From NCBI RefSeq assembly GCF_009659535.1, contig NZ_VJZZ01000011.1:186001-250000 (forward strand): DNA of 64,000 bases, read 5' to 3'. Below the pieces are notes generated by a model. The model made no database searches and was not told the DNA's origin. It was given only the letters and a program-made list of their open reading frames with translations. Origin of the DNA: Aggregicoccus sp. 17bor-14. Its GTDB lineage: Bacteria; Myxococcota; Myxococcia; Myxococcales; Myxococcaceae. The position numbers were made by a program, and so were the translations under genes. Within the stretch, counting starts at the first letter, position 1; each line of letters starts with the position of its first letter. This document shows, piece after piece, positions 1 through 64,000 of the stretch.

Positions 1-36
1 GGCTCGCTGCACTGCACGACGATGACCTACAAGTAG
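1..36 (+). CDS. 3' end of an upstream gene (partial)
   Basis: The first twelve codons of the window are open in frame 1 and end in TAG at 34-36, giving the C-terminal residues GSLHCTTMTYK. The stop is followed 27 bases later by a strong intrinsic terminator, which supports a real plus-strand gene ending here. Too little is visible to assign a function. Confidence 0.5.
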   Translation, partial: GSLHCTTMTYK

Positions 37-63
37 ACGGCAGCTCCGGCTGCTGAAGTGGGG

Positions 64-109
64 AAGGGCGCGCAGGGACCTCCGGGTTCCGCGCGCCCTT
101 CGCCTTTTT
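64..109 (+). terminator. Rho-independent terminator
   Basis: A perfect 10-bp stem (AAGGGCGCGC at 64-73 with GCGCGCCCTT at 91-100) encloses a 17-nt loop and is followed by CGCCTTTTT. It lies just after the stop at 34-36 and would end that upstream transcript. This is the clearest stem-plus-T-tract terminator in the window. Confidence 0.85.
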
Positions 110-241
110 GCCAAGCAGGCAGGCGAGCGCGCCGCCACGTGCCGGCCCGTGCGCCCCCGGCTGCCTGCCGGGCGGGAGCGCGGTGCTTACTCCTTGGGGA
201 ACGCGACGTACGACACACCGAAGCCCCAGGGAGGCTGCACC

Positions 242-451
242 ATGAGCGACAAGGACACGCTGTTCCCGGACAAGAAGGCCCCGCACGAGGTGCCCGCCGC
301 ACCGCGCACCCCTGCGCGCGAGGGCGACGCAGAGGCGCCGGTGATCCGCCCGCAGGAGGGGCCCGCGGGCACGCCCGGCGAGAGCGACGACGGGCGCGTC
401 ATCAAGCCGCAGCCCGTGCGCGACCCGTACCCCGGCGTGAAGGTGTTCTAG
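242..451 (+). CDS. small acidic/proline-rich hypothetical protein (69 aa)
   Basis: An ATG at 242 is preceded by GGGAGG with good spacing and opens a 69-residue protein with no signal peptide or membrane segment. It is rich in Pro, Asp, Glu and Arg and looks intrinsically disordered; two similar short segments, VIRPQEGP and VIKPQPVR, are a weak internal repeat. The stop codon interlocks with that of the converging M50B-like gene (CTAG at 448-451 serves both strands). I do not recognise a family. The ribosome-binding site and the tidy convergence favour a real gene. Confidence 0.55.
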   Translation: MSDKDTLFPDKKAPHEVPAAPRTPAREGDAEAPVIRPQEGPAGTPGESDDGRVIKPQPVRDPYPGVKVF

Positions 452-1194
452 ACGGCGCCCCGCCCGCGGGGACGGCGCGCGGCAGCCGGCAGGCTGCCGC
501 GCTCGGCGCCGCCCCGCAGGCACGCGCGCACGGCGAGCGCGAGCAGCAGCGCGCCGAGCCCCGTCCACAGCACCGCCCACAGCACGGCGGGCACGTGGGT
601 GAGCTGCGCGAGCAGGGCCGCGTCGCTCTGGTCGCGGGTCGCGGCGCTCCACAGGTCGTCGCGCAGGTCGAAGAGCGCGTAGAGCGCGGTGAAGGCCGCG
701 AGGAAGAGGTTGAGCGCGTCCACGGCGCCGTCCGGAAGCAGCCGCGCCGCGAGCGCGAGCCCGAGCGCCATCACGCCGCAGAAGAGCAGGGTGAAGGGGT
801 CTCCCGCGTACAGGAGGCCCATCGCCGCGAGCCACCCGCACGCGGCCACCAGCACCGCGCGCCGCAGCCGGAAGCGGAAGGTGGCGAGCAGGAGCAGCGC
901 ACCGGCCACCGCGCTGCCCACATAGCCCGCCGAGTACACGGCCACCGCACGGAAGAAGCCCGGCGGCACGCGCGAGAGACAGGCCCCCGACTCGTCCAGC
1001 GCCACGTGCACCCGGTCCACCTGCCCGCCCATGAACAGGGTGGCCAGCGCGTGCCCGCTCTCGTGCATCATCACCACCAGCAGCTTGAGCGGCGCGAGCA
1101 GGGGCGAGTCCCAGAAGTACCAGCCCACCGCGAGGCAGAGCAGCAGCGCGCCCAGCCGCACCGGGTCCAGCCTTCCTCCGCTCGCGGTCCGCAT
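448..1194 (-). CDS. M50B-like membrane metallopeptidase
   Basis: 248-residue polytopic membrane protein. The zinc-binding motif HESGH lies at residues 44-48, inside a hydrophobic segment (VVMMHESGHALATLFMGG), as in the Peptidase_M50B-like family of site-2-protease relatives. Several further hydrophobic segments follow, with a distal ALYALFDLRDDLW that may supply the third metal ligand. Substrate unknown; by family it would cleave membrane-embedded or membrane-proximal substrates. The start at 1194 is the ATG directly before the RTASGGR segment; the frame stays open far upstream only because of GC bias. It is divergent from the S46 peptidase gene, with 96 bases between them. Confidence 0.8.
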   Translation of the reverse strand: MRTASGGRLDPVRLGALLLCLAVGWYFWDSPLLAPLKLLVVMMHESGHALATLFMGGQVDRVHVALDESGACLSRVPPGFFRAVAVYSAGYVGSAVAGALLLLATFRFRLRRAVLVAACGWLAAMGLLYAGDPFTLLFCGVMALGLALAARLLPDGAVDALNLFLAAFTALYALFDLRDDLWSAATRDQSDAALLAQLTHVPAVLWAVLWTGLGALLLALAVRACLRGGAERGSLPAAARRPRGRGAV

Positions 1195-1290
1195 CGGTTG
1201 CGCCTCCCGGGCTGCTGCCCCTCTCACCTCTCCACGAACGGCGGCTCGCGTCAATTGCAGGCCGCCCCTGCAGAGGGTAGGGATCGCGTC

Positions 1291-3474
1291 ATGACCAAGA
1301 CCCTCGTTCTGGCACTGGCCCTGGCGGCCTCCCCCGCGCTCGCGGTGGAGGGGAAGTGGACCCCGCAGCAGGTCCTCGAGCTGTCTCCTGCGTGGCTCAA
1401 GGCGCAGGGGCTGCAGGTGTCCCCGCAGCGGCTCTGGGATCCCAAGCGGGGCACCGGCCTGCTCGCGGCGACGGTGAACACCGGCGGCTGCTCCGGCTCG
1501 TTCATCTCGGGCACCGGCCTCATCATCACCAACCACCACTGCGCCTTCGGCATCATCCAGGAGCACAGCACCAGCGGGAAGGACCTCATCACCCAGGGCT
1601 TCCTCGCCCAGAGCCGCGAGCAGGAGCTGCCGGGCAAGGGCGCGCGCGTGCAGGTGCCGCGCAGCTTCACGGACGTGACGAAGCAGGTGCTCGCCGCGGT
1701 GCCCGCGGGCGCCACGGACGCGCAGCGCTTCAAGGCCATCGAGGGCAAGCAGAAGCAGCTGGTGGCCGACTGCGAGAAGCGCCCCGCCACGCGCTGCCAG
1801 GTGGCGGTGTTCGACGGCGGGCTCACCTACACGCTCATCGACGCGGTGGAGCTCAAGGACGTGCGCCTCGTGTACGCGCCGCCGCGCGCCGTGGGCGAGT
1901 ACGGCGGCGAGGAGGACAACTGGATGTGGCCGCGCCACACCGGTGACTTCTCCATCATCCGCGCCTACACCGCGCCGGATGGCTCGAGCGCCCCGTTCAG
2001 CGAGAAGAACGTGCCCTACAAGGCCGAGTTCTTCTTCCCGCTCGCGACCCAGGGCGTGCAGCCCGGCGACTTCGTGATGGTGCTGGGCTACCCGGGCCGC
2101 ACCTACCGCGAGCTGCTCGGCGAGGAGATGGCGGAGCGCCAGGCGCGCGCCTACCCGCGCCTGCGCGACGCGGGCGGCGAGTACATCCGCATCATGGACG
2201 AGGAGGGGGAGAAGAGCCCCGAGGGGAAGATCCGCCTCGCCTCCAACGTGAAGAGCCTGAACAACCGCTGGAAGAACGCGGCCGGGCAGCTCGACGGGCT
2301 CGCGCGCGGGCACCTGGTGGAGAAGCAGCTCGCGCGCGACGCCGAGGTCGTGAAGTGGGCCCAGGGCAAGGCGCAGTACGCCGAGGGCCTGAAGGCGCAC
2401 GACGAGCTGCTGCGCCTGCAGCAGGAGGCGGGCAAGACCTTCGAGCGCGAGTTCCTGCTCGGCTTCGTGGGCTCCGGCGCGCGCGCCGTGTCGCTCGCCA
2501 CCACGCTGAACCGCCTCGCCGTGCAGCGGCAGAAGCCGGACCTCGAGCGCCGCCCCGCGTACATGGAGCGCGAGCTCGCGGGGCTCAAGGATCGGCTCGA
2601 GCGCGAGCAGACCAACTACTTCCTGCCCGCGGACCGCCGCCTCTTCCTCGCCTTCGTGCGCCGCGCCCAGGCGCTCGGGCCCCAGGAGCGCATCGCGGCG
2701 GTGGACAAGCACTTCGGTGGCCGCTTCGACGAGCGCGCGGTGCTCGCGAAGATCGACCAGCTCTACGCCGGCTCCAAGGTGATGGACGCGGCCGAGCGCA
2801 TGAAGATGTTCACGGAGACCCCCGACCAGCTCGCGGCGCGCAAGGACCCGCTGCTCGCCTTCGGCGCGGACCTCGCGCAGGAGCTCGAGGCGCTCGAGGA
2901 GGTGCAGGACGCGCGGGCCGGCGCCTCGCTGCGCCTGCGCCCCGAGTGGCGCAAGCTGGTGCTCGCCCACGCGGGCAAGCCCGTGGCCCCGGACGCCAAC
3001 AGCACCCTGCGCGTCACCTTCGCGCACGTGAAGGGCTACGCCCCGCGCGACGGCGTCGTGTACACCCCGCAGACCACGCTCACCGGGATGATGGCCAAGC
3101 GCACCGGGAAGGAGCCCTTCGAGGTGCCCGAGAAGGTGGCCCAGGCGGCCGAGGCCAAGCGCTTCGGACCCTGGATGGACAAGCGCCTCGGGGACGTGCC
3201 GGTGGACTTCCTCGCGGACGCGGACACCACGGGCGGCAACTCCGGCAGCCCCACCGTCAACGGCAAGGGGCAGCTGGTGGGCGTGAACTTCGACCGCGTC
3301 TGGGAGAACGTGGCCAACGACTTCGGCTACAACCCGGACATCGCGCGCAACGTGAACGTGGACGTGCGCTACGTGCTCTGGAACCTGGACCAGGTGGAGA
3401 ACGCGGACGCGCTCCTGCGCGAGCTGGGCGTGCGCAAGGGCCCCGCGCCCGCGGCCGCTCCGGGCTCCCGCTAG
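1291..3474 (+). CDS. S46 family dipeptidyl-peptidase (DPP7/DPP11-like)
   Basis: 727-residue exported serine peptidase that by family removes dipeptides from peptide N-termini in the periplasm. It has an N-terminal signal peptide ending at about ALA-VEG. The chymotrypsin-like triad is visible: His in TNHHC (residues 82-83), Asp219 in HTGDF and Ser651 in GGNSGSP. Arg669 lies 18 residues after the catalytic Ser; in characterised S46 enzymes Arg at this S1-pocket position goes with acidic P1 specificity (DPP11) and Gly with hydrophobic P1 (DPP7), so I infer a DPP11-like preference for Asp/Glu. Length is normal for the family. The ATG at 1291 is chosen because the signal peptide starts there. Confidence 0.93.
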   Translation: MTKTLVLALALAASPALAVEGKWTPQQVLELSPAWLKAQGLQVSPQRLWDPKRGTGLLAATVNTGGCSGSFISGTGLIITNHHCAFGIIQEHSTSGKDLITQGFLAQSREQELPGKGARVQVPRSFTDVTKQVLAAVPAGATDAQRFKAIEGKQKQLVADCEKRPATRCQVAVFDGGLTYTLIDAVELKDVRLVYAPPRAVGEYGGEEDNWMWPRHTGDFSIIRAYTAPDGSSAPFSEKNVPYKAEFFFPLATQGVQPGDFVMVLGYPGRTYRELLGEEMAERQARAYPRLRDAGGEYIRIMDEEGEKSPEGKIRLASNVKSLNNRWKNAAGQLDGLARGHLVEKQLARDAEVVKWAQGKAQYAEGLKAHDELLRLQQEAGKTFEREFLLGFVGSGARAVSLATTLNRLAVQRQKPDLERRPAYMERELAGLKDRLEREQTNYFLPADRRLFLAFVRRAQALGPQERIAAVDKHFGGRFDERAVLAKIDQLYAGSKVMDAAERMKMFTETPDQLAARKDPLLAFGADLAQELEALEEVQDARAGASLRLRPEWRKLVLAHAGKPVAPDANSTLRVTFAHVKGYAPRDGVVYTPQTTLTGMMAKRTGKEPFEVPEKVAQAAEAKRFGPWMDKRLGDVPVDFLADADTTGGNSGSPTVNGKGQLVGVNFDRVWENVANDFGYNPDIARNVNVDVRYVLWNLDQVENADALLRELGVRKGPAPAAAPGSR

Positions 3475-3559
3475 GCGGCGCGCGCGAGCCCCGGCGACCA
3501 GGCAGGCCCCGGCCCGGCACTTGGGTCGGGGCGGGAAGTCGCGGTACACCGGAGAGCAC

Positions 3560-4282
3560 ATGTCCAGCGGTCCCGACGCCCCCGAGTCCCCTGCAGCGGA
3601 GTCCACCGTCGCCTCAGCGCCTGACGGTCTGCCTCCGCTGCCCGTCTTCGCCGCCGCGGAGCAGGTGTGCGGAAACTGCAAGCTCTGGCGCGCACACTCC
3701 GTGGACCACCGCGGCTGGGTGGGCCCCTGCCGCATCCAGGGCGGGCGCGGGATGTTCCCGCCCTCCGCCCCCATCTGTGACAAGTACGTGGCCAAGGGCT
3801 CTGCGGCACCGGCTTCGGCGCCGGCCGCCGCGCCGCGCGCGCGCAACGTGCTGCGCGGCGGGAGCCCGGGCATCGGTCCGCGGGTGGTGCGCCACCGGCC
3901 GGGCCCCCAACAGCAGGTCGACCTGGGAGACTTGAGCATGACGCGCGAGGAGCTGATGGAGATCTTCCGCGAGGCCGCGGGCGAGGGCGAGGCCCCGCCG
4001 CTCGCGGGCAAGTGGGAGGGCGGAACGCTGCAGCTCATCCCGGGCAAGCCGGAGCTGCAGGCGAAGGAGCTGCCCATCGACAGCCTCTTCCACAAGGTGG
4101 TGATGGTGCGCGACCGGCTGCGCGTGCTCGAGCAGAAGCTCAATGCGCACCCCAAGCTCACGGACGCGGAGAAGGTGGAGCTGCAGAGCTACATCACCCG
4201 CGTCTACGGCTCGCTCACCAGCTTCAACCACCTGTTCCGCGACAAGGACGACCAGTTCACCGGCGCCAAGTCCGAGGAGTAG
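3560..4282 (+). CDS. hypothetical protein with N-terminal Cys cluster
   Basis: 240-residue soluble protein without signal peptide. Residues about 36-78 carry a Cys cluster, CGNC followed by a lone Cys in GPC and another in PICDKY, giving four Cys that could bind a metal ion. The middle is Ala/Pro/Arg-rich linker. The C-terminal half (from about LSMTREELMEIFREAAG) is predicted helical with a likely coiled coil around VRDRLRVLEQKLNAHPKL. The ATG at 3560 has GGAGAG just upstream. I do not recognise a named family. It converges on the FHA activator gene with 19 bases between stops. Confidence 0.8.
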   Translation: MSSGPDAPESPAAESTVASAPDGLPPLPVFAAAEQVCGNCKLWRAHSVDHRGWVGPCRIQGGRGMFPPSAPICDKYVAKGSAAPASAPAAAPRARNVLRGGSPGIGPRVVRHRPGPQQQVDLGDLSMTREELMEIFREAAGEGEAPPLAGKWEGGTLQLIPGKPELQAKELPIDSLFHKVVMVRDRLRVLEQKLNAHPKLTDAEKVELQSYITRVYGSLTSFNHLFRDKDDQFTGAKSEE

Positions 4283-4301
4283 GCCCCCCGGGGGCCCCGC
4301 G

Positions 4302-5945
<1,644 letters not shown>

Positions 5946-6046
5946 GCACCCCTCCCACGAAGACCGCCCGGGGCCTTAGCACGCCGATTTTTCGGCTTTC
6001 AACCCTGCGGGCTGGAGGAAAGCCCTGGTTGGGGTATGCAGGGGCC

Positions 6047-7471
6047 ATGGCGAAGGCGTCCGGTAAGACGAAGCAGCCGCCCCGGGAAGGCAGTGAGCCC
6101 CGGGAGCCGCGCGACCCGCAGGCCCCCGTGGTCCCCGCACCGGCCTCGCCGGCGCGGCTCTCGCGGCGCGGCCGCTGGGTGCTCGCCGCGGTGCTCGTGC
6201 TGGTGAACCTGCCGCTGCTCCACCGGCTGCTGCGCGGCGCGCCGGACGTCACCGTCACGCTGCCCTACACCAACGACTTCAGCCGCCGGGACACGCTCGC
6301 GCAGGACTTCTGGTCGCTCGGCGGCGGGCTCTGGGTGGTGGAGGAGGGGCAGCTGTACTCGCCCGCGGTGCGCGGCAACCCGCTGTGGCTGCAGGCGCGC
6401 CTTCCCCAGGACGTGGTGGTGGAGTTCGACGTGCGCGCGGCGGACGCGGGCGGCGAGGCCCAGCTCACGCTGTTCGGAGACGGCCGCGACAGCAGCCTGC
6501 GCAACACCGGGCAGGCACAGACGAGCGGCTACCTCCTCACCCAGGGCGTGCGCGGCGGCGCCACCGCGCGGCTCGCCAAGCGCGACGAGCTGGCCTGGCC
6601 GCTCGCGGACCTGCAGCGCCGCGGCACCCTGCGCGAGGACAGCGCCTTCCTCGTCGAGGCCTCCGCGCCCAGTGTGCCCATGGACCGCAGCTCCCACTGG
6701 CGCGTGGAGCGGCGCGGGGCACGGCTGCGCTGGTTCATCGACGGCGAGCGCGTGCTCGAGGTGGAGGACCCGTATCCCCTGCAGGGCCGCGGGCACGACC
6801 GGCTCGGGCTGAGCAGCCGCGACACGCCGCTCTTCTTCGACAACCTCAGCGTGCGCCCCCTCGCGGCGGGTGAGGACTTCGTCGCGCGCCCGCAGGCGCC
6901 CCTCGCCCCGCCCGCGCCCTTCTCGGACGCCTTCGACGCGCCCGCGCTCGGCGAGGCGTGGCGCCCCACGGCGCCCGCCGCCGTGCAGGTCTCCGACGGG
7001 GCGCTGGTGGTGGAGAACCTCCACAACCGCCCCGTGTGGCTCAGCCGGCCGCTCGCGCAGGACGCGGTCATCGAGCTGGACGCTTGGACGGACGACCCGC
7101 GCGGCGACATCAAGCTGGAGGCCTGGGGAGACGGGCGCTCCGCGTACGCGGGCGACCTCACGCGGCAGTACACGGCCACCGGCTACGTCTTCATCTTCGG
7201 CGGCTGGAAGAACAGCGCCTCGGTCATCGCGCGCGGCAACGAGCACGCAGCGGGCAACGCCGTGCGCGAGGGCGCCGCGGTGCAGCCCGGCAAGCGCTAC
7301 CACTTCCGCATCACCCGCCAGGGCGGCCGCTTCACCTGGGAGGTGGACGGCAAGCCCTTCCTCTCCTACGAGGATGCGCAGCCGCTCTACGGCCCGCGCA
7401 ACCAGTACCTCGGGCTCTCCGGCTGGGAGACGCGCGTGCACTTCGACAACGTGAGCGTGCGCCCGCTCTAG
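6047..7471 (+). CDS. membrane-anchored protein with tandem beta-sandwich domains
   Basis: 474 residues. A short basic Pro-rich N-terminus is followed by one membrane segment (WVLAAVLVLVNLPLLHRLL, near residues 43-61) and two homologous domains of about 200 residues. Each opens with an FxxxF...W segment (NDFSRRDTLAQDFW, then SDAFDAPALGEAW), has VVVEFDV or AVIELDA, then a xGDGR motif, and ends in HFDNVSVRPL or FFDNLSVRPL. The pattern fits concanavalin-A-like/DUF1080-type lectin sandwiches, suggesting a duplicated carbohydrate-binding or glycan-hydrolase-like protein outside the inner membrane. The ATG at 6047 is preferred over a TTG 18 bases upstream. Confidence 0.75.
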   Translation: MAKASGKTKQPPREGSEPREPRDPQAPVVPAPASPARLSRRGRWVLAAVLVLVNLPLLHRLLRGAPDVTVTLPYTNDFSRRDTLAQDFWSLGGGLWVVEEGQLYSPAVRGNPLWLQARLPQDVVVEFDVRAADAGGEAQLTLFGDGRDSSLRNTGQAQTSGYLLTQGVRGGATARLAKRDELAWPLADLQRRGTLREDSAFLVEASAPSVPMDRSSHWRVERRGARLRWFIDGERVLEVEDPYPLQGRGHDRLGLSSRDTPLFFDNLSVRPLAAGEDFVARPQAPLAPPAPFSDAFDAPALGEAWRPTAPAAVQVSDGALVVENLHNRPVWLSRPLAQDAVIELDAWTDDPRGDIKLEAWGDGRSAYAGDLTRQYTATGYVFIFGGWKNSASVIARGNEHAAGNAVREGAAVQPGKRYHFRITRQGGRFTWEVDGKPFLSYEDAQPLYGPRNQYLGLSGWETRVHFDNVSVRPL

Positions 7472-7480
7472 CGCGCGGCC

Positions 7481-8047
7481 CTACCCGCCGTGGCCGCCGC
7501 ACAGGCGGATGATCGTCTCCGGCTGGCCCGAGACGTTCTCCTTCGTCGCGCGGATGCACTCCGCGGCGTCCGCGCGCGGCGCGGCGCAGAGGCGCACGAC
7601 CGTGTCCGGCTGGCCGGAGACGAGCTCGCGCGCCGCGCGGATGCAGGCCGCGGAGGCCGTGTTCGCGCTGCGGCAGAGGCGGGCGATGGTGTCCGGTTGG
7701 CCGGAGACGTTCTCGGCCGCCGCGCGGATGCACTCCGCGGTGCCGGGCCGGGCGTCCGTGCACAGGCGCGCCACCGTCTCCGGCTGCCCCGACACGCGCT
7801 CGCGCACGGCGCGGATGCAGGCGGCCGAAGAGCTGGTCTCCGGCACGCTCGCCTCGACACGCGGCGCGCTGCCGCAGCTCTGGCGGAACTGGGAGAGCTG
7901 CAGCTCCAGCGTGCGCGCGAGCTCGAAGCAGGACTGTGAGCAGCTCTGCTGGCAGGCCGCGAGCGCCTCGCGGGCGTCCTCGGCCCTCGCCTGCGTGGAG
8001 GCGAGCGAGAGCAGCAGGGCGGGGGGGACGAGCAGCAGGCGCATCAT
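7481..8047 (-). CDS. secreted Cys-rich 29-residue-repeat protein
   Basis: 188 residues starting MMRLLLVPP with a signal peptide ending near TQARA. The mature N-terminus has a Cys-rich helix (CQQSCSQSC) and one more Cys, followed by four units of 29 residues built on the pattern xxCIRAxxExVSGQPxTxxRLC. Each unit holds two Cys, 12 Cys in all in the mature protein, so disulphides are likely in the periplasm or outside. It lies 69 bases after gspN on the same strand and may be the last gene of the secretion operon. I do not recognise the repeat. The second Met at 8044 is an equally possible start. Confidence 0.85.
   Translation of the reverse strand: MMRLLLVPPALLLSLASTQARAEDAREALAACQQSCSQSCFELARTLELQLSQFRQSCGSAPRVEASVPETSSSAACIRAVRERVSGQPETVARLCTDARPGTAECIRAAAENVSGQPDTIARLCRSANTASAACIRAARELVSGQPDTVVRLCAAPRADAAECIRATKENVSGQPETIIRLCGGHGG
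7484..7825 (-). repeat. four 87-bp coding tandem repeats
   Basis: Residues 75-188 of the Cys-rich protein consist of four consecutive 29-residue (87-bp) units with no insertions; the last is two residues short. Fixed positions are the two Cys, IRA, the VSGQP turn and RLC. The six or seven residues linking RLC to the next Cys-Ile-Arg vary. Recent duplication within the gene is the simplest explanation. Confidence 0.9.
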
Positions 8048-8116
8048 GCGGAGGCTCCGGACGGGGCGGGTTGCGCGGGCGCGGACTGGGCGCCCCGGCC
8101 GGATATTCAACCGCGG

Positions 8117-9085
8117 CTAGCGGGCGGGCAGGAAGCGCGGCCCCGAGAGGTAGCCGGAGAGGCGTGCCGAGCGGAAGCCGGGCTCCTGACGGTCCATGGG
8201 CAGGATGGTCAGCGCCGAGCCCAGGATCCCGAGGCGCTTGGTGAACTCCGGCTCGGCCTTCACCTTGAGGTCCATGGCCAGCTCGCTGAAGGGCAGATTC
8301 TTCGCGAGCTTCACGGTGCCGCCGCCGCGCAGCTCCAGGTCGTCGCTCTTCGCACTCAGGGCCTCCACGGTGCCCACGCCCTTGTCCACGTTGATGCGCA
8401 CGTCCACATTGCCCAGCGCGATGCGCGGCAGGTCCACCGGGGTGGGCGTGCCGTAGAGCGGCACGGTGGCGGTGCCGCCCTTGATGGTGAGGCCGCGCCC
8501 GTCCAGCGTGATGGCGCCCTGCGCGGCCGAGTAGTCCGGCGCCTTGGCGGGGGTGTTGTCCACCGGCACGTCCAGGCGCACGTCGCCCGAGAGCTTGCCC
8601 TCGAGGTCCAGGCCGCTGAAGCCCTTGAGGTTGCCCTGCGTGGTGTCCAGGTCCTCCAGGTGCAGGCGCACGGCGCGCGTGCCCAGGCCGCCCACGGCCC
8701 CCGTCACCGTGCCGCCCAGCGCGTCCGCGTGCAGGCTGACGCCCAGGGGCAGCAGCGAGGGACGGAAGGCCACGCTCTTGATCGCGAGCGCCTCGCCCAG
8801 GTCCCCGACCACCACGCCGCCCGTGACGAGCGCGTCGAGGGTCTCGGGGGGCAGCGGCTGCGCGGGCTTGCTCAGCCGCACGTCCGTGGCCGTGATGCCG
8901 TGCAGGCCCGGGCGCAGGTTGCCGATGCGCACCGCGTAGCCTGCCGCCGCCGCCTCCGTGACGATGCGCGCGCGCAGCGTGTCGTACGGGAAGGTGAGGG
9001 CGAGGCAGAGGAGGAGCGCGATGAAGGCGAAGGCGCCGTACGCGAGCGCCAGCTGCCAGCGGGGGGTCTTCGTTTCGGTGGGCAT
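8117..9085 (-). CDS. gspN: type II secretion system protein GspN
   Basis: 322 residues with one N-terminal membrane anchor (about 11-29, YGAFAFIALLLCLALTF) and a large beta-rich periplasmic part with LxxLDLEGKL- and LDGRGLTIKGG-like repeats, resembling the AsmA-like fold of the GspN family found in Leptospira and delta-proteobacterial T2SS operons. The role is not well defined; it is taken as an accessory inner-membrane/periplasmic component. The start codon overlaps the gspM stop (TGATG), showing translational coupling. It is the last recognisable T2SS gene in the operon. Confidence 0.88.
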   Translation of the reverse strand: MPTETKTPRWQLALAYGAFAFIALLLCLALTFPYDTLRARIVTEAAAAGYAVRIGNLRPGLHGITATDVRLSKPAQPLPPETLDALVTGGVVVGDLGEALAIKSVAFRPSLLPLGVSLHADALGGTVTGAVGGLGTRAVRLHLEDLDTTQGNLKGFSGLDLEGKLSGDVRLDVPVDNTPAKAPDYSAAQGAITLDGRGLTIKGGTATVPLYGTPTPVDLPRIALGNVDVRINVDKGVGTVEALSAKSDDLELRGGGTVKLAKNLPFSELAMDLKVKAEPEFTKRLGILGSALTILPMDRQEPGFRSARLSGYLSGPRFLPAR

Positions 9086-9654
9086 CAGGGCTTCATCTTG
9101 TAGGTGGCGACGGTGGTGGACGCGGCGAGCGTGTCGCTGCCGGGGCGGGGATCCAGGCGCAGGTTCTTCACCTTCACCATGCCGGGGCCGCTCTCCACCG
9201 TCTTGAGGAAGTCGGTGAACTCGCGCAGGTCCACGTCCGTGAAGGTGAGCTCCACGGAGCTCTCCACGATGCGCCCGTCACCCAGGCTCACGTCCGGCTT
9301 GGGATTGAACGACGGCACCTCGAGCCCCGCCGCCGTGGCCTTCTCCTCGATGTAGCTGATGAGGCGCACGTCCGACTGGGTGAGCTGCTGCTCCACCTGC
9401 TGGCGCGCCTGCTCCGCCTCGCGGTAGCTGGTCGCGAGCGTCTGCACCTCCTGCAGCTTCGCCACCTTCTGCTTCGTGCGGGTGCGGTATCCGTCAGCGC
9501 TCGAGGAGAAGGAGAAGAGGATGATGAAGAGCAGGAAGACGGTGAAGGCCGCGGCGAGCCCGCCCACCATCCGCTGCTCGCGCGCGTTGAGCCGCTCGAA
9601 CCACGCGCGTGCGTTGGCCAGCAGCGCCTTGAGCTGTTCCTTGAGGTTGTCCAT
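9085..9654 (-). CDS. gspM: type II secretion system protein GspM
   Basis: 189 residues: a cytoplasmic amphipathic N-terminus (ERLNAREQRMVGG), one membrane helix at about 30-48, a coiled coil (KVAKLQEVQTLATSYREAEQ) and a periplasmic ferredoxin-like domain. This is the GspM layout; GspM pairs with GspL in the inner-membrane assembly platform. It lies 6 bases after gspL and overlaps gspN by one base. Confidence 0.9.
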   Translation of the reverse strand: MDNLKEQLKALLANARAWFERLNAREQRMVGGLAAAFTVFLLFIILFSFSSSADGYRTRTKQKVAKLQEVQTLATSYREAEQARQQVEQQLTQSDVRLISYIEEKATAAGLEVPSFNPKPDVSLGDGRIVESSVELTFTDVDLREFTDFLKTVESGPGMVKVKNLRLDPRPGSDTLAASTTVATYKMKP

Positions 9655-9660
9655 GGCCGC

Positions 9661-11247
9661 CTAACCCTCCGCCCGCTGCTCGGCGGGGCACTGCACCTGG
9701 ATGCTGAGCCGGAAGGTCACCTTGTTGCCCTCCCGCGTGCGCTCCACCTTGCCCTCCTGCACCTCCTTCACGCAGCGGTGCGAGCGAAGGGCGGCGGTGA
9801 GCGAGTCGATCTGCTTGGAGCTGTCCGTGGTGCCCATCAGCTGCACGCGGTCCGGGTCCACCAGGATGCGGTCGAAGGTCACCGGCACGTCCGCGGGCAC
9901 CTTGGCAGTGAGCTCCGCGAGCAGCTCCACCGCGCTCGTCTTCGGCAGCGCCGCCGCGGGGCTCTCCTGGCCGCGCAGCAGGTTGAGCGCGCGGTCGTAG
10001 TTCGTCTCGCAGGTGCCCAGGATGCGCTTCGTGGTCTCGCACAGCATCGCGTCCACCTGGTGCTCGCGCCGCGCGAGGACCTGGTTGCGCACGATGCCGC
10101 CCACGATGAGCAGCACCAGCAGCGTGGCGGCGAAGGCGCCCACCAGCCCCAGCCGGTCGCGCACGTAGTCGTAGCTGCCCTTGAAGCTGAACTCGCCGCG
10201 GCGCAGGTTGAAGCGCGGCGCCTTGGCGCCCGAGGCCGCGCCGCGAAGCGCGAGCGCGTAGGCCTGGGTGGCGGAGGGCTGGATCTCCGCCGGGGCCACG
10301 GCCGCCACGTCCGCGGGCAGGGGCAGGAGGCTCGTGGGCAGGTTCAGGTCCCGCCCCAGCTGCTCGGCGAGCCCCGGCATGCGCGCGCTGCCGCCGCACA
10401 GGAACACCGCGCCCACGCGCTTGCGGCTGCGCGCCGTGTAGCTCTTGAGCGTGGGACGCAGCTCGCGCAGGAGCGGCTGCAGGCCGCGCGCGAAGGCCGC
10501 CGCGGCGCGCTCCGCGTCCGGGCCCACCGCGGCGCTGGCCATGGCCCCGTGCGCCTCCTTCCAGTGGTGCGCCTCGGGCAGCGGGGTGTTGAACTCCACG
10601 GCCAGCGCGCGGCTGAGCTCGCGGCCGCCGCCGGCGAAGGTGCGCGCGAACTCCACGCCCACCCCCGGCTTGCCGATGGCCACCGTGGTGCGATCCTGAC
10701 CGATGTCCACCAGCGCTACCGCCTCCGCCTCCGCCGCGCCGTCGAAGAGGGCGGGGTGCTGCAGGAGCAGGTTCTGGTAGGCGACGCCCGGGTGCGTGAC
10801 GATGCGCGGGTCCAGCTTCAGGTCCGCGAGCGTCTGCAGCAGCGGGGCGAGCTCGTCCTTGCGCACCACGCCCACCAGCAGGTCGCTCGCCTTCTCCTTC
10901 TGCGTGGTGACCTGGTAGTCGAACACGGCCTCGGAGAGATCGTAGGGGAGCTGTCCCTCCACTTCGAAGGGCACCACCGAGTCCAGGCGCTTGGGGTCGT
11001 TGAAGGGCAGCGTGAGCTGGTGCGTGGCGAGCGAGGCGCCCGGCAGCGCGATGATCACCTGGTCCGCGCGCAGCTCCGGATGCTGCGTGAGGAGCTGCTG
11101 CAGCGCCGCGCGCAGCGTCTCCACCGGCTCGCCTTCCGCGCGGCGCACCTCGGCGTAGGCCTTGGGCGTGGGGCTACGCCCGGAGCTGTCCAGGACGAGC
11201 CCCTTCACCGAGTAGCTGCCGAGATCGAGGCCAAGGATGCGGGCCAT
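9661..11247 (-). CDS. gspL: type II secretion system protein GspL (PilM-like)
   Basis: 528 residues. The cytoplasmic actin-like domain begins ARILGLDLGSYSVKG (phosphate-1 loop) and contains VALVDIGQDRTTV (phosphate-2), as in PilM/GspL. One membrane helix is at about 368-390 (AATLLVLLIVGGIV), followed by a periplasmic ferredoxin-like domain, the PilN-equivalent half. GspL recruits the ATPase GspE to the inner membrane and pairs with GspM. The domain order amounts to a PilM-PilN fusion, normal for GspL. Gaps to gspK and gspM are 6 bases each. Confidence 0.92.
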   Translation of the reverse strand: MARILGLDLGSYSVKGLVLDSSGRSPTPKAYAEVRRAEGEPVETLRAALQQLLTQHPELRADQVIIALPGASLATHQLTLPFNDPKRLDSVVPFEVEGQLPYDLSEAVFDYQVTTQKEKASDLLVGVVRKDELAPLLQTLADLKLDPRIVTHPGVAYQNLLLQHPALFDGAAEAEAVALVDIGQDRTTVAIGKPGVGVEFARTFAGGGRELSRALAVEFNTPLPEAHHWKEAHGAMASAAVGPDAERAAAAFARGLQPLLRELRPTLKSYTARSRKRVGAVFLCGGSARMPGLAEQLGRDLNLPTSLLPLPADVAAVAPAEIQPSATQAYALALRGAASGAKAPRFNLRRGEFSFKGSYDYVRDRLGLVGAFAATLLVLLIVGGIVRNQVLARREHQVDAMLCETTKRILGTCETNYDRALNLLRGQESPAAALPKTSAVELLAELTAKVPADVPVTFDRILVDPDRVQLMGTTDSSKQIDSLTAALRSHRCVKEVQEGKVERTREGNKVTFRLSIQVQCPAEQRAEG

Positions 11248-11253
11248 GTGCGT

Positions 11254-12540
11254 CTATTCCTCTCTCCAGTAAAGGAGCTTGCCGAGCGTGTCGTCGAGCC
11301 GCACGACCGCGTGCACGGTCTTCTGCACGGAGCCTGCCTCACCCACGGAGGTGATGCTGAAGGTTTCGCTCTTGTCGGTCAGCGGGCCGCTCGTACTCTG
11401 GGCGGTGGTGAGACGCGGGTCCATTGTTACGCCGTAGCGCGTGACGGCCCCACCCACGACGCTGACGAAGGTCTTCACGTCCATGCCCAGCACGCTGATC
11501 TGCCGCGCGAGCTTCACGGCGTTGATTGCCTCCTGCAGCGCCACCGGCTTCTGCAGGAGCACCGGCCGGGTCTGCGGGGTGACGGCGGAGAGGATGGCGG
11601 AGATGAGCACCGTCGTGTCGTCCGAGTTGATGTTCAGGCCGTGTGACTGGTCCGGATACACGGTGAAGCGGTCGCCGAAGGCGGCCATCAGCTTGTCGTT
11701 CACGCCGTGCACCCGGTACAGCTCGTCCAGGCTGTCGAAGAGCGCGTTCTTGGGCCGGTAGCGCGGCTCGTAGCTGTCGTAGCCGCTCGTCTCGCTGGCG
11801 AAGCCCGTGGCGAAGGGAGGACCATTCGGATCCGGGTTGAGCGCCGACTGCGTCTCGTCCTCGTCCATCCAGTCCTTCAGCGCGATGACCACGTCCTGGG
11901 CCGTCACCTTCGTCCCGTTCGCATCCTCGTGCTCCCAGAGGAAGTCGTAGTGCTTGTCCGTGAGCATGGTGAGGAGCTGGTCCGTCGTAGAGCGCGCGTC
12001 CGGCCCCGTCGCCAGGGCGAGGCGACGCAGGTTCAGCTTCGTCTCCTCGTCCTGGATGGTGGAGAGGAAGCAGCCCTCGAAGCCTCCGAAGGACTTGCGC
12101 TTCTGCGTCGTCGCCTCCTCGGGAAGCTCCTCGTCGGAGCTGGAGGCCACGGTGCGCGGCGCGTTCTCCTCGAGCGCGCCCTTCTCGTTGCTCTGCACCA
12201 TGCCCTGCAGCATCTGGCAGTCCACGCGCGCCATCTTCCAGATCTGCAGGTTGAGCTTGGGCATGCCGGGGATGGCCGGCATCTGCATCCCGTTGAGCTG
12301 CTTCTGGAAGCGCAGCAGCAGGCGCGACATGCCGATGCCCGACTGGGCGAGGTAGTGCGCGCGCAGCTCGTCGCGCTGGTTCGTCGCGAGCTGCAGGTCC
12401 ACGCGCGTGTTGTAGGCGAAGTCGGTGGCCACCACCGTGAGCAGGGTGATGGCGACCACGGCGATGATCAGCGCCACGCCGCGCTCACCCGGGCGGCCGG
12501 CGCGCCGGCGGCGGCGCGGGGCAGGGGAGGGGCGGCTCAT
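11254..12540 (-). CDS. gspK: minor pseudopilin GspK
   Basis: 428 residues. The basic leader ends GERGVALIIAVVAITLLTVVATDF, the GspK-type prepilin cleavage site and hydrophobic stretch; the large globular domain that caps the pseudopilus follows, including the inserted alpha-domain. As usual for GspK, the start of the mature protein lacks the Glu5 of major pseudopilins (VALII after the Gly). The ATG at 12540 overlaps the gspJ stop by four bases. Confidence 0.92.
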   Translation of the reverse strand: MSRPSPAPRRRRRAGRPGERGVALIIAVVAITLLTVVATDFAYNTRVDLQLATNQRDELRAHYLAQSGIGMSRLLLRFQKQLNGMQMPAIPGMPKLNLQIWKMARVDCQMLQGMVQSNEKGALEENAPRTVASSSDEELPEEATTQKRKSFGGFEGCFLSTIQDEETKLNLRRLALATGPDARSTTDQLLTMLTDKHYDFLWEHEDANGTKVTAQDVVIALKDWMDEDETQSALNPDPNGPPFATGFASETSGYDSYEPRYRPKNALFDSLDELYRVHGVNDKLMAAFGDRFTVYPDQSHGLNINSDDTTVLISAILSAVTPQTRPVLLQKPVALQEAINAVKLARQISVLGMDVKTFVSVVGGAVTRYGVTMDPRLTTAQSTSGPLTDKSETFSITSVGEAGSVQKTVHAVVRLDDTLGKLLYWREE

Positions 12541-13226
12541 CGGTACGCCTCGAGGGTGGTGTTGAGCATCAGCCGGGTCTGCGTCGTGTAGCGCGTCTCC
12601 TTGCCGTTCTCGTCGTTGGCCACCAGCGTGATGCGCACGCGCGTGGGCAGCAGGTTCTGGCGCTCGGGGCGGCGGGTGTCCCACTCGTCGTCCCACTCCT
12701 TGCGCTGGCTGTCCCAGTAGGCGAACTCGATGCTCTTCACGCCCTCGAAGAGCACCTCCTCGCTGCCGCCGCGGTCCATGCGGTCCTCCACGTTGGCGTT
12801 CGCCCGGCGCATCAGGTCCTGCCGGCCGCGCGCGTCGCGCTCGGAGCTGGTCTTCACCGAGTACTCGAGCACCGCCTGGTCGCTCTCCTTCGCGTCCGTG
12901 TAGAGGCGCTGGTTGGAGAAGGAGGTGAAGAGCAGGTGATCGCGCTCGCCGATGAAGTTGGTGGGGCGGTCGTTCTGGTCGCGGTAGCGCTTGTGGTCGT
13001 AGCGGTCGCTCACGTACGCGTTGCCGATCTCGCGCGCCATGCGGTTCATGGCTCCCCGCAGCATCCGGTAGTGCTCCGCGTCGGCCTCCACGGACTCCTT
13101 CGCCGTGAAGCCCGTCTGGAAGGCCATGGCGATGATGCCGCCCATCATCGCGGTGATGGCCACCGCGATCATGACCTCCATCAGCGTGAAGCCGCGCGCG
13201 CGGCGCCGCAGGGCCGGGGCGCTCAT
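12537..13226 (-). CDS. gspJ: minor pseudopilin GspJ
   Basis: 229 residues with a type III signal, RRRARG followed by FTLMEVMIAVAITAMMGG, for prepilin-peptidase cleavage and N-methylation. GspJ is part of the I-J-K tip complex of the pseudopilus. The start at 13226 is the ATG directly before the basic leader; it overlaps the gspI stop by four bases. An in-frame upstream extension has no leader character and is rejected. Confidence 0.92.
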   Translation of the reverse strand: MSAPALRRRARGFTLMEVMIAVAITAMMGGIIAMAFQTGFTAKESVEADAEHYRMLRGAMNRMAREIGNAYVSDRYDHKRYRDQNDRPTNFIGERDHLLFTSFSNQRLYTDAKESDQAVLEYSVKTSSERDARGRQDLMRRANANVEDRMDRGGSEEVLFEGVKSIEFAYWDSQRKEWDDEWDTRRPERQNLLPTRVRITLVANDENGKETRYTTQTRLMLNTTLEAYR

Positions 13227-14158
13227 TGGAACACGCTCCCGCTCTTGTTGAAGCCCGGCGGCTGAGTGCCCGGGGTGGGGCGCCAGTTCCCGTTGTTCTG
13301 GCCAGCGCCCGCGGGAGGCGAGGCGTACATGATCTGCCCGGTGTACTTGTTGATCCACTGCCCACCGCGGCCCGTGATCATCGCCGCGGGCACCATCGTG
13401 CCATCCGCGGCGTACATCGGCCCGGGGGGCTGCTGGCCGTCGGCAGGCGGAGCGCCATCACCGCCACCACTGCCAGGCGTGTTCGTCACAACCCCGGACT
13501 CCGCCGCCTGGCCGCCGTTGCGGTCCGAGCCCGTGCCCAGCGAGACCACGTGCGTCACCAGGTCGAAGCTCTCCACCTGCGTCCCGTCCTTCCAGGACAC
13601 GGTGAGGTGCACCTCGCGCACGCTCTTGGTGATCTGGTCGATCATCTGGGTGAACTGCCCCTGGATGAGCGGGCCCATGGCGCCCGCGATGCCTGCCGAT
13701 GCGTCCTGGGTCGCACCCGGAGGCAGTGCGGGGTTGGCCGCCCCGTCCTTGCCGCCCTTGCCCCCGAACGAGTCCAGCATCTCCTGCAGCCCGCCCGTGC
13801 CCATCGGCACGTTGAAGATGGCGCTCACCATCTGCTCCGGGGACACGCCCTGCGTCTTGGGCGCGAGGATGCGGGCGCGCCACTTGAACTGGCTCCAGCC
13901 CTCTTCGGAGAAGTCGCCGGACTCCTCGTCGTCGTCGTTGGAGAAGCCCTTGTCGTAGAGCTGCTGCTCCAGGTCCGTCATCTTCGAGCGCGCGAGCAGC
14001 GTCGCCACGGTGAGCTTCTTCGTGTACGCGTGGTTGGCCACCGCGCCCGCGTTCAGGTCGAAGATGGCCATCAGCGCGAGCGCCAGGATGGCGAGCGCGA
14101 CGACGGTCTCGAGCAGCGTGAAGCCCCGGGGGCTCGGAGGTACGCGGCGCTGGCTCAT
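13223..14158 (-). CDS. gspI: minor pseudopilin GspI with long C-terminal tail
   Basis: 311 residues. The N-terminus (PSPRG then FTLLETVVALAILALALMAI) is a classic type III signal with Glu5. GspI proteins are usually about 120-130 residues; this one has an insertion of about 60 residues rich in Gly, Ala and Pro (DSFGGKGGKDGAANPALPPG) and a C-terminal tail of about 100 residues dominated by Gly, Pro, Asn and Gln. The tail's only structured-looking stretch is GGQWINKYTGQIMYASP. It is coupled by 4-base overlaps on both sides. Confidence 0.88.
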   Translation of the reverse strand: MSQRRVPPSPRGFTLLETVVALAILALALMAIFDLNAGAVANHAYTKKLTVATLLARSKMTDLEQQLYDKGFSNDDDEESGDFSEEGWSQFKWRARILAPKTQGVSPEQMVSAIFNVPMGTGGLQEMLDSFGGKGGKDGAANPALPPGATQDASAGIAGAMGPLIQGQFTQMIDQITKSVREVHLTVSWKDGTQVESFDLVTHVVSLGTGSDRNGGQAAESGVVTNTPGSGGGDGAPPADGQQPPGPMYAADGTMVPAAMITGRGGQWINKYTGQIMYASPPAGAGQNNGNWRPTPGTQPPGFNKSGSVFQ

Positions 14159-14868
14159 GAGCTCGGGACCTCCAGCTCCTCGCCCACCACGTCCACCTTG
14201 CCGGTGAGCGGCTGGATGCGGAGCGTCCACACGTTGCTGCCCTGGCGCACGTACACCTGGGCGCGCTCGGTGAAGCCCTGCGGGAAGAAGTAGAGGTACG
14301 CGAGCCCCTTGTCCGCGGGCTCGCGCTGGTGGCGCGTCCACACGCTCACCTTCACGTCCGAGGGCAGCTTGCGCGGTGAGATCTCGGGCGCGGTGAACTC
14401 GGAGAACTGGGCGGCCTTCTCCACGCGGCCCTTCTCCGCGCTCAGCTCCTCGTCGAGGTTGGGGCCGCTCTCGCTGCGGAAGTCCTTCATGCGGCTCGCG
14501 CCGCCTCCGGACTTGTCGTTGCGCGCGAGCTCGTCCGCGCTGCGGTTGCTCTCGCGCAGCTCCACGTCGCGGTCGCGCGAGGTGGTCACGTTGCCGGCCG
14601 CGCACTCCGCGCGGTAGCTCGTGCTGCCGTCCGACTTGGGGTCTGCAATCTCGAACACCAGCCGGCAGGTCTTCCCGCTCAGCGCCGCCGTGTCGTAGAG
14701 CGAGCGGATGGTGCCCGCGAGCTCCGAGGTCGCCGCCTTCGCCTTGGTGCCGGTGATGGAGCCGATGCTCACCACCACCGCGCCGAAGAGCACGGCGGCG
14801 ATGGCCAACGCCACCATGATCTCGATGAGCGTGAGCCCGCGCGGGGCCCGGGAGCGCGCAGGCCTCAT
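14155..14868 (-). CDS. gspH: minor pseudopilin GspH
   Basis: 237 residues with the type III signal SRAPRG/LTLIEIMVALAIAAVLFG followed by a beta-rich globular domain. It is somewhat longer than typical GspH (about 160-190) because of a charged middle segment (ESNRSADELARNDKSGGG). GspH sits between the tip and the GspG shaft. ATGA overlaps couple it to both neighbours. The assignment as H rather than another minor pseudopilin rests partly on gene order. Confidence 0.85.
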   Translation of the reverse strand: MRPARSRAPRGLTLIEIMVALAIAAVLFGAVVVSIGSITGTKAKAATSELAGTIRSLYDTAALSGKTCRLVFEIADPKSDGSTSYRAECAAGNVTTSRDRDVELRESNRSADELARNDKSGGGASRMKDFRSESGPNLDEELSAEKGRVEKAAQFSEFTAPEISPRKLPSDVKVSVWTRHQREPADKGLAYLYFFPQGFTERAQVYVRQGSNVWTLRIQPLTGKVDVVGEELEVPSS

Positions 14869-15296
14869 GGGCGCGAGACCTCGCTCGCACCGCCCGCGTC
14901 CAGGTCCGCGGCGTCCCCGCTGCCGCCGGGCATGCCGTCCTCGCCGAGCGAGAACACGTGCCCCTCCTTGCCGCTCTTCACGTAGTGGTAGGGCCGGCCC
15001 CAGGGATCCAGGGGGATCTCCTTGAGCACGCCGGACTGCACGATGGTGGTGAACCCCTCCGCATCGGAGGGGTAGCGCCCCATCATCCGGTAGAAGTCCT
15101 TGAAGAGGCCGTCCAGCTTGCGGATCTCCCCGCGCGCCTGCCGCTGCTTCGGGCTGAGCGTGCTGTCGTTGGTCAGGTACACCACCGCGAAGGCGAGCAC
15201 CGTCGCGCTGAGCATCACCAGCCCGAGCACGAGCTGCGCCGCGCGCGGGGCGCGCGGACGGCTCTGCGTCGGGCTCTGGGCGGGCAGGGAGGTCAC
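14865..15296 (-). CDS. GspG-like protein lacking a prepilin signal
   Basis: 143 residues. The C-terminal two thirds clearly matches the GspG globular domain: YPSDAEGFTTI, IPLDPWGRPYHY and FSLGEDGMPGGSGDAADL correspond to the calcium-loop region of the true GspG encoded next door. The N-terminus, however, is a Ser/Pro/Arg-rich stretch followed by an ordinary membrane helix (LVLGLVMLSATVLAFAVVYL), with no Gly-Phe/Thr-Leu-x-Glu cleavage motif. It should therefore stay anchored in the inner membrane and not be processed into the pseudopilus shaft. It starts 15 bases after gspG and overlaps gspH by four bases. Confidence 0.85.
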   Translation of the reverse strand: MTSLPAQSPTQSRPRAPRAAQLVLGLVMLSATVLAFAVVYLTNDSTLSPKQRQARGEIRKLDGLFKDFYRMMGRYPSDAEGFTTIVQSGVLKEIPLDPWGRPYHYVKSGKEGHVFSLGEDGMPGGSGDAADLDAGGASEVSRP

Positions 15297-15311
15297 GTGG
15301 AGGGTCCGGAG

Positions 15312-15737
15312 CTACTTGTTGCTGGCGGAGGCGCCGACGTCCTTGGACGAGATGTCCGCGCTGCTGCCCTCACCGCCCTGAGTGCCGTCCGAGCCGTAGG
15401 AGATGATCACCGGCTTGCCACCCTCGTTGAGGTAGACGAAGTCGTTGCCCCAGGGGTCCTTGGGCAGGGTCTCGAGGTTGTTCGTATCGACGAGCGCCTT
15501 GAGGCCCGTGGCGGTGTCCGGGTAGTTGCCCTTCTTGGCGTAGTAGAGCTTCAGCGCTCCCTGGATGGTGTGGATGTCGAGCTTCGCGCGCTCCACGCGG
15601 GACTCGTCCAGCTTCGGGATCACGGCCACACCCACGGCGGCGGCGATGAGACCGAGGATGGTGATCACCACCATGATCTCGATCAGGGTCATGCCGCGGC
15701 GGCGGCGGCGCTGCTGCTTCGTCAGGGTCTGGGTCAT
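15312..15737 (-). CDS. gspG: major pseudopilin GspG
   Basis: 141 residues. The leader QQRRRRRG precedes MTLIEIMVVITILGLIAA, the type III signal with Glu5, and the C-terminal domain has the GspG signature (DPWGNDFVYL, GSDGTQGGEGSSADI) with the acidic calcium-binding loop. GspG polymerises into the pseudopilus that pushes substrates through the secretin. The ATG at 15737 gives a normal-length leader; the GTG far upstream would run through the neighbouring small ORF and is rejected. Confidence 0.95.
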   Translation of the reverse strand: MTQTLTKQQRRRRRGMTLIEIMVVITILGLIAAAVGVAVIPKLDESRVERAKLDIHTIQGALKLYYAKKGNYPDTATGLKALVDTNNLETLPKDPWGNDFVYLNEGGKPVIISYGSDGTQGGEGSSADISSKDVGASASNK

Positions 15738-15817
15738 GGCGTCTTCTCTCCTCTGTCTTGGTCGGTGACTTTTCGGCAGGCGCGGAGCGCCGGGCTGGGT
15801 CTTTCTGTCAAAGCGGG

Positions 15818-15973
15818 CTACGGGGCGCGGGCCGAGGCGGCGGCGGGCGGGGCCGGAGCAGCGCCGGAGGCGGGCGCGTAGAGCACCACGCCCACCGTGA
15901 CCAGCGTCGCCGCCAGGGCGACCAGGGCCGCGAGGGCCACGCGCTGGATCCACTGGTCGACTGCGTCATTCAT
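15818..15973 (-). CDS. 51-residue single-pass membrane protein in the gsp operon
   Basis: A short frame, ATG at 15973 and TAG at 15818, lies between gspF (44 bases) and gspG (80 bases). The 51 residues comprise a polar N-terminus (MNDAVDQWIQRV), one membrane helix (ALAALVALAATLVTVGVVLY) and an Ala/Pro tail. CTCG(A)GGACG upstream gives a moderate ribosome-binding site. Its place within an otherwise tightly packed operon, the sensible membrane topology and the lack of another gene in this 280-base gap support it. I do not recognise a family; it could be a small T2SS assembly factor. Confidence 0.6.
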   Translation of the reverse strand: MNDAVDQWIQRVALAALVALAATLVTVGVVLYAPASGAAPAPPAAASARAP

Positions 15974-16017
15974 CGCGAGCGTCCTCGAAGTGTGCAGCGC
16001 CTCGGGGAGCCGGGGCG

Positions 16018-17280
16018 CTAATGGATGGCCGAGTTCACCTGCAGAATCGGCATCAGGATCGAGAAGGCTACGAATGCAATAATCCCGCCCATCACCACGA
16101 TGAGGATGGGCTCCATCAGCGAGGTGAGGGCGCCCACCTTCACGTTCACCTGGTTCTCGTAGCTGTCGGCCACCGAGATGAGCATCTCCTCGAGCTGGCC
16201 GCTTTTCTCGCCGATCGCGACCATGTGGTAGACGAGCGGCGGGAACTCGCCCGAGCGCTTGAGGGGCGTGGAGATGCTCTCGCCCTCGCGGATGGCGTCG
16301 CGGGCCTTCTCAACAACCTCCGCGAGCACCGAATTCGTCATCACCGCCTTCACGATGTCCATGGCTGCCAGGAGCGGGACGCCGCTCTTGAGCAGGGTGG
16401 AGAGCGTGCGCGCGAAGCGCGAGATGGCCAGCAGGCGGACGAGGCTGCCGAAGATGGGCGCGTGCAGCGCGAAGCGGTCCCACTTGGGGCGCCCCGCGGG
16501 GCTGCGGAAGTAGGCGACGAGCGCCATGGTGCCGCCGATGAGGCCCGGAAAGATGATCCACCAGTAGCCCTGCAGCGTGTTGCTGAACCAGATGAGCGCG
16601 CGCGTGGTGAAGGGCAGGGTGGCCTTCATGGTGGTGAAGATCTTGGTGACCTTCGGCACCACCACCGTCATCAGCAGCACGAGGATGCCGCCGCCCACCA
16701 CCATCATGATGGCGGGGTAGAGCAGCGTGCCCATGACCTTCTGGCGCAGCTTCGCCTGGCTCTCGGTGAAGTCCGCGAGCCGCACCAGCACGGCGTCCAG
16801 CGCGCCCGAGCTCTCGCCCGCGCGGATCATGTTCACGTAGAGCGAGCCGAACACCTTCTGGTGCACCGCGAGCGCGTCCCCGAGGCTCGAGCCCTCGTTC
16901 ACCCGGCTCTTGACCTCGGAGAGGATGCGCTTGAGCCGCTCCTTCTCCACCTGGTCCACGAGCGCCGTGAGCGCCTCCACCAGCGTGACGCCCGCGCCCA
17001 GCAGGGTCGCGAGCTGGCGCGTCGTGATGGCGATGTCGTCCGTGGTGACGCGGCCGCGCGCGAGCTTGCCGAGGTTCACGTCGCGCGAGGCGGCGGCCGC
17101 GCTGGCGCCCGCCGCGCCCTTGCGCGCTGCGGTGCGGGCGTCCGCCATGCCCAGCACCTCGGTGAGGTACACGCCGTTCTTGCGCAGGTTCGCGCGCAGG
17201 CTCTTGGCGGAGTCGGCCTCGAGCAGGCCGCTCACCGTCTTGCCCGCCTCGCTCAGCCCCTTGTACTCGAAGACCGGCAT
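16018..17280 (-). CDS. gspF: type II secretion inner-membrane protein GspF
   Basis: 420 residues starting MPVFEYKGLSEAGKTVSG, with two T2SSF domains (about 85-205 and 285-405) and three membrane helices near 185-205, 235-255 and 390-410. GspF is the polytopic core of the assembly platform on which pseudopilins are inserted. The signature IGEKSGQLEEML is visible late in the protein and its repeat IRAGESSGALDAVL in the first domain. It follows gspE after 24 bases. Confidence 0.96.
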   Translation of the reverse strand: MPVFEYKGLSEAGKTVSGLLEADSAKSLRANLRKNGVYLTEVLGMADARTAARKGAAGASAAAASRDVNLGKLARGRVTTDDIAITTRQLATLLGAGVTLVEALTALVDQVEKERLKRILSEVKSRVNEGSSLGDALAVHQKVFGSLYVNMIRAGESSGALDAVLVRLADFTESQAKLRQKVMGTLLYPAIMMVVGGGILVLLMTVVVPKVTKIFTTMKATLPFTTRALIWFSNTLQGYWWIIFPGLIGGTMALVAYFRSPAGRPKWDRFALHAPIFGSLVRLLAISRFARTLSTLLKSGVPLLAAMDIVKAVMTNSVLAEVVEKARDAIREGESISTPLKRSGEFPPLVYHMVAIGEKSGQLEEMLISVADSYENQVNVKVGALTSLMEPILIVVMGGIIAFVAFSILMPILQVNSAIH

Positions 17281-17304
17281 ACCAATCCCTCGCGCCAGGG
17301 GGCG

Positions 17305-19107
17305 CTAGATGTCCTCCTGCGTGATGCTGAGGACCTCGGCGATGGTGGTCTCACCGAGCGCGATCTTGCGCGCGCCGTCGTCGATGAGCGTCAGCATGCC
17401 CTTGCTCACCGCCATCTTCTTGATGGTGGAGGCGTCCACGTTCTTGAGCACGAGCTGGCGGATGTCGTCGTCCACGAGCAGGAACTCGTAGATGCCGGTG
17501 CGGCCGCGGTAGCCGTTGCGGTTGCAGTTGGCGCAGCCGGTGGCCTTGTAGATCTGCTCCACGCCGTAGCGCTCGCGCATCAGCTTCTTGCTGAGGCCGA
17601 TCTCCTTCAGCTCCTCGTCCGTGGGCGTGTACTTCACGCGGCAGTCCGGGCACACGCGGCGCACGAGGCGCTGCGCGAGCACCGCCGTGAGCGAGGAGGC
17701 CACGAGGAAGGGCTCCACGCCCATGTCCACGAGGCGGGTCACCGCGCCCGGCGAGTCGTTGGTGTGGACCGTGCTGAACACCAGGTGGCCCGTGAGCGAC
17801 GCCTGGATGGCGATCTCCGCCGTCTCCTTGTCGCGGATCTCGCCGACCATGATCACGTCCGGATCCTGGCGGAGGAAGGAGCGCAGCCCCTGGGCGAAGG
17901 TCAGCCCGATCTTCGGGTTGATCGCCATCTGGCCGATGCCCTTGAGCTGGTACTCGACCGGGTCCTCGACGGTGAGGATGTTCAGGTCCACCGTGTTGAT
18001 CTTGCTGAGCGCGCCGTACAGCGTGGTCGTCTTGCCGCTACCGGTGGGGCCGGTGACCAGGATGATGCCGTGCGAGCGCTTGATCACGCTCTCCATGCTC
18101 GCGAGCGTGGCCGCGCTCATGCCGACCTCTGCGAGGTCCAGCAGCGTCGCGCTCTTGTCGAGCAGACGCATCACGATGCGCTCGCCGAAGGCGGTGGGGA
18201 TGGTGGAGAGGCGGATGTCGATGTCGCGGCCGGCGAGCTTGATGCGGATGCGGCCGTCCTGCGGCAGGCGCTTCTCGGCGATGTTCAGCTGCCCCATCAC
18301 CTTCACGCGCGAGACGATGCTGTTCTGGTAGCGCTTGGGCGGCTTGATGATCTCCTGCAGCACGCCGTCCACGCGGAAGCGCACCAGCAGCTCGCGCTCC
18401 GCGGGCTCGATGTGGATGTCGCTCGCGCGCTCCTTCGCTGCGCGGAACAAGAGCGAGTTGACGAGGCGGATGATCGGCGCCTCGTCGTCGGTGTCCAGCA
18501 GGTCCTGCGGCTCCTCGAGCTCGTGGGCGAGCGTGTCGAGGTCCGCGGACTCCATCTCGCCGACCAGCTGCTCGGCCTCGTTCACCGCGCGGTCGTAGAC
18601 GCTGTTGATCGCATCCACGATGGTGGAGCCCAGCGCGATGCGCGGGCTGATGCTCTGGCCCAGCAGCGTGCGCGCGTGGTCCAGCACGGGCGTGTCCAGG
18701 GGGTCCGCGACCGCGAGCGCCACCACCCCGTCCTCCACGGAGAGGGGGAGGATGCGCGCCTGCTTGGCGAAGTTGATGGGCACCCGCTTCACCAGGTCCG
18801 GGTCCACCTCCTCGGCGAAGATGCGCGCGAGGTAGGGCAGGTCCAGCTGCAGGCCCAGGGCCTTGGCCACGTCCTCCTCGCCCACCGCCTTGAGGCCCAC
18901 CAGCACCTCGCCCAGCCGGCCGCCCTTCTCGGCCTGCGCGGAGAGCGCCTCCTCGAGCCGCTCGGCGCTCAGGCCGGTGGTGACCTGGAGGATCTCCCCC
19001 AGCATGCGGCCGCACAGGGCGGACGGCTGGAAGAGGTTGGGCGCGGGCGCGGGGGGGGTGGGCGCGGCGTCAGGAACGGAGAGGGGGAGCACGTCGGCAG
19101 GGGTCAT
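17305..19107 (-). CDS. gspE: type II secretion ATPase GspE
   Basis: 600-residue cytoplasmic ATPase that powers pseudopilus assembly. It has an N-terminal T2SSE_N (MshEN-like) domain, Walker A GPTGSGKTTT near 352-361, the Asp box, Walker B (DVIMVGEIRDKETAEIA) and a tetracysteine zinc module (CPDC near 485 and CANC near 529). The ATG at 19107 overlaps the gspD stop by four bases. An unstructured N-terminal 25 residues rich in Pro is typical of delta-proteobacterial versions. Confidence 0.97.
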   Translation of the reverse strand: MTPADVLPLSVPDAAPTPPAPAPNLFQPSALCGRMLGEILQVTTGLSAERLEEALSAQAEKGGRLGEVLVGLKAVGEEDVAKALGLQLDLPYLARIFAEEVDPDLVKRVPINFAKQARILPLSVEDGVVALAVADPLDTPVLDHARTLLGQSISPRIALGSTIVDAINSVYDRAVNEAEQLVGEMESADLDTLAHELEEPQDLLDTDDEAPIIRLVNSLLFRAAKERASDIHIEPAERELLVRFRVDGVLQEIIKPPKRYQNSIVSRVKVMGQLNIAEKRLPQDGRIRIKLAGRDIDIRLSTIPTAFGERIVMRLLDKSATLLDLAEVGMSAATLASMESVIKRSHGIILVTGPTGSGKTTTLYGALSKINTVDLNILTVEDPVEYQLKGIGQMAINPKIGLTFAQGLRSFLRQDPDVIMVGEIRDKETAEIAIQASLTGHLVFSTVHTNDSPGAVTRLVDMGVEPFLVASSLTAVLAQRLVRRVCPDCRVKYTPTDEELKEIGLSKKLMRERYGVEQIYKATGCANCNRNGYRGRTGIYEFLLVDDDIRQLVLKNVDASTIKKMAVSKGMLTLIDDGARKIALGETTIAEVLSITQEDI

Positions 19108-21719
19108 GAGCGGGTGGCGCTGGTGCTATCGGGCTGGACGCGGATCCGCTCGGGAGGCGGCTCCTGCACCGGCGCTGAAGGAGAGGAACCGCTCTCGGGA
19201 GACGCGTCTTCCCGCTCGCTCGGGGGCTCCGCGGGCGTGGGGGAGGGAGCGGGCGGGGAGGCGGGGGCCGGGTTGCTCGGCGTCACCTCGCCCGGGCTGG
19301 CGGGCTCGGCCGGGTTGATGATCCGCTGGCCCGGGGCGCCGGGGCCGCCGTTCTCCGCCTTCGTCTCCTCCTCGAGGAGCGAGCGGTTCATGCGCCCCAG
19401 CGGGCCGGGCTTGCGCTGGAAGTCCACCGCGACCTCGTAGCCCGGCACCTGCCCGTAGAACTGCTCCACGAACTGCTGCCGCTCCTTCATCTTGCGCTCG
19501 AAGATGCGCCGGAAGTCGCTGCTGTCCTTGATGATGTAGGGCGTGAGGAAGAGCAGCAGGTTGGTCTTCGTCTTCTGCCGCGTGGTCTGGCGGAAGAGGT
19601 GCCCGATGATCGGCACGTCCCCGAGGATGGGCACCTTGGACACGCTCTCGATGGTGCGGTCCTGCATGATGCCGCCCAGCACCACGGTCTCCTGGTCCTT
19701 GGCGACCACCGTGGTCTTCGCGCTGCGCTTGGAGGTGGTGGGGCCGAGGGTCGGGTTGTTGGAGGCGATCTCCTCGGTCTGCTCCGCGATGACGAGGCGC
19801 ACGAACTCGCTCTCGTTGATCTGCGGCTTGATGGTGAGCTTGAGCTCCACGTTCTGGCGGGTGATGGGCGCGTAGAGCGAGCCCAGGCCACCGAGGCTGC
19901 CCAGGATGGAGGCGTTGAGGCCGTTGGCGCCGTTGACGCCCGTGTTGCCCAGCGCGCTGCCCACGCTCGAGGGGCTGAAGCCCGCCTGGAAGGGCACGTT
20001 CTGGCCCACCGTGATCTCCGCCTCCTCGTTGTCGCTGGTGAGCAGGTGCGGCGTGGACAGCACGTTCACGTCCGAGCTGGTCTGCAGCGCGTGCAGGATG
20101 ACGCCGAAGGAGGGGATGCCCAGCGCCTTGAGCTCGGGGATGACCGGGCCCTGCAGGCCCGCGAGGAAGCCGCCGAAGCTCGCCAGGTTCGCGAGGTTGG
20201 TGGAGGGCGGCAGGCCGCCCTGATTGTAGTTGGTGCCCACCACGCCGATGGACTGGTTGTCGCCGCTGCCCAGCGCGTAGCCGGAGTGCAGGTTGATGCC
20301 GAAGTCCGACTTGCGGTCGAGGTTGACCTCCATGATGACCGCCTCCACGAACACCTGGCGGCGCGGCTGGTCCAGCTCCTCGATGACGCGCACGATGTTG
20401 CGGTAGTCGCTCTGGCTCGCGACGATGACGAGGCTGTTGGTGCCCTTGTCCGCGGAGATCTTCACCTCACCGCTGAACAGCTCCGCGGCGCCCGAGCTGC
20501 CGCCGGGGCGCGGGGCGACGCCGGGGATGTTCGCGGGGGCGCCCGTGCGCGGGCGGTTGCTGGTGCCCTGCGCGAGGCTCTGAAGCGTGCTCGCGATGTC
20601 CTCCGAGTTCGCGTTGGCGAGCCGGTACACGTTGATGCGGCCCTCGCCGGAGATGGGCACGTCGATCTCGCGCACCAGCTGCCCGATGCGCTCGAAGGCG
20701 GCGGGGCTCGCCACGATGATCAGCTTGTTGGTGCGCTCGTCCGGGATGATCTGCGAGAGCGTGGCGGGGCCGCCCGAGCCCGCGCTGCCGCTGTTCACGC
20801 CCTCGCCGCCCGCCTGCGCCGCAGGCGGAGCGAAGGTGCCCGCGCGCTGGCCAGGGCGGTTGCTCTTGGCCTCGAAGATCTTCTGGATGGTACCCGCCAC
20901 GTCCTGCGCGCTCGCGTAGCGCACCTGCAGCACGCGCACCTCGTCGCTCGAGGCGCGGGTGTCCAGCTGGTCCACGATCTTCTCGAGCCGGTGGATGTTG
21001 CTGCCCACGTCGTTCACGATGATCGTGTCCGGCGGGTAGGGGATGGTGTCGCCGTCCTTGCTCACCAGCTGCTGCAGCACGCCGCGCAGGGGCTCCACGT
21101 CCGCGTAGCGGATCTTGAAGAGCCGGGTGATCATCTGCTCGTTGAGCGTGTACTCCTGGTCCGGGTCCACGATCGTGGGGATGGTGTTCTGCTTCGCGCT
21201 GCGCTTGTCGACGATCTTGAGGAAGCGCCCGGAGGGGTAGACCGCGAGGCCGTTCGCATCCAGCGCGGCGAGGAAGGCGGAGTAGAACTCGTCCGGGCCC
21301 ACCTCGAGCCGCCCGTTCTCCGGGCCGATGATGGAGATCTTCCCGCGCACGTTCTCCGGGAGGATGAAGCTGCGGCAGGTGGCATCCGAGACCGTCTGGA
21401 TGAGCTTCTCGATGTCCACCTTGTCGAAGTAGATGCCGTAGCGCGCGTTGCGCCGGGCCTGCTCACAGGTGGGCTTGCCGCGCGTGCCCTCGCCCTGGGC
21501 CTCCTGCGCGGGCGTGATCTGCCGCTCGCTGGCGCCCGCACCGGCACCGCGCGCCGGGGAGGCCGGGGCTGCAGGCTGTGCGGGGGCGGGGGAGGGCGCG
21601 GGAGTGGGGCGCACGGGCTGCGCGCCCGCGGGCGGCAGCGTGCCGGGGCGGCGCTGGGCGAGCGCCGGGAGAGCGAGCGCGAGGCACAGCGGGAGCGTCC
21701 ACGTCGAAAGCGTCTTCAT
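19104..21719 (-). CDS. gspD: type II secretion outer-membrane secretin GspD
   Basis: 871 residues. A signal peptide (LPLCLALALPALAQ) and a Pro/Ala-rich segment precede the N0 domain, then N1-N3 domains (about 180-470; for example LPLVIV-type LIIVASPAAFERIGQLV repeats) and the C-terminal secretin barrel (VFVEAVIMEVNLDRKSDFG through DRTIESVSKVPILGDVPIIGHLF). A Pro/Ser/Glu-rich tail of about 65 residues follows the S-domain region. It forms the outer-membrane gate of the T2SS. It starts 31 bases after gspC and is translationally coupled to gspE. Confidence 0.97.
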   Translation of the reverse strand: MKTLSTWTLPLCLALALPALAQRRPGTLPPAGAQPVRPTPAPSPAPAQPAAPASPARGAGAGASERQITPAQEAQGEGTRGKPTCEQARRNARYGIYFDKVDIEKLIQTVSDATCRSFILPENVRGKISIIGPENGRLEVGPDEFYSAFLAALDANGLAVYPSGRFLKIVDKRSAKQNTIPTIVDPDQEYTLNEQMITRLFKIRYADVEPLRGVLQQLVSKDGDTIPYPPDTIIVNDVGSNIHRLEKIVDQLDTRASSDEVRVLQVRYASAQDVAGTIQKIFEAKSNRPGQRAGTFAPPAAQAGGEGVNSGSAGSGGPATLSQIIPDERTNKLIIVASPAAFERIGQLVREIDVPISGEGRINVYRLANANSEDIASTLQSLAQGTSNRPRTGAPANIPGVAPRPGGSSGAAELFSGEVKISADKGTNSLVIVASQSDYRNIVRVIEELDQPRRQVFVEAVIMEVNLDRKSDFGINLHSGYALGSGDNQSIGVVGTNYNQGGLPPSTNLANLASFGGFLAGLQGPVIPELKALGIPSFGVILHALQTSSDVNVLSTPHLLTSDNEEAEITVGQNVPFQAGFSPSSVGSALGNTGVNGANGLNASILGSLGGLGSLYAPITRQNVELKLTIKPQINESEFVRLVIAEQTEEIASNNPTLGPTTSKRSAKTTVVAKDQETVVLGGIMQDRTIESVSKVPILGDVPIIGHLFRQTTRQKTKTNLLLFLTPYIIKDSSDFRRIFERKMKERQQFVEQFYGQVPGYEVAVDFQRKPGPLGRMNRSLLEEETKAENGGPGAPGQRIINPAEPASPGEVTPSNPAPASPPAPSPTPAEPPSEREDASPESGSSPSAPVQEPPPERIRVQPDSTSATRS

Positions 21720-21750
21720 GGTTCAGGGCCTGGGCGGGGTGCTGTGCGGC

Positions 21751-22665
21751 TTAGCGGATGTTGTACGTCTTCTTGACCGGCGCGCCGTTGCGCTCGAGCT
21801 CGATCTCGATGCGGCTCGACTCCTTCAGCTTGGAGTAGACCTCGAGCGCCTTCTCGGGACTGTTCATCTCGAACCCGTTGATACGGCGGATGACATCACC
21901 GTTCTGCACGCCGATCTTCGAGTAAAGCGAGTCCGGACGGATGCTGAACAGCTTGAAGCCCTGCGCCTGGCCATCCTTGAAGGCCGGCACGATGCGCGCC
22001 TGCATCGCGAGGTTGTTGAGGTTGTTGAGCGCGTTGTCGATCTCGGGGCGCGGGACCTCGTAGTCGTTCTCGCTGGTGGCGCGGATGCCGGAGCCCAGGG
22101 TGCCCGTGGGGGCCGCGGTGTTCACCGCGACCGGCGCCACCACCGGCGTATTCGTGGGCAGCGAGGAGCCGTCACCCGGCTGCCCGTCGATGTACTCGCG
22201 GCGGTTGTTGTTGAGCACGATCACGCGCTCGCGCTCGATCTCCCTGACCTCCGCGCCCTGCACGGTGTCGCCGACCATGTACGTCTGCGAGCGCTGCGTG
22301 CCCATGTCCTGGATGGAGGCGAAGGACCACTGCGGCTGGGAGGCCACCAGCGTGCCCAGCAGCTTCACGCGCAGGCCGCTCTTCACCGGCGCGGCGTTCG
22401 GATCGTAGGCGGCCTGGGTGGGCGCCTGAACCGCCACCTCCGGCTGGGAGATCTTCAGGCCGGTGAGCTTGCTGAGCCGCTCCAGGTCCAGCGTGGCGCG
22501 CGCAGGGGTGGCCTTCGCGCGCTGGGCGCGGGCCACTGCCCCGGTGGGCAGCGGCGCGATCGCGGACTCGACGAACACGTTCACCGTGCGCGCCACGATG
22601 AAGGCGGCGAGCAGGATGAACAGCGCCGTCACGGTCCAGAAGTACTTGCGGAAGAAGAGTTCCAT
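21751..22665 (-). CDS. gspC: type II secretion protein GspC
   Basis: 304 residues: one N-terminal membrane helix (about 8-28, FWTVTALFILLAAFIVART), the homology region (VKLLGTLVASQPQWSFASIQD) that contacts secretin N0, and a C-terminal PDZ domain (IRPDSLYSKIGVQNGDVIRRINGF). GspC links the inner-membrane platform to GspD. The ATG at 22665 is chosen: a GTG 48 bases upstream would start inside the sigma-54 promoter. It is the first gene of the gsp operon. Confidence 0.94.
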   Translation of the reverse strand: MELFFRKYFWTVTALFILLAAFIVARTVNVFVESAIAPLPTGAVARAQRAKATPARATLDLERLSKLTGLKISQPEVAVQAPTQAAYDPNAAPVKSGLRVKLLGTLVASQPQWSFASIQDMGTQRSQTYMVGDTVQGAEVREIERERVIVLNNNRREYIDGQPGDGSSLPTNTPVVAPVAVNTAAPTGTLGSGIRATSENDYEVPRPEIDNALNNLNNLAMQARIVPAFKDGQAQGFKLFSIRPDSLYSKIGVQNGDVIRRINGFEMNSPEKALEVYSKLKESSRIEIELERNGAPVKKTYNIR

Positions 22666-22696
22666 CCAGGTCCCAGGAGATACTGCGTACCGACAC

Positions 22697-22712
22697 AGCA
22701 AGCGAGGTGCCA
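22697..22712 (-). promoter_or_regulatory. sigma-54 promoter of the gsp operon
   Basis: Read on the minus strand the sequence is TGGCACCTCGCTTGCT, matching the sigma-54 consensus TGGCAC-N5-TTGCA/T with the invariant GG and GC exactly 10 bases apart. Transcription should begin near 22686, about 20 bases before the gspC start codon. The neighbouring upstream gene encodes a sigma-54-dependent response regulator, which makes enhancer-dependent control of the whole operon plausible. Confidence 0.88.
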
Positions 22713-22754
22713 CCGGCAGGGGGGCGCAGGCCGGGGGAAGGACGACTAAGCCCC

Positions 22755-22767
22755 CGGAATTATTCCG
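22755..22767. promoter_or_regulatory. inverted repeat, possible activator site
   Basis: CGGAATTATTCCG is a perfect 6-bp inverted repeat around one base, about 70-80 bases upstream of the predicted sigma-54 start point for gspC. This is the usual distance for an enhancer-binding-protein site, and it is an AT-containing palindrome in a very GC-rich gap. Assignment to the adjacent regulator is inference. Confidence 0.45.
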
Positions 22768-22811
22768 TCCCTCGGGGGGCGGGCAGGGGGGCCGGCGGTG
22801 CCCGTGGCCGC

Positions 22812-22828
22812 CTGAGACATTTTGTCAG
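22812..22828. promoter_or_regulatory. second inverted repeat upstream of gspC
   Basis: CTGAGACATTTTGTCAG has matching ends CTGA/TCAG and a mostly symmetric centre (two mismatched pairs). It lies about 125-140 bases upstream of the predicted gspC transcription start. It could be another activator site or the 3' hairpin of the response-regulator gene; a T-rich core is the only other support. Confidence 0.35.
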
Positions 22829-22884
22829 CGGCCGGTGCGCGCCGCGTGACGCGGTGTCAGCGCGCGGGTGCGTCCGGGAAGGGC

Positions 22885-24318
<1,434 letters not shown>

Positions 24319-24372
24319 GGGGCGGTGTGCCGGTGCAAGGGTCGGGCCCGATCCTCGCACGGAAGGAGCGCC

Positions 24373-25353
24373 CTAGTCTTCGTCGCCCTCGCCGCCACCG
24401 CCGCCGCCCATGCGCCCGATGTCCTCGCGCTTCACCTTGTCCACGTTGAAGCGCTGCACGCTGCCCAGCATGCGCGCGACCGCGTCCTCGAAGTCCGGGG
24501 GCTCGCCCTTGTGGAAGCGCAGGAAGTTCGCGCGCGCGACCACGAAGTTCTTGAGGTAGGGGCTCTGCAGGCCGCGCTCCTTCAGCCGGCCCACCACGGC
24601 GTTCACCGCGTCGTCCAGCTCCAGCAGTTGGTCGGCGCGCGCCTCGCGCAGCGGGAGGGCCTCGGAGAGGGGCTCGTCGAAGAAGGCCTCCAGGCGCTTG
24701 ACGAAGGGGTGGTAGGCGCCGGCGCTGAAGCGCGGCCGCTTCTGGTACGCCGCGCCCAGGGTGATGAAGGCCGGCTCCTCGAAGAGGTGCGCGTAGTCCG
24801 CCTCGTTGCCCTCGCGCACCGCCGCGAGGTCGCGGTACATGCGGATGACCTCGAGCGAGCGCTCCTTCAGGTTGTGCGCCTTCTCCGTGTTGAGCGCGAG
24901 GATCTGGTACGCCACGTCCACGTCCGGCAGCACCAGCGCCACCACCGTGCGCGCGCCCAGCAGCTTGGAAGCGTGCAGGCGGTGGTTGCCGTTGGGCGTC
25001 CAGTACTTGCCGAGCTCTGCGTTTCGCACCGCGATGACCGGGTCGAGGAAGCGGTCGAGGCGCTCCATCGCCGTGGCGAGCCGCTTCACGTGCGGCTCGG
25101 AGAGGTCGCGCTGGTAGGGGGTGGGCTCCACCTTGTCCACCGGCAGCGCCGCGAGCAGCACGGGGTGGCCGCCGAGGGGGTCCCGGTACTGGCCGATGAC
25201 CTCTCCGCCGTCCTCGCGGATGAGGGCGGCGAGGGCTTCACCCTGGGGCATCGAGGAGGCCACGTCGCGCGGGGGGAGCCCGCGCGAGCTGGGTTGCGCC
25301 TTCTTGCGGCGGGGCTTCTTTGCCTTCGGCTTGGTCTTCGCCTTCGTGGCCAT
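24373..25353 (-). CDS. ParB-N (nuclease-fold) domain protein
   Basis: 326 residues. The N-terminal 25 residues are extremely Lys/Arg-rich (KAKTKPKAKKPRRKKAQ), histone-tail-like. A ParB/Srx-type domain follows: LPVDKVEPTPYQRDLSE, then FLDPVIAVRNA and NGNHRLHASKLLG, the equivalent of the ParB NG-H-R nucleotide-binding box. The C-terminal half is helical with an acidic/Gly-rich end. No parA or parS-like cluster is nearby, so it is probably not the chromosome-segregation ParB; a CTPase or DNA-binding role is inference. It sits between the tldE homologue and the response regulator. Confidence 0.8.
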   Translation of the reverse strand: MATKAKTKPKAKKPRRKKAQPSSRGLPPRDVASSMPQGEALAALIREDGGEVIGQYRDPLGGHPVLLAALPVDKVEPTPYQRDLSEPHVKRLATAMERLDRFLDPVIAVRNAELGKYWTPNGNHRLHASKLLGARTVVALVLPDVDVAYQILALNTEKAHNLKERSLEVIRMYRDLAAVREGNEADYAHLFEEPAFITLGAAYQKRPRFSAGAYHPFVKRLEAFFDEPLSEALPLREARADQLLELDDAVNAVVGRLKERGLQSPYLKNFVVARANFLRFHKGEPPDFEDAVARMLGSVQRFNVDKVKREDIGRMGGGGGGEGDED

Positions 25354-25368
25354 GGTGAGGGACCTTGG

Positions 25369-25389
25369 CCCTCTCCCAGGGGGAGAGGG
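25369..25389. repeat. CCCTCTCCC/GGGAGAGGG hairpin repeat, copy 1
   Basis: CCCTCTCCC (25369-25377), a 3-base loop, then GGGAGAGGG (25381-25389) form a perfect 9-bp stem in the 39-base gap between the ParB-like gene and the tldE homologue. The same stem occurs at 61238-61258. It resembles the dispersed palindromic intergenic repeats of GC-rich proteobacteria. Confidence 0.7.
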
Positions 25390-25392
25390 GAA

Positions 25393-26745
25393 CTATTCTC
25401 CCGAGATCGTCAGCTGCTTGAAACGCAGCGTGGGCGCGCCCGAAGAGCCGCGGAACTGCAGGTCGCTGCCGATGCCGTCCAGGTCCTGCAGCATCTGCAG
25501 CAGGTTGCCGGCCACCGTCACCTCTTGCACGGGATGCGCGAGCTCGCCGTTCTCGATCCACAGCCCGTTCGCGCCGCGCGAGTAGTCGCCCGTCACCGGG
25601 TCCGCGCCACGTCCGAGCATGGACGTCACGTAGAAGCCCTGCTTCACCTCTTTGATGAGCTGCTCGGGCGCGTGCGCACCCGGCTCGAGGTAGAGGTTGT
25701 TCGTGCCGATGGAGGGCAGCCCCCGGTAGCTGCGCGCCGCGTTGCCGGTGGTGCGCGCCTTCGCCTTGCGGGCGGTGAAGGAGTCGTAGAGGAAGCTCTC
25801 GAGCACGCCCTCGTTCACGATGGCGGTGCGCCGCGTGGCCACGCCCTCGCCGTCGAAGGGGCTGGTGCCGAGCCCCCGCGCGAGCAGGCCGTCGTCCACG
25901 ATGGTGACGTTCTTGGCGGCGAGCCGCTTGCCCATCAGCGGCGCGAGCACGCTGGACTTCTTGTACACCGCGTCCCCGTTCGCCGCGGAGGCGATGCTGC
26001 CTACGAAGGAGGCGGCCACCATGGGGTCGAAGATCACGGGCACCTGCTGGGTCTTCACCTTCTTCGCCCCCAGCATGCGCAGGGCGCGCCGCGCGGCCTC
26101 GCGGCCCACGCTCTCCGGGCTCTCGAGGTCCCCGAGGAAGCGCTTGTAGTCCATCCAGTAGCTGGTCTGGAGGCCCTGGCCGTCGGACGCCACGGGAGAG
26201 GCGAAGAGGTACACGTAGGTGCCCGCGTACGCGCCGCTGAAGCCCTCGCTGCTCGCCACGTACACGTCCGAGACGTAGTCGCCCGCGCCCACGCTGTCGA
26301 AGGCGGTGATGCGCGGGTCCACGCCCTTCGCCGCGCGCTCCACCTCGAGCGCCGTCTTGATCTTCCAGTCGCTCGCGAGGCTCGCCACCGCGGGGTCGAA
26401 GAGCTCGCCCACGTCCGGGGGCTTGCCCAGGTCGCGCTTGCCGGGAAGGCCGTTGAGCTTGTTGGGCGCGGCCGCCTGCGCGAGCTGCACCGCGCGGTCC
26501 ACGAAGGCGTCCAGCGCCGCCGGGTCGAAGTCGCTCGTGGAGGCGAAGCCGAGGCGCCCCTTCACGATCACGCGCAGGCCCACGCCCTTGCTGGTGGCCT
26601 CGGTGAGATCTTCGATCTGCCCCTCGCGCACGCGGCAGCTGCTCTGGCGGCCCACCTCGAGGAAGGCCTCCGCCTCGGTGGCGCCGCGCTTGAGCGCGCG
26701 CTGCACCAGCCGCTTCGCCAGCTTCTCGTAGTCGTGCTGTGCCAT
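25393..26745 (-). CDS. TldE/PmbA-family protein
   Basis: 450 residues of the TldD/PmbA family, ending in the family core GADPVTGDYSRGANGLWIENGELAHPV. It lacks the HExxxH motif that TldD carries, so it is the TldE/PmbA-type partner that forms the TldD/TldE heterodimer, a metalloprotease that trims unstructured or modified peptides in E. coli and matures microcin B17-type RiPPs. The ATG at 26745 is two bases after the tldD stop, so the two are surely co-translated. Confidence 0.9.
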   Translation of the reverse strand: MAQHDYEKLAKRLVQRALKRGATEAEAFLEVGRQSSCRVREGQIEDLTEATSKGVGLRVIVKGRLGFASTSDFDPAALDAFVDRAVQLAQAAAPNKLNGLPGKRDLGKPPDVGELFDPAVASLASDWKIKTALEVERAAKGVDPRITAFDSVGAGDYVSDVYVASSEGFSGAYAGTYVYLFASPVASDGQGLQTSYWMDYKRFLGDLESPESVGREAARRALRMLGAKKVKTQQVPVIFDPMVAASFVGSIASAANGDAVYKKSSVLAPLMGKRLAAKNVTIVDDGLLARGLGTSPFDGEGVATRRTAIVNEGVLESFLYDSFTARKAKARTTGNAARSYRGLPSIGTNNLYLEPGAHAPEQLIKEVKQGFYVTSMLGRGADPVTGDYSRGANGLWIENGELAHPVQEVTVAGNLLQMLQDLDGIGSDLQFRGSSGAPTLRFKQLTISGE

Positions 26746-26747
26746 GG

Positions 26748-28232
26748 CTAGCTCCGCACCTTGGTGCCGCCCACGGTCATGTTGTCGATGCGCAGCGTGG
26801 GCAGCCCCACGCCCACCGGCACGCTCTGGCCGTCCTTGCCGCAGGTGCCGAGGCCCGGGTCCGGCATGGGATCGCACCCCACGCGGGAGACGTTCTTGAG
26901 CGCCTCGGGCCCCACGCCGATGAGGATGGCGTTCTTCACCGGGCGGCCCAGCTTGCCGTCCTGGATCTCGTAGGCCTCGCTCACCTCGAAGACGAAGTTG
27001 CCGTTGGTGATGTCCACCTGGCCGCCGCCGAAGTGCGCGCAGTACAGGCCGCGCTTCACCTCCTTGAGGATGTCCTCGGGGTGGTGGTCTCCGGGCGCGA
27101 GGTACGTGTTCGTCATGCGCGGCAGGGGCATGTGCTTGAAGGACTCGCGCCGCCCGCTGCCGGTGCTCTTCTGGCCCATCAGCTTCGCGTTGTGCTGATC
27201 GTAGAGGTAGCCCTTGAGCACGCCCTTCTCGATCAGCACCTTGCGCTCGCCGGGGCTGCCCTCGTCGTCCACGTTGATGGAGCCGCGGCTGTTGGCCACG
27301 GTGCCGTCGTCGATGACGGTGACCAGGTCGCTCGCGACCTTCTCGTTGAGCTTGCCGGCGAAGAGGCTGGTCTTCTTGCGGATGAAGTCCGCCTCGAGCC
27401 CGTGGCCCACCGCCTCGTGCAGGAGGATGCCGCTCCAGCCCGGGGCGAGCACCACCGTCTGCGGGCCCGCCTCGCACTCCACCGCGCCCAGCGTGGCGAT
27501 GGCCTGGCGCGCGGCCTCCTGCGCCACGCTCTCCGGGGTGAAGGTGTCGAAGTGGCTGAAGGCGACGCGGCCGCCGCCGCCGTAGAAGCCCGTGCGCCGC
27601 TCGCCCTTCTTGCCCTCGGCGACCACGTAGACGCTGAGGCGGCACAGGTCCTGGGTGTCCTCGCTGTAGTGGCCCAGCGTGTTGGCCACCGCGATGCGCT
27701 TGGTCTGGTCCACGTAGGAGGCGTTCACCTGGCGCACGCGCTTGTCGAAGGCGCGCGCCGCGAGGTCCGCGCGCACGATGAGGTCTGCCTTGCGCGCGAC
27801 CTCGATGTCCGCGAGCGAGGTGGGCACCTTGTAGAAGCTGGGCGCGGGCACCCGGCTCACCTTGAAGCCCTGCTCGCTCCCGCCACCCTGCGCGATGAAG
27901 GCCGCCGTCTGCGCGGCGCGCAAGAGCGCGGGCTCGTCCAGGTCGTCCGAGTAGGCGTAGCCCACCTTGGCGCCCGCGATGACGCGCACGCCCACGCCCT
28001 GCACCAGGCCCGTCTGGGCGCTCTTGATCAGCTGCTCGTCCAGCACCACCGCAGTGGTGGTGGCGCGCTCCACGTACACCTCGGCGAACTCGCCGCCGCG
28101 CGCCATGGCCACGCCGAGCAGCCGCTCCATCAGCGCGGGCGCGAGAAGGGGAGAGGCAGGGCGGTGGCGGGTGGCGAGCGGAGCGAGAGGCGGGGGCTGG
28201 GGCCGCTTGGCGGCGGCCGACGCGCGAGGCAT
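26748..28232 (-). CDS. tldD: TldD-family metalloprotease
   Basis: 494 residues. The zinc motif HEAVGHGLEAD (HExxxH, near 269) is intact, as is the C-terminal GxxxxxxPTLRIDNMTVGGT region. With the adjacent TldE-type protein it should form the TldD/TldE peptidase. The start at 28232 adds a Pro/Ala-rich leader of about 35 residues; a Met at MERLLGVAM further in would fit E. coli TldD length better, so the true start is uncertain. No obvious RiPP precursor or YcaO-type gene lies nearby. Confidence 0.92.
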   Translation of the reverse strand: MPRASAAAKRPQPPPLAPLATRHRPASPLLAPALMERLLGVAMARGGEFAEVYVERATTTAVVLDEQLIKSAQTGLVQGVGVRVIAGAKVGYAYSDDLDEPALLRAAQTAAFIAQGGGSEQGFKVSRVPAPSFYKVPTSLADIEVARKADLIVRADLAARAFDKRVRQVNASYVDQTKRIAVANTLGHYSEDTQDLCRLSVYVVAEGKKGERRTGFYGGGGRVAFSHFDTFTPESVAQEAARQAIATLGAVECEAGPQTVVLAPGWSGILLHEAVGHGLEADFIRKKTSLFAGKLNEKVASDLVTVIDDGTVANSRGSINVDDEGSPGERKVLIEKGVLKGYLYDQHNAKLMGQKSTGSGRRESFKHMPLPRMTNTYLAPGDHHPEDILKEVKRGLYCAHFGGGQVDITNGNFVFEVSEAYEIQDGKLGRPVKNAILIGVGPEALKNVSRVGCDPMPDPGLGTCGKDGQSVPVGVGLPTLRIDNMTVGGTKVRS

Positions 28233-28376
28233 GCAGGGACTCCTGGGCAAGGGGCAGGAAGGCGAACGGGGGACGGTAACGAGCACCCCGGGGTCGGGCA
28301 ACGGCCAAGGCGCGAGGGGTGTTCCTCGGCGGCACGCCCGCAGCGCTCTCCTGGAGGGCAGAGGGGCGGGCGCCCC

Positions 28377-28871
28377 TCAGCTGTGGCTCGCCCACACGTA
28401 GACGGTGTGGCTCGCATCGTCCACGAGCACCCTGCCGCCGTCGGCCTGCGCGTCCTGCGCCACCTCGAAGAGGCGGCCCGCCTGTACGCCGCGAGGGTCG
28501 AAGGCGCTCCCGCCGGGCGGCAGCTGCAGCAGGCGCGGCGTGCAGCGCCCGCTGCCTGCGTCCACGAAGACGGCCGCGGTGTCGGGCGGGAGCTCGACAG
28601 GCAGCGTCTGGCTGGCCGGGTCGCACAGGCGCTGCGGCCGCACCGCTGCGAGCCCCGGCGAGGCTGCAAGGAAGGTCTCGATGGCGTCGGAAGAGGCCTC
28701 GAAGCGCACCCAGCCGCTGCGGCTGAAGAGGTTGCCAAGGGTGCGCACCTGCACCTCCTGCGCTCCGGCGGGCAGGGGAGCGAGGCGCGCGAGCGCGAGC
28801 ACCTCGGGCGTCGGAGGCGGGGAGGCACAGGCGCAGAGCAGGCACACGGCAATGATGGGGCAGGAGCGCAT
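28377..28871 (-). CDS. hypothetical lipoprotein
   Basis: 164 residues. The N-terminus MRSCPIIAVCLLCACAS has a plausible lipobox (L-C-A-C, Cys15). The remainder is a soluble domain with two Cys around the middle (RLCDPA and SGRCTPRL) that may form a disulphide, and an end rich in beta-type residues (GRVLVDDASHTVYVW). I do not recognise a family. It is divergent from the TPR/cNMP protein gene with 99 bases between starts. Confidence 0.75.
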   Translation of the reverse strand: MRSCPIIAVCLLCACASPPPTPEVLALARLAPLPAGAQEVQVRTLGNLFSRSGWVRFEASSDAIETFLAASPGLAAVRPQRLCDPASQTLPVELPPDTAAVFVDAGSGRCTPRLLQLPPGGSAFDPRGVQAGRLFEVAQDAQADGGRVLVDDASHTVYVWASHS

Positions 28872-28970
28872 GGGGCTTGCGCTTGCAGAGGGCGTGCCGG
28901 CCGCTTGCGGGCGCAGGAGTCCCGGAGGCGTGTGCGAGGATGCGGCGGCACGCCGGTCGAGGGGAGCGAG

Positions 28971-30311
28971 ATGAGCGAGTCGTCACTGCGGGAGCTGGGG
29001 CTGGACCTCATGGCGGAGCGGCAATTCGAGCGCGCGCTCGCCGTGTTCGCGGAAGGGGTGCGCCGCAGTCCCGCGGACCACCGCGCGCGCATGCTCGCGG
29101 CGCGCTGTCTCGTGGAGTTGGGCGAGCGCGAGCGCGCCGTCACCACGCTGCACGCCTGCGCGGAAGGGCTGCTGCGCCGCGACTACCTGCTGTCCGCCAT
29201 CGCCGCGTGCAAGCTCGCGCTCGAGCTCAGCCCCACCGAGCGGCGCCTGCGCGACACGCTGGTGCGCGTGCACGCGCGCGCCGCCCGCGCGACGTCCGGA
29301 AGGGCCCAGGTCCCGCCGCCCCTGCCGCCGGACGCCCTCTACGACGGCCGGGTGGACACGGACCTGATGGGGCTCGCGGGCGAGCAGCTGGTCTCGCGCG
29401 CCATCGAGGTGCTCGCCGCGCCCGACCCCGGGGGCGCGGCGGACGCGGACGCGCGCCCGCCGCTGCCGCTCTTCGCGGACCTGGAGCGCGAGGCCTTCCT
29501 CGACCTGGTGGGGCGCATGGGCTACCGCAGCGCGGAGGAGGGCGAGGCGGTGAGCCGCGAGGGCGAGCGCGGCGACACGCTCTACGTGCTGGTGGCCGGC
29601 AAGGCGGAGGTCGCGCGCCGCAGCGAGGGCAGCGCGCGCACCCTGGGCTTTCTCGGCGGCGGCTCCATCTTCGGCGAGCTCGCGCTGCTCACCGGCGCGC
29701 CGCCCACGGCCACCGTCACCGCCGTGGCCCCCTCGGAGCTGTTCGAGATCCGCCGCGAGCACCTCAACGCCGTGGCCAAGAGCCACCCCTCGGTGCCGCA
29801 GGTGCTCGCGGACTTCGCCCAGCAGCGCATGGCCCGCAACCTCACCGCGACGAGCCCCCTGTTCCAGGGGCTGCCGGAGAGCGAGCGCGCGGCGCTGCTG
29901 CAGCGCTTCAGCTTCCGCGCGCTGCAGCCGCAGGAGCACGCGCTCACCGAGGGCGAGCACTCCCCCGGCCTCTTCCTCGTGCTCGCCGGGGAGCTGGTGG
30001 TGCAGAAGGAGGACCCGGCCGGCGGCCACGTGAGCCTGGGCATCCTGCGCGAGGGGGACGTGGCGGGGGAGATCTCCCTGCTCACCGGCCTGCGCGCCAC
30101 CGCCACCGTGGTCTCCACGCGCAAGACGGCCGCCGCCTTCCTCGAGCGCCGCTCCTTCGACGACCTGGTGCAGCGCTACCCGCACACCCGCAGCTACCTC
30201 GAGCAGCTGAGCACCCGGCGCCTGAAGCAGATCGGCGAGGCGCTGCGGCCCGCGGAGATCATCGACGCGGACGAGCTGGTGGTGGACGCCGAGCGGGAGC
30301 TGCGCCCGTGA
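28971..30311 (+). CDS. TPR protein with two cyclic-nucleotide-binding-type domains
   Basis: 446 residues. TPR-like helices occupy 1-95, then two cNMP-binding folds (about 166-285 and 295-415). Their phosphate-binding cassettes read FGELALLTGAPPTATV and AGEISLLTGLRATATV. CRP-type cassettes have Arg after GTP (GELALIYGTPRAATV); here that position is Pro in domain 1 and Ala in domain 2 (an Arg is one place earlier), so cAMP binding is doubtful. There is no HTH or kinase domain, so it is not a CRP-type regulator. ATG at 28971 has GGGGAGCGAG upstream. Its stop overlaps the next start (GTGA). Confidence 0.88.
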   Translation: MSESSLRELGLDLMAERQFERALAVFAEGVRRSPADHRARMLAARCLVELGERERAVTTLHACAEGLLRRDYLLSAIAACKLALELSPTERRLRDTLVRVHARAARATSGRAQVPPPLPPDALYDGRVDTDLMGLAGEQLVSRAIEVLAAPDPGGAADADARPPLPLFADLEREAFLDLVGRMGYRSAEEGEAVSREGERGDTLYVLVAGKAEVARRSEGSARTLGFLGGGSIFGELALLTGAPPTATVTAVAPSELFEIRREHLNAVAKSHPSVPQVLADFAQQRMARNLTATSPLFQGLPESERAALLQRFSFRALQPQEHALTEGEHSPGLFLVLAGELVVQKEDPAGGHVSLGILREGDVAGEISLLTGLRATATVVSTRKTAAAFLERRSFDDLVQRYPHTRSYLEQLSTRRLKQIGEALRPAEIIDADELVVDAERELRP

Positions 30312-30799
30312 CGCTGCCCGCGGGCAGGGTGCTGGGGGTGGTGCTCGCGCTGGCCGCGGCGGGGCTGGTGCTCGCGCTGTGGCCCTCGAAGGAGCCCGGG
30401 GTGCCCGAGGCCATCGAGCGGCGCGTGCGCGAGCTCGCGCACGCGGCCGAGGAGCACGACCTGGGCGAGCTCAACGACGGCGTCTCCGAGCGCTTCCACT
30501 CGCGCGAGGGCTGGGGCAAGGACGAGGTGCGCCGCGTCTTCGCCGCCCAGGTGCTGCGCGCCGAGTGGCTGCGCGTCTTCGTCGCGGACCTGCACGCCGA
30601 GGAGGCCTCGCCCACCCGGGGCACCTTCCGCGCGAAGCTGCTCTTCGCGCGCTCGGAGGCGAAGTCCCTGGAGGGGCTCTCGCGCGACGCCGTGACGAGC
30701 GCCTACCTCATCGAGGGCACCTTCGAGCGCGAGCAGGACGGCACCTGGCGGGTGGTGGAGGCGCGCCACCGGGCGCTGGGGGCGAGCGAGCTCTTCTAG
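30308..30799 (+). CDS. membrane-anchored NTF2-like hypothetical protein
   Basis: 163 residues from a GTG start overlapping the previous stop, so it is coupled to the TPR/cNMP gene. One N-terminal membrane segment (GVVLALAAAGLVLALWP) precedes a small alpha+beta domain: an amphipathic helix with EEHDLGELNDGVSERF, then a C-terminal strand pair TSAYLIEGTFEREQDGTWRVVEARH. This pattern is like the NTF2/SnoaL-type periplasmic proteins. It converges on the TPR protein with 7 bases between stops. Confidence 0.75.
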   Translation: MTLPAGRVLGVVLALAAAGLVLALWPSKEPGVPEAIERRVRELAHAAEEHDLGELNDGVSERFHSREGWGKDEVRRVFAAQVLRAEWLRVFVADLHAEEASPTRGTFRAKLLFARSEAKSLEGLSRDAVTSAYLIEGTFEREQDGTWRVVEARHRALGASELF

Positions 30800-30806
30800 T
30801 GCTCCC

Positions 30807-32435
30807 TCAGTGCTCGGTGACGACCGCCTGGGCCTCGTTGAGCCACAGGCGCGAGAGGCGCGACTTGCCCGCGCCCAGCAGCCGCCGGTTCACCGCCTTC
30901 ACGTACCCGTGCAGCTGCGGCTGCACCGCGCCGCTGCGCCCCATGCGCGCGAGCGCGTAGAAGGCGTGCTGGCAGCCGGCCGAGAAGTCCCCTTGCGCGA
31001 AGAGCAGCTCGCTCATCGCCCGGTACGCCTCGGCGAGCGTGCCGGTGCCGTCCTCCGGGGCGAGCGGAGAGAGCAGGGCGCGCGCCGGCTCGTACTGCTG
31101 GCGCTGCACGAGCAGGGCCCCCTTGGCCACCTGCGCGCGCGCGTGCAGCACGCCGCGCGCGGCGATGGCGTGGTCGAAGGCGCTCAGCGCCTGGTCGCTC
31201 TGGCCCAGCGCGCTCAAGAGCTCCCCGCGCGCGAGCCAGTAGCGGTCGTCCGCGTCCAGCGCGGGGGCGCCGCTCTCCCCGCCCAGCCGCACGCCGCGCT
31301 GCGAGGCCTCGTAGGTGTCCAGCAGCGCGAGCGCCCCGGTGGCGTCGCCCGCGTCCTGCAGCAGGCGCGCCCCCTCGAGCACCAGGCGCGGAGCGCCGCC
31401 GCGCCGGGCGATCGCCGCCTCGTACGCGGCGCGGGCGCCGGAGTCTCCCTTCACCGCGAGCGCGCGGGCGCGGGCAGCGAGCGCCCAGGGCTCGTTGGGC
31501 ACCAGCGCGAGCGCGGCCGTCACGTCCGCGAGCGCGGCGTCGGCGCGCCGCTGGTAGAGCGCGAGCTCGGCGCGGATGGCGAGCGCGCGCGCCCGCATCC
31601 CCGGGGTGAGCTCGCTGCGAGGCTCCAGCAGCGTGGCCACCGCGCGGCGCGCCTCGGGGAGGCGCTCGCGGCGCAGCACCTGGGTGAGCAGGCTGCCCGT
31701 GCGGGCCCCCAGGTGCTGGGGGCTCGCCGTCAGCGCGCGGGCGAAGGCGTCCGCCGCCTGGGCGTAGCGCCCGTCGTCCAGGAGCGTCTCGCCGTAGGCC
31801 ACGGCGTAGCGCGGGTCCTGCCAGCCGGCCTCGGCGGCGCGCGCGAGCGCCTGGCGCGCCTCGTCCATGCGCCCCAGGGCCTGCAGCGTCGCCCCGCGCG
31901 CCAGCAGCAGCTTGGGGCTGCTGGACTGGGTGCGCTCCAGCTCGGTGAGGAAGGCGTCCGCCTCGTGCACCCGGCCCGCGTCCAGCATCAGCAGCACCTC
32001 GGCGGCGTAGCGCTCGCCGTTGTGCGACTCCAGCGCCCGGGCCCGCGCGAGCGCCCCCTCCGCGCGCACCCGCGTGTCAGGTTGTCTGTGGACGGTCCAG
32101 AGCTCGGTCAAAATGTCCGCCGCGAGCGCGTGGGCCACCGGCACGTCCGGGTCCTGGGCGCGCAGCCGCTCCAGCTCGCCCAGCGCCGCGTTGAGGTCCT
32201 GCGGGTTGCCCCGGAGCGCCAGGTCGCGGGCGGCCAGCACGTGGGTCTCGACGAGGCGCCGGTGCACCGCGTGCTGCACCACGGCGTACACCGCGCCCCC
32301 CAGGAGCAGGGCGGCGAGTGCCACCTGAACCAGGGCGTGCGGCAGTGTCTCGCGCCGCACCCAGTCCCGCGCCCGCTCCGCCGCCGCCGCCCGAACCCCC
32401 GCCAGCCCCACCCGCATCCCGTCCGAACCCGCCAT
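30807..32435 (-). CDS. membrane-anchored TPR-repeat protein
   Basis: 542 residues from the ATG at 32435 (19 more if the upstream ATG at 32492 is used). One membrane helix near 38-58 (ALVQVALAALLLGGAVYAVV) is followed by about 11-13 TPR-like helical pairs running to the end, with typical motifs such as YAQAADAFARALTASPQHLGA and ADAALADVTAALALVPNEP. The repeats should face the periplasm or cytoplasm as a protein-docking scaffold. Partner unknown. Confidence 0.85.
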   Translation of the reverse strand: MAGSDGMRVGLAGVRAAAAERARDWVRRETLPHALVQVALAALLLGGAVYAVVQHAVHRRLVETHVLAARDLALRGNPQDLNAALGELERLRAQDPDVPVAHALAADILTELWTVHRQPDTRVRAEGALARARALESHNGERYAAEVLLMLDAGRVHEADAFLTELERTQSSSPKLLLARGATLQALGRMDEARQALARAAEAGWQDPRYAVAYGETLLDDGRYAQAADAFARALTASPQHLGARTGSLLTQVLRRERLPEARRAVATLLEPRSELTPGMRARALAIRAELALYQRRADAALADVTAALALVPNEPWALAARARALAVKGDSGARAAYEAAIARRGGAPRLVLEGARLLQDAGDATGALALLDTYEASQRGVRLGGESGAPALDADDRYWLARGELLSALGQSDQALSAFDHAIAARGVLHARAQVAKGALLVQRQQYEPARALLSPLAPEDGTGTLAEAYRAMSELLFAQGDFSAGCQHAFYALARMGRSGAVQPQLHGYVKAVNRRLLGAGKSRLSRLWLNEAQAVVTEH

Positions 32436-32588
32436 CTGAACCCCCGACCCGAACGACGCCCCCAGCGAACGACCCCCGCGCGCGTGCCGCACGCCGGCCC
32501 TGGCCCCGGACGTGGCACTGTCCTAGGACTGGAGATGGTGTACCGGAAAGCAGGCCCGGGTCCCACCCGGCGCAGGTAGGAGAGGAAC

Positions 32589-33713
32589 GTGGCGCTCTAT
32601 ACACATTTGGAGCCCCAAGTATTCGAGCGAATCGCAGAGGCGTTCGACCTGGGGGCAGTGCTGCGCGTGGAGGGCATTGCCCAGGGCTCCATCAATACCA
32701 ACCACCGGCTGGACACCGCCACGGGCCGCTGGTTCGTACGCCACACCACGCAGCGCTCCGCGCAGGACCTGCGCTACGAGGCGGCGCTGCTCGCGCACCT
32801 CGCGGCAGGGCACTTCCCCGGCCCCACGCTGCGGCCCACCCGCGAGGGCGCCCCCTTCCTGGAGCTGACGGGTGACCGGACGCCGGCGCTGCCCCAGGCC
32901 CTGCTGGAAGTGCTTCCCGCGGGCGCCTCGGCGGTCGCCCTGCCCGGGGGCATGCCCCGGGCGGTGGTCGACGCGCGGGCCTCCGGCGCCGTGGCCCCGG
33001 GCGCGCTAGGAGGCGGAACGGCCGACGGCGGGCGGGTGAGCGTGTTCGCCTGGCTGCCCGGGGAGGAGCGCACGCGCGCGCAGCTCACCCCCGAGCACCT
33101 GGAGCGCCTGGGCGCGGAGCTGGGCAAGCTGCACCGGCTCACGCAGTCCTTCGGCCCCTCGCGCGAGAACCCCTACGGCCCGGCGCAGGTGACGGCGTGG
33201 CTGCGGCAGCTCAACGGCCAGCGCGACCTGGAGCTGCGCGCGCTCGCGCCGGAGCTGGCCCGGGCGCTCGCGCGCGCCGAGGCGCTGGAGCAGCCGCTCG
33301 CCCCGCGCGGCGCCATCCACGCGGACCTGTTCCTGGACAACGTGAAGTGGCTGGGCGACCGGGTGGGGGCCTTCTTCGACTTCGAGATGGCCTGCCACGA
33401 CGCCTACGGGCTGGACCTGGCCATCACCCTCAACGCCTGGTGCTTCGAGGAGACCTACCGGCCCGAGCTCGCGCAGGCGCTGGTGCGCGGCTACGGCTGG
33501 GAGCGCGCGCTCGCGCCCGAGGAGCGCGAGGGGCTCTTCGCCCACGCGCTCTTCGGTGCGGTGCGCTTCACCGTGAGCCGCATCCGCGACTACCACCTGC
33601 CGGGGCTGCCGCCGGAGCGGCTCGCGCCCAAGAGCTTCCGCACCTATCTCGCCCGCGTGCGCGCGCTCGAGGCGATGGGCCCCGCGGGCTTCGCGGCGCT
33701 CTGCGCCCTCTAG
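32589..33713 (+). CDS. thrB: homoserine kinase, type II (APH-fold)
   Basis: 374 residues with the aminoglycoside-phosphotransferase fold of ThrB type II: the nucleotide-loop region GIAQGSINTNHRL, the catalytic segment GAIHADLFLDNV, and DFEMACHDAYGLDLAITLNAWCFE, which closely follows ThrB2. It phosphorylates homoserine in threonine biosynthesis. About 50 residues rich in Ala/Gly are inserted before VSVFAWLPGEE, longer than in typical ThrB2. The GTG start at 32589 has AGGAGAGGAAC upstream. Other APH-fold kinases are possible but the C-lobe motif is specific. Confidence 0.82.
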   Translation: MALYTHLEPQVFERIAEAFDLGAVLRVEGIAQGSINTNHRLDTATGRWFVRHTTQRSAQDLRYEAALLAHLAAGHFPGPTLRPTREGAPFLELTGDRTPALPQALLEVLPAGASAVALPGGMPRAVVDARASGAVAPGALGGGTADGGRVSVFAWLPGEERTRAQLTPEHLERLGAELGKLHRLTQSFGPSRENPYGPAQVTAWLRQLNGQRDLELRALAPELARALARAEALEQPLAPRGAIHADLFLDNVKWLGDRVGAFFDFEMACHDAYGLDLAITLNAWCFEETYRPELAQALVRGYGWERALAPEEREGLFAHALFGAVRFTVSRIRDYHLPGLPPERLAPKSFRTYLARVRALEAMGPAGFAALCAL

Positions 33714-34180
33714 ATGCCGGAGAGGATCTTCCAGCCGTTGCCGGTGCGGTTGAACACCATCACCTCGAGCTCCGAGTCCTGCTGGGGCTTGTTGTTGAGG
33801 TGGGGCATCCGGTAGCGCGCGTTCCAGAGGTAGACGGCCTGGGCCTTGGCCCCCTCCACGTCGATGCGCTTCACCGTGAACTCGAGGTGCACGTCGTCGA
33901 ACTTCTTCAGGCGCGCGGGCAGCTCGCGCATGAGGGAGTCGTAGGTGAGGTCGTCCCCGGGGTCCTCGGTGCCGGCGTTGTCGCGGAAGTTGGGGTCCAC
34001 CATCGCCTGGATGGCGGCCGCATCGCGCGCCTCGAGGGCGCGCCGGTAGTTCTCCATCACGCCGAGGATGGCGCGCGTCTCGTCGGTGTCGCGGATCTCC
34101 GTGCCGGGGATGCGCCGCGGGGCGCAGGCGGCGAGCGGGAGCAGCAGCAGCGTGCAGGCGAGGAGGGGACGCAGGGTCAT
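33710..34180 (-). CDS. lipoprotein with NTF2-like domain
   Basis: 156 residues. Signal peptide and lipobox LAAC (Cys19) precede an NTF2/SnoaL-like fold: ILGVMENYRRALEARDAAAIQAMVDPNF is the typical first helix pair, and the end ELEVMVFNRTGNGWKILSGI the final strands. Its last four bases overlap the thrB stop on the other strand. Ligand unknown; such proteins in Myxococcota are usually annotated only as hypothetical lipoproteins. Confidence 0.82.
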   Translation of the reverse strand: MTLRPLLACTLLLLPLAACAPRRIPGTEIRDTDETRAILGVMENYRRALEARDAAAIQAMVDPNFRDNAGTEDPGDDLTYDSLMRELPARLKKFDDVHLEFTVKRIDVEGAKAQAVYLWNARYRMPHLNNKPQQDSELEVMVFNRTGNGWKILSGI

Positions 34181-34241
34181 GTCGGGTCTCGGGGGGGATC
34201 AGGAGTCAAAAGCTTCTGGCCTCGCCATGCAAGAGCCGGGC

Positions 34242-34769
34242 TCAGCCCTTGCGGACGACCTCGGCAATGAAGCGGTTGAGCACCGGGAGCTCGCCGTCGA
34301 GGATCTTCATGCCCTCGCTCTTGATCACCTGCTCGCCGATCATGGCCAGCGGCTTCATCAGGAAGGGGAGCTTGAGCGAGATCTCGCCGTCCATGGTGCG
34401 CTCGGTCTGGCCGCCGCCCGCGTCGCGCAGGCGCAGCACGCCGGTGTTCACCACCATGCGGCTGATGGCGCCCGAGGTGGGCACGTTCTGGAAGGTGAGC
34501 TCCTTGCGCTTCTTGTCGTAGGTGGAGCTCTCCACGAACGCGAAGTACTCCGGCGGCACGGTCTTGGGGCCGATGGAGGCGATGACCGGCTTGGGGCGGT
34601 AGCGCACCTTGCGCAGCACCTTGTCGCCCTCCTCGCGCCGCTCCAGCGGCTGCACCTCGAGCAGGACGCCGTGGTGCTTGAGGAGGAAGTCGAAGTAGCG
34701 GGGATCGAGCAGTGCCCGCTCCACCTCGTCCACCGTGCCCTGGATGCGCTGCCTGGCTTCGAACTTCAT
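34242..34769 (-). CDS. DUF2505-family protein
   Basis: 175 residues with the SRPBCC-like pattern of DUF2505: MKFEARQRIQGTVDEVERAL, DPRYFDFLLKHHGVLLEVQ, then VRYRPKPV and a C-terminal helix DGELPVLNRFIAEVVRKG. Members are thought to bind hydrophobic ligands, but no function is proven. No signal peptide. The ATG at 34769 is used because the upstream frame extension is unstructured. Confidence 0.85.
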   Translation of the reverse strand: MKFEARQRIQGTVDEVERALLDPRYFDFLLKHHGVLLEVQPLERREEGDKVLRKVRYRPKPVIASIGPKTVPPEYFAFVESSTYDKKRKELTFQNVPTSGAISRMVVNTGVLRLRDAGGGQTERTMDGEISLKLPFLMKPLAMIGEQVIKSEGMKILDGELPVLNRFIAEVVRKG

Positions 34770-34806
34770 CGCGTGGGGCCTCCTGCTTGCGTGAGGGCCA
34801 CTGGCC

Positions 34807-37182
34807 TTAGCGGAAAGCCTCCTCGGGCACCAGAGGTCCCTTGAGCTGCCTATCCTCGAAGTCACAGCGCGCTTGCCACTCCTGGGCCTCGCGCAGCAGC
34901 GCCCGCCCCAGCTCCGGCAGCGCCCCCACCTCGTGGCGCACCGCGCCGCAGTCCCCGGCCTCGTAGGCGCTCTGCACCTGCAGCCGCAGCGCCTCGCGGC
35001 GGATCTCCGCGGGCAGGGGCTCCTCGCCCCCGCGGGGCGCGAGCGCCTGCGCCAGGTGCTCGAGCGCGAGCCGGGGGGCGCCGGCCTGCGCGAGCCTGCG
35101 CCCCAGCAGGTAGTGCAGGTAGGGGTCTCGGGGCAGCTGCTCGAGCGCGAGCGCGAGCCGCAAGAGGCGCAGCTCCTCCGCGTCCTGGCGGAAGTAGCCC
35201 CCGATGGCGCGCGCGCGCGCCGGGCTCTCGAGCGCGGCGAGCTTCACCTGCGCCGTGCGGGTGGCCTCGGGGGTGGCGGCGAGCTGCAGCGCCCGCTCGA
35301 GCGCCGCGCGCGCCTCCTCCGGCCGCTCGCGCGAGAGCGCCAGGTCCGCGACCGCGAGCTGCACCTCCGCCTCCTGCGCGTCCTGGCCCTTCACGCGGGC
35401 CGCGAGCTGGCGCAGGCGCTGGGCGGCCTCGCCCTTGCGGTCAAGGCGCTCCAGCGCGCTCGCCGCGCCCAGCTCGAAGCCCGGCTCGTCCGGCTGCAGC
35501 GCGCTGCAGCGCTCGTAGCGCGCGAGCGCCTGCTCCGGGTCGCTCGCGAGGAACTCGGCGGCCTCGCTGGAGAGCCGCGCCACCTCGCGCGCGCACGAGC
35601 GGGCGAAGAGGCTGGGCGTGCGAAAGCGCAGCAGCGCGCGGGCCACGGCCGCCTCGTCCAGGGGCAGCGCGTCCAGCATCTTCTCCCACTCGGTGACGAG
35701 CGCGTCCGTGCTGCGGCCGTAGGTGCCCTCCAGGTCGCCGTGGGCGTAGAGCGCGCGCAGCTTCTCGGCCCCGTAGGTGTCCGCGAGGTGGCGCAGGAAG
35801 GAGCCCACCAGCGTGTACGCGCGCGCCGGGGCCGCCTGGTAGAAGCCCTTCGGCCCCAGGATGGTGCGCAGGTCCGGCGCGAGCCCCTGCTTGCGCATCC
35901 CCGCGGCCCACTCGTGCAGGGTGAGGCCGCCCTGCACCGGGTCGTCCGCGCTCACCGCGAGCCCCTCGATGATGCCCATCAGGGGCCACAGCCCCCCGGC
36001 CACTGCCGCGACCTTGAAGGGGCCGCTGCCCGCGGGCGCCGCCATCACGTGCGCCAGCTCGTGCTTGAGCGTGGGGTGGGGAAAGGGCCGGTCCCCGACG
36101 TGCAGCTCCTGGCGCCAGGGCTTGGCGAACTGCGTGCGCCCCGCGCCCACCAGCTGCCGCTTCTCCTCGTCCGAGCGGTACACCCACACCGTGATGCGCC
36201 CCACCGGCGCCACGCCCAGGTACTGCGCGAGCTGCGTGTGGCGGAACTCCAGGTCGCGCGCGAGCCGGTCCACCGAGAGCTTGTCCTTGCCGCGCGGGTA
36301 CACGATGCGGAAGTGCGGCGTGAGCCGCTCGCCGCCGAGGCGCTCCGCGAGGTAGCCCTCCGTCATCCGCGTGCCCAGGGACGGAGCGCGCTCCTCCAGC
36401 GCGGCGACGCCGAAGGCCACCAGCCCCAGCAGCACGAAGGCCCCGGGGCGCACGTGCGGGCGGCGCAGGCGCCCCTCGCGCATGTCCAGGAAGAAGGCGG
36501 CGAGCAGCCACAGCAGCGCCGCGAGCAGCAGCGTCTGCAGCCGGAACCAGAGCATCCCGGCGGTGAGCTGCAGGGCCTCGTCGTAGAGCGGCCCGGGCAG
36601 GAAGCCGAGGAAGTGGTTGTAGGCGTACACCTGCGGCCCGGCCACCAGCGGCCACACGGTGAGCACGAGCGAGAGCGCCACCAGCAGCGCGTAGAGCCCC
36701 AGCGCGCGGCCCGCGCCGCGCGCCCAGAAGCCGCAGAACACGCCCGCGGCAGCCGCCAGGGCCGCGGAGGGCAGGGTGAGCAGCGGGTAGAAGCCCAGGA
36801 GCGCGAAGGGGCTGCACGCGGTGGACAGCAGCGCGAAGAGCACCGAGGTCACCAGCGGGGGCACCAGGACGGCGGTGTTGAGCACCATCGCGCTGCACGC
36901 CGCCACCCAGGCGCTGCCCACCGCCCCGTCCTCGCGCAGCGCCCCCTTCGGCCGGGGGTCTCGCCCCTGGATGAGCCGGCGCTCCTGGAAGGCCGCCGCG
37001 ATGCCCACCCCGCCTCCCAGGAGTCCCACCCCCAGCGACAGGGCGAGCCCCAGCTCGAAGCCGGGCACCCCGAAGAGCGGGAGGGCGACGAGGGCCGAGC
37101 CCCCCCCCGCGAGCAGCAGGACGAGCAGGAGGACGGCCGGACGGCGCAGCAGGGCGAGGGCGCGGAGGAGGACTTGCCGCAT
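34807..37182 (-). CDS. polytopic membrane metallopeptidase with TPR-like C-terminus
   Basis: 791 residues in three parts. About seven membrane helices occupy 8-290. A gluzincin-type peptidase domain follows, with HELAH near 374-378 (LKHELAHVMA) and a candidate third ligand Glu near 405 (GIIEGLAV). From about 540 to the end come TPR-like helical repeats (ARYERCSALQPDEPGFELG; PEEARAALERALQLAATPE). The peptidase and TPR parts lie after the last helix and probably face the periplasm. I know no characterised protein with this exact order. ATG at 37182 is the first before the hydrophobic start. Confidence 0.82.
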   Translation of the reverse strand: MRQVLLRALALLRRPAVLLLVLLLAGGGSALVALPLFGVPGFELGLALSLGVGLLGGGVGIAAAFQERRLIQGRDPRPKGALREDGAVGSAWVAACSAMVLNTAVLVPPLVTSVLFALLSTACSPFALLGFYPLLTLPSAALAAAAGVFCGFWARGAGRALGLYALLVALSLVLTVWPLVAGPQVYAYNHFLGFLPGPLYDEALQLTAGMLWFRLQTLLLAALLWLLAAFFLDMREGRLRRPHVRPGAFVLLGLVAFGVAALEERAPSLGTRMTEGYLAERLGGERLTPHFRIVYPRGKDKLSVDRLARDLEFRHTQLAQYLGVAPVGRITVWVYRSDEEKRQLVGAGRTQFAKPWRQELHVGDRPFPHPTLKHELAHVMAAPAGSGPFKVAAVAGGLWPLMGIIEGLAVSADDPVQGGLTLHEWAAGMRKQGLAPDLRTILGPKGFYQAAPARAYTLVGSFLRHLADTYGAEKLRALYAHGDLEGTYGRSTDALVTEWEKMLDALPLDEAAVARALLRFRTPSLFARSCAREVARLSSEAAEFLASDPEQALARYERCSALQPDEPGFELGAASALERLDRKGEAAQRLRQLAARVKGQDAQEAEVQLAVADLALSRERPEEARAALERALQLAATPEATRTAQVKLAALESPARARAIGGYFRQDAEELRLLRLALALEQLPRDPYLHYLLGRRLAQAGAPRLALEHLAQALAPRGGEEPLPAEIRREALRLQVQSAYEAGDCGAVRHEVGALPELGRALLREAQEWQARCDFEDRQLKGPLVPEEAFR

Positions 37183-37191
37183 GGCCTCTCC

Positions 37192-37197
37192 TATACT
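37192..37197 (+). promoter_or_regulatory. -10-like TATACT before the PilZ gene
   Basis: TATACT ends 10 bases before the ATG at 37208. If used, transcription would begin about 3-5 bases before the start codon, an almost leaderless message. No ribosome-binding site is visible in CCTCGCG and no convincing -35 box is found at normal spacing. Confidence 0.35.
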
Positions 37198-37207
37198 GGC
37201 CCTCGCG

Positions 37208-37596
37208 ATGCCCGAACAGAAGCCTGGCGCCGAGACGCGCCACCACAACCGCGCCCCGATCGAGCTCAAGGTCGATTACAAGAAGCTCAACTCTTTCTTC
37301 GCGGACTACACGAAGAACATCTCCAAGGGGGGCACCTTCATCAAGACGAAGAAGCCCCTGCCCATCGGCACGCGCTTCCTCTTCAAGCTCACGGTGCCCT
37401 CGCGCGAGGCGCCCTTCGAGCTGCTGGGCGAGGTGGTGTGGAGCAAGGCCGAGGGCGAGGAGCCCGGCATGGGCATCCGCTTCATCTACTCGGACGACCG
37501 GCAGCGCCGCGACTTCGAGAGCGTGGTGGAGCGGCTCATGTCCGACAGCCTCGGCTCCGAGCTGACCGGCAAGCTGCTCAACAAGCCCCTGCACTC

Positions 37597-37600
<4 letters not shown>
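37208..37600 (+). CDS. PilZ-domain protein
   Basis: 130 residues, almost entirely one PilZ domain of the Myxococcus type (TIGR02266-like). The N-terminal RHHNRAPIELKVDY carries the RxxxR-like element, and TKNISKGGTFIKTKKPL matches the D/NxSxxG motif, so c-di-GMP binding is possible although the Arg motif is not canonical. It is divergent from the membrane peptidase gene (25 bases) and its stop overlaps the GTG of the DUF192 gene. Confidence 0.9.
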
Positions 37601-38118
<518 letters not shown>

Positions 38119-39317
38119 GGCTGCGTCCGCCGCGGCAGCAGGCGCCGGAGCATGGGTGGACACGCTCTCGGCCGCCGCGGCCAGGGCGCCCGCCTCGACG
38201 TGCTGGGTGGCGGTGAGGCTGCGCAGGCGGCGCACCAGCCCCTCCAGCTCCGCGGCCCGCAGCTGCACCTGGCCGCTGCGCACGCCGAGCAGCGCGCCGC
38301 GGGTGCGGCTGAGCAGCGCCACCTGGGCGCGCAGCCGCGCGACGAGCCGCTCGCGCTGCAGCTGCCACTCGCCGAGCCGCTCCTGCTCCTCGCGCAGCGC
38401 CCGCGCCGCGAGCGCGAGCTGCTCGCGCGCGAGGGCATCGGGCGTCGCGCGCGCCCGCTGCTCGAGGTCATCCGCCTCGGCGGCCAGCTGCTCCTGCGCG
38501 AGCGACTCCGCCTGCGCCTCCACGCCCCGCCACGCGGCCGCGAGCTCCACGCTCTCGCCGGTGAGCGCGCCGAGGCTGCGCGCGAGCGCCTCCTGCGCGG
38601 GCTCTCGCGGCAGCCGCGCGAGCAGCTGCGTGCACTGCCGGTAGAGCCCGAGCGCGCGCGAGGCGAGCTCCTGCAGCTCACCGGAGAGGCCCGAGAGCAG
38701 CGCCTCGCAGCGCGCCTCCACCGGATCCGGGGTGAGCCCCAGGTGCGCGGCAACGGCCGAGAGCCCGAGGAACAGCCCCGCGATGGCGCCCGCCGCCGCC
38801 TCCGGCACCGCCGCGGGCGCCGCGGAGAGCACGAGCCACTGCGAGAGCACCCGCGCAACCTCGAGCCCCGCGAGCAGCAGCGCCGCCGCGCACAGCGCCC
38901 CGAGCAGGTAGTGCCCCGGCGCAGGCCTGCGCCCGCCCAGCTCGCCCTCCGCCTGCAGGCCGTTCACGTGCGCGCGCACGAGCAGCGCGCCGCCCGCGGC
39001 CGCCGAGAGCCCCGCGGCCCAGCCCTCCTGCAGCTCGAGCGCCCAGGGCAGCCCGGAGGCGAGCAGTGCGAGGCCTGCCACCAGGACCCGGTCGAGGCGA
39101 TCCCCGCGCGCCGCCGCCCCCACCACGGCCGTCACCACGAGCCAGGGCAGGGGAGGCGCGAGCCCTGCGCGCGCGGCGAGCAGGTGCAGCAGCCCCGCCG
39201 CCGCGCCTGCGAGCAGCGCGCGCCCCACCGTGCGCTCGAAGGCCTCGCGGTGGTGGACCTGCAGCACGGCGACGGACGACGTCATGGGGGCACCTTCCAG
39301 GCGCGGGGGACCGACAG

Positions 39318-39358
39318 CCCCCCTGCGAACGCACGGGCACTGAAAAAGGTCTGTGCCG
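39318..39358 (-). promoter_or_regulatory. shared 41-base upstream element, copy 1
   Basis: This element lies 33 bases upstream of the membrane/coiled-coil gene and matches 43419-43459 (upstream of the VWA gene) at 30 of 41 positions without gaps. Read toward the gene, the conserved blocks are CGGC...AGA, C-TTTTC and GC-CGTGCGT. Its position fits a promoter, possibly for an alternative (ECF) sigma factor. Confidence 0.55.
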
Positions 39359-39441
39359 CTTCACGGGGCCGCCGTGGCACGTACCCGCGCAGGCGTGCAC
39401 CCACATGGAAAGGCGCGGCCCGGCCGGGCTAGATCGAGGGC

Positions 39442-39750
39442 ATGAGCCTCTCCCTCGCCATTGCGGCGCTCGCGGCCGCCGCCTCCGTCTTCCTGCTCTT
39501 CCAGTTCAGCGACCGGCTGCTGCCGGGCATCGCCGTGGTGGTGAGCGCGGTGGAGCTGCTCTTGCGCCTCGACATCCTGCGCCTGGACCTGCGCGGCGTG
39601 TCGCTCGGGCTGGTCCTGGGTGCGGCGCTCGCGGTGGTGGGCGCGGTGATGTACTTCCGCGTGAGCAGCAAGGCGGCCGTCACCGCGGCCACCTGCGTGC
39701 TGCTGGTGGGCGCGCTGCAGCTGCTCGGGGCGCTTCGCCTGGTGGGCTAG
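39442..39750 (+). CDS. small three-helix membrane protein
   Basis: 102 residues, almost all hydrophobic: three or four membrane helices (LSLAIAALAAAASVFLLF, VSLGLVLGAALAVVGAVMYF, AVTAATCVLLVGALQLLGAL). No signal peptide or known family. It converges on ybaK with 4 bases between stops. Conserved small proteins of this type are common in Myxococcota; function unknown. Confidence 0.75.
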   Translation: MSLSLAIAALAAAASVFLLFQFSDRLLPGIAVVVSAVELLLRLDILRLDLRGVSLGLVLGAALAVVGAVMYFRVSSKAAVTAATCVLLVGALQLLGALRLVG

Positions 39751-39754
39751 AAGG

Positions 39755-40231
39755 CTAGGCCTTGGGGCGCGAGATGGGCCCGACCTTGCCCTTCGTCACG
39801 CGCAGGTAGTCGGCCGGGGCGAGCAGCAGCTGCGTGCCGCGCACGCCCGCCGAGACCGAGACCACGTCGAAGAGCTCGAGCGTCTCGTCCACGAAGACGG
39901 GGTAGTCCTTCTTGCCGCCCAGCGCGGTGACGCCGCCGCGGATGTAGCCGGTGAGCGGCTGCAGCTCCTTGAGCGGCACGGTGTCCACCTTGCGGTCGCC
40001 GCTCAGGCGCGCGAGCGCCTTGAGGTCCAGCTCCGCGTTGCCGGGCACCACGGCGAGCAGCACCCTGGTGCGATCCCCCCGGGCCACCAGCGTCTTGAAC
40101 ACCTGCTCCGCCGGCAGGCCCACCTTCGCGGCCACCGTCTCCGCCGAGAGATCTTCGGGGTCGAAGGTGTACTCGCGCAGGGTGTAGGGGACGCCCAGCG
40201 TGTCCAGGAGCCGCGCGGCGTTGGTCTTCAC
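39755..40231 (-). CDS. ybaK: Cys-tRNA(Pro) deacylase YbaK/EbsC
   Basis: 158 residues of the YbaK/ProX editing family, which hydrolyses Cys-tRNA(Pro) made in error by prolyl-tRNA synthetase. Family features are TNAARLLDTLGVPYTLREY, the catalytic-pocket lysine in VFKTLVARGD, and GYIRGGVTALGGKKDYPVFVD. Length is normal. It lies 15 bases after purK on the same strand. Confidence 0.93.
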   Translation of the reverse strand: MKTNAARLLDTLGVPYTLREYTFDPEDLSAETVAAKVGLPAEQVFKTLVARGDRTRVLLAVVPGNAELDLKALARLSGDRKVDTVPLKELQPLTGYIRGGVTALGGKKDYPVFVDETLELFDVVSVSAGVRGTQLLLAPADYLRVTKGKVGPISRPKA

Positions 40232-40246
40232 GGACGGGCTCCCCTC

Positions 40247-41401
40247 TCAGGCCCCGAGCAGCGAGCGCGCCTGCTTCACCCGGGCGATTGCCTCCTCGGG
40301 CGTGCTGCCGGAGGCGGAGATGTGGCCCATCTTGCGGCCCACGCGCGCCTCGCGCTTGCCGTACAGGTGCAGGCGCACCCCGGGCAGCGCGAGCACCTCC
40401 TCGAAGCGCGGGCCGCCCTCGCGCAGCCAGATCTCCCCGAGCAGGTTCACGATGACCGCGGGGCGCACGACCTCGACCGAGCCCAGCGGCAGGTTGCACA
40501 CCGCGCGCACCGCCTGCTCGAACTGGCTGGTGAGGCAGGCCACCTCGGTGGAGTGGAAGCTGTTGTGCGGGCGCGGGGCGAGCTCGTTCACGAGCAGGCG
40601 GCCGTCCTTGAGCAGGAACATCTCCACCACCAGCAGGCCCTCGATCTGCAGCGCGTCCGCCATGGCGCGCGCGATCTCCTGCGCGCTCGCCGCGAGCTTC
40701 GGATCGAGCTGCCCGGGCAGCAGGCTCCAGTCCAGGATGCGGTCCTCGTGGTGGTTGTAGGCGGGCGGGTACACCGCCGTCTCGCCGCGCGGGCTGCGGG
40801 CCACGAGCACGCTGAGCTCGGCCTCCAGGTCCAGCGCCGCCTCGGCCACCACGGGGCCTGCGCCCAGCTCCTTCCAGGCGCGCTCCGCCTCGTCCGCCCC
40901 CTTCACCGTCACCTGGCCGCGCCCGTCGTAGCCGCCCTCGCTGCTCTTGACGAAGCAGCGGCCGCCCAGCGCCGCGATCGCGGAAGCGAGCTCCTCGGCG
41001 CTCTTCGCCTCGCGCCAGGGCCCCTGGGGAAAGCCCCCCTTCGCGATCCACGCGCGCTGCCGGCCGCGGTGCTGCACCACCTCGAGCACGCTCGCGCCCG
41101 GGCGCATGGGGGCGTGCTGGGCCACGGCGCGCAGGGTGGAGAGTGGGATCTTCTCGATCTCCAGCGTCACCACGTCGCAGGCGCGCGCCATGCGCACCGC
41201 CTCGTGCGCATCCGAGAAGGGCGCCGTGTAGCACTGGTCCACGACGAAGCGCGACGAGCAGGCGGGATCCGGGTCCAGCGTCTGCACCTGGTAGCCCAGC
41301 GTGCGCGCCGCGAGCGCCATCATCCGCCCGAGCTGTCCGCCGCCCAGGATGCCCAGGGTGCCGCCGGGGGGGACCACGGCCTGGCCATTCGGCGCGCTCA
41401 C
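40247..41401 (-). CDS. purK: N5-carboxyaminoimidazole ribonucleotide synthase PurK
   Basis: 384-residue ATP-grasp enzyme that carboxylates AIR to N5-CAIR in purine synthesis. Visible features are [16 protein letters not shown], the ATP-grasp core ([29 protein letters not shown]) and the C-terminal [14 protein letters not shown]. The start overlaps the purE stop by four bases. Confidence 0.96.
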
Positions 41402-41895
41402 GCGAGCTCCTTCTCGCGCAGCACCTCATCCGTGCGCGCCTTGCGGAAGGCCGCGAGCCGCTCGCGCAGCTCGGGGTACTTCAGCGCGAGGATGGCCGCC
41501 GCGTGCAGGGCCGCGTTCGCCGCGCCCGGCTTGCCGATGGCCTGCGTGCCCACCGGGATGCCCTTGGGCATCTGCACGATGGAGAGCAGCGCGTCGAAGC
41601 CGTTGAGCACGGTGGTGGGCATGGGCACCCCGAGCACCGGCAGCAGGCACTTGGCCGCCACCATGCCGGGCAGGTGCGCGGCGCCGCCGGCCGCCGCGAT
41701 GATCACCGAGAGGCCGCGCGCCTCCGCCGTCTCCGCGTACTGGAACATCCAGTCCGGGGTGCGGTGCGCCGAGACGATGCGCACCTCGTGCGGGATGCCG
41801 AGCTCCTGCAGGATGTCGATGCCGGGGCGCAGGAACTCCAGGTCGCTCTTGCCACCCATGATGACGCCCACCCAGGGGGTGCTCGTACCAGCCAT
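41398..41895 (-). CDS. purE: N5-CAIR mutase PurE (class I)
   Basis: 165 residues. It isomerises N5-CAIR to CAIR. The family motifs are [13 protein letters not shown], the catalytic His in SAHRTPDWM, and [14 protein letters not shown]. With PurK next to it this is the bacterial two-step route. A good sigma-70-type promoter is found upstream. Confidence 0.96.
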
Positions 41896-41934
41896 GTCCC
41901 AATCCTCGCTTCCGTGCGACGGGAGAGGCAGGCG

Positions 41935-41963
41935 GAGATAGGTTTTCCCCCCGGAAGGGTCAA
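41935..41963 (-). promoter_or_regulatory. sigma-70-type promoter of purEK
   Basis: On the minus strand TTGACC (complement of 41958-41963) and TATCTC (complement of 41935-41940) are separated by exactly 17 bases. Transcription should begin near 41928, leaving a leader of about 33 bases before the purE ATG. This is the best housekeeping-type promoter match I found. Confidence 0.65.
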
Positions 41964-41987
41964 TGAGAATGCGTGGGCCCTGCCGCC

Positions 41988-43394
41988 TCAGTAGGTGGAG
42001 CCCACCCGCCCGTAGCCCTTGCGCGCCTTGGAGCGGGCCGCCTTCACCGCGCTGCCCACGGCCGCGCCGTCCTCGGCCCGCTCCATCTGCGCCGCCACCT
42101 CCTCCTGCGCGACCACGTCCGCGGCCACCGCCGCGGGGCTCGCCACCGCGCCCGCCTGCTGGAAGAGCGACTGGTTGGCCTGCAGCAGGCCGCGCGCCTC
42201 GTCCTTGCGCCCTTCGCCCAGCGCCTGGGCCGCGCGCTCGAGGTTCTGCGCCGCGCGCGCCCGGGTGGCCAGCACCGTGGCCTCCTTGTCCTGGCGCGCG
42301 AGCACCTCCTCGGCGCGGTCCGTCACCTGCGCCTGCAGCGCCACCGCCACCTCGCGCGCCGCCCCTTCCCCCTGCAGGTCCGCGTAGCGCAGCCGCAGCC
42401 CGGCCACCGCGAGCGGCGTCCCCGGGCGCGCGCCCTTCACCCGCACCCGCGCCACCACGCGCTCGAGCTGGCCCGCGCTGAAGTCCGGCAGCCGCACGCG
42501 CACGCTGCGGCCCTGCATCTCACTCGCGTAGCCCAGCACCTCGTCGAGCTGCACGCCCTCGGGCAGCTCGAAGGCCAGCTCCACGTCGCGCGCCACCGCG
42601 GTGGTCGCCTGCTGCAGGTCGCGCTCGAAGAGGGTGGCGAGCTGGCGCGCGTCCTCGAGGAAGCCGTAGGCCCCCGCGCCCGTCTCCGCGAGCCCCTGCA
42701 TGAGGCGCTCGTCGTAGTCGCTGCCCACGCCGATGGCGCTCAGGGTGAGCCCCTGGCCCGAGCGCAGGCCACGCACCTGCTGCAGCAGCGCGGCCGCGTC
42801 CGTGAGCCCCTCCGTGGGCTGGCCGTCGCTCACCAGGATGAGCCGGCGCACGCCGCCCTGCACCGGCGCGAGCTGCTGGGCGGCGCGCGCGAGCCCCGCC
42901 GAGATGTTGGTGCCCCCGTCGTCCACGAGCGCGTCGATGTAGCGCTCCATGCGCTCGCGGTTCTCGGGCGTCGCGGCGAGCAGCGGCAGGCCCCGCACGT
43001 CCGAGCCGTAGTCCACCAACGCCAGCCGGTCCTCGGGCCCCAGCAGGGAGACGAGGTGGTGCGCGGCGCGGCGCGCCTGGGCGAGCTTCTCGCCCGCCAT
43101 GGAGCCGGAGCGGTCGATGACCAGCGCGAGGCTCACCGGGCTGCGGCGGGTGCCGGGCACCTTCGCCCCCTGCACGTCCACCGTGAGGTAGAGCTCGGAG
43201 GCGCCCACGGGCAGCACCGGGTGCGAGAGGCGGCCGCTGAGCCGCAGCGTGCCCTCGCCACTCGAGGCCGAAGCCGGTACCGCTGCGGCAGGTGGGATGG
43301 GGGAGGGAGCCGCGGCGCGCCGGGGCAGGCCGAGCACCAGTGCGCTCAGGGCGAGCCCGACGGCGAGGGAGACGAAGAGGAGGGTGCGGTTCAT
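41988..43394 (-). CDS. von Willebrand factor A domain protein
   Basis: 468 residues. One N-terminal membrane segment or signal peptide ([18 protein letters not shown]) is followed by a VIT-like beta region, then a VWA domain with the metal-ion-dependent adhesion site DRSGSM near residue 93 and the supporting [12 protein letters not shown]. The C-terminal helical region is Ala/Gln/Glu-rich. This matches the proteins annotated as calcium-activated chloride channel homologues; a role in surface adhesion or signalling is inference. Start chosen at the hydrophobic leader. Confidence 0.88.
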
Positions 43395-43418
43395 GGCGGG
43401 GCTCCTGGCGACGAGGAA

Positions 43419-43459
43419 CCCCGCTGTGCACGCACGAGCGGCGAAAAGGATCTACGCCG
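43419..43459 (-). promoter_or_regulatory. shared 41-base upstream element, copy 2
   Basis: Located 25 bases upstream of the VWA gene and matching the element at 39318-39358 at 30 of 41 positions. The run C-TTTTC and the block CGTGCGT, read toward the gene, are in the same register in both copies, suggesting that the same factor acts on both genes. Confidence 0.55.
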
Positions 43460-43463
43460 GGAG

Positions 43464-43967
43464 CTAGGAGCCCGCGTCCACGACCGGCGGCGCGCCCGCG
43501 CAGAAGTACGGGTTCGTGTTCTCGCCGAAGGTGTTGCGGTAGGCGGCCGGGTCCTCCTGGCGCAGCCGGTCCAGCGTGGTCTGGTCGAGCAGGAGCGCGC
43601 GGCACTCCATGCGCTCCTTCAGGTCGGCCGAGGCCTCACCGGAGACCGTGTCGCAGGTGGCGCCCCCCGGGATGCAGGCCTCGCTGCAGTAGCCGGTGGC
43701 CGGGTCGTTCGGGCCGCCGACGACGGGGGAGTCCTTGTCGTGGACGCAGATCAGCTCCACGCAGTCCGACGCGCCGAAGGAGATGAAGTCCTGGCCCGCG
43801 ACCAGCTCGGAGTTGAGCACCACGGCGAAGGGCGCGACGCCGTTGGGGTCCTTCTTCACCAGCTGGCACTTCTTGCCGATCTCGGTGGAGTCGGTGCAGG
43901 CGGTGAGGAGCAGGGGAGAGAGGATCAGCGCACCGAGCGTGCGGACCAGGAGCGAGCGGCGGGGCAT
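43464..43967 (-). CDS. gltK: gliding-motility lipoprotein, GltK/CglC-like
   Basis: 167 residues. A signal peptide and lipobox (LLLTAC, Cys24) precede a Cys-rich domain with nine further Cys (for example GASDCVELICVH, CSEACIPGGATC), suggesting several disulphides. In Myxococcus xanthus the outer-membrane lipoprotein GltK (CglC) of the gliding apparatus is encoded beside gltB-gltA-gltC; the same arrangement here, with this gene divergent from the barrel operon, is the main reason for the name. The ATG at 43967 is the only one giving a signal peptide. Confidence 0.7.
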   Translation of the reverse strand: MPRRSLLVRTLGALILSPLLLTACTDSTEIGKKCQLVKKDPNGVAPFAVVLNSELVAGQDFISFGASDCVELICVHDKDSPVVGGPNDPATGYCSEACIPGGATCDTVSGEASADLKERMECRALLLDQTTLDRLRQEDPAAYRNTFGENTNPYFCAGAPPVVDAGS

Positions 43968-44062
43968 CGACGGGCCTCGAAAGGGAACGAACACGGCCGC
44001 GCACGCTATCACACGCGGGAGGTGCGCCAAGCGCTGCCGCCATTGCCAGAATTTTCGATCTC

Positions 44063-44077
44063 GCGTCTGCAAGACGC
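44063..44077. promoter_or_regulatory. inverted repeat between gltK and gltB
   Basis: GCGTCT-GCA-AGACGC is a perfect 6-bp inverted repeat in the 230-base divergent region, about 40 bases upstream of the proposed gltB -35 box. It may be an operator acting on both directions. Confidence 0.35.
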
Positions 44078-44101
44078 ACCTTTTGCCACCTCTTTTGCAC
44101 G

Positions 44102-44131
44102 TTGCTGGACTTCGATCCGGGCCGCTAGAGT
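44102..44131 (+). promoter_or_regulatory. possible promoter of gltBAC
   Basis: TTGCTG (44102-44107) and TAGAGT (44126-44131) are 18 bases apart and lie upstream of gltB. A TTTTTT run follows shortly after. The match is only fair. Confidence 0.35.
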
Positions 44132-44197
44132 GCGGACGTTTTTTGCCCGCGGTCCCTCGGCGGAAAGCGCGCCTCTCCACAGCATGGAGCCCTGGAT

Positions 44198-45055
44198 TTG
44201 AACCGCCCTCTCATCACGTTGCTCGCGCTGTGCCTGCTGTCGGCACCGGCGCTCGCTCAGAACGATCCAGGCATGGGCCTGGACCTCACGCAGGATGCCA
44301 AGGAGCCCGCGAAGCAGGACGAGGCCCCGCCCGCGCCGCCGAAGGACGTGCCCAGCGTGGCCGCGCCGGCGCAGACCGAGCGCTCGCCGGACGCGGACCG
44401 CGAGATCACCCAGGACGACCGGGTGAAGAGCGTGCAGCGCAAGGTCTATCTGAAGAAGGGACGCTTCGAGCTCGCGCCCTTCGTCAGCGTCTCCGTCAAC
44501 GACCCGTACTACACCAAGTACGGCGGGGCGCTGCGCGGCGCCTACTACCTGGCGGACTCGCTCGCCATCGCGGGGCGCTTCTCGTTGATGCAGTCCACGG
44601 GCACCGACGACGTGGTCTCGGCCAAGCGCACCTTCGGCAGCCGCATCTTCAACTCGGTGCCCAAGTGGTCGGCCATGGGTGACGTGGAGTGGAGCCCGCT
44701 CTACGGCAAGGTGGCCTTCTTCAACTCCATCCTCCACCTGGATGCGTACCTGCTCGCCGGCGCGGGCGTGGTGAACACCGAGGCGAGCGCGCTGCCGGAG
44801 ATCGGCGTGCAGATCCCCGCCGGTGGCACCGTGGACGACGTCGCCAAGCGCGGCCCCCGCATCGCCGGCGACCTGGGCGTGGGCGCCCGCTTCGTCGCCA
44901 AGGACTTCCTCGCCTTCAACGTGGCGCTGATCAACACCACCTACGTCGACCAGCCCAAGGGCAGCACCAAGGGCTCGACCCAGAACCTCATGACCCTCAA
45001 TGCTGGCGTCTCGATCTTCTTCCCGTTCCACTCGACGGGCCGGGAGGCCGAATGA
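44198..45055 (+). CDS. gltB: gliding-motility outer-membrane barrel GltB-like
   Basis: 285 residues: signal peptide ending PALAQ, a Pro/Ala/Lys-rich linker with GMGLDLTQDA (a segment also in GltC: GLDLTQPE), then a beta-barrel domain from about 85 to the end, alternating strands closing with MTLNAGVSIFFPF. It would be part of the Agl-Glt trans-envelope gliding machine. The start is TTG at 44198, supported by GGAG at 44186-44189 with 8-base spacing and by an immediate signal peptide. It overlaps the next gene by four bases. Assignment of B versus A rests on gene order. Confidence 0.78.
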   Translation: MNRPLITLLALCLLSAPALAQNDPGMGLDLTQDAKEPAKQDEAPPAPPKDVPSVAAPAQTERSPDADREITQDDRVKSVQRKVYLKKGRFELAPFVSVSVNDPYYTKYGGALRGAYYLADSLAIAGRFSLMQSTGTDDVVSAKRTFGSRIFNSVPKWSAMGDVEWSPLYGKVAFFNSILHLDAYLLAGAGVVNTEASALPEIGVQIPAGGTVDDVAKRGPRIAGDLGVGARFVAKDFLAFNVALINTTYVDQPKGSTKGSTQNLMTLNAGVSIFFPFHSTGREAE

Positions 45056-45861
45056 GCCCGCGGCTGCGCTCTGTTCCGGCGGCGCTCGCGCTGCTGCTCT
45101 CGATCCTCGTGCCCCTGCGCGCGCACGCGCAGGACAAGGACCAGCCCACGGCGTCTCCGAGCTCGTCGGAGTCCGAGGCCGGTGACGTCTCCGAGGTGGA
45201 CAAGGATGCCCAGGGGCCGCTGCGCGAGCGGATCCGCCCGGTGTCCGGCAACCTCTTCCTGCGCAAGGGGCGCTTCGAGCTCAGCCCCTCGGTGGGCGTC
45301 TCGATGCGCGACGCCTTCTATACGAAGTACCTCCTCGGCGGGACGCTGACCTACCACCCGCTCGAGACGCTGGGCATCGGGCTGCGCGCTGCGTACTCGG
45401 TGCCGGTGGTCTCCGGCTCCGCGCAGATCTGCTCCTTCGAGGCGGACCAGCGCGGCTGCCGCAAGCCCACCGAGGAGGAGCTCAACCGCGGCGGCCTGGG
45501 CAACCTGCGCCTGCTGGCGGGCGTGGATCTGCAGTGGGCGCCCATCTACGGCAAGCTCTCGCTGCTCTCCTCGTACTTCGCCCACTTCGACATGTACGGC
45601 ATCGCGGGCGCGAGCCTGGTGCAGTACCGCGGCCCCACCCCGAACACCGAGTCGCAGGTCCAGGACTACTGGACCCCGGGCGGCAACGTGGGCGTGGGCT
45701 TCCACTTCTTCCTCACGCGCTCCATCACGCTGCGCACCGAGCTGCGGGACCTGATCTACGTGGAGAAGGTCCGCTTCGCGGGTGACACCAGCTTGCGCAA
45801 CCAGCTGCTCTTCGAGCTGGGCGTCTCCTTCTTCTTCCCCAGCACCACGCCCGAGTCATGA
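45052..45861 (+). CDS. gltA: gliding-motility outer-membrane barrel GltA-like
   Basis: 269 residues and a paralogue of the preceding barrel: both contain LRKGRFEL or LKKGRFEL, YTKY and end in xxGVSxFFPF/FFFP. The signal peptide ends AHAQ; a short charged Ser/Glu-rich linker precedes the barrel. Two Cys (ICSFEADQRGC) may form a disulphide in an external loop. It overlaps both neighbours by ATGA, so gltB-gltA-gltC is one coupled operon. Confidence 0.78.
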   Translation: MSPRLRSVPAALALLLSILVPLRAHAQDKDQPTASPSSSESEAGDVSEVDKDAQGPLRERIRPVSGNLFLRKGRFELSPSVGVSMRDAFYTKYLLGGTLTYHPLETLGIGLRAAYSVPVVSGSAQICSFEADQRGCRKPTEEELNRGGLGNLRLLAGVDLQWAPIYGKLSLLSSYFAHFDMYGIAGASLVQYRGPTPNTESQVQDYWTPGGNVGVGFHFFLTRSITLRTELRDLIYVEKVRFAGDTSLRNQLLFELGVSFFFPSTTPES

Positions 45862-47900
45862 ACCGACTGAACCGGATCCTCCGCGTCGCTCTCGTCGGGC
45901 TCGCCCTCACCTGGGCCCTGCCCGCGCCGGCCCAGAGCTTCGAGGGCCTCGACACCACCGAGACCAAGCCCAAGAAGAAGAAGGGCAAGAAGAAGAAGAC
46001 CACCGACAGCTCGACGGACAGCACCAGCAGCAGCTCGGGCTCGAAGCACTCCAAGCGCAAGGGCAAGTCCACGTCCAAGTCGACGGCCACGTCGACCGAG
46101 GCTCCGGCGGAGGCCGCGCCTGCCGCCCCGGCTCCGGCCGCTGCGCCGGGCAAGTCCGCCGCGCCCGTCACGCCCGCGCCCGCCCCCTCCATGACGCAGG
46201 GGCTGGACCTCACCCAGCCCGAGCCGCCGAAGGCGGCGCAGAAGCCCGCGCCCACCACCACCTTCGAGGCGCTGGACGTGTCCGGCAAGAGCGGGGACCG
46301 CCAGAAGCTGGACGCGGCCATCTCGCTGTTCCGCGACGAGAAGTACGAGCAGGCCTCGATGGCCGCCTACGAGCTGATGAAGGACCCGAAGGTGGCGGAC
46401 CTGCACCTCGAGGCCCAGTACGTGCTCGCCAAGAGCCTGTACCGCATGGGGCTCTACCACTCGAGCCTCGGCGAGTTCTCCAAGATCCTCGCGCGCGGCC
46501 CCTCGTCCAAGTTCTTCAAGAGCAGCCTGGAGTGGCTGTTCTTCATCAGCCGCAAGACGAAGAACGAGACCGTCATCCTGGACGAGATCGCCAAGTACGC
46601 GAACAGCGAGTTCCCGGAGAAGTTCCGCAACGAGTTCCGCTACCTGCTCGCGCGCTACCACTTCGTGCGCGGCCGCGCGCTGGACCAGGTGGGCCAGAAG
46701 GGCGAGGCGGACAAGAGCTTCGACGAGGTGAAGCGGCTCGCGCTGATCATCCCGCGCTCGGATCCGTTCTACCCGCGCGCCAAGTACCTCGAGGGGCTCG
46801 CGTACTTCCGCGCCGGCAGCCAGGTGAAGGACCCGGCGCAGAAGCGCACGGACCCGAACTTCCGCGCCTCCATCGAGAGCATGAAGGAGGTCATCCGCCT
46901 CACGCGGCCCGGCACCAAGACGGGCGAGGAGGCGAAGCTGGACCAGAGCCTTCGCGAGCTCGCGTTCATGCAGCTGGCGCGCACGCACTACGGCCTGCAG
47001 CAGAACCGCTTCGCCATCTTCTACTTCAACAAGGTGGAGCGCGGCGGCAACCAGTGGCTCGAGAGCCTCTTCGAGAGCAGCTGGGCCAACTACCGCGTGG
47101 GCCAGTACGAGCAGGCGCTCGGTAACCTCATCACCCTGAGCAGCCCCTTCTTCCGCGAGGAGTACTTCCCCGAGGCGCTGATCCTCAAGGCGGTCATCTA
47201 CTACGAGAACTGCCGCTACCGGGAGAGCACCCTCATCCTCGAGGACTTCGAGCGCATCTACCTGCCGGTGCACGACCAGCTCGAGCTCATCGCCAACAAG
47301 CAGATGGACCCGGCCGAGTACTACGGCATCCTCGCGGACATCCAGAAGAAGAACCGCGAGGCGCAGGCGAGCAACGCGCCCAAGAACTCCACGGACGTCA
47401 TCCTGGAGCGCATCCTGCGGCTCGCCCTCACCGACCAGGACCTGAAGAAGACCAACGACTCCATCCTCGAGCTGGAGTCCGAGATGGACTCCTTCGGCGA
47501 GAAGCCGGACACCTTCAAGTACTCGGAGCTCTCCAAGAGCCTCATCGAGGGGCTCAAGGTGCAGCGCTCGGAGCTGGTGAACAAGGCCGGCATCATGGCC
47601 AAGGGCAAGCTGGAGACCGAGCTCGCGGCGCTCAAGCAGCTGCTGGCCAACGGCCTGCGCATCAAGTTCGAGACGACCACCAAGGAGAAGGAGTTCCTCG
47701 AGGAGCAGCTCAAGGCGGGCGGCCGCACCGCGATCGTCAAGAGCTACAAGTACTCGGTGGCCGTGGCGGACGACCAGCTCTACTGGCCATTCGAGGGCGA
47801 GTACTGGCGCGACGAGCTGGGCACCTACCAGTACACGCTCACCAAGGGCTGCATCGACCGCGACCGCGCAAACCGCACCGTGCCGGCCAGCGCGCAGTAG
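45858..47900 (+). CDS. gltC: periplasmic TPR gliding protein GltC
   Basis: 680 residues. The signal peptide ends PAPAQ; an extreme Lys-rich then Ser/Thr-rich linker (KPKKKKGKKKK, SSTDSTSSSSGS) and an Ala/Pro stretch reach about residue 110; TPR-like helical repeats follow (for example YEQASMAAYELMKDPKVADLHLEAQYVLAKSL in two halves) up to about 420, and then long helices. This matches the soluble periplasmic TPR protein GltC of the gliding complex. The Lys-rich linker could bind peptidoglycan or acidic polymers. It ends the operon and is followed by a large hairpin. Confidence 0.85.
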   Translation: MNRLNRILRVALVGLALTWALPAPAQSFEGLDTTETKPKKKKGKKKKTTDSSTDSTSSSSGSKHSKRKGKSTSKSTATSTEAPAEAAPAAPAPAAAPGKSAAPVTPAPAPSMTQGLDLTQPEPPKAAQKPAPTTTFEALDVSGKSGDRQKLDAAISLFRDEKYEQASMAAYELMKDPKVADLHLEAQYVLAKSLYRMGLYHSSLGEFSKILARGPSSKFFKSSLEWLFFISRKTKNETVILDEIAKYANSEFPEKFRNEFRYLLARYHFVRGRALDQVGQKGEADKSFDEVKRLALIIPRSDPFYPRAKYLEGLAYFRAGSQVKDPAQKRTDPNFRASIESMKEVIRLTRPGTKTGEEAKLDQSLRELAFMQLARTHYGLQQNRFAIFYFNKVERGGNQWLESLFESSWANYRVGQYEQALGNLITLSSPFFREEYFPEALILKAVIYYENCRYRESTLILEDFERIYLPVHDQLELIANKQMDPAEYYGILADIQKKNREAQASNAPKNSTDVILERILRLALTDQDLKKTNDSILELESEMDSFGEKPDTFKYSELSKSLIEGLKVQRSELVNKAGIMAKGKLETELAALKQLLANGLRIKFETTTKEKEFLEEQLKAGGRTAIVKSYKYSVAVADDQLYWPFEGEYWRDELGTYQYTLTKGCIDRDRANRTVPASAQ

Positions 47901-47928
47901 TAGGCTCCGGCGCCGCGAGCGCCCGCTT

Positions 47929-47966
47929 CCGGGCCGCCCCTCCCCACGAAGGAGGTGGCGGCCCGG
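47929..47966 (+). terminator. large hairpin after gltC
   Basis: CCGGGCCGCC (47929-47938) pairs perfectly with GGCGGCCCGG (47957-47966), and inside it CCTCC pairs with GGAGG (939-943 with 951-955), leaving a 7-base loop and one bulged T. No T-run follows, only TTCGTT, so it may act as a pause or a Rho-assisted terminator and as a 3' stabiliser of the gltBAC message. Confidence 0.6.
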
Positions 47967-48005
47967 TTCGTTCCAGGGGCCACAGAGAAAGGGCAGGGCG
48001 CCGGG

Positions 48006-49322
48006 GTGGGTCACGAGGCACAGCGGGAGCAGGGGGCGGCGCCGGGCTCGCTCGGGGTCATCTTCAGCATCGTGGCGCTGGACCTCATCGGGTTCGGCCT
48101 GCTCATCCCGCAGCTGGGCGTGTACGCGGTGAAGTTCGGCGCCTCGCCCCTGAGCGCGGCGCTGCTCTTGAGCGTGTACTCGCTGATGCAGCTGCTCTTC
48201 GCACCCTGGCTCGGGCGCTTGAGCGACCGCTACGGGCGCAGGCCCGTGCTGCTGGTGAGCCTCGCCGGCAGCCTCGCGGGCTACGTGCTCTTCGCCTTCG
48301 CGCACTCGCTGCCGCTGCTCTTCGTGAGCCGGGTGGTGGACGGGGTGAGCGGGGCGAACATCGCCACCGCGCAGGCCTACGTGGCGGACGTCACCCGGCC
48401 CGAGGAGCGCGCGCGCGGCATGGCGCGCATCGGCATGGCCTTCGGCCTGGGCTTCGTGCTCGGACCCGCGCTGGGCGCGCAGCTGGGCTACTGGGGCGGA
48501 AACCTCGCCATCGGCCTCTTCGCCGCCTCCTTGAGCGGGCTCAACCTGGTCTGGGCCTTCCTGCGCCTGCCCGAGTCGCGCCGCGAGGACAGCGCGCCCG
48601 CGCCCCAGCGCACGGTGCGCGGGGCCTCGGGGCTCCTGCGCCTGCCGGTGGTGGGCGCAGCCCTCGCCCTCTTCCTGCTCTTCCTCACCGCCTTCGCCCA
48701 GATGGAGGGCACCTTCTCCGTCTTCGTCCTCTCGCGCTTCCTCGCGCAGGGCCCCGTGGCGCTCGAGGCAGGGGGCGGCGGCCTCTTCGCGCTGCACGCC
48801 CGCGCGCCCGAGGCGCTCCTGCGCGAGGCGAGCCTGCGCACCGGCTACCTCTTCGCCTTCGTGGGGGTGCTGTCCGCGGCGCTGCAGGGGCTCTACGGGC
48901 GCATGGCCGCGCGCGGGCGGCGCCGGCACGGGGGGAGGGCGGGGCCGGGCGAGGCGGGGCTCGCGGTGGTGGGGCTCGCCGGGGTGACCCTGGGGCTCGC
49001 GCTCTTGCCCCTCGCGCCGAGCTACGCGCTGCTCTTCCTGCCCATGGCGCTGCTCGCGCTGGGCAGCGCGCTGGTGAACCCCTCCTTGAGCGCGCTCGTG
49101 TCCCTGCACGCGCCCGCGGGGCGGCAGGGGGAGGCCCTGGGGGCCTTCCAGGCCTTCGGCTCGCTCGGCCGCATCCTGGGGCCCGCCCTGGGCGGCCTGC
49201 TCTTCACGCAGGCGGGGCCCTCGGCGCCCTACGCGGTGGCGGCGGCCCTGTGTCTGGTGGCCACGGGGGCTGCCCTCCTGCTGCTCGGGCGGGTGAGAAT
49301 GGGTGGGGCCCGGCGCGGGTGA
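48006..49322 (+). CDS. MFS exporter (TetA/DHA-like)
   Basis: About 438 residues with 12 membrane helices beginning GVIFSIVALDLIGFGLLIPQL. MFS motif A (GRLSDRYGRRP) follows helix 2, and motif C-like GFVLGPALGAQLG is in helix 5, the signature of drug:proton antiporters. A roughly 45-residue Gly/Ala/Arg-rich loop lies mid-protein. Substrate unknown. I chose the GTG at 48006; the alternative GTG at 47955 falls inside the hairpin after gltC and has no room for a ribosome-binding site. Confidence 0.88.
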   Translation: MGHEAQREQGAAPGSLGVIFSIVALDLIGFGLLIPQLGVYAVKFGASPLSAALLLSVYSLMQLLFAPWLGRLSDRYGRRPVLLVSLAGSLAGYVLFAFAHSLPLLFVSRVVDGVSGANIATAQAYVADVTRPEERARGMARIGMAFGLGFVLGPALGAQLGYWGGNLAIGLFAASLSGLNLVWAFLRLPESRREDSAPAPQRTVRGASGLLRLPVVGAALALFLLFLTAFAQMEGTFSVFVLSRFLAQGPVALEAGGGGLFALHARAPEALLREASLRTGYLFAFVGVLSAALQGLYGRMAARGRRRHGGRAGPGEAGLAVVGLAGVTLGLALLPLAPSYALLFLPMALLALGSALVNPSLSALVSLHAPAGRQGEALGAFQAFGSLGRILGPALGGLLFTQAGPSAPYAVAAALCLVATGAALLLLGRVRMGGARRG

Positions 49323-49343
49323 GGGCCTAAGATGGGGGGGACC

Positions 49344-50381
49344 ATGGCGAAGACCGTCACCATTGCCTTCGACGTGATGGGCGCCGACCACGGCCCCGAG
49401 GAGGTGGTGCGCGGCGCGGCGCAGCTCTCGCTCGAGAGCCCCCACATCCACGCCCTGCTGGTGGGCGACCGGGCAGTCATCGACGCGGCGCTCGCGGAGA
49501 CGCGCCACTCGGGCGAGCGCATCTCGGTGCACCACGCGCCGGACTTCGTGGCCATGGACGAGAAGCCCGGCGAGGCGCTCGCGCGCAAGCCGCAGGCGAG
49601 CGTGGCGGTGGCGGCGCGGCTCGTCGCCGAGGGCGAGGCGGAGGCGCTCGTCTCCGCGGGAAACACGGGCGCCTGCGTGCTCGCGTGCGCGCGCAACTTC
49701 ACCCTCATCCCGGGCGTGCGCCGCGCGGCGCTCGCCGCCGTGTACCCCACGCGCCGCAGCCGCGGCGAGAAGGACGACCCCTTCAGCCTCATCCTGGACG
49801 TGGGCGCCACGGTGGACGCCACGGCCGAGGACCTGGTGGCCTTCGCCGTCATGGGCACCGCGTACGCGCGCATCGTGAGCCGCAACGAGCGGCCCACCGT
49901 GGCGCTGCTCTCCAACGGCTCCGAGCCGCAGAAGGGCCCGCCGCGCGTGGTGGAGGCGCATCAGCGGCTCGCGGCCCTTCCCGGCGTGAACTTCGTCGGC
50001 AACGTGGAGGGCGTGGACATCCCCAAGGGGACGGCGGACGTGGTGGTGTGCGACGGCTTCGTGGGCAACGTGTGCCTCAAGATGCTCGAGGGCGTGCACG
50101 ACACCGTGGTGGAGCTGGCCAAGTACGCCTACAAGGAGCGCCTCATGTGGCGCGCGGGCCTGGCCATGCTCTCCAGCGGCATCGAGCGCATCAAGGACAT
50201 CACGGACTGGGAGCAGTACGGCGGGGCGCCGGTGCTCGGCTTCGACCGCATCTTCATCAAGGCGCACGGCCGCGCGCGCGCGCGCGCCATCGCGAACGCG
50301 GGCAAGGTGGCCGCGAAGGCGGTGGCCAACGACCTGGGCCGCTCCATCCAAGAGGGCCTCTCCGGAGGGCTCGCGCGGTGA
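49344..50381 (+). CDS. plsX: phosphate acyltransferase PlsX
   Basis: 345 residues. It makes acyl-phosphate from acyl-ACP for phospholipid synthesis. The family core is visible: TIAFDVMGADHGPEEVVRGA, VSAGNTGACVLAC, LLSNGSEPQKG, and VVVCDGFVGNVCLKMLEG. A second ATG 12 bases upstream is possible, but 49344 follows a G-run and gives the usual start. fabH/fabD do not follow; an App1-like phosphatase gene does, 7 bases later. Confidence 0.95.
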   Translation: MAKTVTIAFDVMGADHGPEEVVRGAAQLSLESPHIHALLVGDRAVIDAALAETRHSGERISVHHAPDFVAMDEKPGEALARKPQASVAVAARLVAEGEAEALVSAGNTGACVLACARNFTLIPGVRRAALAAVYPTRRSRGEKDDPFSLILDVGATVDATAEDLVAFAVMGTAYARIVSRNERPTVALLSNGSEPQKGPPRVVEAHQRLAALPGVNFVGNVEGVDIPKGTADVVVCDGFVGNVCLKMLEGVHDTVVELAKYAYKERLMWRAGLAMLSSGIERIKDITDWEQYGGAPVLGFDRIFIKAHGRARARAIANAGKVAAKAVANDLGRSIQEGLSGGLAR

Positions 50382-50388
50382 GGCGCCC

Positions 50389-51426
50389 GTGAGCCTCCCG
50401 GACCGCATCGACCCGCGTCCTCCCAAGCGCATCTACCGCTGGGACCTGGACAAGACCTACCTGCGCACGGAGTTCGACTCCTTCCGCGACCTGGTGCGCA
50501 CCGCCTTCCAGAAGGCGCACGAGAAGGTGGCGGTGCCGGGCGCGAGCGCGCTGATCAAGGAGCTCGCGTCCAACGGCGACAGCCGCCTGTGCATCGTCTC
50601 CGGCAGCCCGCGGCAGATGCGCGCGGTGCTCGAGGAGAAGCTGAAGCTGGACGGCGTGCACTGGGACGAGCTGGTGCTCAAGGACAACGTGGGCAACCTG
50701 CTGCGCGGGCGCTTCCGCGCGCTGCGCGGGCAGGTGGGCTACAAGCTGCCCGTCATCCTCGAGAGCCGCCTGAACGCGCCGGTGGACGCCGAGGAGGTGC
50801 TCTTCGGGGACGACGCCGAGGCGGACGCCTTCATCTACTCGCTCTACGCGGACCTCATCGCGGGGCGCGTGGACGAGCGGGTGCTGGGCCAGGTGCTCGA
50901 GGCCGGCGGCGTGTACCCGGACGACGCGGCGCGCGTGCACAAGGCGTGGAAGGCGATCGCGGTGGGGGACCCCGTGCGCCGCATCTTCATCCACCTGGAC
51001 CGGCTCACCCCGCCCGCGCAGTTCGCGCGCTACGGGCCGCGCGTGGTGCCCATCTTCAACTACTTCCAGGCGGCCCTGGTGCTGATGGCGGACGGGCACC
51101 TCACCGCGCCGCAGGTGCTGCGCATCGCGGTGGAGATGGTGCAGACGGCCGGCCACAACCTCATCACGCTCTCCAACTCCTTCCAGGACCTGCTGCGCCG
51201 CGGGCTCCCGCTGCAGCAGGCGGCCGCCGCGCTGAGCCAGGCGGTGGAGGGGCGCAACCCCCTGCTCAACGTGATGCGCCCCGTGCCGGACATCCTCAAG
51301 GCCTTCACCCAGCGCCTCGCCGCGCTGGGCACCCCGCCGCCCCCGCCGCCCGCACGGCCCGTGAACTACCTGGAGCTCATCGAGCACGCCCTGCCGCGCA
51401 CCCACAAGGCGCGCAAGTCACACTAG
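50389..51426 (+). CDS. App1-like HAD phosphatase (DUF2183 type)
   Basis: 345 residues from a GTG start 7 bases after plsX. The HAD motif I is WDLDKTY (Asp19, Asp21, Thr23); motif II is CIVSGSPRQM; motif III/IV are KLPVILE and FGDDAEADAF. These fit the App1/DUF2183 phosphatidate-phosphatase-like group. Next to plsX, a role in phospholipid metabolism is reasonable inference. The last 30 residues are Pro-rich then basic. Confidence 0.85.
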   Translation: MSLPDRIDPRPPKRIYRWDLDKTYLRTEFDSFRDLVRTAFQKAHEKVAVPGASALIKELASNGDSRLCIVSGSPRQMRAVLEEKLKLDGVHWDELVLKDNVGNLLRGRFRALRGQVGYKLPVILESRLNAPVDAEEVLFGDDAEADAFIYSLYADLIAGRVDERVLGQVLEAGGVYPDDAARVHKAWKAIAVGDPVRRIFIHLDRLTPPAQFARYGPRVVPIFNYFQAALVLMADGHLTAPQVLRIAVEMVQTAGHNLITLSNSFQDLLRRGLPLQQAAAALSQAVEGRNPLLNVMRPVPDILKAFTQRLAALGTPPPPPPARPVNYLELIEHALPRTHKARKSH

Positions 51427-51514
51427 GGCAGGGGGGAGTCCGCGGCGCCGGGACGGGTGCGCTATGCTCCGGCGTTGCGGCCCGCTGGCGCAGGGCCGCA
51501 GCCCCGGAGGGCGC

Positions 51515-52468
51515 ATGCACACCACGACGCGGAGCACCCGAGGAGCCGTCACGCTGGGCCTGCTGCTGGGCGCCGCCGCCCTCGCCGCGCCCGGCAAGCA
51601 CGCGCCGCCCAAGAAGCCGCTGCCGGTGGTGCGCGCGGAGCCCTCCACGACGCACCCCGCGGCCCTCTCGCGCTACCCCGCGCAGCTGCCGCTCGCGGAG
51701 AAGGTGGAGGGGGAGCAGAAGCACAAGAACGCCCTGGTGCGCGACGTCACCTTCGCGGGGCTCGACGCCTCGGACCGGATGCGCGCCTACGTGGTGCAGC
51801 CCGCGGGCCGGGGGCCCTACGCGGGCCTGCTCTACGTGCACTGGCTCGGCGACCCCGAGACGACCAACCGCAAGCAGTTCCTCGACGACGCGGTGGTGAT
51901 GGCGAGCCAGGGCGTGGTCTCGGTGCTGGTGGACGCGATGTGGTCCGAGCCGGGCTGGTACGCCAAGCGCACCTACGAGACCGACTACGAGCGCTCGGTA
52001 CAGCAGGTGCAGCGGCTGCGGCGCGCGCTGGACCTGCTGGTGGCCCAGCCAGGCGTGGACCCGAAGCGCATCGGCTTCGTGGGCCACGACTTCGGCGCGA
52101 TGTACGGCGCCCTCATGGGCGCGGTGGACGGGCGGCCGCGCGCCTACGTGTTCATGGCGGCGAACCCCCACTTCAGCACCTGGTACATGCTGGGCAAGCG
52201 CCAGCCCAAGGACCCGGACGCCTACGTGAAGCAGATGTCCGTGCTGGATCCCACGCGCTACCTGCCCGAGCTCTCGCCCGCGCCCGTGTTCTTCCAGTTC
52301 GCCACGAAGGATCGCTACGTGAGCGCGAAGGAGGCGGACGAGATCTACGCCTCCGCCGGGGAGCCCAAGCTCGAGCGCCGCTACCCCACGGACCACGGCC
52401 TCGAGCTCAAGCGCGGCGCGCAGGATCGCTTCCAGTGGCTGCAGCGCCAGCTCGAGCTGCGCCGCTAG
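51515..52468 (+). CDS. exported alpha/beta hydrolase with Asp nucleophile elbow
   Basis: 317 residues with a signal peptide (GAVTLGLLLGAAALAAPG). The fold matches the dienelactone-hydrolase/S9-like group, but the nucleophile elbow reads GHDFGA with Asp192 in place of Ser or Cys. Asp266 (ATKDRY) and His294 (TDHG) complete a possible triad. An Asp nucleophile is used by haloalkane dehalogenases and epoxide hydrolases; alternatively the protein is inactive. GGAGG at 51506-51510 supports the ATG at 51515. It converges on the Omp85 gene. Confidence 0.82.
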   Translation: MHTTTRSTRGAVTLGLLLGAAALAAPGKHAPPKKPLPVVRAEPSTTHPAALSRYPAQLPLAEKVEGEQKHKNALVRDVTFAGLDASDRMRAYVVQPAGRGPYAGLLYVHWLGDPETTNRKQFLDDAVVMASQGVVSVLVDAMWSEPGWYAKRTYETDYERSVQQVQRLRRALDLLVAQPGVDPKRIGFVGHDFGAMYGALMGAVDGRPRAYVFMAANPHFSTWYMLGKRQPKDPDAYVKQMSVLDPTRYLPELSPAPVFFQFATKDRYVSAKEADEIYASAGEPKLERRYPTDHGLELKRGAQDRFQWLQRQLELRR

Positions 52469-52481
52469 CTCCCGCGCCGCC

Positions 52482-53864
52482 TCAGGGCGAGACGCCGATG
52501 GACAGGTACACGCGCACCTCGCCCGGGTTCACGCCGTACGCCACGTCCACGCCGAGCAGCGGCAGCACCACGGTGGCCAGGTACAGCCTCAGGCCCACGC
52601 CCACGCCCTGCGCGACCTCGGCTCCGCTCCGGCCCTGGGCCTGGCCCGGGAGGTAGCCGCGCGCGAGCTGACCGTCCTGGTCCAGCAGCTGGCCCGAGGC
52701 CGGCAGGTCCCGGAAGTAGGTGATGGCGGTGTCCGAGAAGCCCACCCCGCGCACCTGCAGGGCGCGGATGTCGAAGAGCGGGAAGTGGTACTCGGCCGTG
52801 ACGGAGGCCCGGGTGTCGCCGCGGAACTGGCGGTGGAGGAAGCCGCGCAGGTTGCCACCGCCGCTGAGCAGCTCGGTGTGGAAGGGCAGGTCGCGCGCGT
52901 ACTGCCCCTCCACGCGCAGCGTGAGGTTCTGCGACTCGCGGACGCGGAACCCCTGCCGGTAGAGCAGCCCGTACTTCTGGTAGTCGTAGGCGGACCCAAG
53001 CTCGGCGAGGGAGAACTCCGTGGACGCCTCCAGGTTGAGGCCCTCGAGGATGGGCCCCAGGTTCTGGCGCGTGTCGATGCCCGCCATGAGCCGCATCGAG
53101 GCATCCGAGGTGGTCTCGTGCGCGACCTCCGCGGGCGCGGTCACCGGGTAGCCCTCCTGCGGCGCGAGCGGGTGCACCCGCGTGAAGCGGTACTTCACCG
53201 CGGTGCGGAAGGTGTCGCGCCAGTTGATGGTGAACTCGGTCACCACGCCGAAGGTGTTGATGCGCGTGCTGCGCAGCACCTGGGGGTCCGGGTCGCCGGG
53301 CCCGTCCCCGTACTCCTGCATCCGGTCGCTCTTGAGCTGGCCCTCGAAGGAGAGCCGGAACTGGGGGTTGTTGAAGACGTTCGGGTCCAGGAAGCCCACG
53401 TAGACGCCCGACTCGTTCGTCGTCGTCTGCGCGCCCACGACGAACTTCTTGCTGAGCCCCAGCACGTTGTTCTCTGCGTAGATGAGCCCGCCGCCCGTGT
53501 TCGAGGAAGAGGACGTGAAGATCGGCGCGACGATCCAGGAGAGCTTCTCCGTCACCTCGATGAGCAGGCGGATCTCGCCGGGGCCGGCGGGCACGGCCGT
53601 GAGCTTCACGTCCTTGAACAGCCCTGTGGCGTCCAGGTAGCGCCGGGCGCGCACCTCGTCCTCGGGACCGAAGGTGTCCCCCACGCCCACGCGCGAGTAC
53701 GCGACGATGACCTCCGGGTGCGTGCGCCCGTCGGTGGTCGCCTCGATCTGCACGACGCGCGGCGCCTGGGCCAGGGCGAGCGCCGGCAGCAGCAGCGCGA
53801 GCACACCGGCCACGACGCGCACGGAGCACGGGCAGGGGCGGGAACGGGGCGGGGCAACCTGCAT
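52482..53864 (-). CDS. Omp85-family outer-membrane protein with one POTRA
   Basis: 460 residues: signal peptide ending LALAQ, one POTRA-like domain (about 38-110; VIVAYSRVGVGDTFGPEDEVRARRYL in two pieces) and a C-terminal 16-strand barrel. The L6-loop motif, RGF/Y in the family, appears as GGGNLRGFLHRQFRGD, and the last residues LSIGVSP lack the terminal Phe. BamA has five POTRAs and TamA three, so this is a short Omp85, closer to those linked to lipid or patatin functions. Partner unknown. Confidence 0.87.
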   Translation of the reverse strand: MQVAPPRSRPCPCSVRVVAGVLALLLPALALAQAPRVVQIEATTDGRTHPEVIVAYSRVGVGDTFGPEDEVRARRYLDATGLFKDVKLTAVPAGPGEIRLLIEVTEKLSWIVAPIFTSSSSNTGGGLIYAENNVLGLSKKFVVGAQTTTNESGVYVGFLDPNVFNNPQFRLSFEGQLKSDRMQEYGDGPGDPDPQVLRSTRINTFGVVTEFTINWRDTFRTAVKYRFTRVHPLAPQEGYPVTAPAEVAHETTSDASMRLMAGIDTRQNLGPILEGLNLEASTEFSLAELGSAYDYQKYGLLYRQGFRVRESQNLTLRVEGQYARDLPFHTELLSGGGNLRGFLHRQFRGDTRASVTAEYHFPLFDIRALQVRGVGFSDTAITYFRDLPASGQLLDQDGQLARGYLPGQAQGRSGAEVAQGVGVGLRLYLATVVLPLLGVDVAYGVNPGEVRVYLSIGVSP

Positions 53865-53991
53865 CGGGACAGGAACCCTCCAGCATTCAACCTAGGGCGG
53901 CGCTCCGCGATTCAACGTGTGCCGCGGTGCACCTTGCACGTCGGCAACGCCCCAACGCCCGAGGAGCCCCGCACGCCCGCCTTCCAGGCGA

Positions 53992-54007
53992 TTGATTCAC
54001 AAATCAA
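53992..54007. promoter_or_regulatory. inverted repeat upstream of the HEAT-gene pair
   Basis: TTGATT-CACA-AATCAA is a perfect 6-bp inverted repeat, strikingly AT-rich for this region, about 90 bases before the first HEAT-type gene and 128 bases before the Omp85 start on the other strand. It may be a regulator site for either gene. Confidence 0.4.
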
Positions 54008-54097
54008 CGAAGCGGGGGTGGGGTGGGAAGCGTTCGCCAGTGGACGCGAAATAGGGTCCTCGCCGGGTGAAGCGCACCCCGAGAGGAGCGCAGGCGC

Positions 54098-55312
54098 ATG
54101 TCCGCACCAGAGCCGACGTCGGGCCCGTCCACACGCAGGTCTGCGCGGAGGCGCGCCCTGGCCATCGGCCTCGGCCTCGCCGTCCTCGCGCTCGCCGCAG
54201 CGCTCGGGTGGGGCAGGGGAGAGGGGCGCGAGGGAGCGGCAGCGGCAGCGGCTTCGGCCCCTGCAGGCGCGCAGCAGTCGGGGCGCGGCGGCGGCCGTGC
54301 TGCGCAGGGCAGCGCCGCCTCGGCCGCCGCAGCCGAGGCGCCCGCGCATGCGCCCGAGTTCGAGCCGGCCGTGTGCTGGAACGACCTCGAGCGCTTCGAC
54401 GCCGAGGTCACGCTCGCCACCTTCCGCGAGTGGTCCGCGCCGATGCTTGCCTCCCGCGACGGGTTCGTGCGCGACTACCTGAAGGAGCGGCTGGGCGAGC
54501 TCATCGGGGGAGATCCCGCCCGCGCGCTGGAGGTGCTCGGCTGGGCGCAGACCGCGGAGGACCGGTCCTACGGCCTCTTCCTGCGCGCCGTGCGGGACTC
54601 GGAGGCCGTGCAGCGCCCGGAGGTGTCGTCGCGCCTGCTCGAGCTCGGGCTCGACCCGCGCCTCCCCTCCGAGCGCCGCGCGGGCATCCTCTCCGCGCTG
54701 GATACGCAGAGGCGGCTCACCCCGCAGGCGCTCACGCAGCTGACGCGCTTCGCGAAAGACCCGGTCTCCGGAGAGGCCGGCTGGGCCGCCACCCGCACCA
54801 TCGCCCGGGTGATGAAGCGCGAGCACGCGCAGCGCGCGGACATCTCGCCCTACCTCACGGACCTGCTCACCATCGGCGCCGAGTCACCGGACGAGCAGAT
54901 CCGCTACCTCGGCCAGATGATGCCCATGCACGCCGCGCCGCTGCTGGACGCGGACGCCACGGCGCGCTTCGAGCAGATCCTCCTCGGCGAGGGCAACGAG
55001 GCGGGCCGGGACGCCGCCGCGCACAACCTCTCGCTCTCCTCGGACAAGGCGCGGGTGCTCGCGCTGTTCGCGAGCACCTTCCCGAAGGAGCCCTCCGTCT
55101 GCGTGCGCTGGGCGCTGTTCCGCTTCTCCGCGCGCACTGCCGGCAAGCGGGCGCTCCCGGTGATGGCGCGGATGGCGGAGCTCGACCCGCGCTTCGCCGC
55201 GCCCTACCGGGACTTCGAGCACCTCTACGCCCTGGGCACCCTGGACTTCGTCCGCGTGTGGCAGGGCCTGCAGGACCAGGACCCCTTCCACTGTCTCGAC
55301 CGCCACGAGTGA
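54098..55312 (+). CDS. membrane-anchored helical-repeat (HEAT-like) protein
   Basis: 404 residues. A basic N-terminus and one membrane helix (LAIGLGLAVLALAAALGW) precede an Ala/Gly-rich linker and a domain of helical pairs from about 95, resembling HEAT repeats (for example VSSRLLELGLDPRLPSERRAGILSAL; ARVLALFASTFPKEPSVCVRWALFRF). Two distant Cys (AVCWND and DPFHCLD) flank the domain. No family recognised. It starts a three-gene run with the next HEAT protein 10 bases away. Confidence 0.72.
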   Translation: MSAPEPTSGPSTRRSARRRALAIGLGLAVLALAAALGWGRGEGREGAAAAAASAPAGAQQSGRGGGRAAQGSAASAAAAEAPAHAPEFEPAVCWNDLERFDAEVTLATFREWSAPMLASRDGFVRDYLKERLGELIGGDPARALEVLGWAQTAEDRSYGLFLRAVRDSEAVQRPEVSSRLLELGLDPRLPSERRAGILSALDTQRRLTPQALTQLTRFAKDPVSGEAGWAATRTIARVMKREHAQRADISPYLTDLLTIGAESPDEQIRYLGQMMPMHAAPLLDADATARFEQILLGEGNEAGRDAAAHNLSLSSDKARVLALFASTFPKEPSVCVRWALFRFSARTAGKRALPVMARMAELDPRFAAPYRDFEHLYALGTLDFVRVWQGLQDQDPFHCLDRHE

Positions 55313-55322
55313 GGGCCACCCC

Positions 55323-56288
55323 ATGAACCGGCTCACGTTGCTCCTCCTCTTCGTCCTGGCCTCGGCGCGGCCCGCGCACGCGCAGAGCGCAGCGGCCCCC
55401 GCGCTCCGCGAGTCGACCTGCAGCGTCGAGGGCCTCGGCACGGCGCTGCGGCGCTCGCGCAGCTCGCACTCCGCGGCGTACCGCAAGTACCTGCACGAGC
55501 TGGCGAAGGAGGCCGCCGTCACCCTTCCCGCCGCCGAGCTCCAGGCGGCCTTCTGGCGCGAGCGGGACCCGGCGCTCGCGGAGGACCTCGCTGCCGCGGT
55601 GGTCGCCCGCACCGAGCGCGGCGCGGACCCGGCCGCCATCCGGGAGGTGGCGCGGCGTGCGCTGGAGGAGCCGGACCCGAAGCTGCGCGCTGCCGTCGTG
55701 CGCTCGCTGCGCCGCACCAGCGCGCTGGAGAGCACGGGCGCGCTGTACGAGCAGCTGGTGAAGGACGCCTCGCCCGAGGTGCGCGCCGAGGCGGCGACCA
55801 ACATCGTCGAGGACGTGCGCGAGGTGTACGCGGGCTTCCACGGACCCGCGTCGGACGCCGCGGTCTCCGCTGCGCTCGCCTCGGATGATCCGGAGGTGAC
55901 CGCGAAGATCCTCGGCACGCTGGACACGCAAGCGATCAGCGCCGACTCCGCCGGGAGGATTGGGGAGTTGCTGCGCGACGACGCGGTGCAGGTGCGGCGG
56001 GCAGCGGCGCTCGCGCTCGGAGGAGTGCCCGCGGAGCAGATGGCGCAGGCGCGCCAGCAGGTGCTCGCGCAGTACGGCGAGGAGCCGAGCCTCGAGGTGC
56101 GGCGCGCGCTGCTGCAGAGCCTCGCGCAGCTCGGGTTCATCGGCGCCATCCCGGACCTGCAGCGGCTGCGCGGCGTGGAGCCGCGGCTGTCCGAAGAGAT
56201 CGACGCGTGGGTGCGCGTCCTCGAGCTGGACCTTCAGGAGTGGAACCTGATCCTGAGGGAGAAGGAGCGGTACGCCCAGGTTCGTTGA
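55323..56288 (+). CDS. periplasmic HEAT-repeat protein
   Basis: 321 residues. Signal peptide (LLLLFVLASARPAHAQ) then HEAT repeats: LEEPDPKLRAAVVRSLRRTS, VKDASPEVRAEAATNIVED, LRDDAVQVRRAAALALGGVP and GEEPSLEVRRALLQSLAQLG are successive units of about 30-35 residues. Such proteins are docking scaffolds. It follows the anchored helical protein after 10 bases and is followed by the M23 peptidase gene. Confidence 0.85.
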   Translation: MNRLTLLLLFVLASARPAHAQSAAAPALRESTCSVEGLGTALRRSRSSHSAAYRKYLHELAKEAAVTLPAAELQAAFWRERDPALAEDLAAAVVARTERGADPAAIREVARRALEEPDPKLRAAVVRSLRRTSALESTGALYEQLVKDASPEVRAEAATNIVEDVREVYAGFHGPASDAAVSAALASDDPEVTAKILGTLDTQAISADSAGRIGELLRDDAVQVRRAAALALGGVPAEQMAQARQQVLAQYGEEPSLEVRRALLQSLAQLGFIGAIPDLQRLRGVEPRLSEEIDAWVRVLELDLQEWNLILREKERYAQVR

Positions 56289-56325
56289 AGTTCCCTTGGT
56301 CGGAGACCCCGAAAGGAACGAAGTG

Positions 56326-56853
56326 ATGCTCAACCTGAAGAAGAAGTCCCTCGCGCTGCTGGCCTGCCTGGCGCTGCTGCCAATGGTGGCGGACGCGCAC
56401 ACGGTGAAGGGCCCGTACTCCGGGACCATCACCACGACGACGTACTACTCGAGCGGCAGCTTCCACGGCGCGGTGGACGTGGCTGGTGACGGCGCCTGCA
56501 ACTACTGGGGCGTGCAGACCTCCGTGGTCGGCTCCGTGTACTGGAACATCACGATCAACACCTCGACCAACGTCTGCTACGGCAACGGCAGCGGCAACCA
56601 GAACCAGGCGCGCCACGTCTGGGCGAGCGGCTGGAGCTTCCGCCTCTGGCACTGGAACAAGACCGGCAACTCGTACGACCGCACCTGCGACCGCTGCCAG
56701 ATCGGCGACGAGGGCGGCACCGGCAACGCCACCGGCCCGCACACCCACCTGCAGCAGGACAAGAGCGGCACCCTGGATACGTCCTGGTACTCCGGCTACA
56801 CCGTGAAGGGTGAGCACGTGGACCGCAGCGAGACGCTCGGCGTCCTCGACTAG
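56326..56853 (+). CDS. secreted M23-family metallopeptidase-like protein
   Basis: 175 residues. Signal peptide (LALLACLALLPMVADA) then a compact domain rich in Asn, Thr, Tyr and Trp with six Cys. The M23 zinc ligands are present: HxxxD in FHGAVD (His47, Asp51) and HxH in GPHTHLQ (His139, His141). This predicts a peptidoglycan or protein endopeptidase near the LasA/LytM type but smaller. The ATG at 56326 is preceded by GAAAGGAACG and 37 bases follow the HEAT gene stop. Base composition is lower in GC than its neighbours. Confidence 0.85.
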   Translation: MLNLKKKSLALLACLALLPMVADAHTVKGPYSGTITTTTYYSSGSFHGAVDVAGDGACNYWGVQTSVVGSVYWNITINTSTNVCYGNGSGNQNQARHVWASGWSFRLWHWNKTGNSYDRTCDRCQIGDEGGTGNATGPHTHLQQDKSGTLDTSWYSGYTVKGEHVDRSETLGVLD

Positions 56854-56870
56854 GCTCGCGGAGCTTCGCG

Positions 56871-56904
56871 CAGGAGCCGCCCGGGTGCAGCAGGGCGGCT
56901 CCTG
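56871..56904 (+). terminator. hairpin after the M23 gene
   Basis: CAGGAGCCGCCC (56871-56882) and GGGCGGCTCCTG (56893-56904) form a perfect 12-bp stem around a 10-base loop, 18 bases after the M23 stop. No T-run follows, so it is either a Rho-assisted terminator or a 3' stem. It would also hide part of the leader of the next gene. Confidence 0.6.
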
Positions 56905-56925
56905 TGTATGAGCGGAGGTTTCGAG

Positions 56926-57330
56926 ATGGACGGCGACGACCGCAACCTCGCAGTGATCCGGTCCTACCTGCAGGACCTGGCGGCAGGTGCCGTCGGGGAC
57001 CGGCTGGCGGCGTACTTCACCCCGGACGCCGTCCAGGTCGAGCTCCCGAACCGCCTCAACCCGCAGGGCGGCAGGAGCGACCTCGCCACGCTGCTCACGC
57101 GGGCCGAGCAGGGCCAGCGCGTGCTGCGCGGGCAGCGCTATGAGATCCGCTCGGCGGTGGTGCAGGGCGACCGCGTCGCAGTCGAGGCCCTGTGGACGGG
57201 AACACTGGCCATCGCGCTGGGGTCGCTCGCCCCGGGCGCCGAGATGCGGGCGCACTTCGCGATGTTCTTCGAGCTCCAGGACGGCCGCATCCGCTCGCAG
57301 CGCAACTACGACTGCTTCGAGCCCTGGTAA
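56926..57330 (+). CDS. NTF2-like (SnoaL-type) protein
   Basis: 134 residues with the NTF2/SnoaL pattern: NLAVIRSYLQDLAAGAVGDRLAAYF, then VQVELPNRLNP and a closing sheet ending FFELQDGRIRSQRNYDCFEPW. Family members include isomerases and hydrolases; no substrate is suggested by context. I choose the ATG at 56926, which has GGAGG with 8-base spacing, over the ATG at 56908, which has none. Confidence 0.85.
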   Translation: MDGDDRNLAVIRSYLQDLAAGAVGDRLAAYFTPDAVQVELPNRLNPQGGRSDLATLLTRAEQGQRVLRGQRYEIRSAVVQGDRVAVEALWTGTLAIALGSLAPGAEMRAHFAMFFELQDGRIRSQRNYDCFEPW

Positions 57331-57380
57331 CCAGGCTCTTTTCCAGGACTGCCCGGCGTGAGGGCGTTAGTCGGAACCGG

Positions 57381-58436
57381 ATGACGGACCCACGGCTCAC
57401 CCTCTCGGTGCTGGACCTCATCCCGGTTCACAGCACGCAGACCTCGGCGCAGGCGCTCTCGGCCAGCCTCTCGCTCGCCCAGGGAGCGGAGGCGCTCGGC
57501 TACCACCGCTACTGGGTCGCCGAGCACCACAACATGGAGGCGGTCGCCTCCACGAACCCCGCCGTGCTGCTGGGGCTCATCGGCTCGCGCACGCAGCGCA
57601 TCCGCCTCGGCTCGGGCGGGGTGATGCTGCCCAACCACGCCCCGCTCGTCGTCGCCGAGCAGTTCGCGCTGCTCGAGGCCGCCTTCCCCGGCCGCGTGGA
57701 CCTGGGGCTGGGGCGTGCGCCCGGCAGCGACCCGGTCATCACCGCGCTGCTGCGCCAGAGCGGCGCCGTGAGCGAGGTGGAGGCCTTCGAGCGCAACGTC
57801 CTCGACATCGGCGCGCTCTTGAACCCCGAGGGCGCGGCGCTGCAGCTGCGCTCCGGGCAGGTGTACGGGCTGCGCGCGACGCCGCGGGCCGCCTCGACCC
57901 CGCGGCTGTGGATCCTGGGCTCCAGCGACTACTCGGCGCGGCTCGCAGCGCGTCAGGGGCTGCCCTACGTGTTCGCCCACCACTTCTCGGGGGACGAGCA
58001 GGCCACCGGCCACGCGCTCTCGCTGTACCGCCAGGGCTTCACCCCCACCGAGGCGCTGCCGCGTCCGCAGGCCTTCATCGGCGTCAACGTCTCCGTGGCG
58101 CCGACGCGCGAGGAGGCCTACGCCCAGGCGCTGCCCCAGCTGCAGCTCATGGCCCGCCTGCGCAGCGGCCTGCCGCTGGGCCCCGTGCCCACGGTGGAGG
58201 AGGCCGAGGCCACCACCATGGGGCCGCTGCAGCAGGAGCTCATGGACGACATGGCCCGCCGCTGGATCATCGACGCGCCTGCTGCTGCCGCCGAGCGCCT
58301 GCGCGACCTCGCCCGCCGCCACGAGCTGCATGAGCTGATGGTGGTCCCCTACGGCGCCGCGCGCGCGGGCTCGGACCCCTCGCAGGCCGCCGCGCGCATC
58401 CGCACGCTCCAGCTGCTCGCGGAGGCGATGGGGTAG
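57381..58436 (+). CDS. luciferase-like flavin-dependent oxidoreductase
   Basis: 351 residues of the LLM class (MsnO8/YhbW-type). It opens LTLSVLDLIPV, followed by GYHRYWVAEHHNM (the conserved EHH) and RIRLGSGGVMLPNHAPL, then the typical LDLGLGRAPGSD. It should use FMN or F420-type flavin; no cofactor gene is adjacent. The start at 57381 removes a meaningless upstream extension. Confidence 0.93.
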   Translation: MTDPRLTLSVLDLIPVHSTQTSAQALSASLSLAQGAEALGYHRYWVAEHHNMEAVASTNPAVLLGLIGSRTQRIRLGSGGVMLPNHAPLVVAEQFALLEAAFPGRVDLGLGRAPGSDPVITALLRQSGAVSEVEAFERNVLDIGALLNPEGAALQLRSGQVYGLRATPRAASTPRLWILGSSDYSARLAARQGLPYVFAHHFSGDEQATGHALSLYRQGFTPTEALPRPQAFIGVNVSVAPTREEAYAQALPQLQLMARLRSGLPLGPVPTVEEAEATTMGPLQQELMDDMARRWIIDAPAAAAERLRDLARRHELHELMVVPYGAARAGSDPSQAAARIRTLQLLAEAMG

Positions 58437-58441
58437 GGCAC

Positions 58442-59473
58442 TCAGGCCACGATGCCGCGCGGGGTGAGGGGCTGGTCGCGCGGCAGGAGCCCCTCCTCCT
58501 GGAACCAGCGCAGGGCCTCGCGGATGCCGAGGCGCACCGGGCGCGGGTGGTAGCCCAGCTCGCGCATCGCGCGCCCCGAGCTCTGGTAGGCGGGCAGGGT
58601 GAGCGCCTGCAGGAACGCGGTGTTCACGAACTTGAACAGCTCCGGGCTGAGCCGCCCCACCACGTCCCCGAGGCGTCCGGCGCCCTGCAGCGCGGCCCGG
58701 GGCATGGGCAGGCGCGGCGGCGCCACGCCCACCTCCTCGGCGATGGTGGTGAGGAACTGCCGGTAGGTGAGGTTCTCGCCGCCCAGGATGTAGCGCTCGC
58801 CCGGTGCTCCCTTCTCCATCACCAGGCGCAGCCCCTCGGCCACGTCCGCCGCGTTGACGACGTTGATGCCGCCGCTCGGGTACGCGGCCACCACGCCGCG
58901 CGCCACGTAGAGCAGCAGCTCGCCCGAGGAGGGGCGCACGTCATAGGGCCCCACGACGTAGCCGGGGCAGCCGGCGAGCACCTCGAAGCCCGGCGCGTTG
59001 GCGGCGAGCGCGAGCTGCTCGGCCTCGCGCTTGGACTGGTGGTAGGGGTTGTCGCCCGCGTAGTTGAAGGGCGTGCTCTCGTCCGCCGGGTGGTCCAGCG
59101 TCCCGTGGCCCCCCGCGGCCACGCTGGAGACGAACACCAGGCGGCGCACGCCGGCGGCGCGCGCGGCCTCGAGCACGTTGCGCGTGCCCTCGGTGTTGAT
59201 GCGCACCAGGTCCTGGCGGGAGAAGGGATCGAAGCGCACCGTGCCGGCGGCGTGGTACACGTGGGTGACGCCCCGCAGCGCCTCGCGCAGGGAGGCGGCG
59301 TCGAGGATGTCCCCCCGGGCCTCCTCGTAGTCGCGGCCCCGGACGAGGCCCCGGAGCCCCCTCCGGTCGCTGCGCTCGCGGGCGAGGAGCCTGGGCTTCT
59401 CCCCCCGGCTGCACAGCAGGTGGGCGAGGTTGGCGCCCACCAGGCCGGTGGCTCCAGTCAATAGAGTGGTCAT
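58442..59473 (-). CDS. NAD(P)-dependent epimerase/dehydratase (extended SDR)
   Basis: 343 residues. Rossmann motif TGATGLVGANLAHLL at the N-terminus, catalytic YHQSK (YxxxK) with Ser in FVSSVA. Closest in style to dihydroflavonol-4-reductase-like or hopanoid-associated (HpnA) sugar epimerases; the substrate cannot be fixed from the sequence. It converges with the flavin oxidoreductase (5 bases between stops). Confidence 0.9.
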   Translation of the reverse strand: MTTLLTGATGLVGANLAHLLCSRGEKPRLLARERSDRRGLRGLVRGRDYEEARGDILDAASLREALRGVTHVYHAAGTVRFDPFSRQDLVRINTEGTRNVLEAARAAGVRRLVFVSSVAAGGHGTLDHPADESTPFNYAGDNPYHQSKREAEQLALAANAPGFEVLAGCPGYVVGPYDVRPSSGELLLYVARGVVAAYPSGGINVVNAADVAEGLRLVMEKGAPGERYILGGENLTYRQFLTTIAEEVGVAPPRLPMPRAALQGAGRLGDVVGRLSPELFKFVNTAFLQALTLPAYQSSGRAMRELGYHPRPVRLGIREALRWFQEEGLLPRDQPLTPRGIVA

Positions 59474-59501
59474 GTCCTACTTCCTCCGGGGCGGGATGCG
59501 G

Positions 59502-59507
59502 TATAGA
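59502..59507 (+). promoter_or_regulatory. -10-like TATAGA before the poly(A) polymerase gene
   Basis: TATAGA lies 23 bases before the ATG at 59531 in a gap of 57 bases. A weak -35 candidate (TTCCTC) is two bases too close. No clear ribosome-binding site precedes the ATG. Confidence 0.3.
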
Positions 59508-59530
59508 CGCAGCCCTCAAAAAAGCCCGCG

Positions 59531-61228
59531 ATGACGCGCGAATCCACTGAAATCCCGCCTGCTGGCGGCCCCGCTGAGCCTGCGCCCGAGACCGCGCGCG
59601 AGGCTGCCCACCTGGGCACAGAGGGGGCCGCCGCGCCCGAGGTCAACCCCATGTCGTCGTCTACCGAGCAGCAGCCCGAGCACGCGCTGCGCGTCTCCTC
59701 CGAGGTCGCTGCGCTGCCCGTCCCCGTCGAGGCCGAACCTGCCTCCACCCCTGCCTCGCCCGCCGCCTCCGGCCCCGCCGACGCGGAGCTCGTCGCGCCC
59801 ACCACCACGGCCAGCGGCGAGCCGGCCGAGATCAACCCCGCGGACCTGGACCCGGACGCGCTGAAGGTGGTGCTGCGGCTGCAGCACCACGGGCACGAGG
59901 CCTACTTCGTCGGCGGCTGCGTGCGCGACCTGCTGCTGGGCCGCAAGCCGAAGGACTTCGACATCGCCACCAGCGCCACCCCGAACGAGGTGCGCGCCAC
60001 CTTCCGCAACTGTCGCCTCATCGGCCGGCGCTTCCGGCTCGCGCACGTCTACTTCAAGGGCGGGAAGATCATCGAGGTCTCCACCTTCCGCGCGAACCCC
60101 ACCGAGGTGGAGGCGAACGGCGAGGAGGTGGACGCGAAGGACGGCGAGGACGGTGGGCTGCTCATCACCCACGACAACGTCTTCGGCACCGCGTGGCAGG
60201 ACGCGCGCCGGCGCGACTTCACCATCAACGGGCTCTTCTACGACGTGAGCGAGGGCCGGGTCATCGACTACGTGCGCGGCCGGCGCGACCTGGACGAGCG
60301 GCTCATCCGCACCATCGGCGACCCCGAGGTGCGGCTGCGCGAGGACCCGGTGCGCATCCTTCGCGCCGTGCGCTTCGCCTGCAAGCTGGGGCTGGACCTC
60401 GAGAGCCGCACCTACGCGGCGATGGAGGGCGCGGTGGAGGATCTCCCGCTGTGCGCGCCCGCGCGCCTGCTCGAGGAGAGCTTCCGCCTCATCCGCACCG
60501 GCGTGTCCGCGGGCAGCTTCAAGCTGCTGGACGCGCTGGATGCGCTGAAGATCCTCCTGCCCCCGGTGGCCAGCTTCTTCAAGGAGCACGGCAAGGAGGG
60601 CGAGCGCACCTTCTACGCCTTCGCCGAGGCGCTGGACCGCCGCATCGCGCGCGGGGAGCAGCTGGACGACGCGCTGCTGCTCGCGGCGCTGCTGGTGCCC
60701 ATCTCCCGCGCCACGCCGCCTCAGCAGACCGAGGGCGGCGAGGGCGGGGACGTGCCGGCCAACGCCACGGTCGCGGCCTCCATCGAGCACCTGCTCGGCG
60801 AGTTCGTGCGCACCGCGCGCCTGCCGCGCCGCATCGCCGAGCGCTGCCGCATGCTGCTCATCGCGCAGCGCACGCTCACCGGCGAGCGCCGCCGTCGCGG
60901 CAGCCTCGCGAGCTTCCGCCGCCACCCCATCTTCCAGGACGCGCTCACGGTGTTCGAGCTCACCGTGGAGGCCACCGGCCAGCACCGCGAGATGCTGGAG
61001 CAGTGGAAGAGCGGCGAGGCGCCGCGCCCGCCTGCGCAGGAGAAGGCCGCGGCCCCCAGCGCCGAGGGTGCGGGCGAGGCCGCCGCGCCCCGCAAGCGGC
61101 GCCGGCGCCGGCGCGGAGGCCGCCGCGGTGAGAGCGGTGGCAACGCCGAGGCGGGAGACCCCACGCCCCCTGGACAGGACTCCCACGCCGAGTCCTCGGA
61201 CGCCTCCGACACCTCGGACGAAGAGTAG
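59531..61228 (+). CDS. pcnB: poly(A) polymerase / CCA-transferase family protein
   Basis: 565 residues. The nucleotidyltransferase core begins near 115: HGHEAYFVGGCVRDLLLG then PKDFDIATSATP (the DxD metal site), and RRDFTINGLFYD and REDPVRILRAVRF complete the class II signature, favouring PcnB. An N-terminal tail of about 110 residues is Ala/Pro/Glu-rich, and the C-terminal tail ends RKRRRRRRGGRRG plus an acidic Ser/Thr/Asp end. These tails are not part of the enzyme and may bind RNA or partners. Confidence 0.92.
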   Translation: MTRESTEIPPAGGPAEPAPETAREAAHLGTEGAAAPEVNPMSSSTEQQPEHALRVSSEVAALPVPVEAEPASTPASPAASGPADAELVAPTTTASGEPAEINPADLDPDALKVVLRLQHHGHEAYFVGGCVRDLLLGRKPKDFDIATSATPNEVRATFRNCRLIGRRFRLAHVYFKGGKIIEVSTFRANPTEVEANGEEVDAKDGEDGGLLITHDNVFGTAWQDARRRDFTINGLFYDVSEGRVIDYVRGRRDLDERLIRTIGDPEVRLREDPVRILRAVRFACKLGLDLESRTYAAMEGAVEDLPLCAPARLLEESFRLIRTGVSAGSFKLLDALDALKILLPPVASFFKEHGKEGERTFYAFAEALDRRIARGEQLDDALLLAALLVPISRATPPQQTEGGEGGDVPANATVAASIEHLLGEFVRTARLPRRIAERCRMLLIAQRTLTGERRRRGSLASFRRHPIFQDALTVFELTVEATGQHREMLEQWKSGEAPRPPAQEKAAAPSAEGAGEAAAPRKRRRRRRGGRRGESGGNAEAGDPTPPGQDSHAESSDASDTSDEE

Positions 61229-61237
61229 CCGTGTCCT

Positions 61238-61258
61238 CCCTCTCCCTCTGGGAGAGGG
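61238..61258. repeat. CCCTCTCCC/GGGAGAGGG hairpin repeat, copy 2
   Basis: CCCTCTCCC (61238-61246), TCT loop, GGGAGAGGG (61250-61258), followed by TCGGGGTAAGGGT. It lies 10 bases after pcnB and between convergent genes, where it could also terminate transcription in both directions. Same stem as copy 1 at 25369-25389. Confidence 0.75.
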
Positions 61259-61291
61259 TCGGGGTAAGGGTGCCGGGCGAAGCTGCGCCCC

Positions 61292-62488
61292 TCAGCGCTT
61301 CTTGTTGCGAGGATCTCCGGGCGGCTGCTCTTCGCCACCCACGATGTCCGCGGTCGTCACGGCCTTGGAGCCGAAGCGCTCGGCGATCTTGTCCAGCGCG
61401 GCATTCAGCTTCGCGCTGCGCGGGGGCGGCGCGCTGAACAGCCCCAGCTGGGCCGCGCCCGTGTCGAGCTCCTGCGCGCTCACGCCGGTGAGCCGCACGG
61501 GCCGATGTCCGTGGGCCCGCTCCAGCAGCTCGAGCGCCGCGCGGTAGAGCACCTGGCCGTCGTCGGTGGGCTCGGCGAGCGTCGTGCGGCGCGTGATGAG
61601 GGTGAAGTCCGCGAACTTGAGCTTCAGCTGCACCACGCGCCCCTTCACGCCGGCGCGCCGCAGCCGCCGCCCCACGCGCAGGGCCTGGTCGTGCACGTTC
61701 GGACGCAGCGCCTCCAGGCCCTCCAGGTCCTCGTCGAAGGTGTCCTCGGCGCCCACGCTCTTGGCGGCGCGGTCGGGCACCACCTCGCGCGGGTCGATGC
61801 CGTGGGCGAGCTCCCACAGCCCGCGCCCGCTGGAGCCGAAGCGGTCCTCGAGCCAGCGCACGTCGCGCGCGGCGACGTCTCCGATGGTCCGCAGCCCCGC
61901 CGCCCGCAGGCTCTCCTCGGTCTTCGGTCCCACGCCCCAGAGGCGCGAGACGGGCAGGGGCGCGAGGAAGGCGACGGTGTCAGCGGTGGGCACCTCGCGC
62001 TGGCCGTTGGGCTTCGCCAGGTCGCTGGCCATCTTCGCCACGAACTTCACGCCGGCGATGCCCGCGGAGGCCGGGAGGCTCACCTCCTTGGCGATCTCCG
62101 CGCGGATGCGGCGTGCAATGTCCGCGGGCGCGCCGAAGAGGCGCACGGAGGCGGTGACGTCGAGGAAGGCCTCGTCCAGCGAGAGCGGCTCGATGAGCGG
62201 GGTGTAGCGTTCGAAGATGCCGAAGACCTGGTCGCTCGCCTGGCTGTAGGCCGAGAAGCGGGGGCGCACGACGATGGCGTGGGGTGCGAGCTTCACGGCG
62301 CGCGCCATGGGCATGGCGCTGCGCACCCCGAAGGGGCGCACCTCGTAGGAGGCCGCCACCACCACGCCGCGCTTCTCGTGCCCGCCGACGATGAGCGGCT
62401 TGCCCCGCAGCTCCGGGTGGTCTCGCTGCTCCACGGACGCGTAGAAGGCGTCCATGTCCACGTGGATGATCGCGCGGCTCACCCGCAC
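61292..62488 (-). CDS. dinB: DNA polymerase IV (Y-family)
   Basis: 398 residues. Catalytic palm IIHVDMDAFYASVEQRD and SLDEAFLDVT supply the acidic residues; GIAGVKFVAKMASDLAKPNGQ and the helix-hairpin-helix LWGVGPKTEESLRAAGL follow, then the little-finger domain. A beta-clamp-type motif QLGLF is near the C-terminus. It performs translesion synthesis; no LexA box is recognised upstream. Confidence 0.96.
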   Translation of the reverse strand: MRVSRAIIHVDMDAFYASVEQRDHPELRGKPLIVGGHEKRGVVVAASYEVRPFGVRSAMPMARAVKLAPHAIVVRPRFSAYSQASDQVFGIFERYTPLIEPLSLDEAFLDVTASVRLFGAPADIARRIRAEIAKEVSLPASAGIAGVKFVAKMASDLAKPNGQREVPTADTVAFLAPLPVSRLWGVGPKTEESLRAAGLRTIGDVAARDVRWLEDRFGSSGRGLWELAHGIDPREVVPDRAAKSVGAEDTFDEDLEGLEALRPNVHDQALRVGRRLRRAGVKGRVVQLKLKFADFTLITRRTTLAEPTDDGQVLYRAALELLERAHGHRPVRLTGVSAQELDTGAAQLGLFSAPPPRSAKLNAALDKIAERFGSKAVTTADIVGGEEQPPGDPRNKKR

Positions 62489-62595
62489 AGTCTAACGGCC
62501 CCGGCTTCGGGAAGCAGGCTCCTCGCGAGCGGGCGCCGGGCGGCGGACGGGTGACGGGTGTCACCCGCCGCGGGCCCTCGACCGGGGCGCTGCGG

Positions 62596-63597
62596 CTACT
62601 GCGTCGCGTGGTCGCGCACCATGCGCAGCTGGATGGCGGCCGTCTTGTCCTTCGTGTCGTTGTGCGTGTAGCCGCTCGAGGAGAAGACGCGCTCGCCCGT
62701 CTGGCCGGGGATGCGGCTCGTGTACTCGTAGTAGACGACGCCGCCGTAGCCGATGACCTCGTCTTGAGTGCTGAAGAGGCTGTAGCGGTAGGCGCCCTCG
62801 TAGCCGCTGCTCGAGTAGAGGTTTTGCAGGAAGGCGCTGCGGCCGCTCACGCCCACGCCGTTCCAGTAGCCCGGGTACAGGCCGTTGGTGGAGCCGCAGG
62901 TGGGGGTGGTGGGGCCGGTGCTGTAGCAGGCGGTGAGCCCGCGGTTGGCGCCCGAGATGCCCACGAAGGTGTCCACGCTGCCGGTGAGGCTCGCGCCCAC
63001 GTAGTACTGCCCGCCGTCCGCGGCGTCGCTCGCGTAGCCTCCGAGGATGGCCTTGCGCGCGAGCGTCACGCCCATCGAGTGGGCGACGATGTCGACCTTC
63101 GCCGCGCCGGTGTAGGCCTTCACGGCCTCGATGAACTTGCGCACCCGCATCACGTTCTCGCGCGAGTGGTACTGCTGCGAGGTGTAGAGCACGTTCGCCG
63201 GCCCCCACGTCGTCGCATACAGCTCGCGCGGGCGGTAGCCCTGCGACTCGAAGTAGTTGATGGACGCGCTCCAGCCCGTGTAGCTCGCGCTCCCGTAGGC
63301 GAGCGCGCGGTCGGAGTTGCCGTGGATGAAGATGACGGGGTGGCGCGTGACGGCGTCCGCGTCGCTCGCCTTGCCGCCGTAGGAGCCGCCGGCGAGGTCG
63401 CCGCGGTTGAAGTCGTAGCTGCCGTAGCCGTTGTTGCTCAGCCAGGTGCGGAAGTGCGAGGTGAGGCCCGCGGGGTTCACCAGCGCCGCGGACTGCGAGC
63501 CCACCTCGGCCGCCGGGGCGGCCTCCGGCAGCTCCTCCGCCGGGCCACAGCCCAGCACCACTCCCACGCACAAGGACAGCAGGGGCAACGCGCGCAT
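62596..63597 (-). CDS. class 2 lipase-like lipoprotein
   Basis: 333 residues. Lipobox VLGC (Cys17), a Glu/Ala-rich linker, then an alpha/beta hydrolase domain of the Lipase_2 type: HPVIFIHGNSD (oxyanion strand) and VDIVAHSMGVTLARKA with the catalytic Ser near 174. Asp in STQDEVIG and His in GYTHND or VRDHATQ are candidates for the rest of the triad. A disulphide is possible in CYSTGPTTPTCG. It would act on the outer membrane or outside the cell. Confidence 0.9.
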   Translation of the reverse strand: MRALPLLSLCVGVVLGCGPAEELPEAAPAAEVGSQSAALVNPAGLTSHFRTWLSNNGYGSYDFNRGDLAGGSYGGKASDADAVTRHPVIFIHGNSDRALAYGSASYTGWSASINYFESQGYRPRELYATTWGPANVLYTSQQYHSRENVMRVRKFIEAVKAYTGAAKVDIVAHSMGVTLARKAILGGYASDAADGGQYYVGASLTGSVDTFVGISGANRGLTACYSTGPTTPTCGSTNGLYPGYWNGVGVSGRSAFLQNLYSSSGYEGAYRYSLFSTQDEVIGYGGVVYYEYTSRIPGQTGERVFSSSGYTHNDTKDKTAAIQLRMVRDHATQ

Positions 63598-63743
63598 CAC
63601 GACCTCCGCACCACGCTCAGGGCCCTCCGCGGCATGCGGAGCCGGCCACCGGGGGCAGACCCTACGCAGCGCCCGGGGCCGCCCGCACGCCGCAGCGCGC
63701 GCCCTCTGTGCACCACTGCACGAACATGAAGGTGAATTCAGGT

Positions 63744-64000
63744 TCAGGCGCGCTGCATGCGGAACTCCGACTCCAGCCGCCAGGTCACCCCGTCCGGCTC
63801 GAGCACGTGCCCCTGCCAGAGGAAGCGCTCGCGGGTGATCTCCTCGAAGTTCCAGCGGATGGGGCGCTCGTCGCGCAGGCCCACCTGCACCACGCGCTCG
63901 CCCACGCGCTGGCCCACCAGCTCGCAGCGCACGCCGCGGGTGGGGCTGATCCACGTCACCTGCCAGTCCTGCGTCGCCGGGCGGAACACCCGCAGCGTGG
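63744..64000 (-). CDS. C-terminal part of a hypothetical protein (cut by window edge)
   Basis: The frame is open from the right edge to the stop at 63744. A GTG at 63989 is an in-frame possible start, but codons before it (encoding TLR) read as a continuation, so the gene most likely begins outside the window. The visible 85 residues, with DWQVTWISPTRG, RPIRWNFEEITRERFLWQG and LEPDGVTWRLESEFRMQRA, are beta-rich and Trp-rich; I do not assign a family. Confidence 0.6.
   Translation of the reverse strand, partial: TLRVFRPATQDWQVTWISPTRGVRCELVGQRVGERVVQVGLRDERPIRWNFEEITRERFLWQGHVLEPDGVTWRLESEFRMQRA

Follow-up and report, generated by a model that had tools for sequence, protein, structure and literature searches.

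The locus raises the question of what switches on a type II secretion system (T2SS) operon in Aggregicoccus sp. 17bor-14, and whether the response regulator encoded beside it is the switch. Within the stretch of DNA that was analyzed (64 kb, referred to as the window), gspC, D, E, F and G, the minor pseudopilin genes and gspK, L and M form a single, complete-looking co-directional run (table 1), in agreement with the initial annotation. In this run no intrinsic terminator was found on the coding strand, and sigma-70-like matches were limited to a single weak one at about chance level. The pilin-type N-terminus of GspG begins at about residue 82 of the listed open reading frame and the true start of this gene is therefore probably located downstream.

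Table 1. Coordinates of the T2SS operon, its predicted control elements and the neighboring regulator gene (window numbering).
Feature	Position	Strand	Remarks
NtrC-family response regulator, predicted gsp activator	22885..24318	minus	REC, AAA+ sigma-54 activation and Fis HTH domains
Putative distal activator site A, TGACACCGCGTCA	22847..22859	minus	conserved in relatives; 32 bp from site B
Putative proximal activator site B, TGACAAAATGTCT	22815..22827	minus	conserved; consensus TGMCA-N3-TGKCA
Third conserved element, CGGAATAATTCCGGGGGCTTAGTCGTCC (GGAATRATTTCRAGNNCTTGGCYGTA in relatives)	22740..22767	minus	alignment; between sites and promoter
Sigma-54 -24/-12 promoter element, TGGCACCTCGCTTGCT	22697..22712	minus	exact sequence match; conserved before gspC phylum-wide
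Predicted transcription start	22686	minus	inferred, 12 nt after GC of the -12 element
gspC	21751..22665	minus	
gspD, secretin	19104..21719	minus	
gspE, ATPase	17305..19107	minus	
gspF	16018..17280	minus	
gspG, major pseudopilin (listed ORF)	15312..15953	minus	
Pseudopilin-like (T2SSG domain)	14865..15296	minus	
Minor pseudopilin (N_methyl)	14155..14868	minus	
Minor pseudopilin (N_methyl)	13223..14251	minus	start codon not fixed
gspK	11254..13365	minus	
gspL / PilM-PilN-like	9661..11247	minus	
gspM / PilO-like	9085..9654	minus	
gspN-position gene, last of co-directional run	8117..9085	minus	no Pfam match

The response-regulator gene and gspC are separated by a gap of 219 nt which, judged by its sequence, is a sigma-54 control region. 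It contains the letters 5'-TGGCAC-CTCGC-TTGCT-3' (22712 to 22697), with GG at -24 and GC at -12 spaced ten bases apart in the arrangement TGGCAC-N5-TTGCW, 31 nt upstream of the gspC ATG (22665); the perfect sigma-54 match claimed for this position proved exact in both sequence and coordinates. A scan of both strands of the window with TGGC-N7-TTGCW returned this element as the single match, and TGGCAC-N5-TTGCW matched 13 times in the 6.9-Mb genome as opposed to once for the backward-read pattern. No intrinsic terminator and no sigma-70-type promoter were found between the regulator gene and gspC, and an Rfam scan of positions 21500-25000 gave no match to a riboswitch or structured RNA.

Relatives were gathered by a whole-genome search and from a named collection (Myxococcus xanthus, Pyxidicoccus, Archangium, Corallococcus, Citreicoccus, Anaeromyxobacter, and others). 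Absence of the GG-N10-GC element before gspC in these relatives had been named as an outcome that would speak against the promoter; instead, the box was found in the Myxococcaceae, in Anaeromyxobacter and in most other Myxococcota classes sampled. Nearly all Myxococcales gspC loci are preceded by it, as are those of many members of the other classes, where gspC is just 33-44% identical. Overall, TGGC[AG]N6TTGCW occurs within 90 nt of gspC in 84% of 177 upstream regions (some genomes enter the count more than once) and in 0% when reversed or placed on the opposite strand, a same-place conservation beyond chance. The box is retained even in genomes whose regulator gene is displaced by 2-11 kb or located on another contig.

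Several loci deviate from the common gspC arrangement. In three genomes (L028, L029, and L030 in G035, G004, and G025) a second, diverged gspC-like gene directly precedes gspC, with the regulator gene several kb away or on another contig, and at L365 (G031:C283) site and box directly precede gspD, with no gspC found ahead of it. Relatives within Myxococcus and Corallococcus carry a second gspC locus (G022:C1:2711838-2711954, G030:C14:76849-76965, G126, and G149; loci L319, L346, L348, and L341) with TGACAnnnTGTCA sites and a sigma-54 box of its own, which may place both T2SS copies under one activator.

The initial annotation had placed two inverted repeats at enhancer distance from the promoter. 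The repeat at 22828-22812 was borne out, since it harbors the conserved activator-type site TGACAAAATGTC (22827-22816), centered about 123 nt upstream of the -12 GC. The palindrome at 22767-22755 (CGGAATAATTCCG) was rejected as an enhancer because it is not conserved as a palindrome in relatives; an alignment of the relatives assigns it to a separate conserved AT-rich element. A second conserved activator-type site that had been overlooked, TGACACCGCGTCA, is the partner of site B. The motif TGACA-N3-TGTCA is present with at most one mismatch in 88% of the 177 gspC upstream regions, compared with 0% for the reversed and 0.25% for shuffled controls. Among 144 distinct promoters from across the phylum, the proximal site is centered at a median of 112 nt upstream of the -12 element, and neighboring sites are spaced by 31-33 bp in 77 out of 117 cases and by 40-42 bp in 34 out of 117. 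These spacings correspond to three or four helical turns, as expected for dimers bound to one face of the DNA. The paired sites are located 40-170 nt upstream of the sigma-54 box, a position typical of enhancers and unusual for a repressor.

The AT-rich sequence belongs to the third conserved element (22740-22767), which is possibly an IHF or bend site: an IHF-like sequence with at most one mismatch occurs in 30 out of 153 regions of the relatives versus 1.2 expected from shuffles, a support that comes from the relatives, the copy in the window being a candidate. Within family f1 the element is conserved; genera with short control regions have lost its GGAAT part and kept its AT-rich core, shifted to a position beside the -24 box, a behavior more in keeping with a bend site than with a promoter.

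The predicted product of the gene upstream of gspC has the composition of the NtrC-type response regulator that was named initially, with a receiver domain, an AAA+ sigma-54 activation domain with Walker A motif and intact GAFTGA loop, and a Fis-type helix-turn-helix (HTH_8). The receiver residues D54, T82, and K104 are present here and kept in 58 out of 58 scored orthologues, the GAFTGA loop is retained in nearly all orthologues and the recognition helix RTIYRK is nearly invariant. The protein scores below the curated cut-offs of the NCBIfam equivalogs NtrC, AtoC, ZraR, GlrR, NtrX, and PEP-CTERM response regulator (AtoC, the best, 470.6 against 714; ZraR 442 against 760; NtrC 431.3 against 558.6; PEP-CTERM 412.9 against 502.6) and thus represents an NtrC-type regulator without a curated name among its best matches. 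A phylogenetic analysis unites the orthologues from across the Myxococcota in a single clade (59 rows, support 100/99) that excludes the paralogues and shows a branching order that largely tracks genome relationships; the nearest NtrC-type paralogues form a separate clade and are at most 52% identical. The regulator gene adjoins gspC in most Myxococcia and is not beside gspC outside this class. In M. xanthus gspD is MXAN_2514 (PMC3222651), and gene order suggests that the regulator is probably MXAN_2516. A conserved histidine kinase neighbor was not found, a motif test having identified a kinase-like open reading frame near the regulator gene in just 2 out of 28 loci. Gene neighborhoods thus mark the protein as a predicted orphan response regulator, and the two-component signal proposed initially is predicted from its receiver residues. 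Ahead of the regulator gene, the window encodes a ParB/Noc-like protein (24373-25353, weak match; same placement in L042), preceded by a PmbA/TldD-type metalloprotease that carries a long N-terminal fusion (25393-28986); neither gene has an evident tie to secretion.

Co-conservation connects the regulator with the palindromic sites. The site is present in 47 out of 48 genomes scored with an orthologue and in 8 out of 14 scored without one (Fisher p = 3e-4, for genomes that are related and not independent). In the later tree G065 falls inside the orthologue clade, as does G111 by a long branch; both had been scored as without orthologue. Because of the relatedness of the genomes and the re-placement of G065, and possibly of G111, the test is treated as supporting evidence. 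The scored f26 genomes and G100 contain neither orthologue nor site. Two genomes (G031 and G033) retain site-plus-box promoters with no orthologue found in their fragmented assemblies, several f18 and f29 genomes (fragmented as well) likewise retain the site without a recognized orthologue, and another activator could act in all of these. A clean joint loss of regulator and gspC from G031 and G033 was considered as evidence and dropped: G031 has gspD, both genomes keep the promoters, and, as the two genes are often neighbors, a single assembly gap can remove both. Overall, the co-conservation of regulator and site is strong and imperfect, and in combination with adjacency it indicates that the neighboring regulator very probably works the gsp control region.

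A search for the strict combination of site and box in 60 relatives recovered gspC in many genomes, the second gspC copy, and a gene pair elsewhere; after the consensus had been relaxed to TGMCA-N3-TGKCA, matches were obtained in 22 out of 24 genomes and none with the backward control. In the Aggregicoccus genome (6.9 Mb) site and box occur together at exactly two places, gspC and the MXAN_2561 orthologue, the latter beyond the window at a distance of 54 kb from gspC on the same contig (contig 11, 262928). TGACA-N3-TGTC occurs at two further places in this genome, and in the combined scans neither has a sigma-54 box after it. The MXAN_2561 gene is preceded here by the site TGACAATTTGGCA and the box TGGCCCTGGCCTTGCT, and an activator site was identified upstream of MXAN_2561 in 26 out of 27 genomes. 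Both targets were matched by position in nine family members (own genome included) and in three genomes of the Anaeromyxobacter group, whose MXAN_2561-like gene scores under the curated cut-off of the family. The restriction of site plus box to two operons points to a small dedicated sigma-54 control circuit.

According to NCBIfam the gene pair encodes a MYXO-CTERM-anchored protein (MXAN_2561 family) followed by an outer-membrane beta-barrel protein (MXAN_2562 family). The orthologue studied here scores above the cut-off of NF045522, starts with a signal-like N-terminus and ends with a GC motif, a hydrophobic helix and an Arg-rich tail (GGTETGGCGVAGG...VASRRRAS). MYXO-CTERM proteins of M. xanthus reach the surface via the T2SS (PMC11980579), and by analogy the MXAN_2561-family protein is a probable T2SS client. 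No evidence was found for the predation or developmental enzymes initially suggested as cargo; control confined to gsp and one MYXO-CTERM/beta-barrel operon makes export of cell-surface proteins the better guess. In two loci (L357, 447-2156 on the minus strand, and L364) the two genes are fused into one open frame, in which an internal MYXO-CTERM stretch (...GGHGCTTGG...LLLRRRRK...) precedes another signal-like segment and the beta-barrel.

Other perfect sigma-54 boxes were noted elsewhere in the genome. One of them (TGGCACATCGATTGCT; G000:C4:102060-102075, L004) is located shortly upstream of an apparent lpxC (protein MSVSSFNQRTLNTVVSTQGVGLHSG...), and COG0774 (LpxC) is listed as enriched among sigma-54 targets in Myxococcia in PMC12316311; an essential gene such as lpxC under sigma-54 could bear on the essentiality of rpoN in M. 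xanthus. A further perfect box, TGGCACCCTCCTTGCT, is shared by two neighboring paralogous genes for MacB/FtsX-like permeases (G000:C6:365645-365660 and 369048-369063; L006 and L007). Two further perfect boxes (L008, G000:C6:375171, and L005, G000:C4:434788) have TGACA-N4-TGTC(A) palindromes nearby that are one base wider than the gsp site and perhaps represent sites of a different activator.

The conserved box, the paired palindromes at enhancer distance, the single activator clade and the intact phospho-switch residues together give strong comparative support to the initial proposal that the T2SS operon is driven by a sigma-54 promoter, with its likely activator encoded next to it. Extended to the second target, this leads to the reading, held with a probability of roughly 80%, that one response regulator switches the gsp and the MXAN_2561/2562 operons via sigma-54. 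That sigma-54 merely tops up T2SS expression, the main share being due to read-through or to a housekeeping or ECF promoter (possibly the third element), is unlikely. The genes are co-directional and the missing terminator between regulator gene and gspC means that read-through from upstream, independent of sigma-54, could contribute a share; furthermore, the GGAAT...CGTA of the third element, conserved in f1, is loosely ECF-like. Against a promoter function of this element stands its fate in other genera, which lose GGAAT and keep the AT-rich core next to the -24 box, and the regulator-gspC gap yielded no sigma-70-type promoter.

Alternatively, the promoter might depend on sigma-54 with a different enhancer-binding protein on the palindromes, the adjacency in the Myxococcia being a remnant of shared ancestry. 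These genomes encode many NtrC-type paralogues, the sites persist in some genomes without a recognized orthologue and the regulator gene is elsewhere outside the Myxococcia; however, the orthologue clade spans the phylum and the site accompanies it in all but one of the scored genomes, recognition helix and site are both nearly invariant and the closest paralogues form a clade of their own, which renders another activator quite improbable. Less credit still is due to the idea that an unrelated repressor or global regulator, overlapping the sigma-54 control, uses the palindromes as operators: although their binding protein is predicted from sequence, the sites form phased pairs at enhancer position before the box and the combination is nearly restricted to two operons. 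A chance or relic motif, to which the single perfect match of the backward pattern in the genome might lend some color, is in practice ruled out by conservation of the position throughout the phylum, with zero control matches.

Control by the neighboring regulator would operate as follows. Sigma-54 RNA polymerase would sit closed at 22712-22697 until a histidine kinase phosphorylates D54 of the regulator (24318-22885), whose dimers would bind 22859-22847 and 22827-22815 on the same DNA face and assemble the ATPase ring. Looping of the DNA between sites and promoter, perhaps aided by a bend at 22767-22740, would allow the GAFTGA loop to open the promoter for transcription of the gsp operon. Through its TGACAATTTGGCA site and TGGCCCTGGCCTTGCT box the MXAN_2561/MXAN_2562 operon would be turned on by the same regulator, and the circuit would thus set T2SS capacity jointly with one probable client.

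Such a circuit offers a small, testable handle on when myxobacteria build the machine that places surface proteins, for example the kin-recognition receptor TraA, and gives a concrete functional context to MXAN_2561 and MXAN_2562, whose locus tags were not found in the openly searchable literature. Deletion of rpoN is reported to be lethal in M. xanthus (PMC12316311, PMC4641369), and surface-protein export that may hang on sigma-54 is one candidate reason among others. A further suggestion, doubtful and offered as speculation, is that the single orphan regulator, vertically inherited across the Myxococcota, matches T2SS capacity to demand, with MXAN_2561/2562 as an export gauge and a blocked or overloaded T2SS feeding back via the kinase, in the way envelope-stress systems watch their own clients.

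The connection between sigma-54 and the T2SS is not new, given that T2SS COGs including COG3031 and COG2804 are enriched among predicted sigma-54 targets, chiefly in Myxococcia and less in Polyangia (PMC12316311, 2025). The available text of that survey describes no activator, enhancer motif (the term "upstream activating" is absent) or MXAN_2561 target. In the openly searchable literature no description was found of this activator, its paired operator, a regulon of these two operons or a reach across the phylum. As far as that literature goes, the second target, like the activator and its operator, appears to be new.

Sigma-54 regulons driven by NtrC-type activators are in themselves a familiar kind of system. 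A secretion apparatus is placed under a sigma-54 activator, as here, in the T3SS controlled by HrpR/HrpS, the Desulfovibrio T3SS with DVUA0100 (PMC4641369), and the H2-T6SS with RpoN/Sfa2 (PMC8855297), with effectors sometimes in the same regulon. Those systems drive a T3SS or T6SS, whereas the apparatus here is a T2SS; a reach across a whole phylum like the present one was not noted for them, and PMC4641369 lists DVUA0100 as a single-component regulator, in contrast to the present response regulator. MYXO-CTERM sorting by the T2SS and myxosortase (PMC11980579) defines the client class to which the MXAN_2561 family belongs; the available portion of that work concerns protein sorting and describes no shared transcriptional regulation. 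Within M. xanthus, comparable systems are PilSR-PilA and NmpRSTU (PMC6211767), NtrC-like sigma-54 regulators of a type IV filament system whose kinases are known, whereas the regulator described here is a predicted orphan with the T2SS and a MYXO-CTERM operon as its putative targets.
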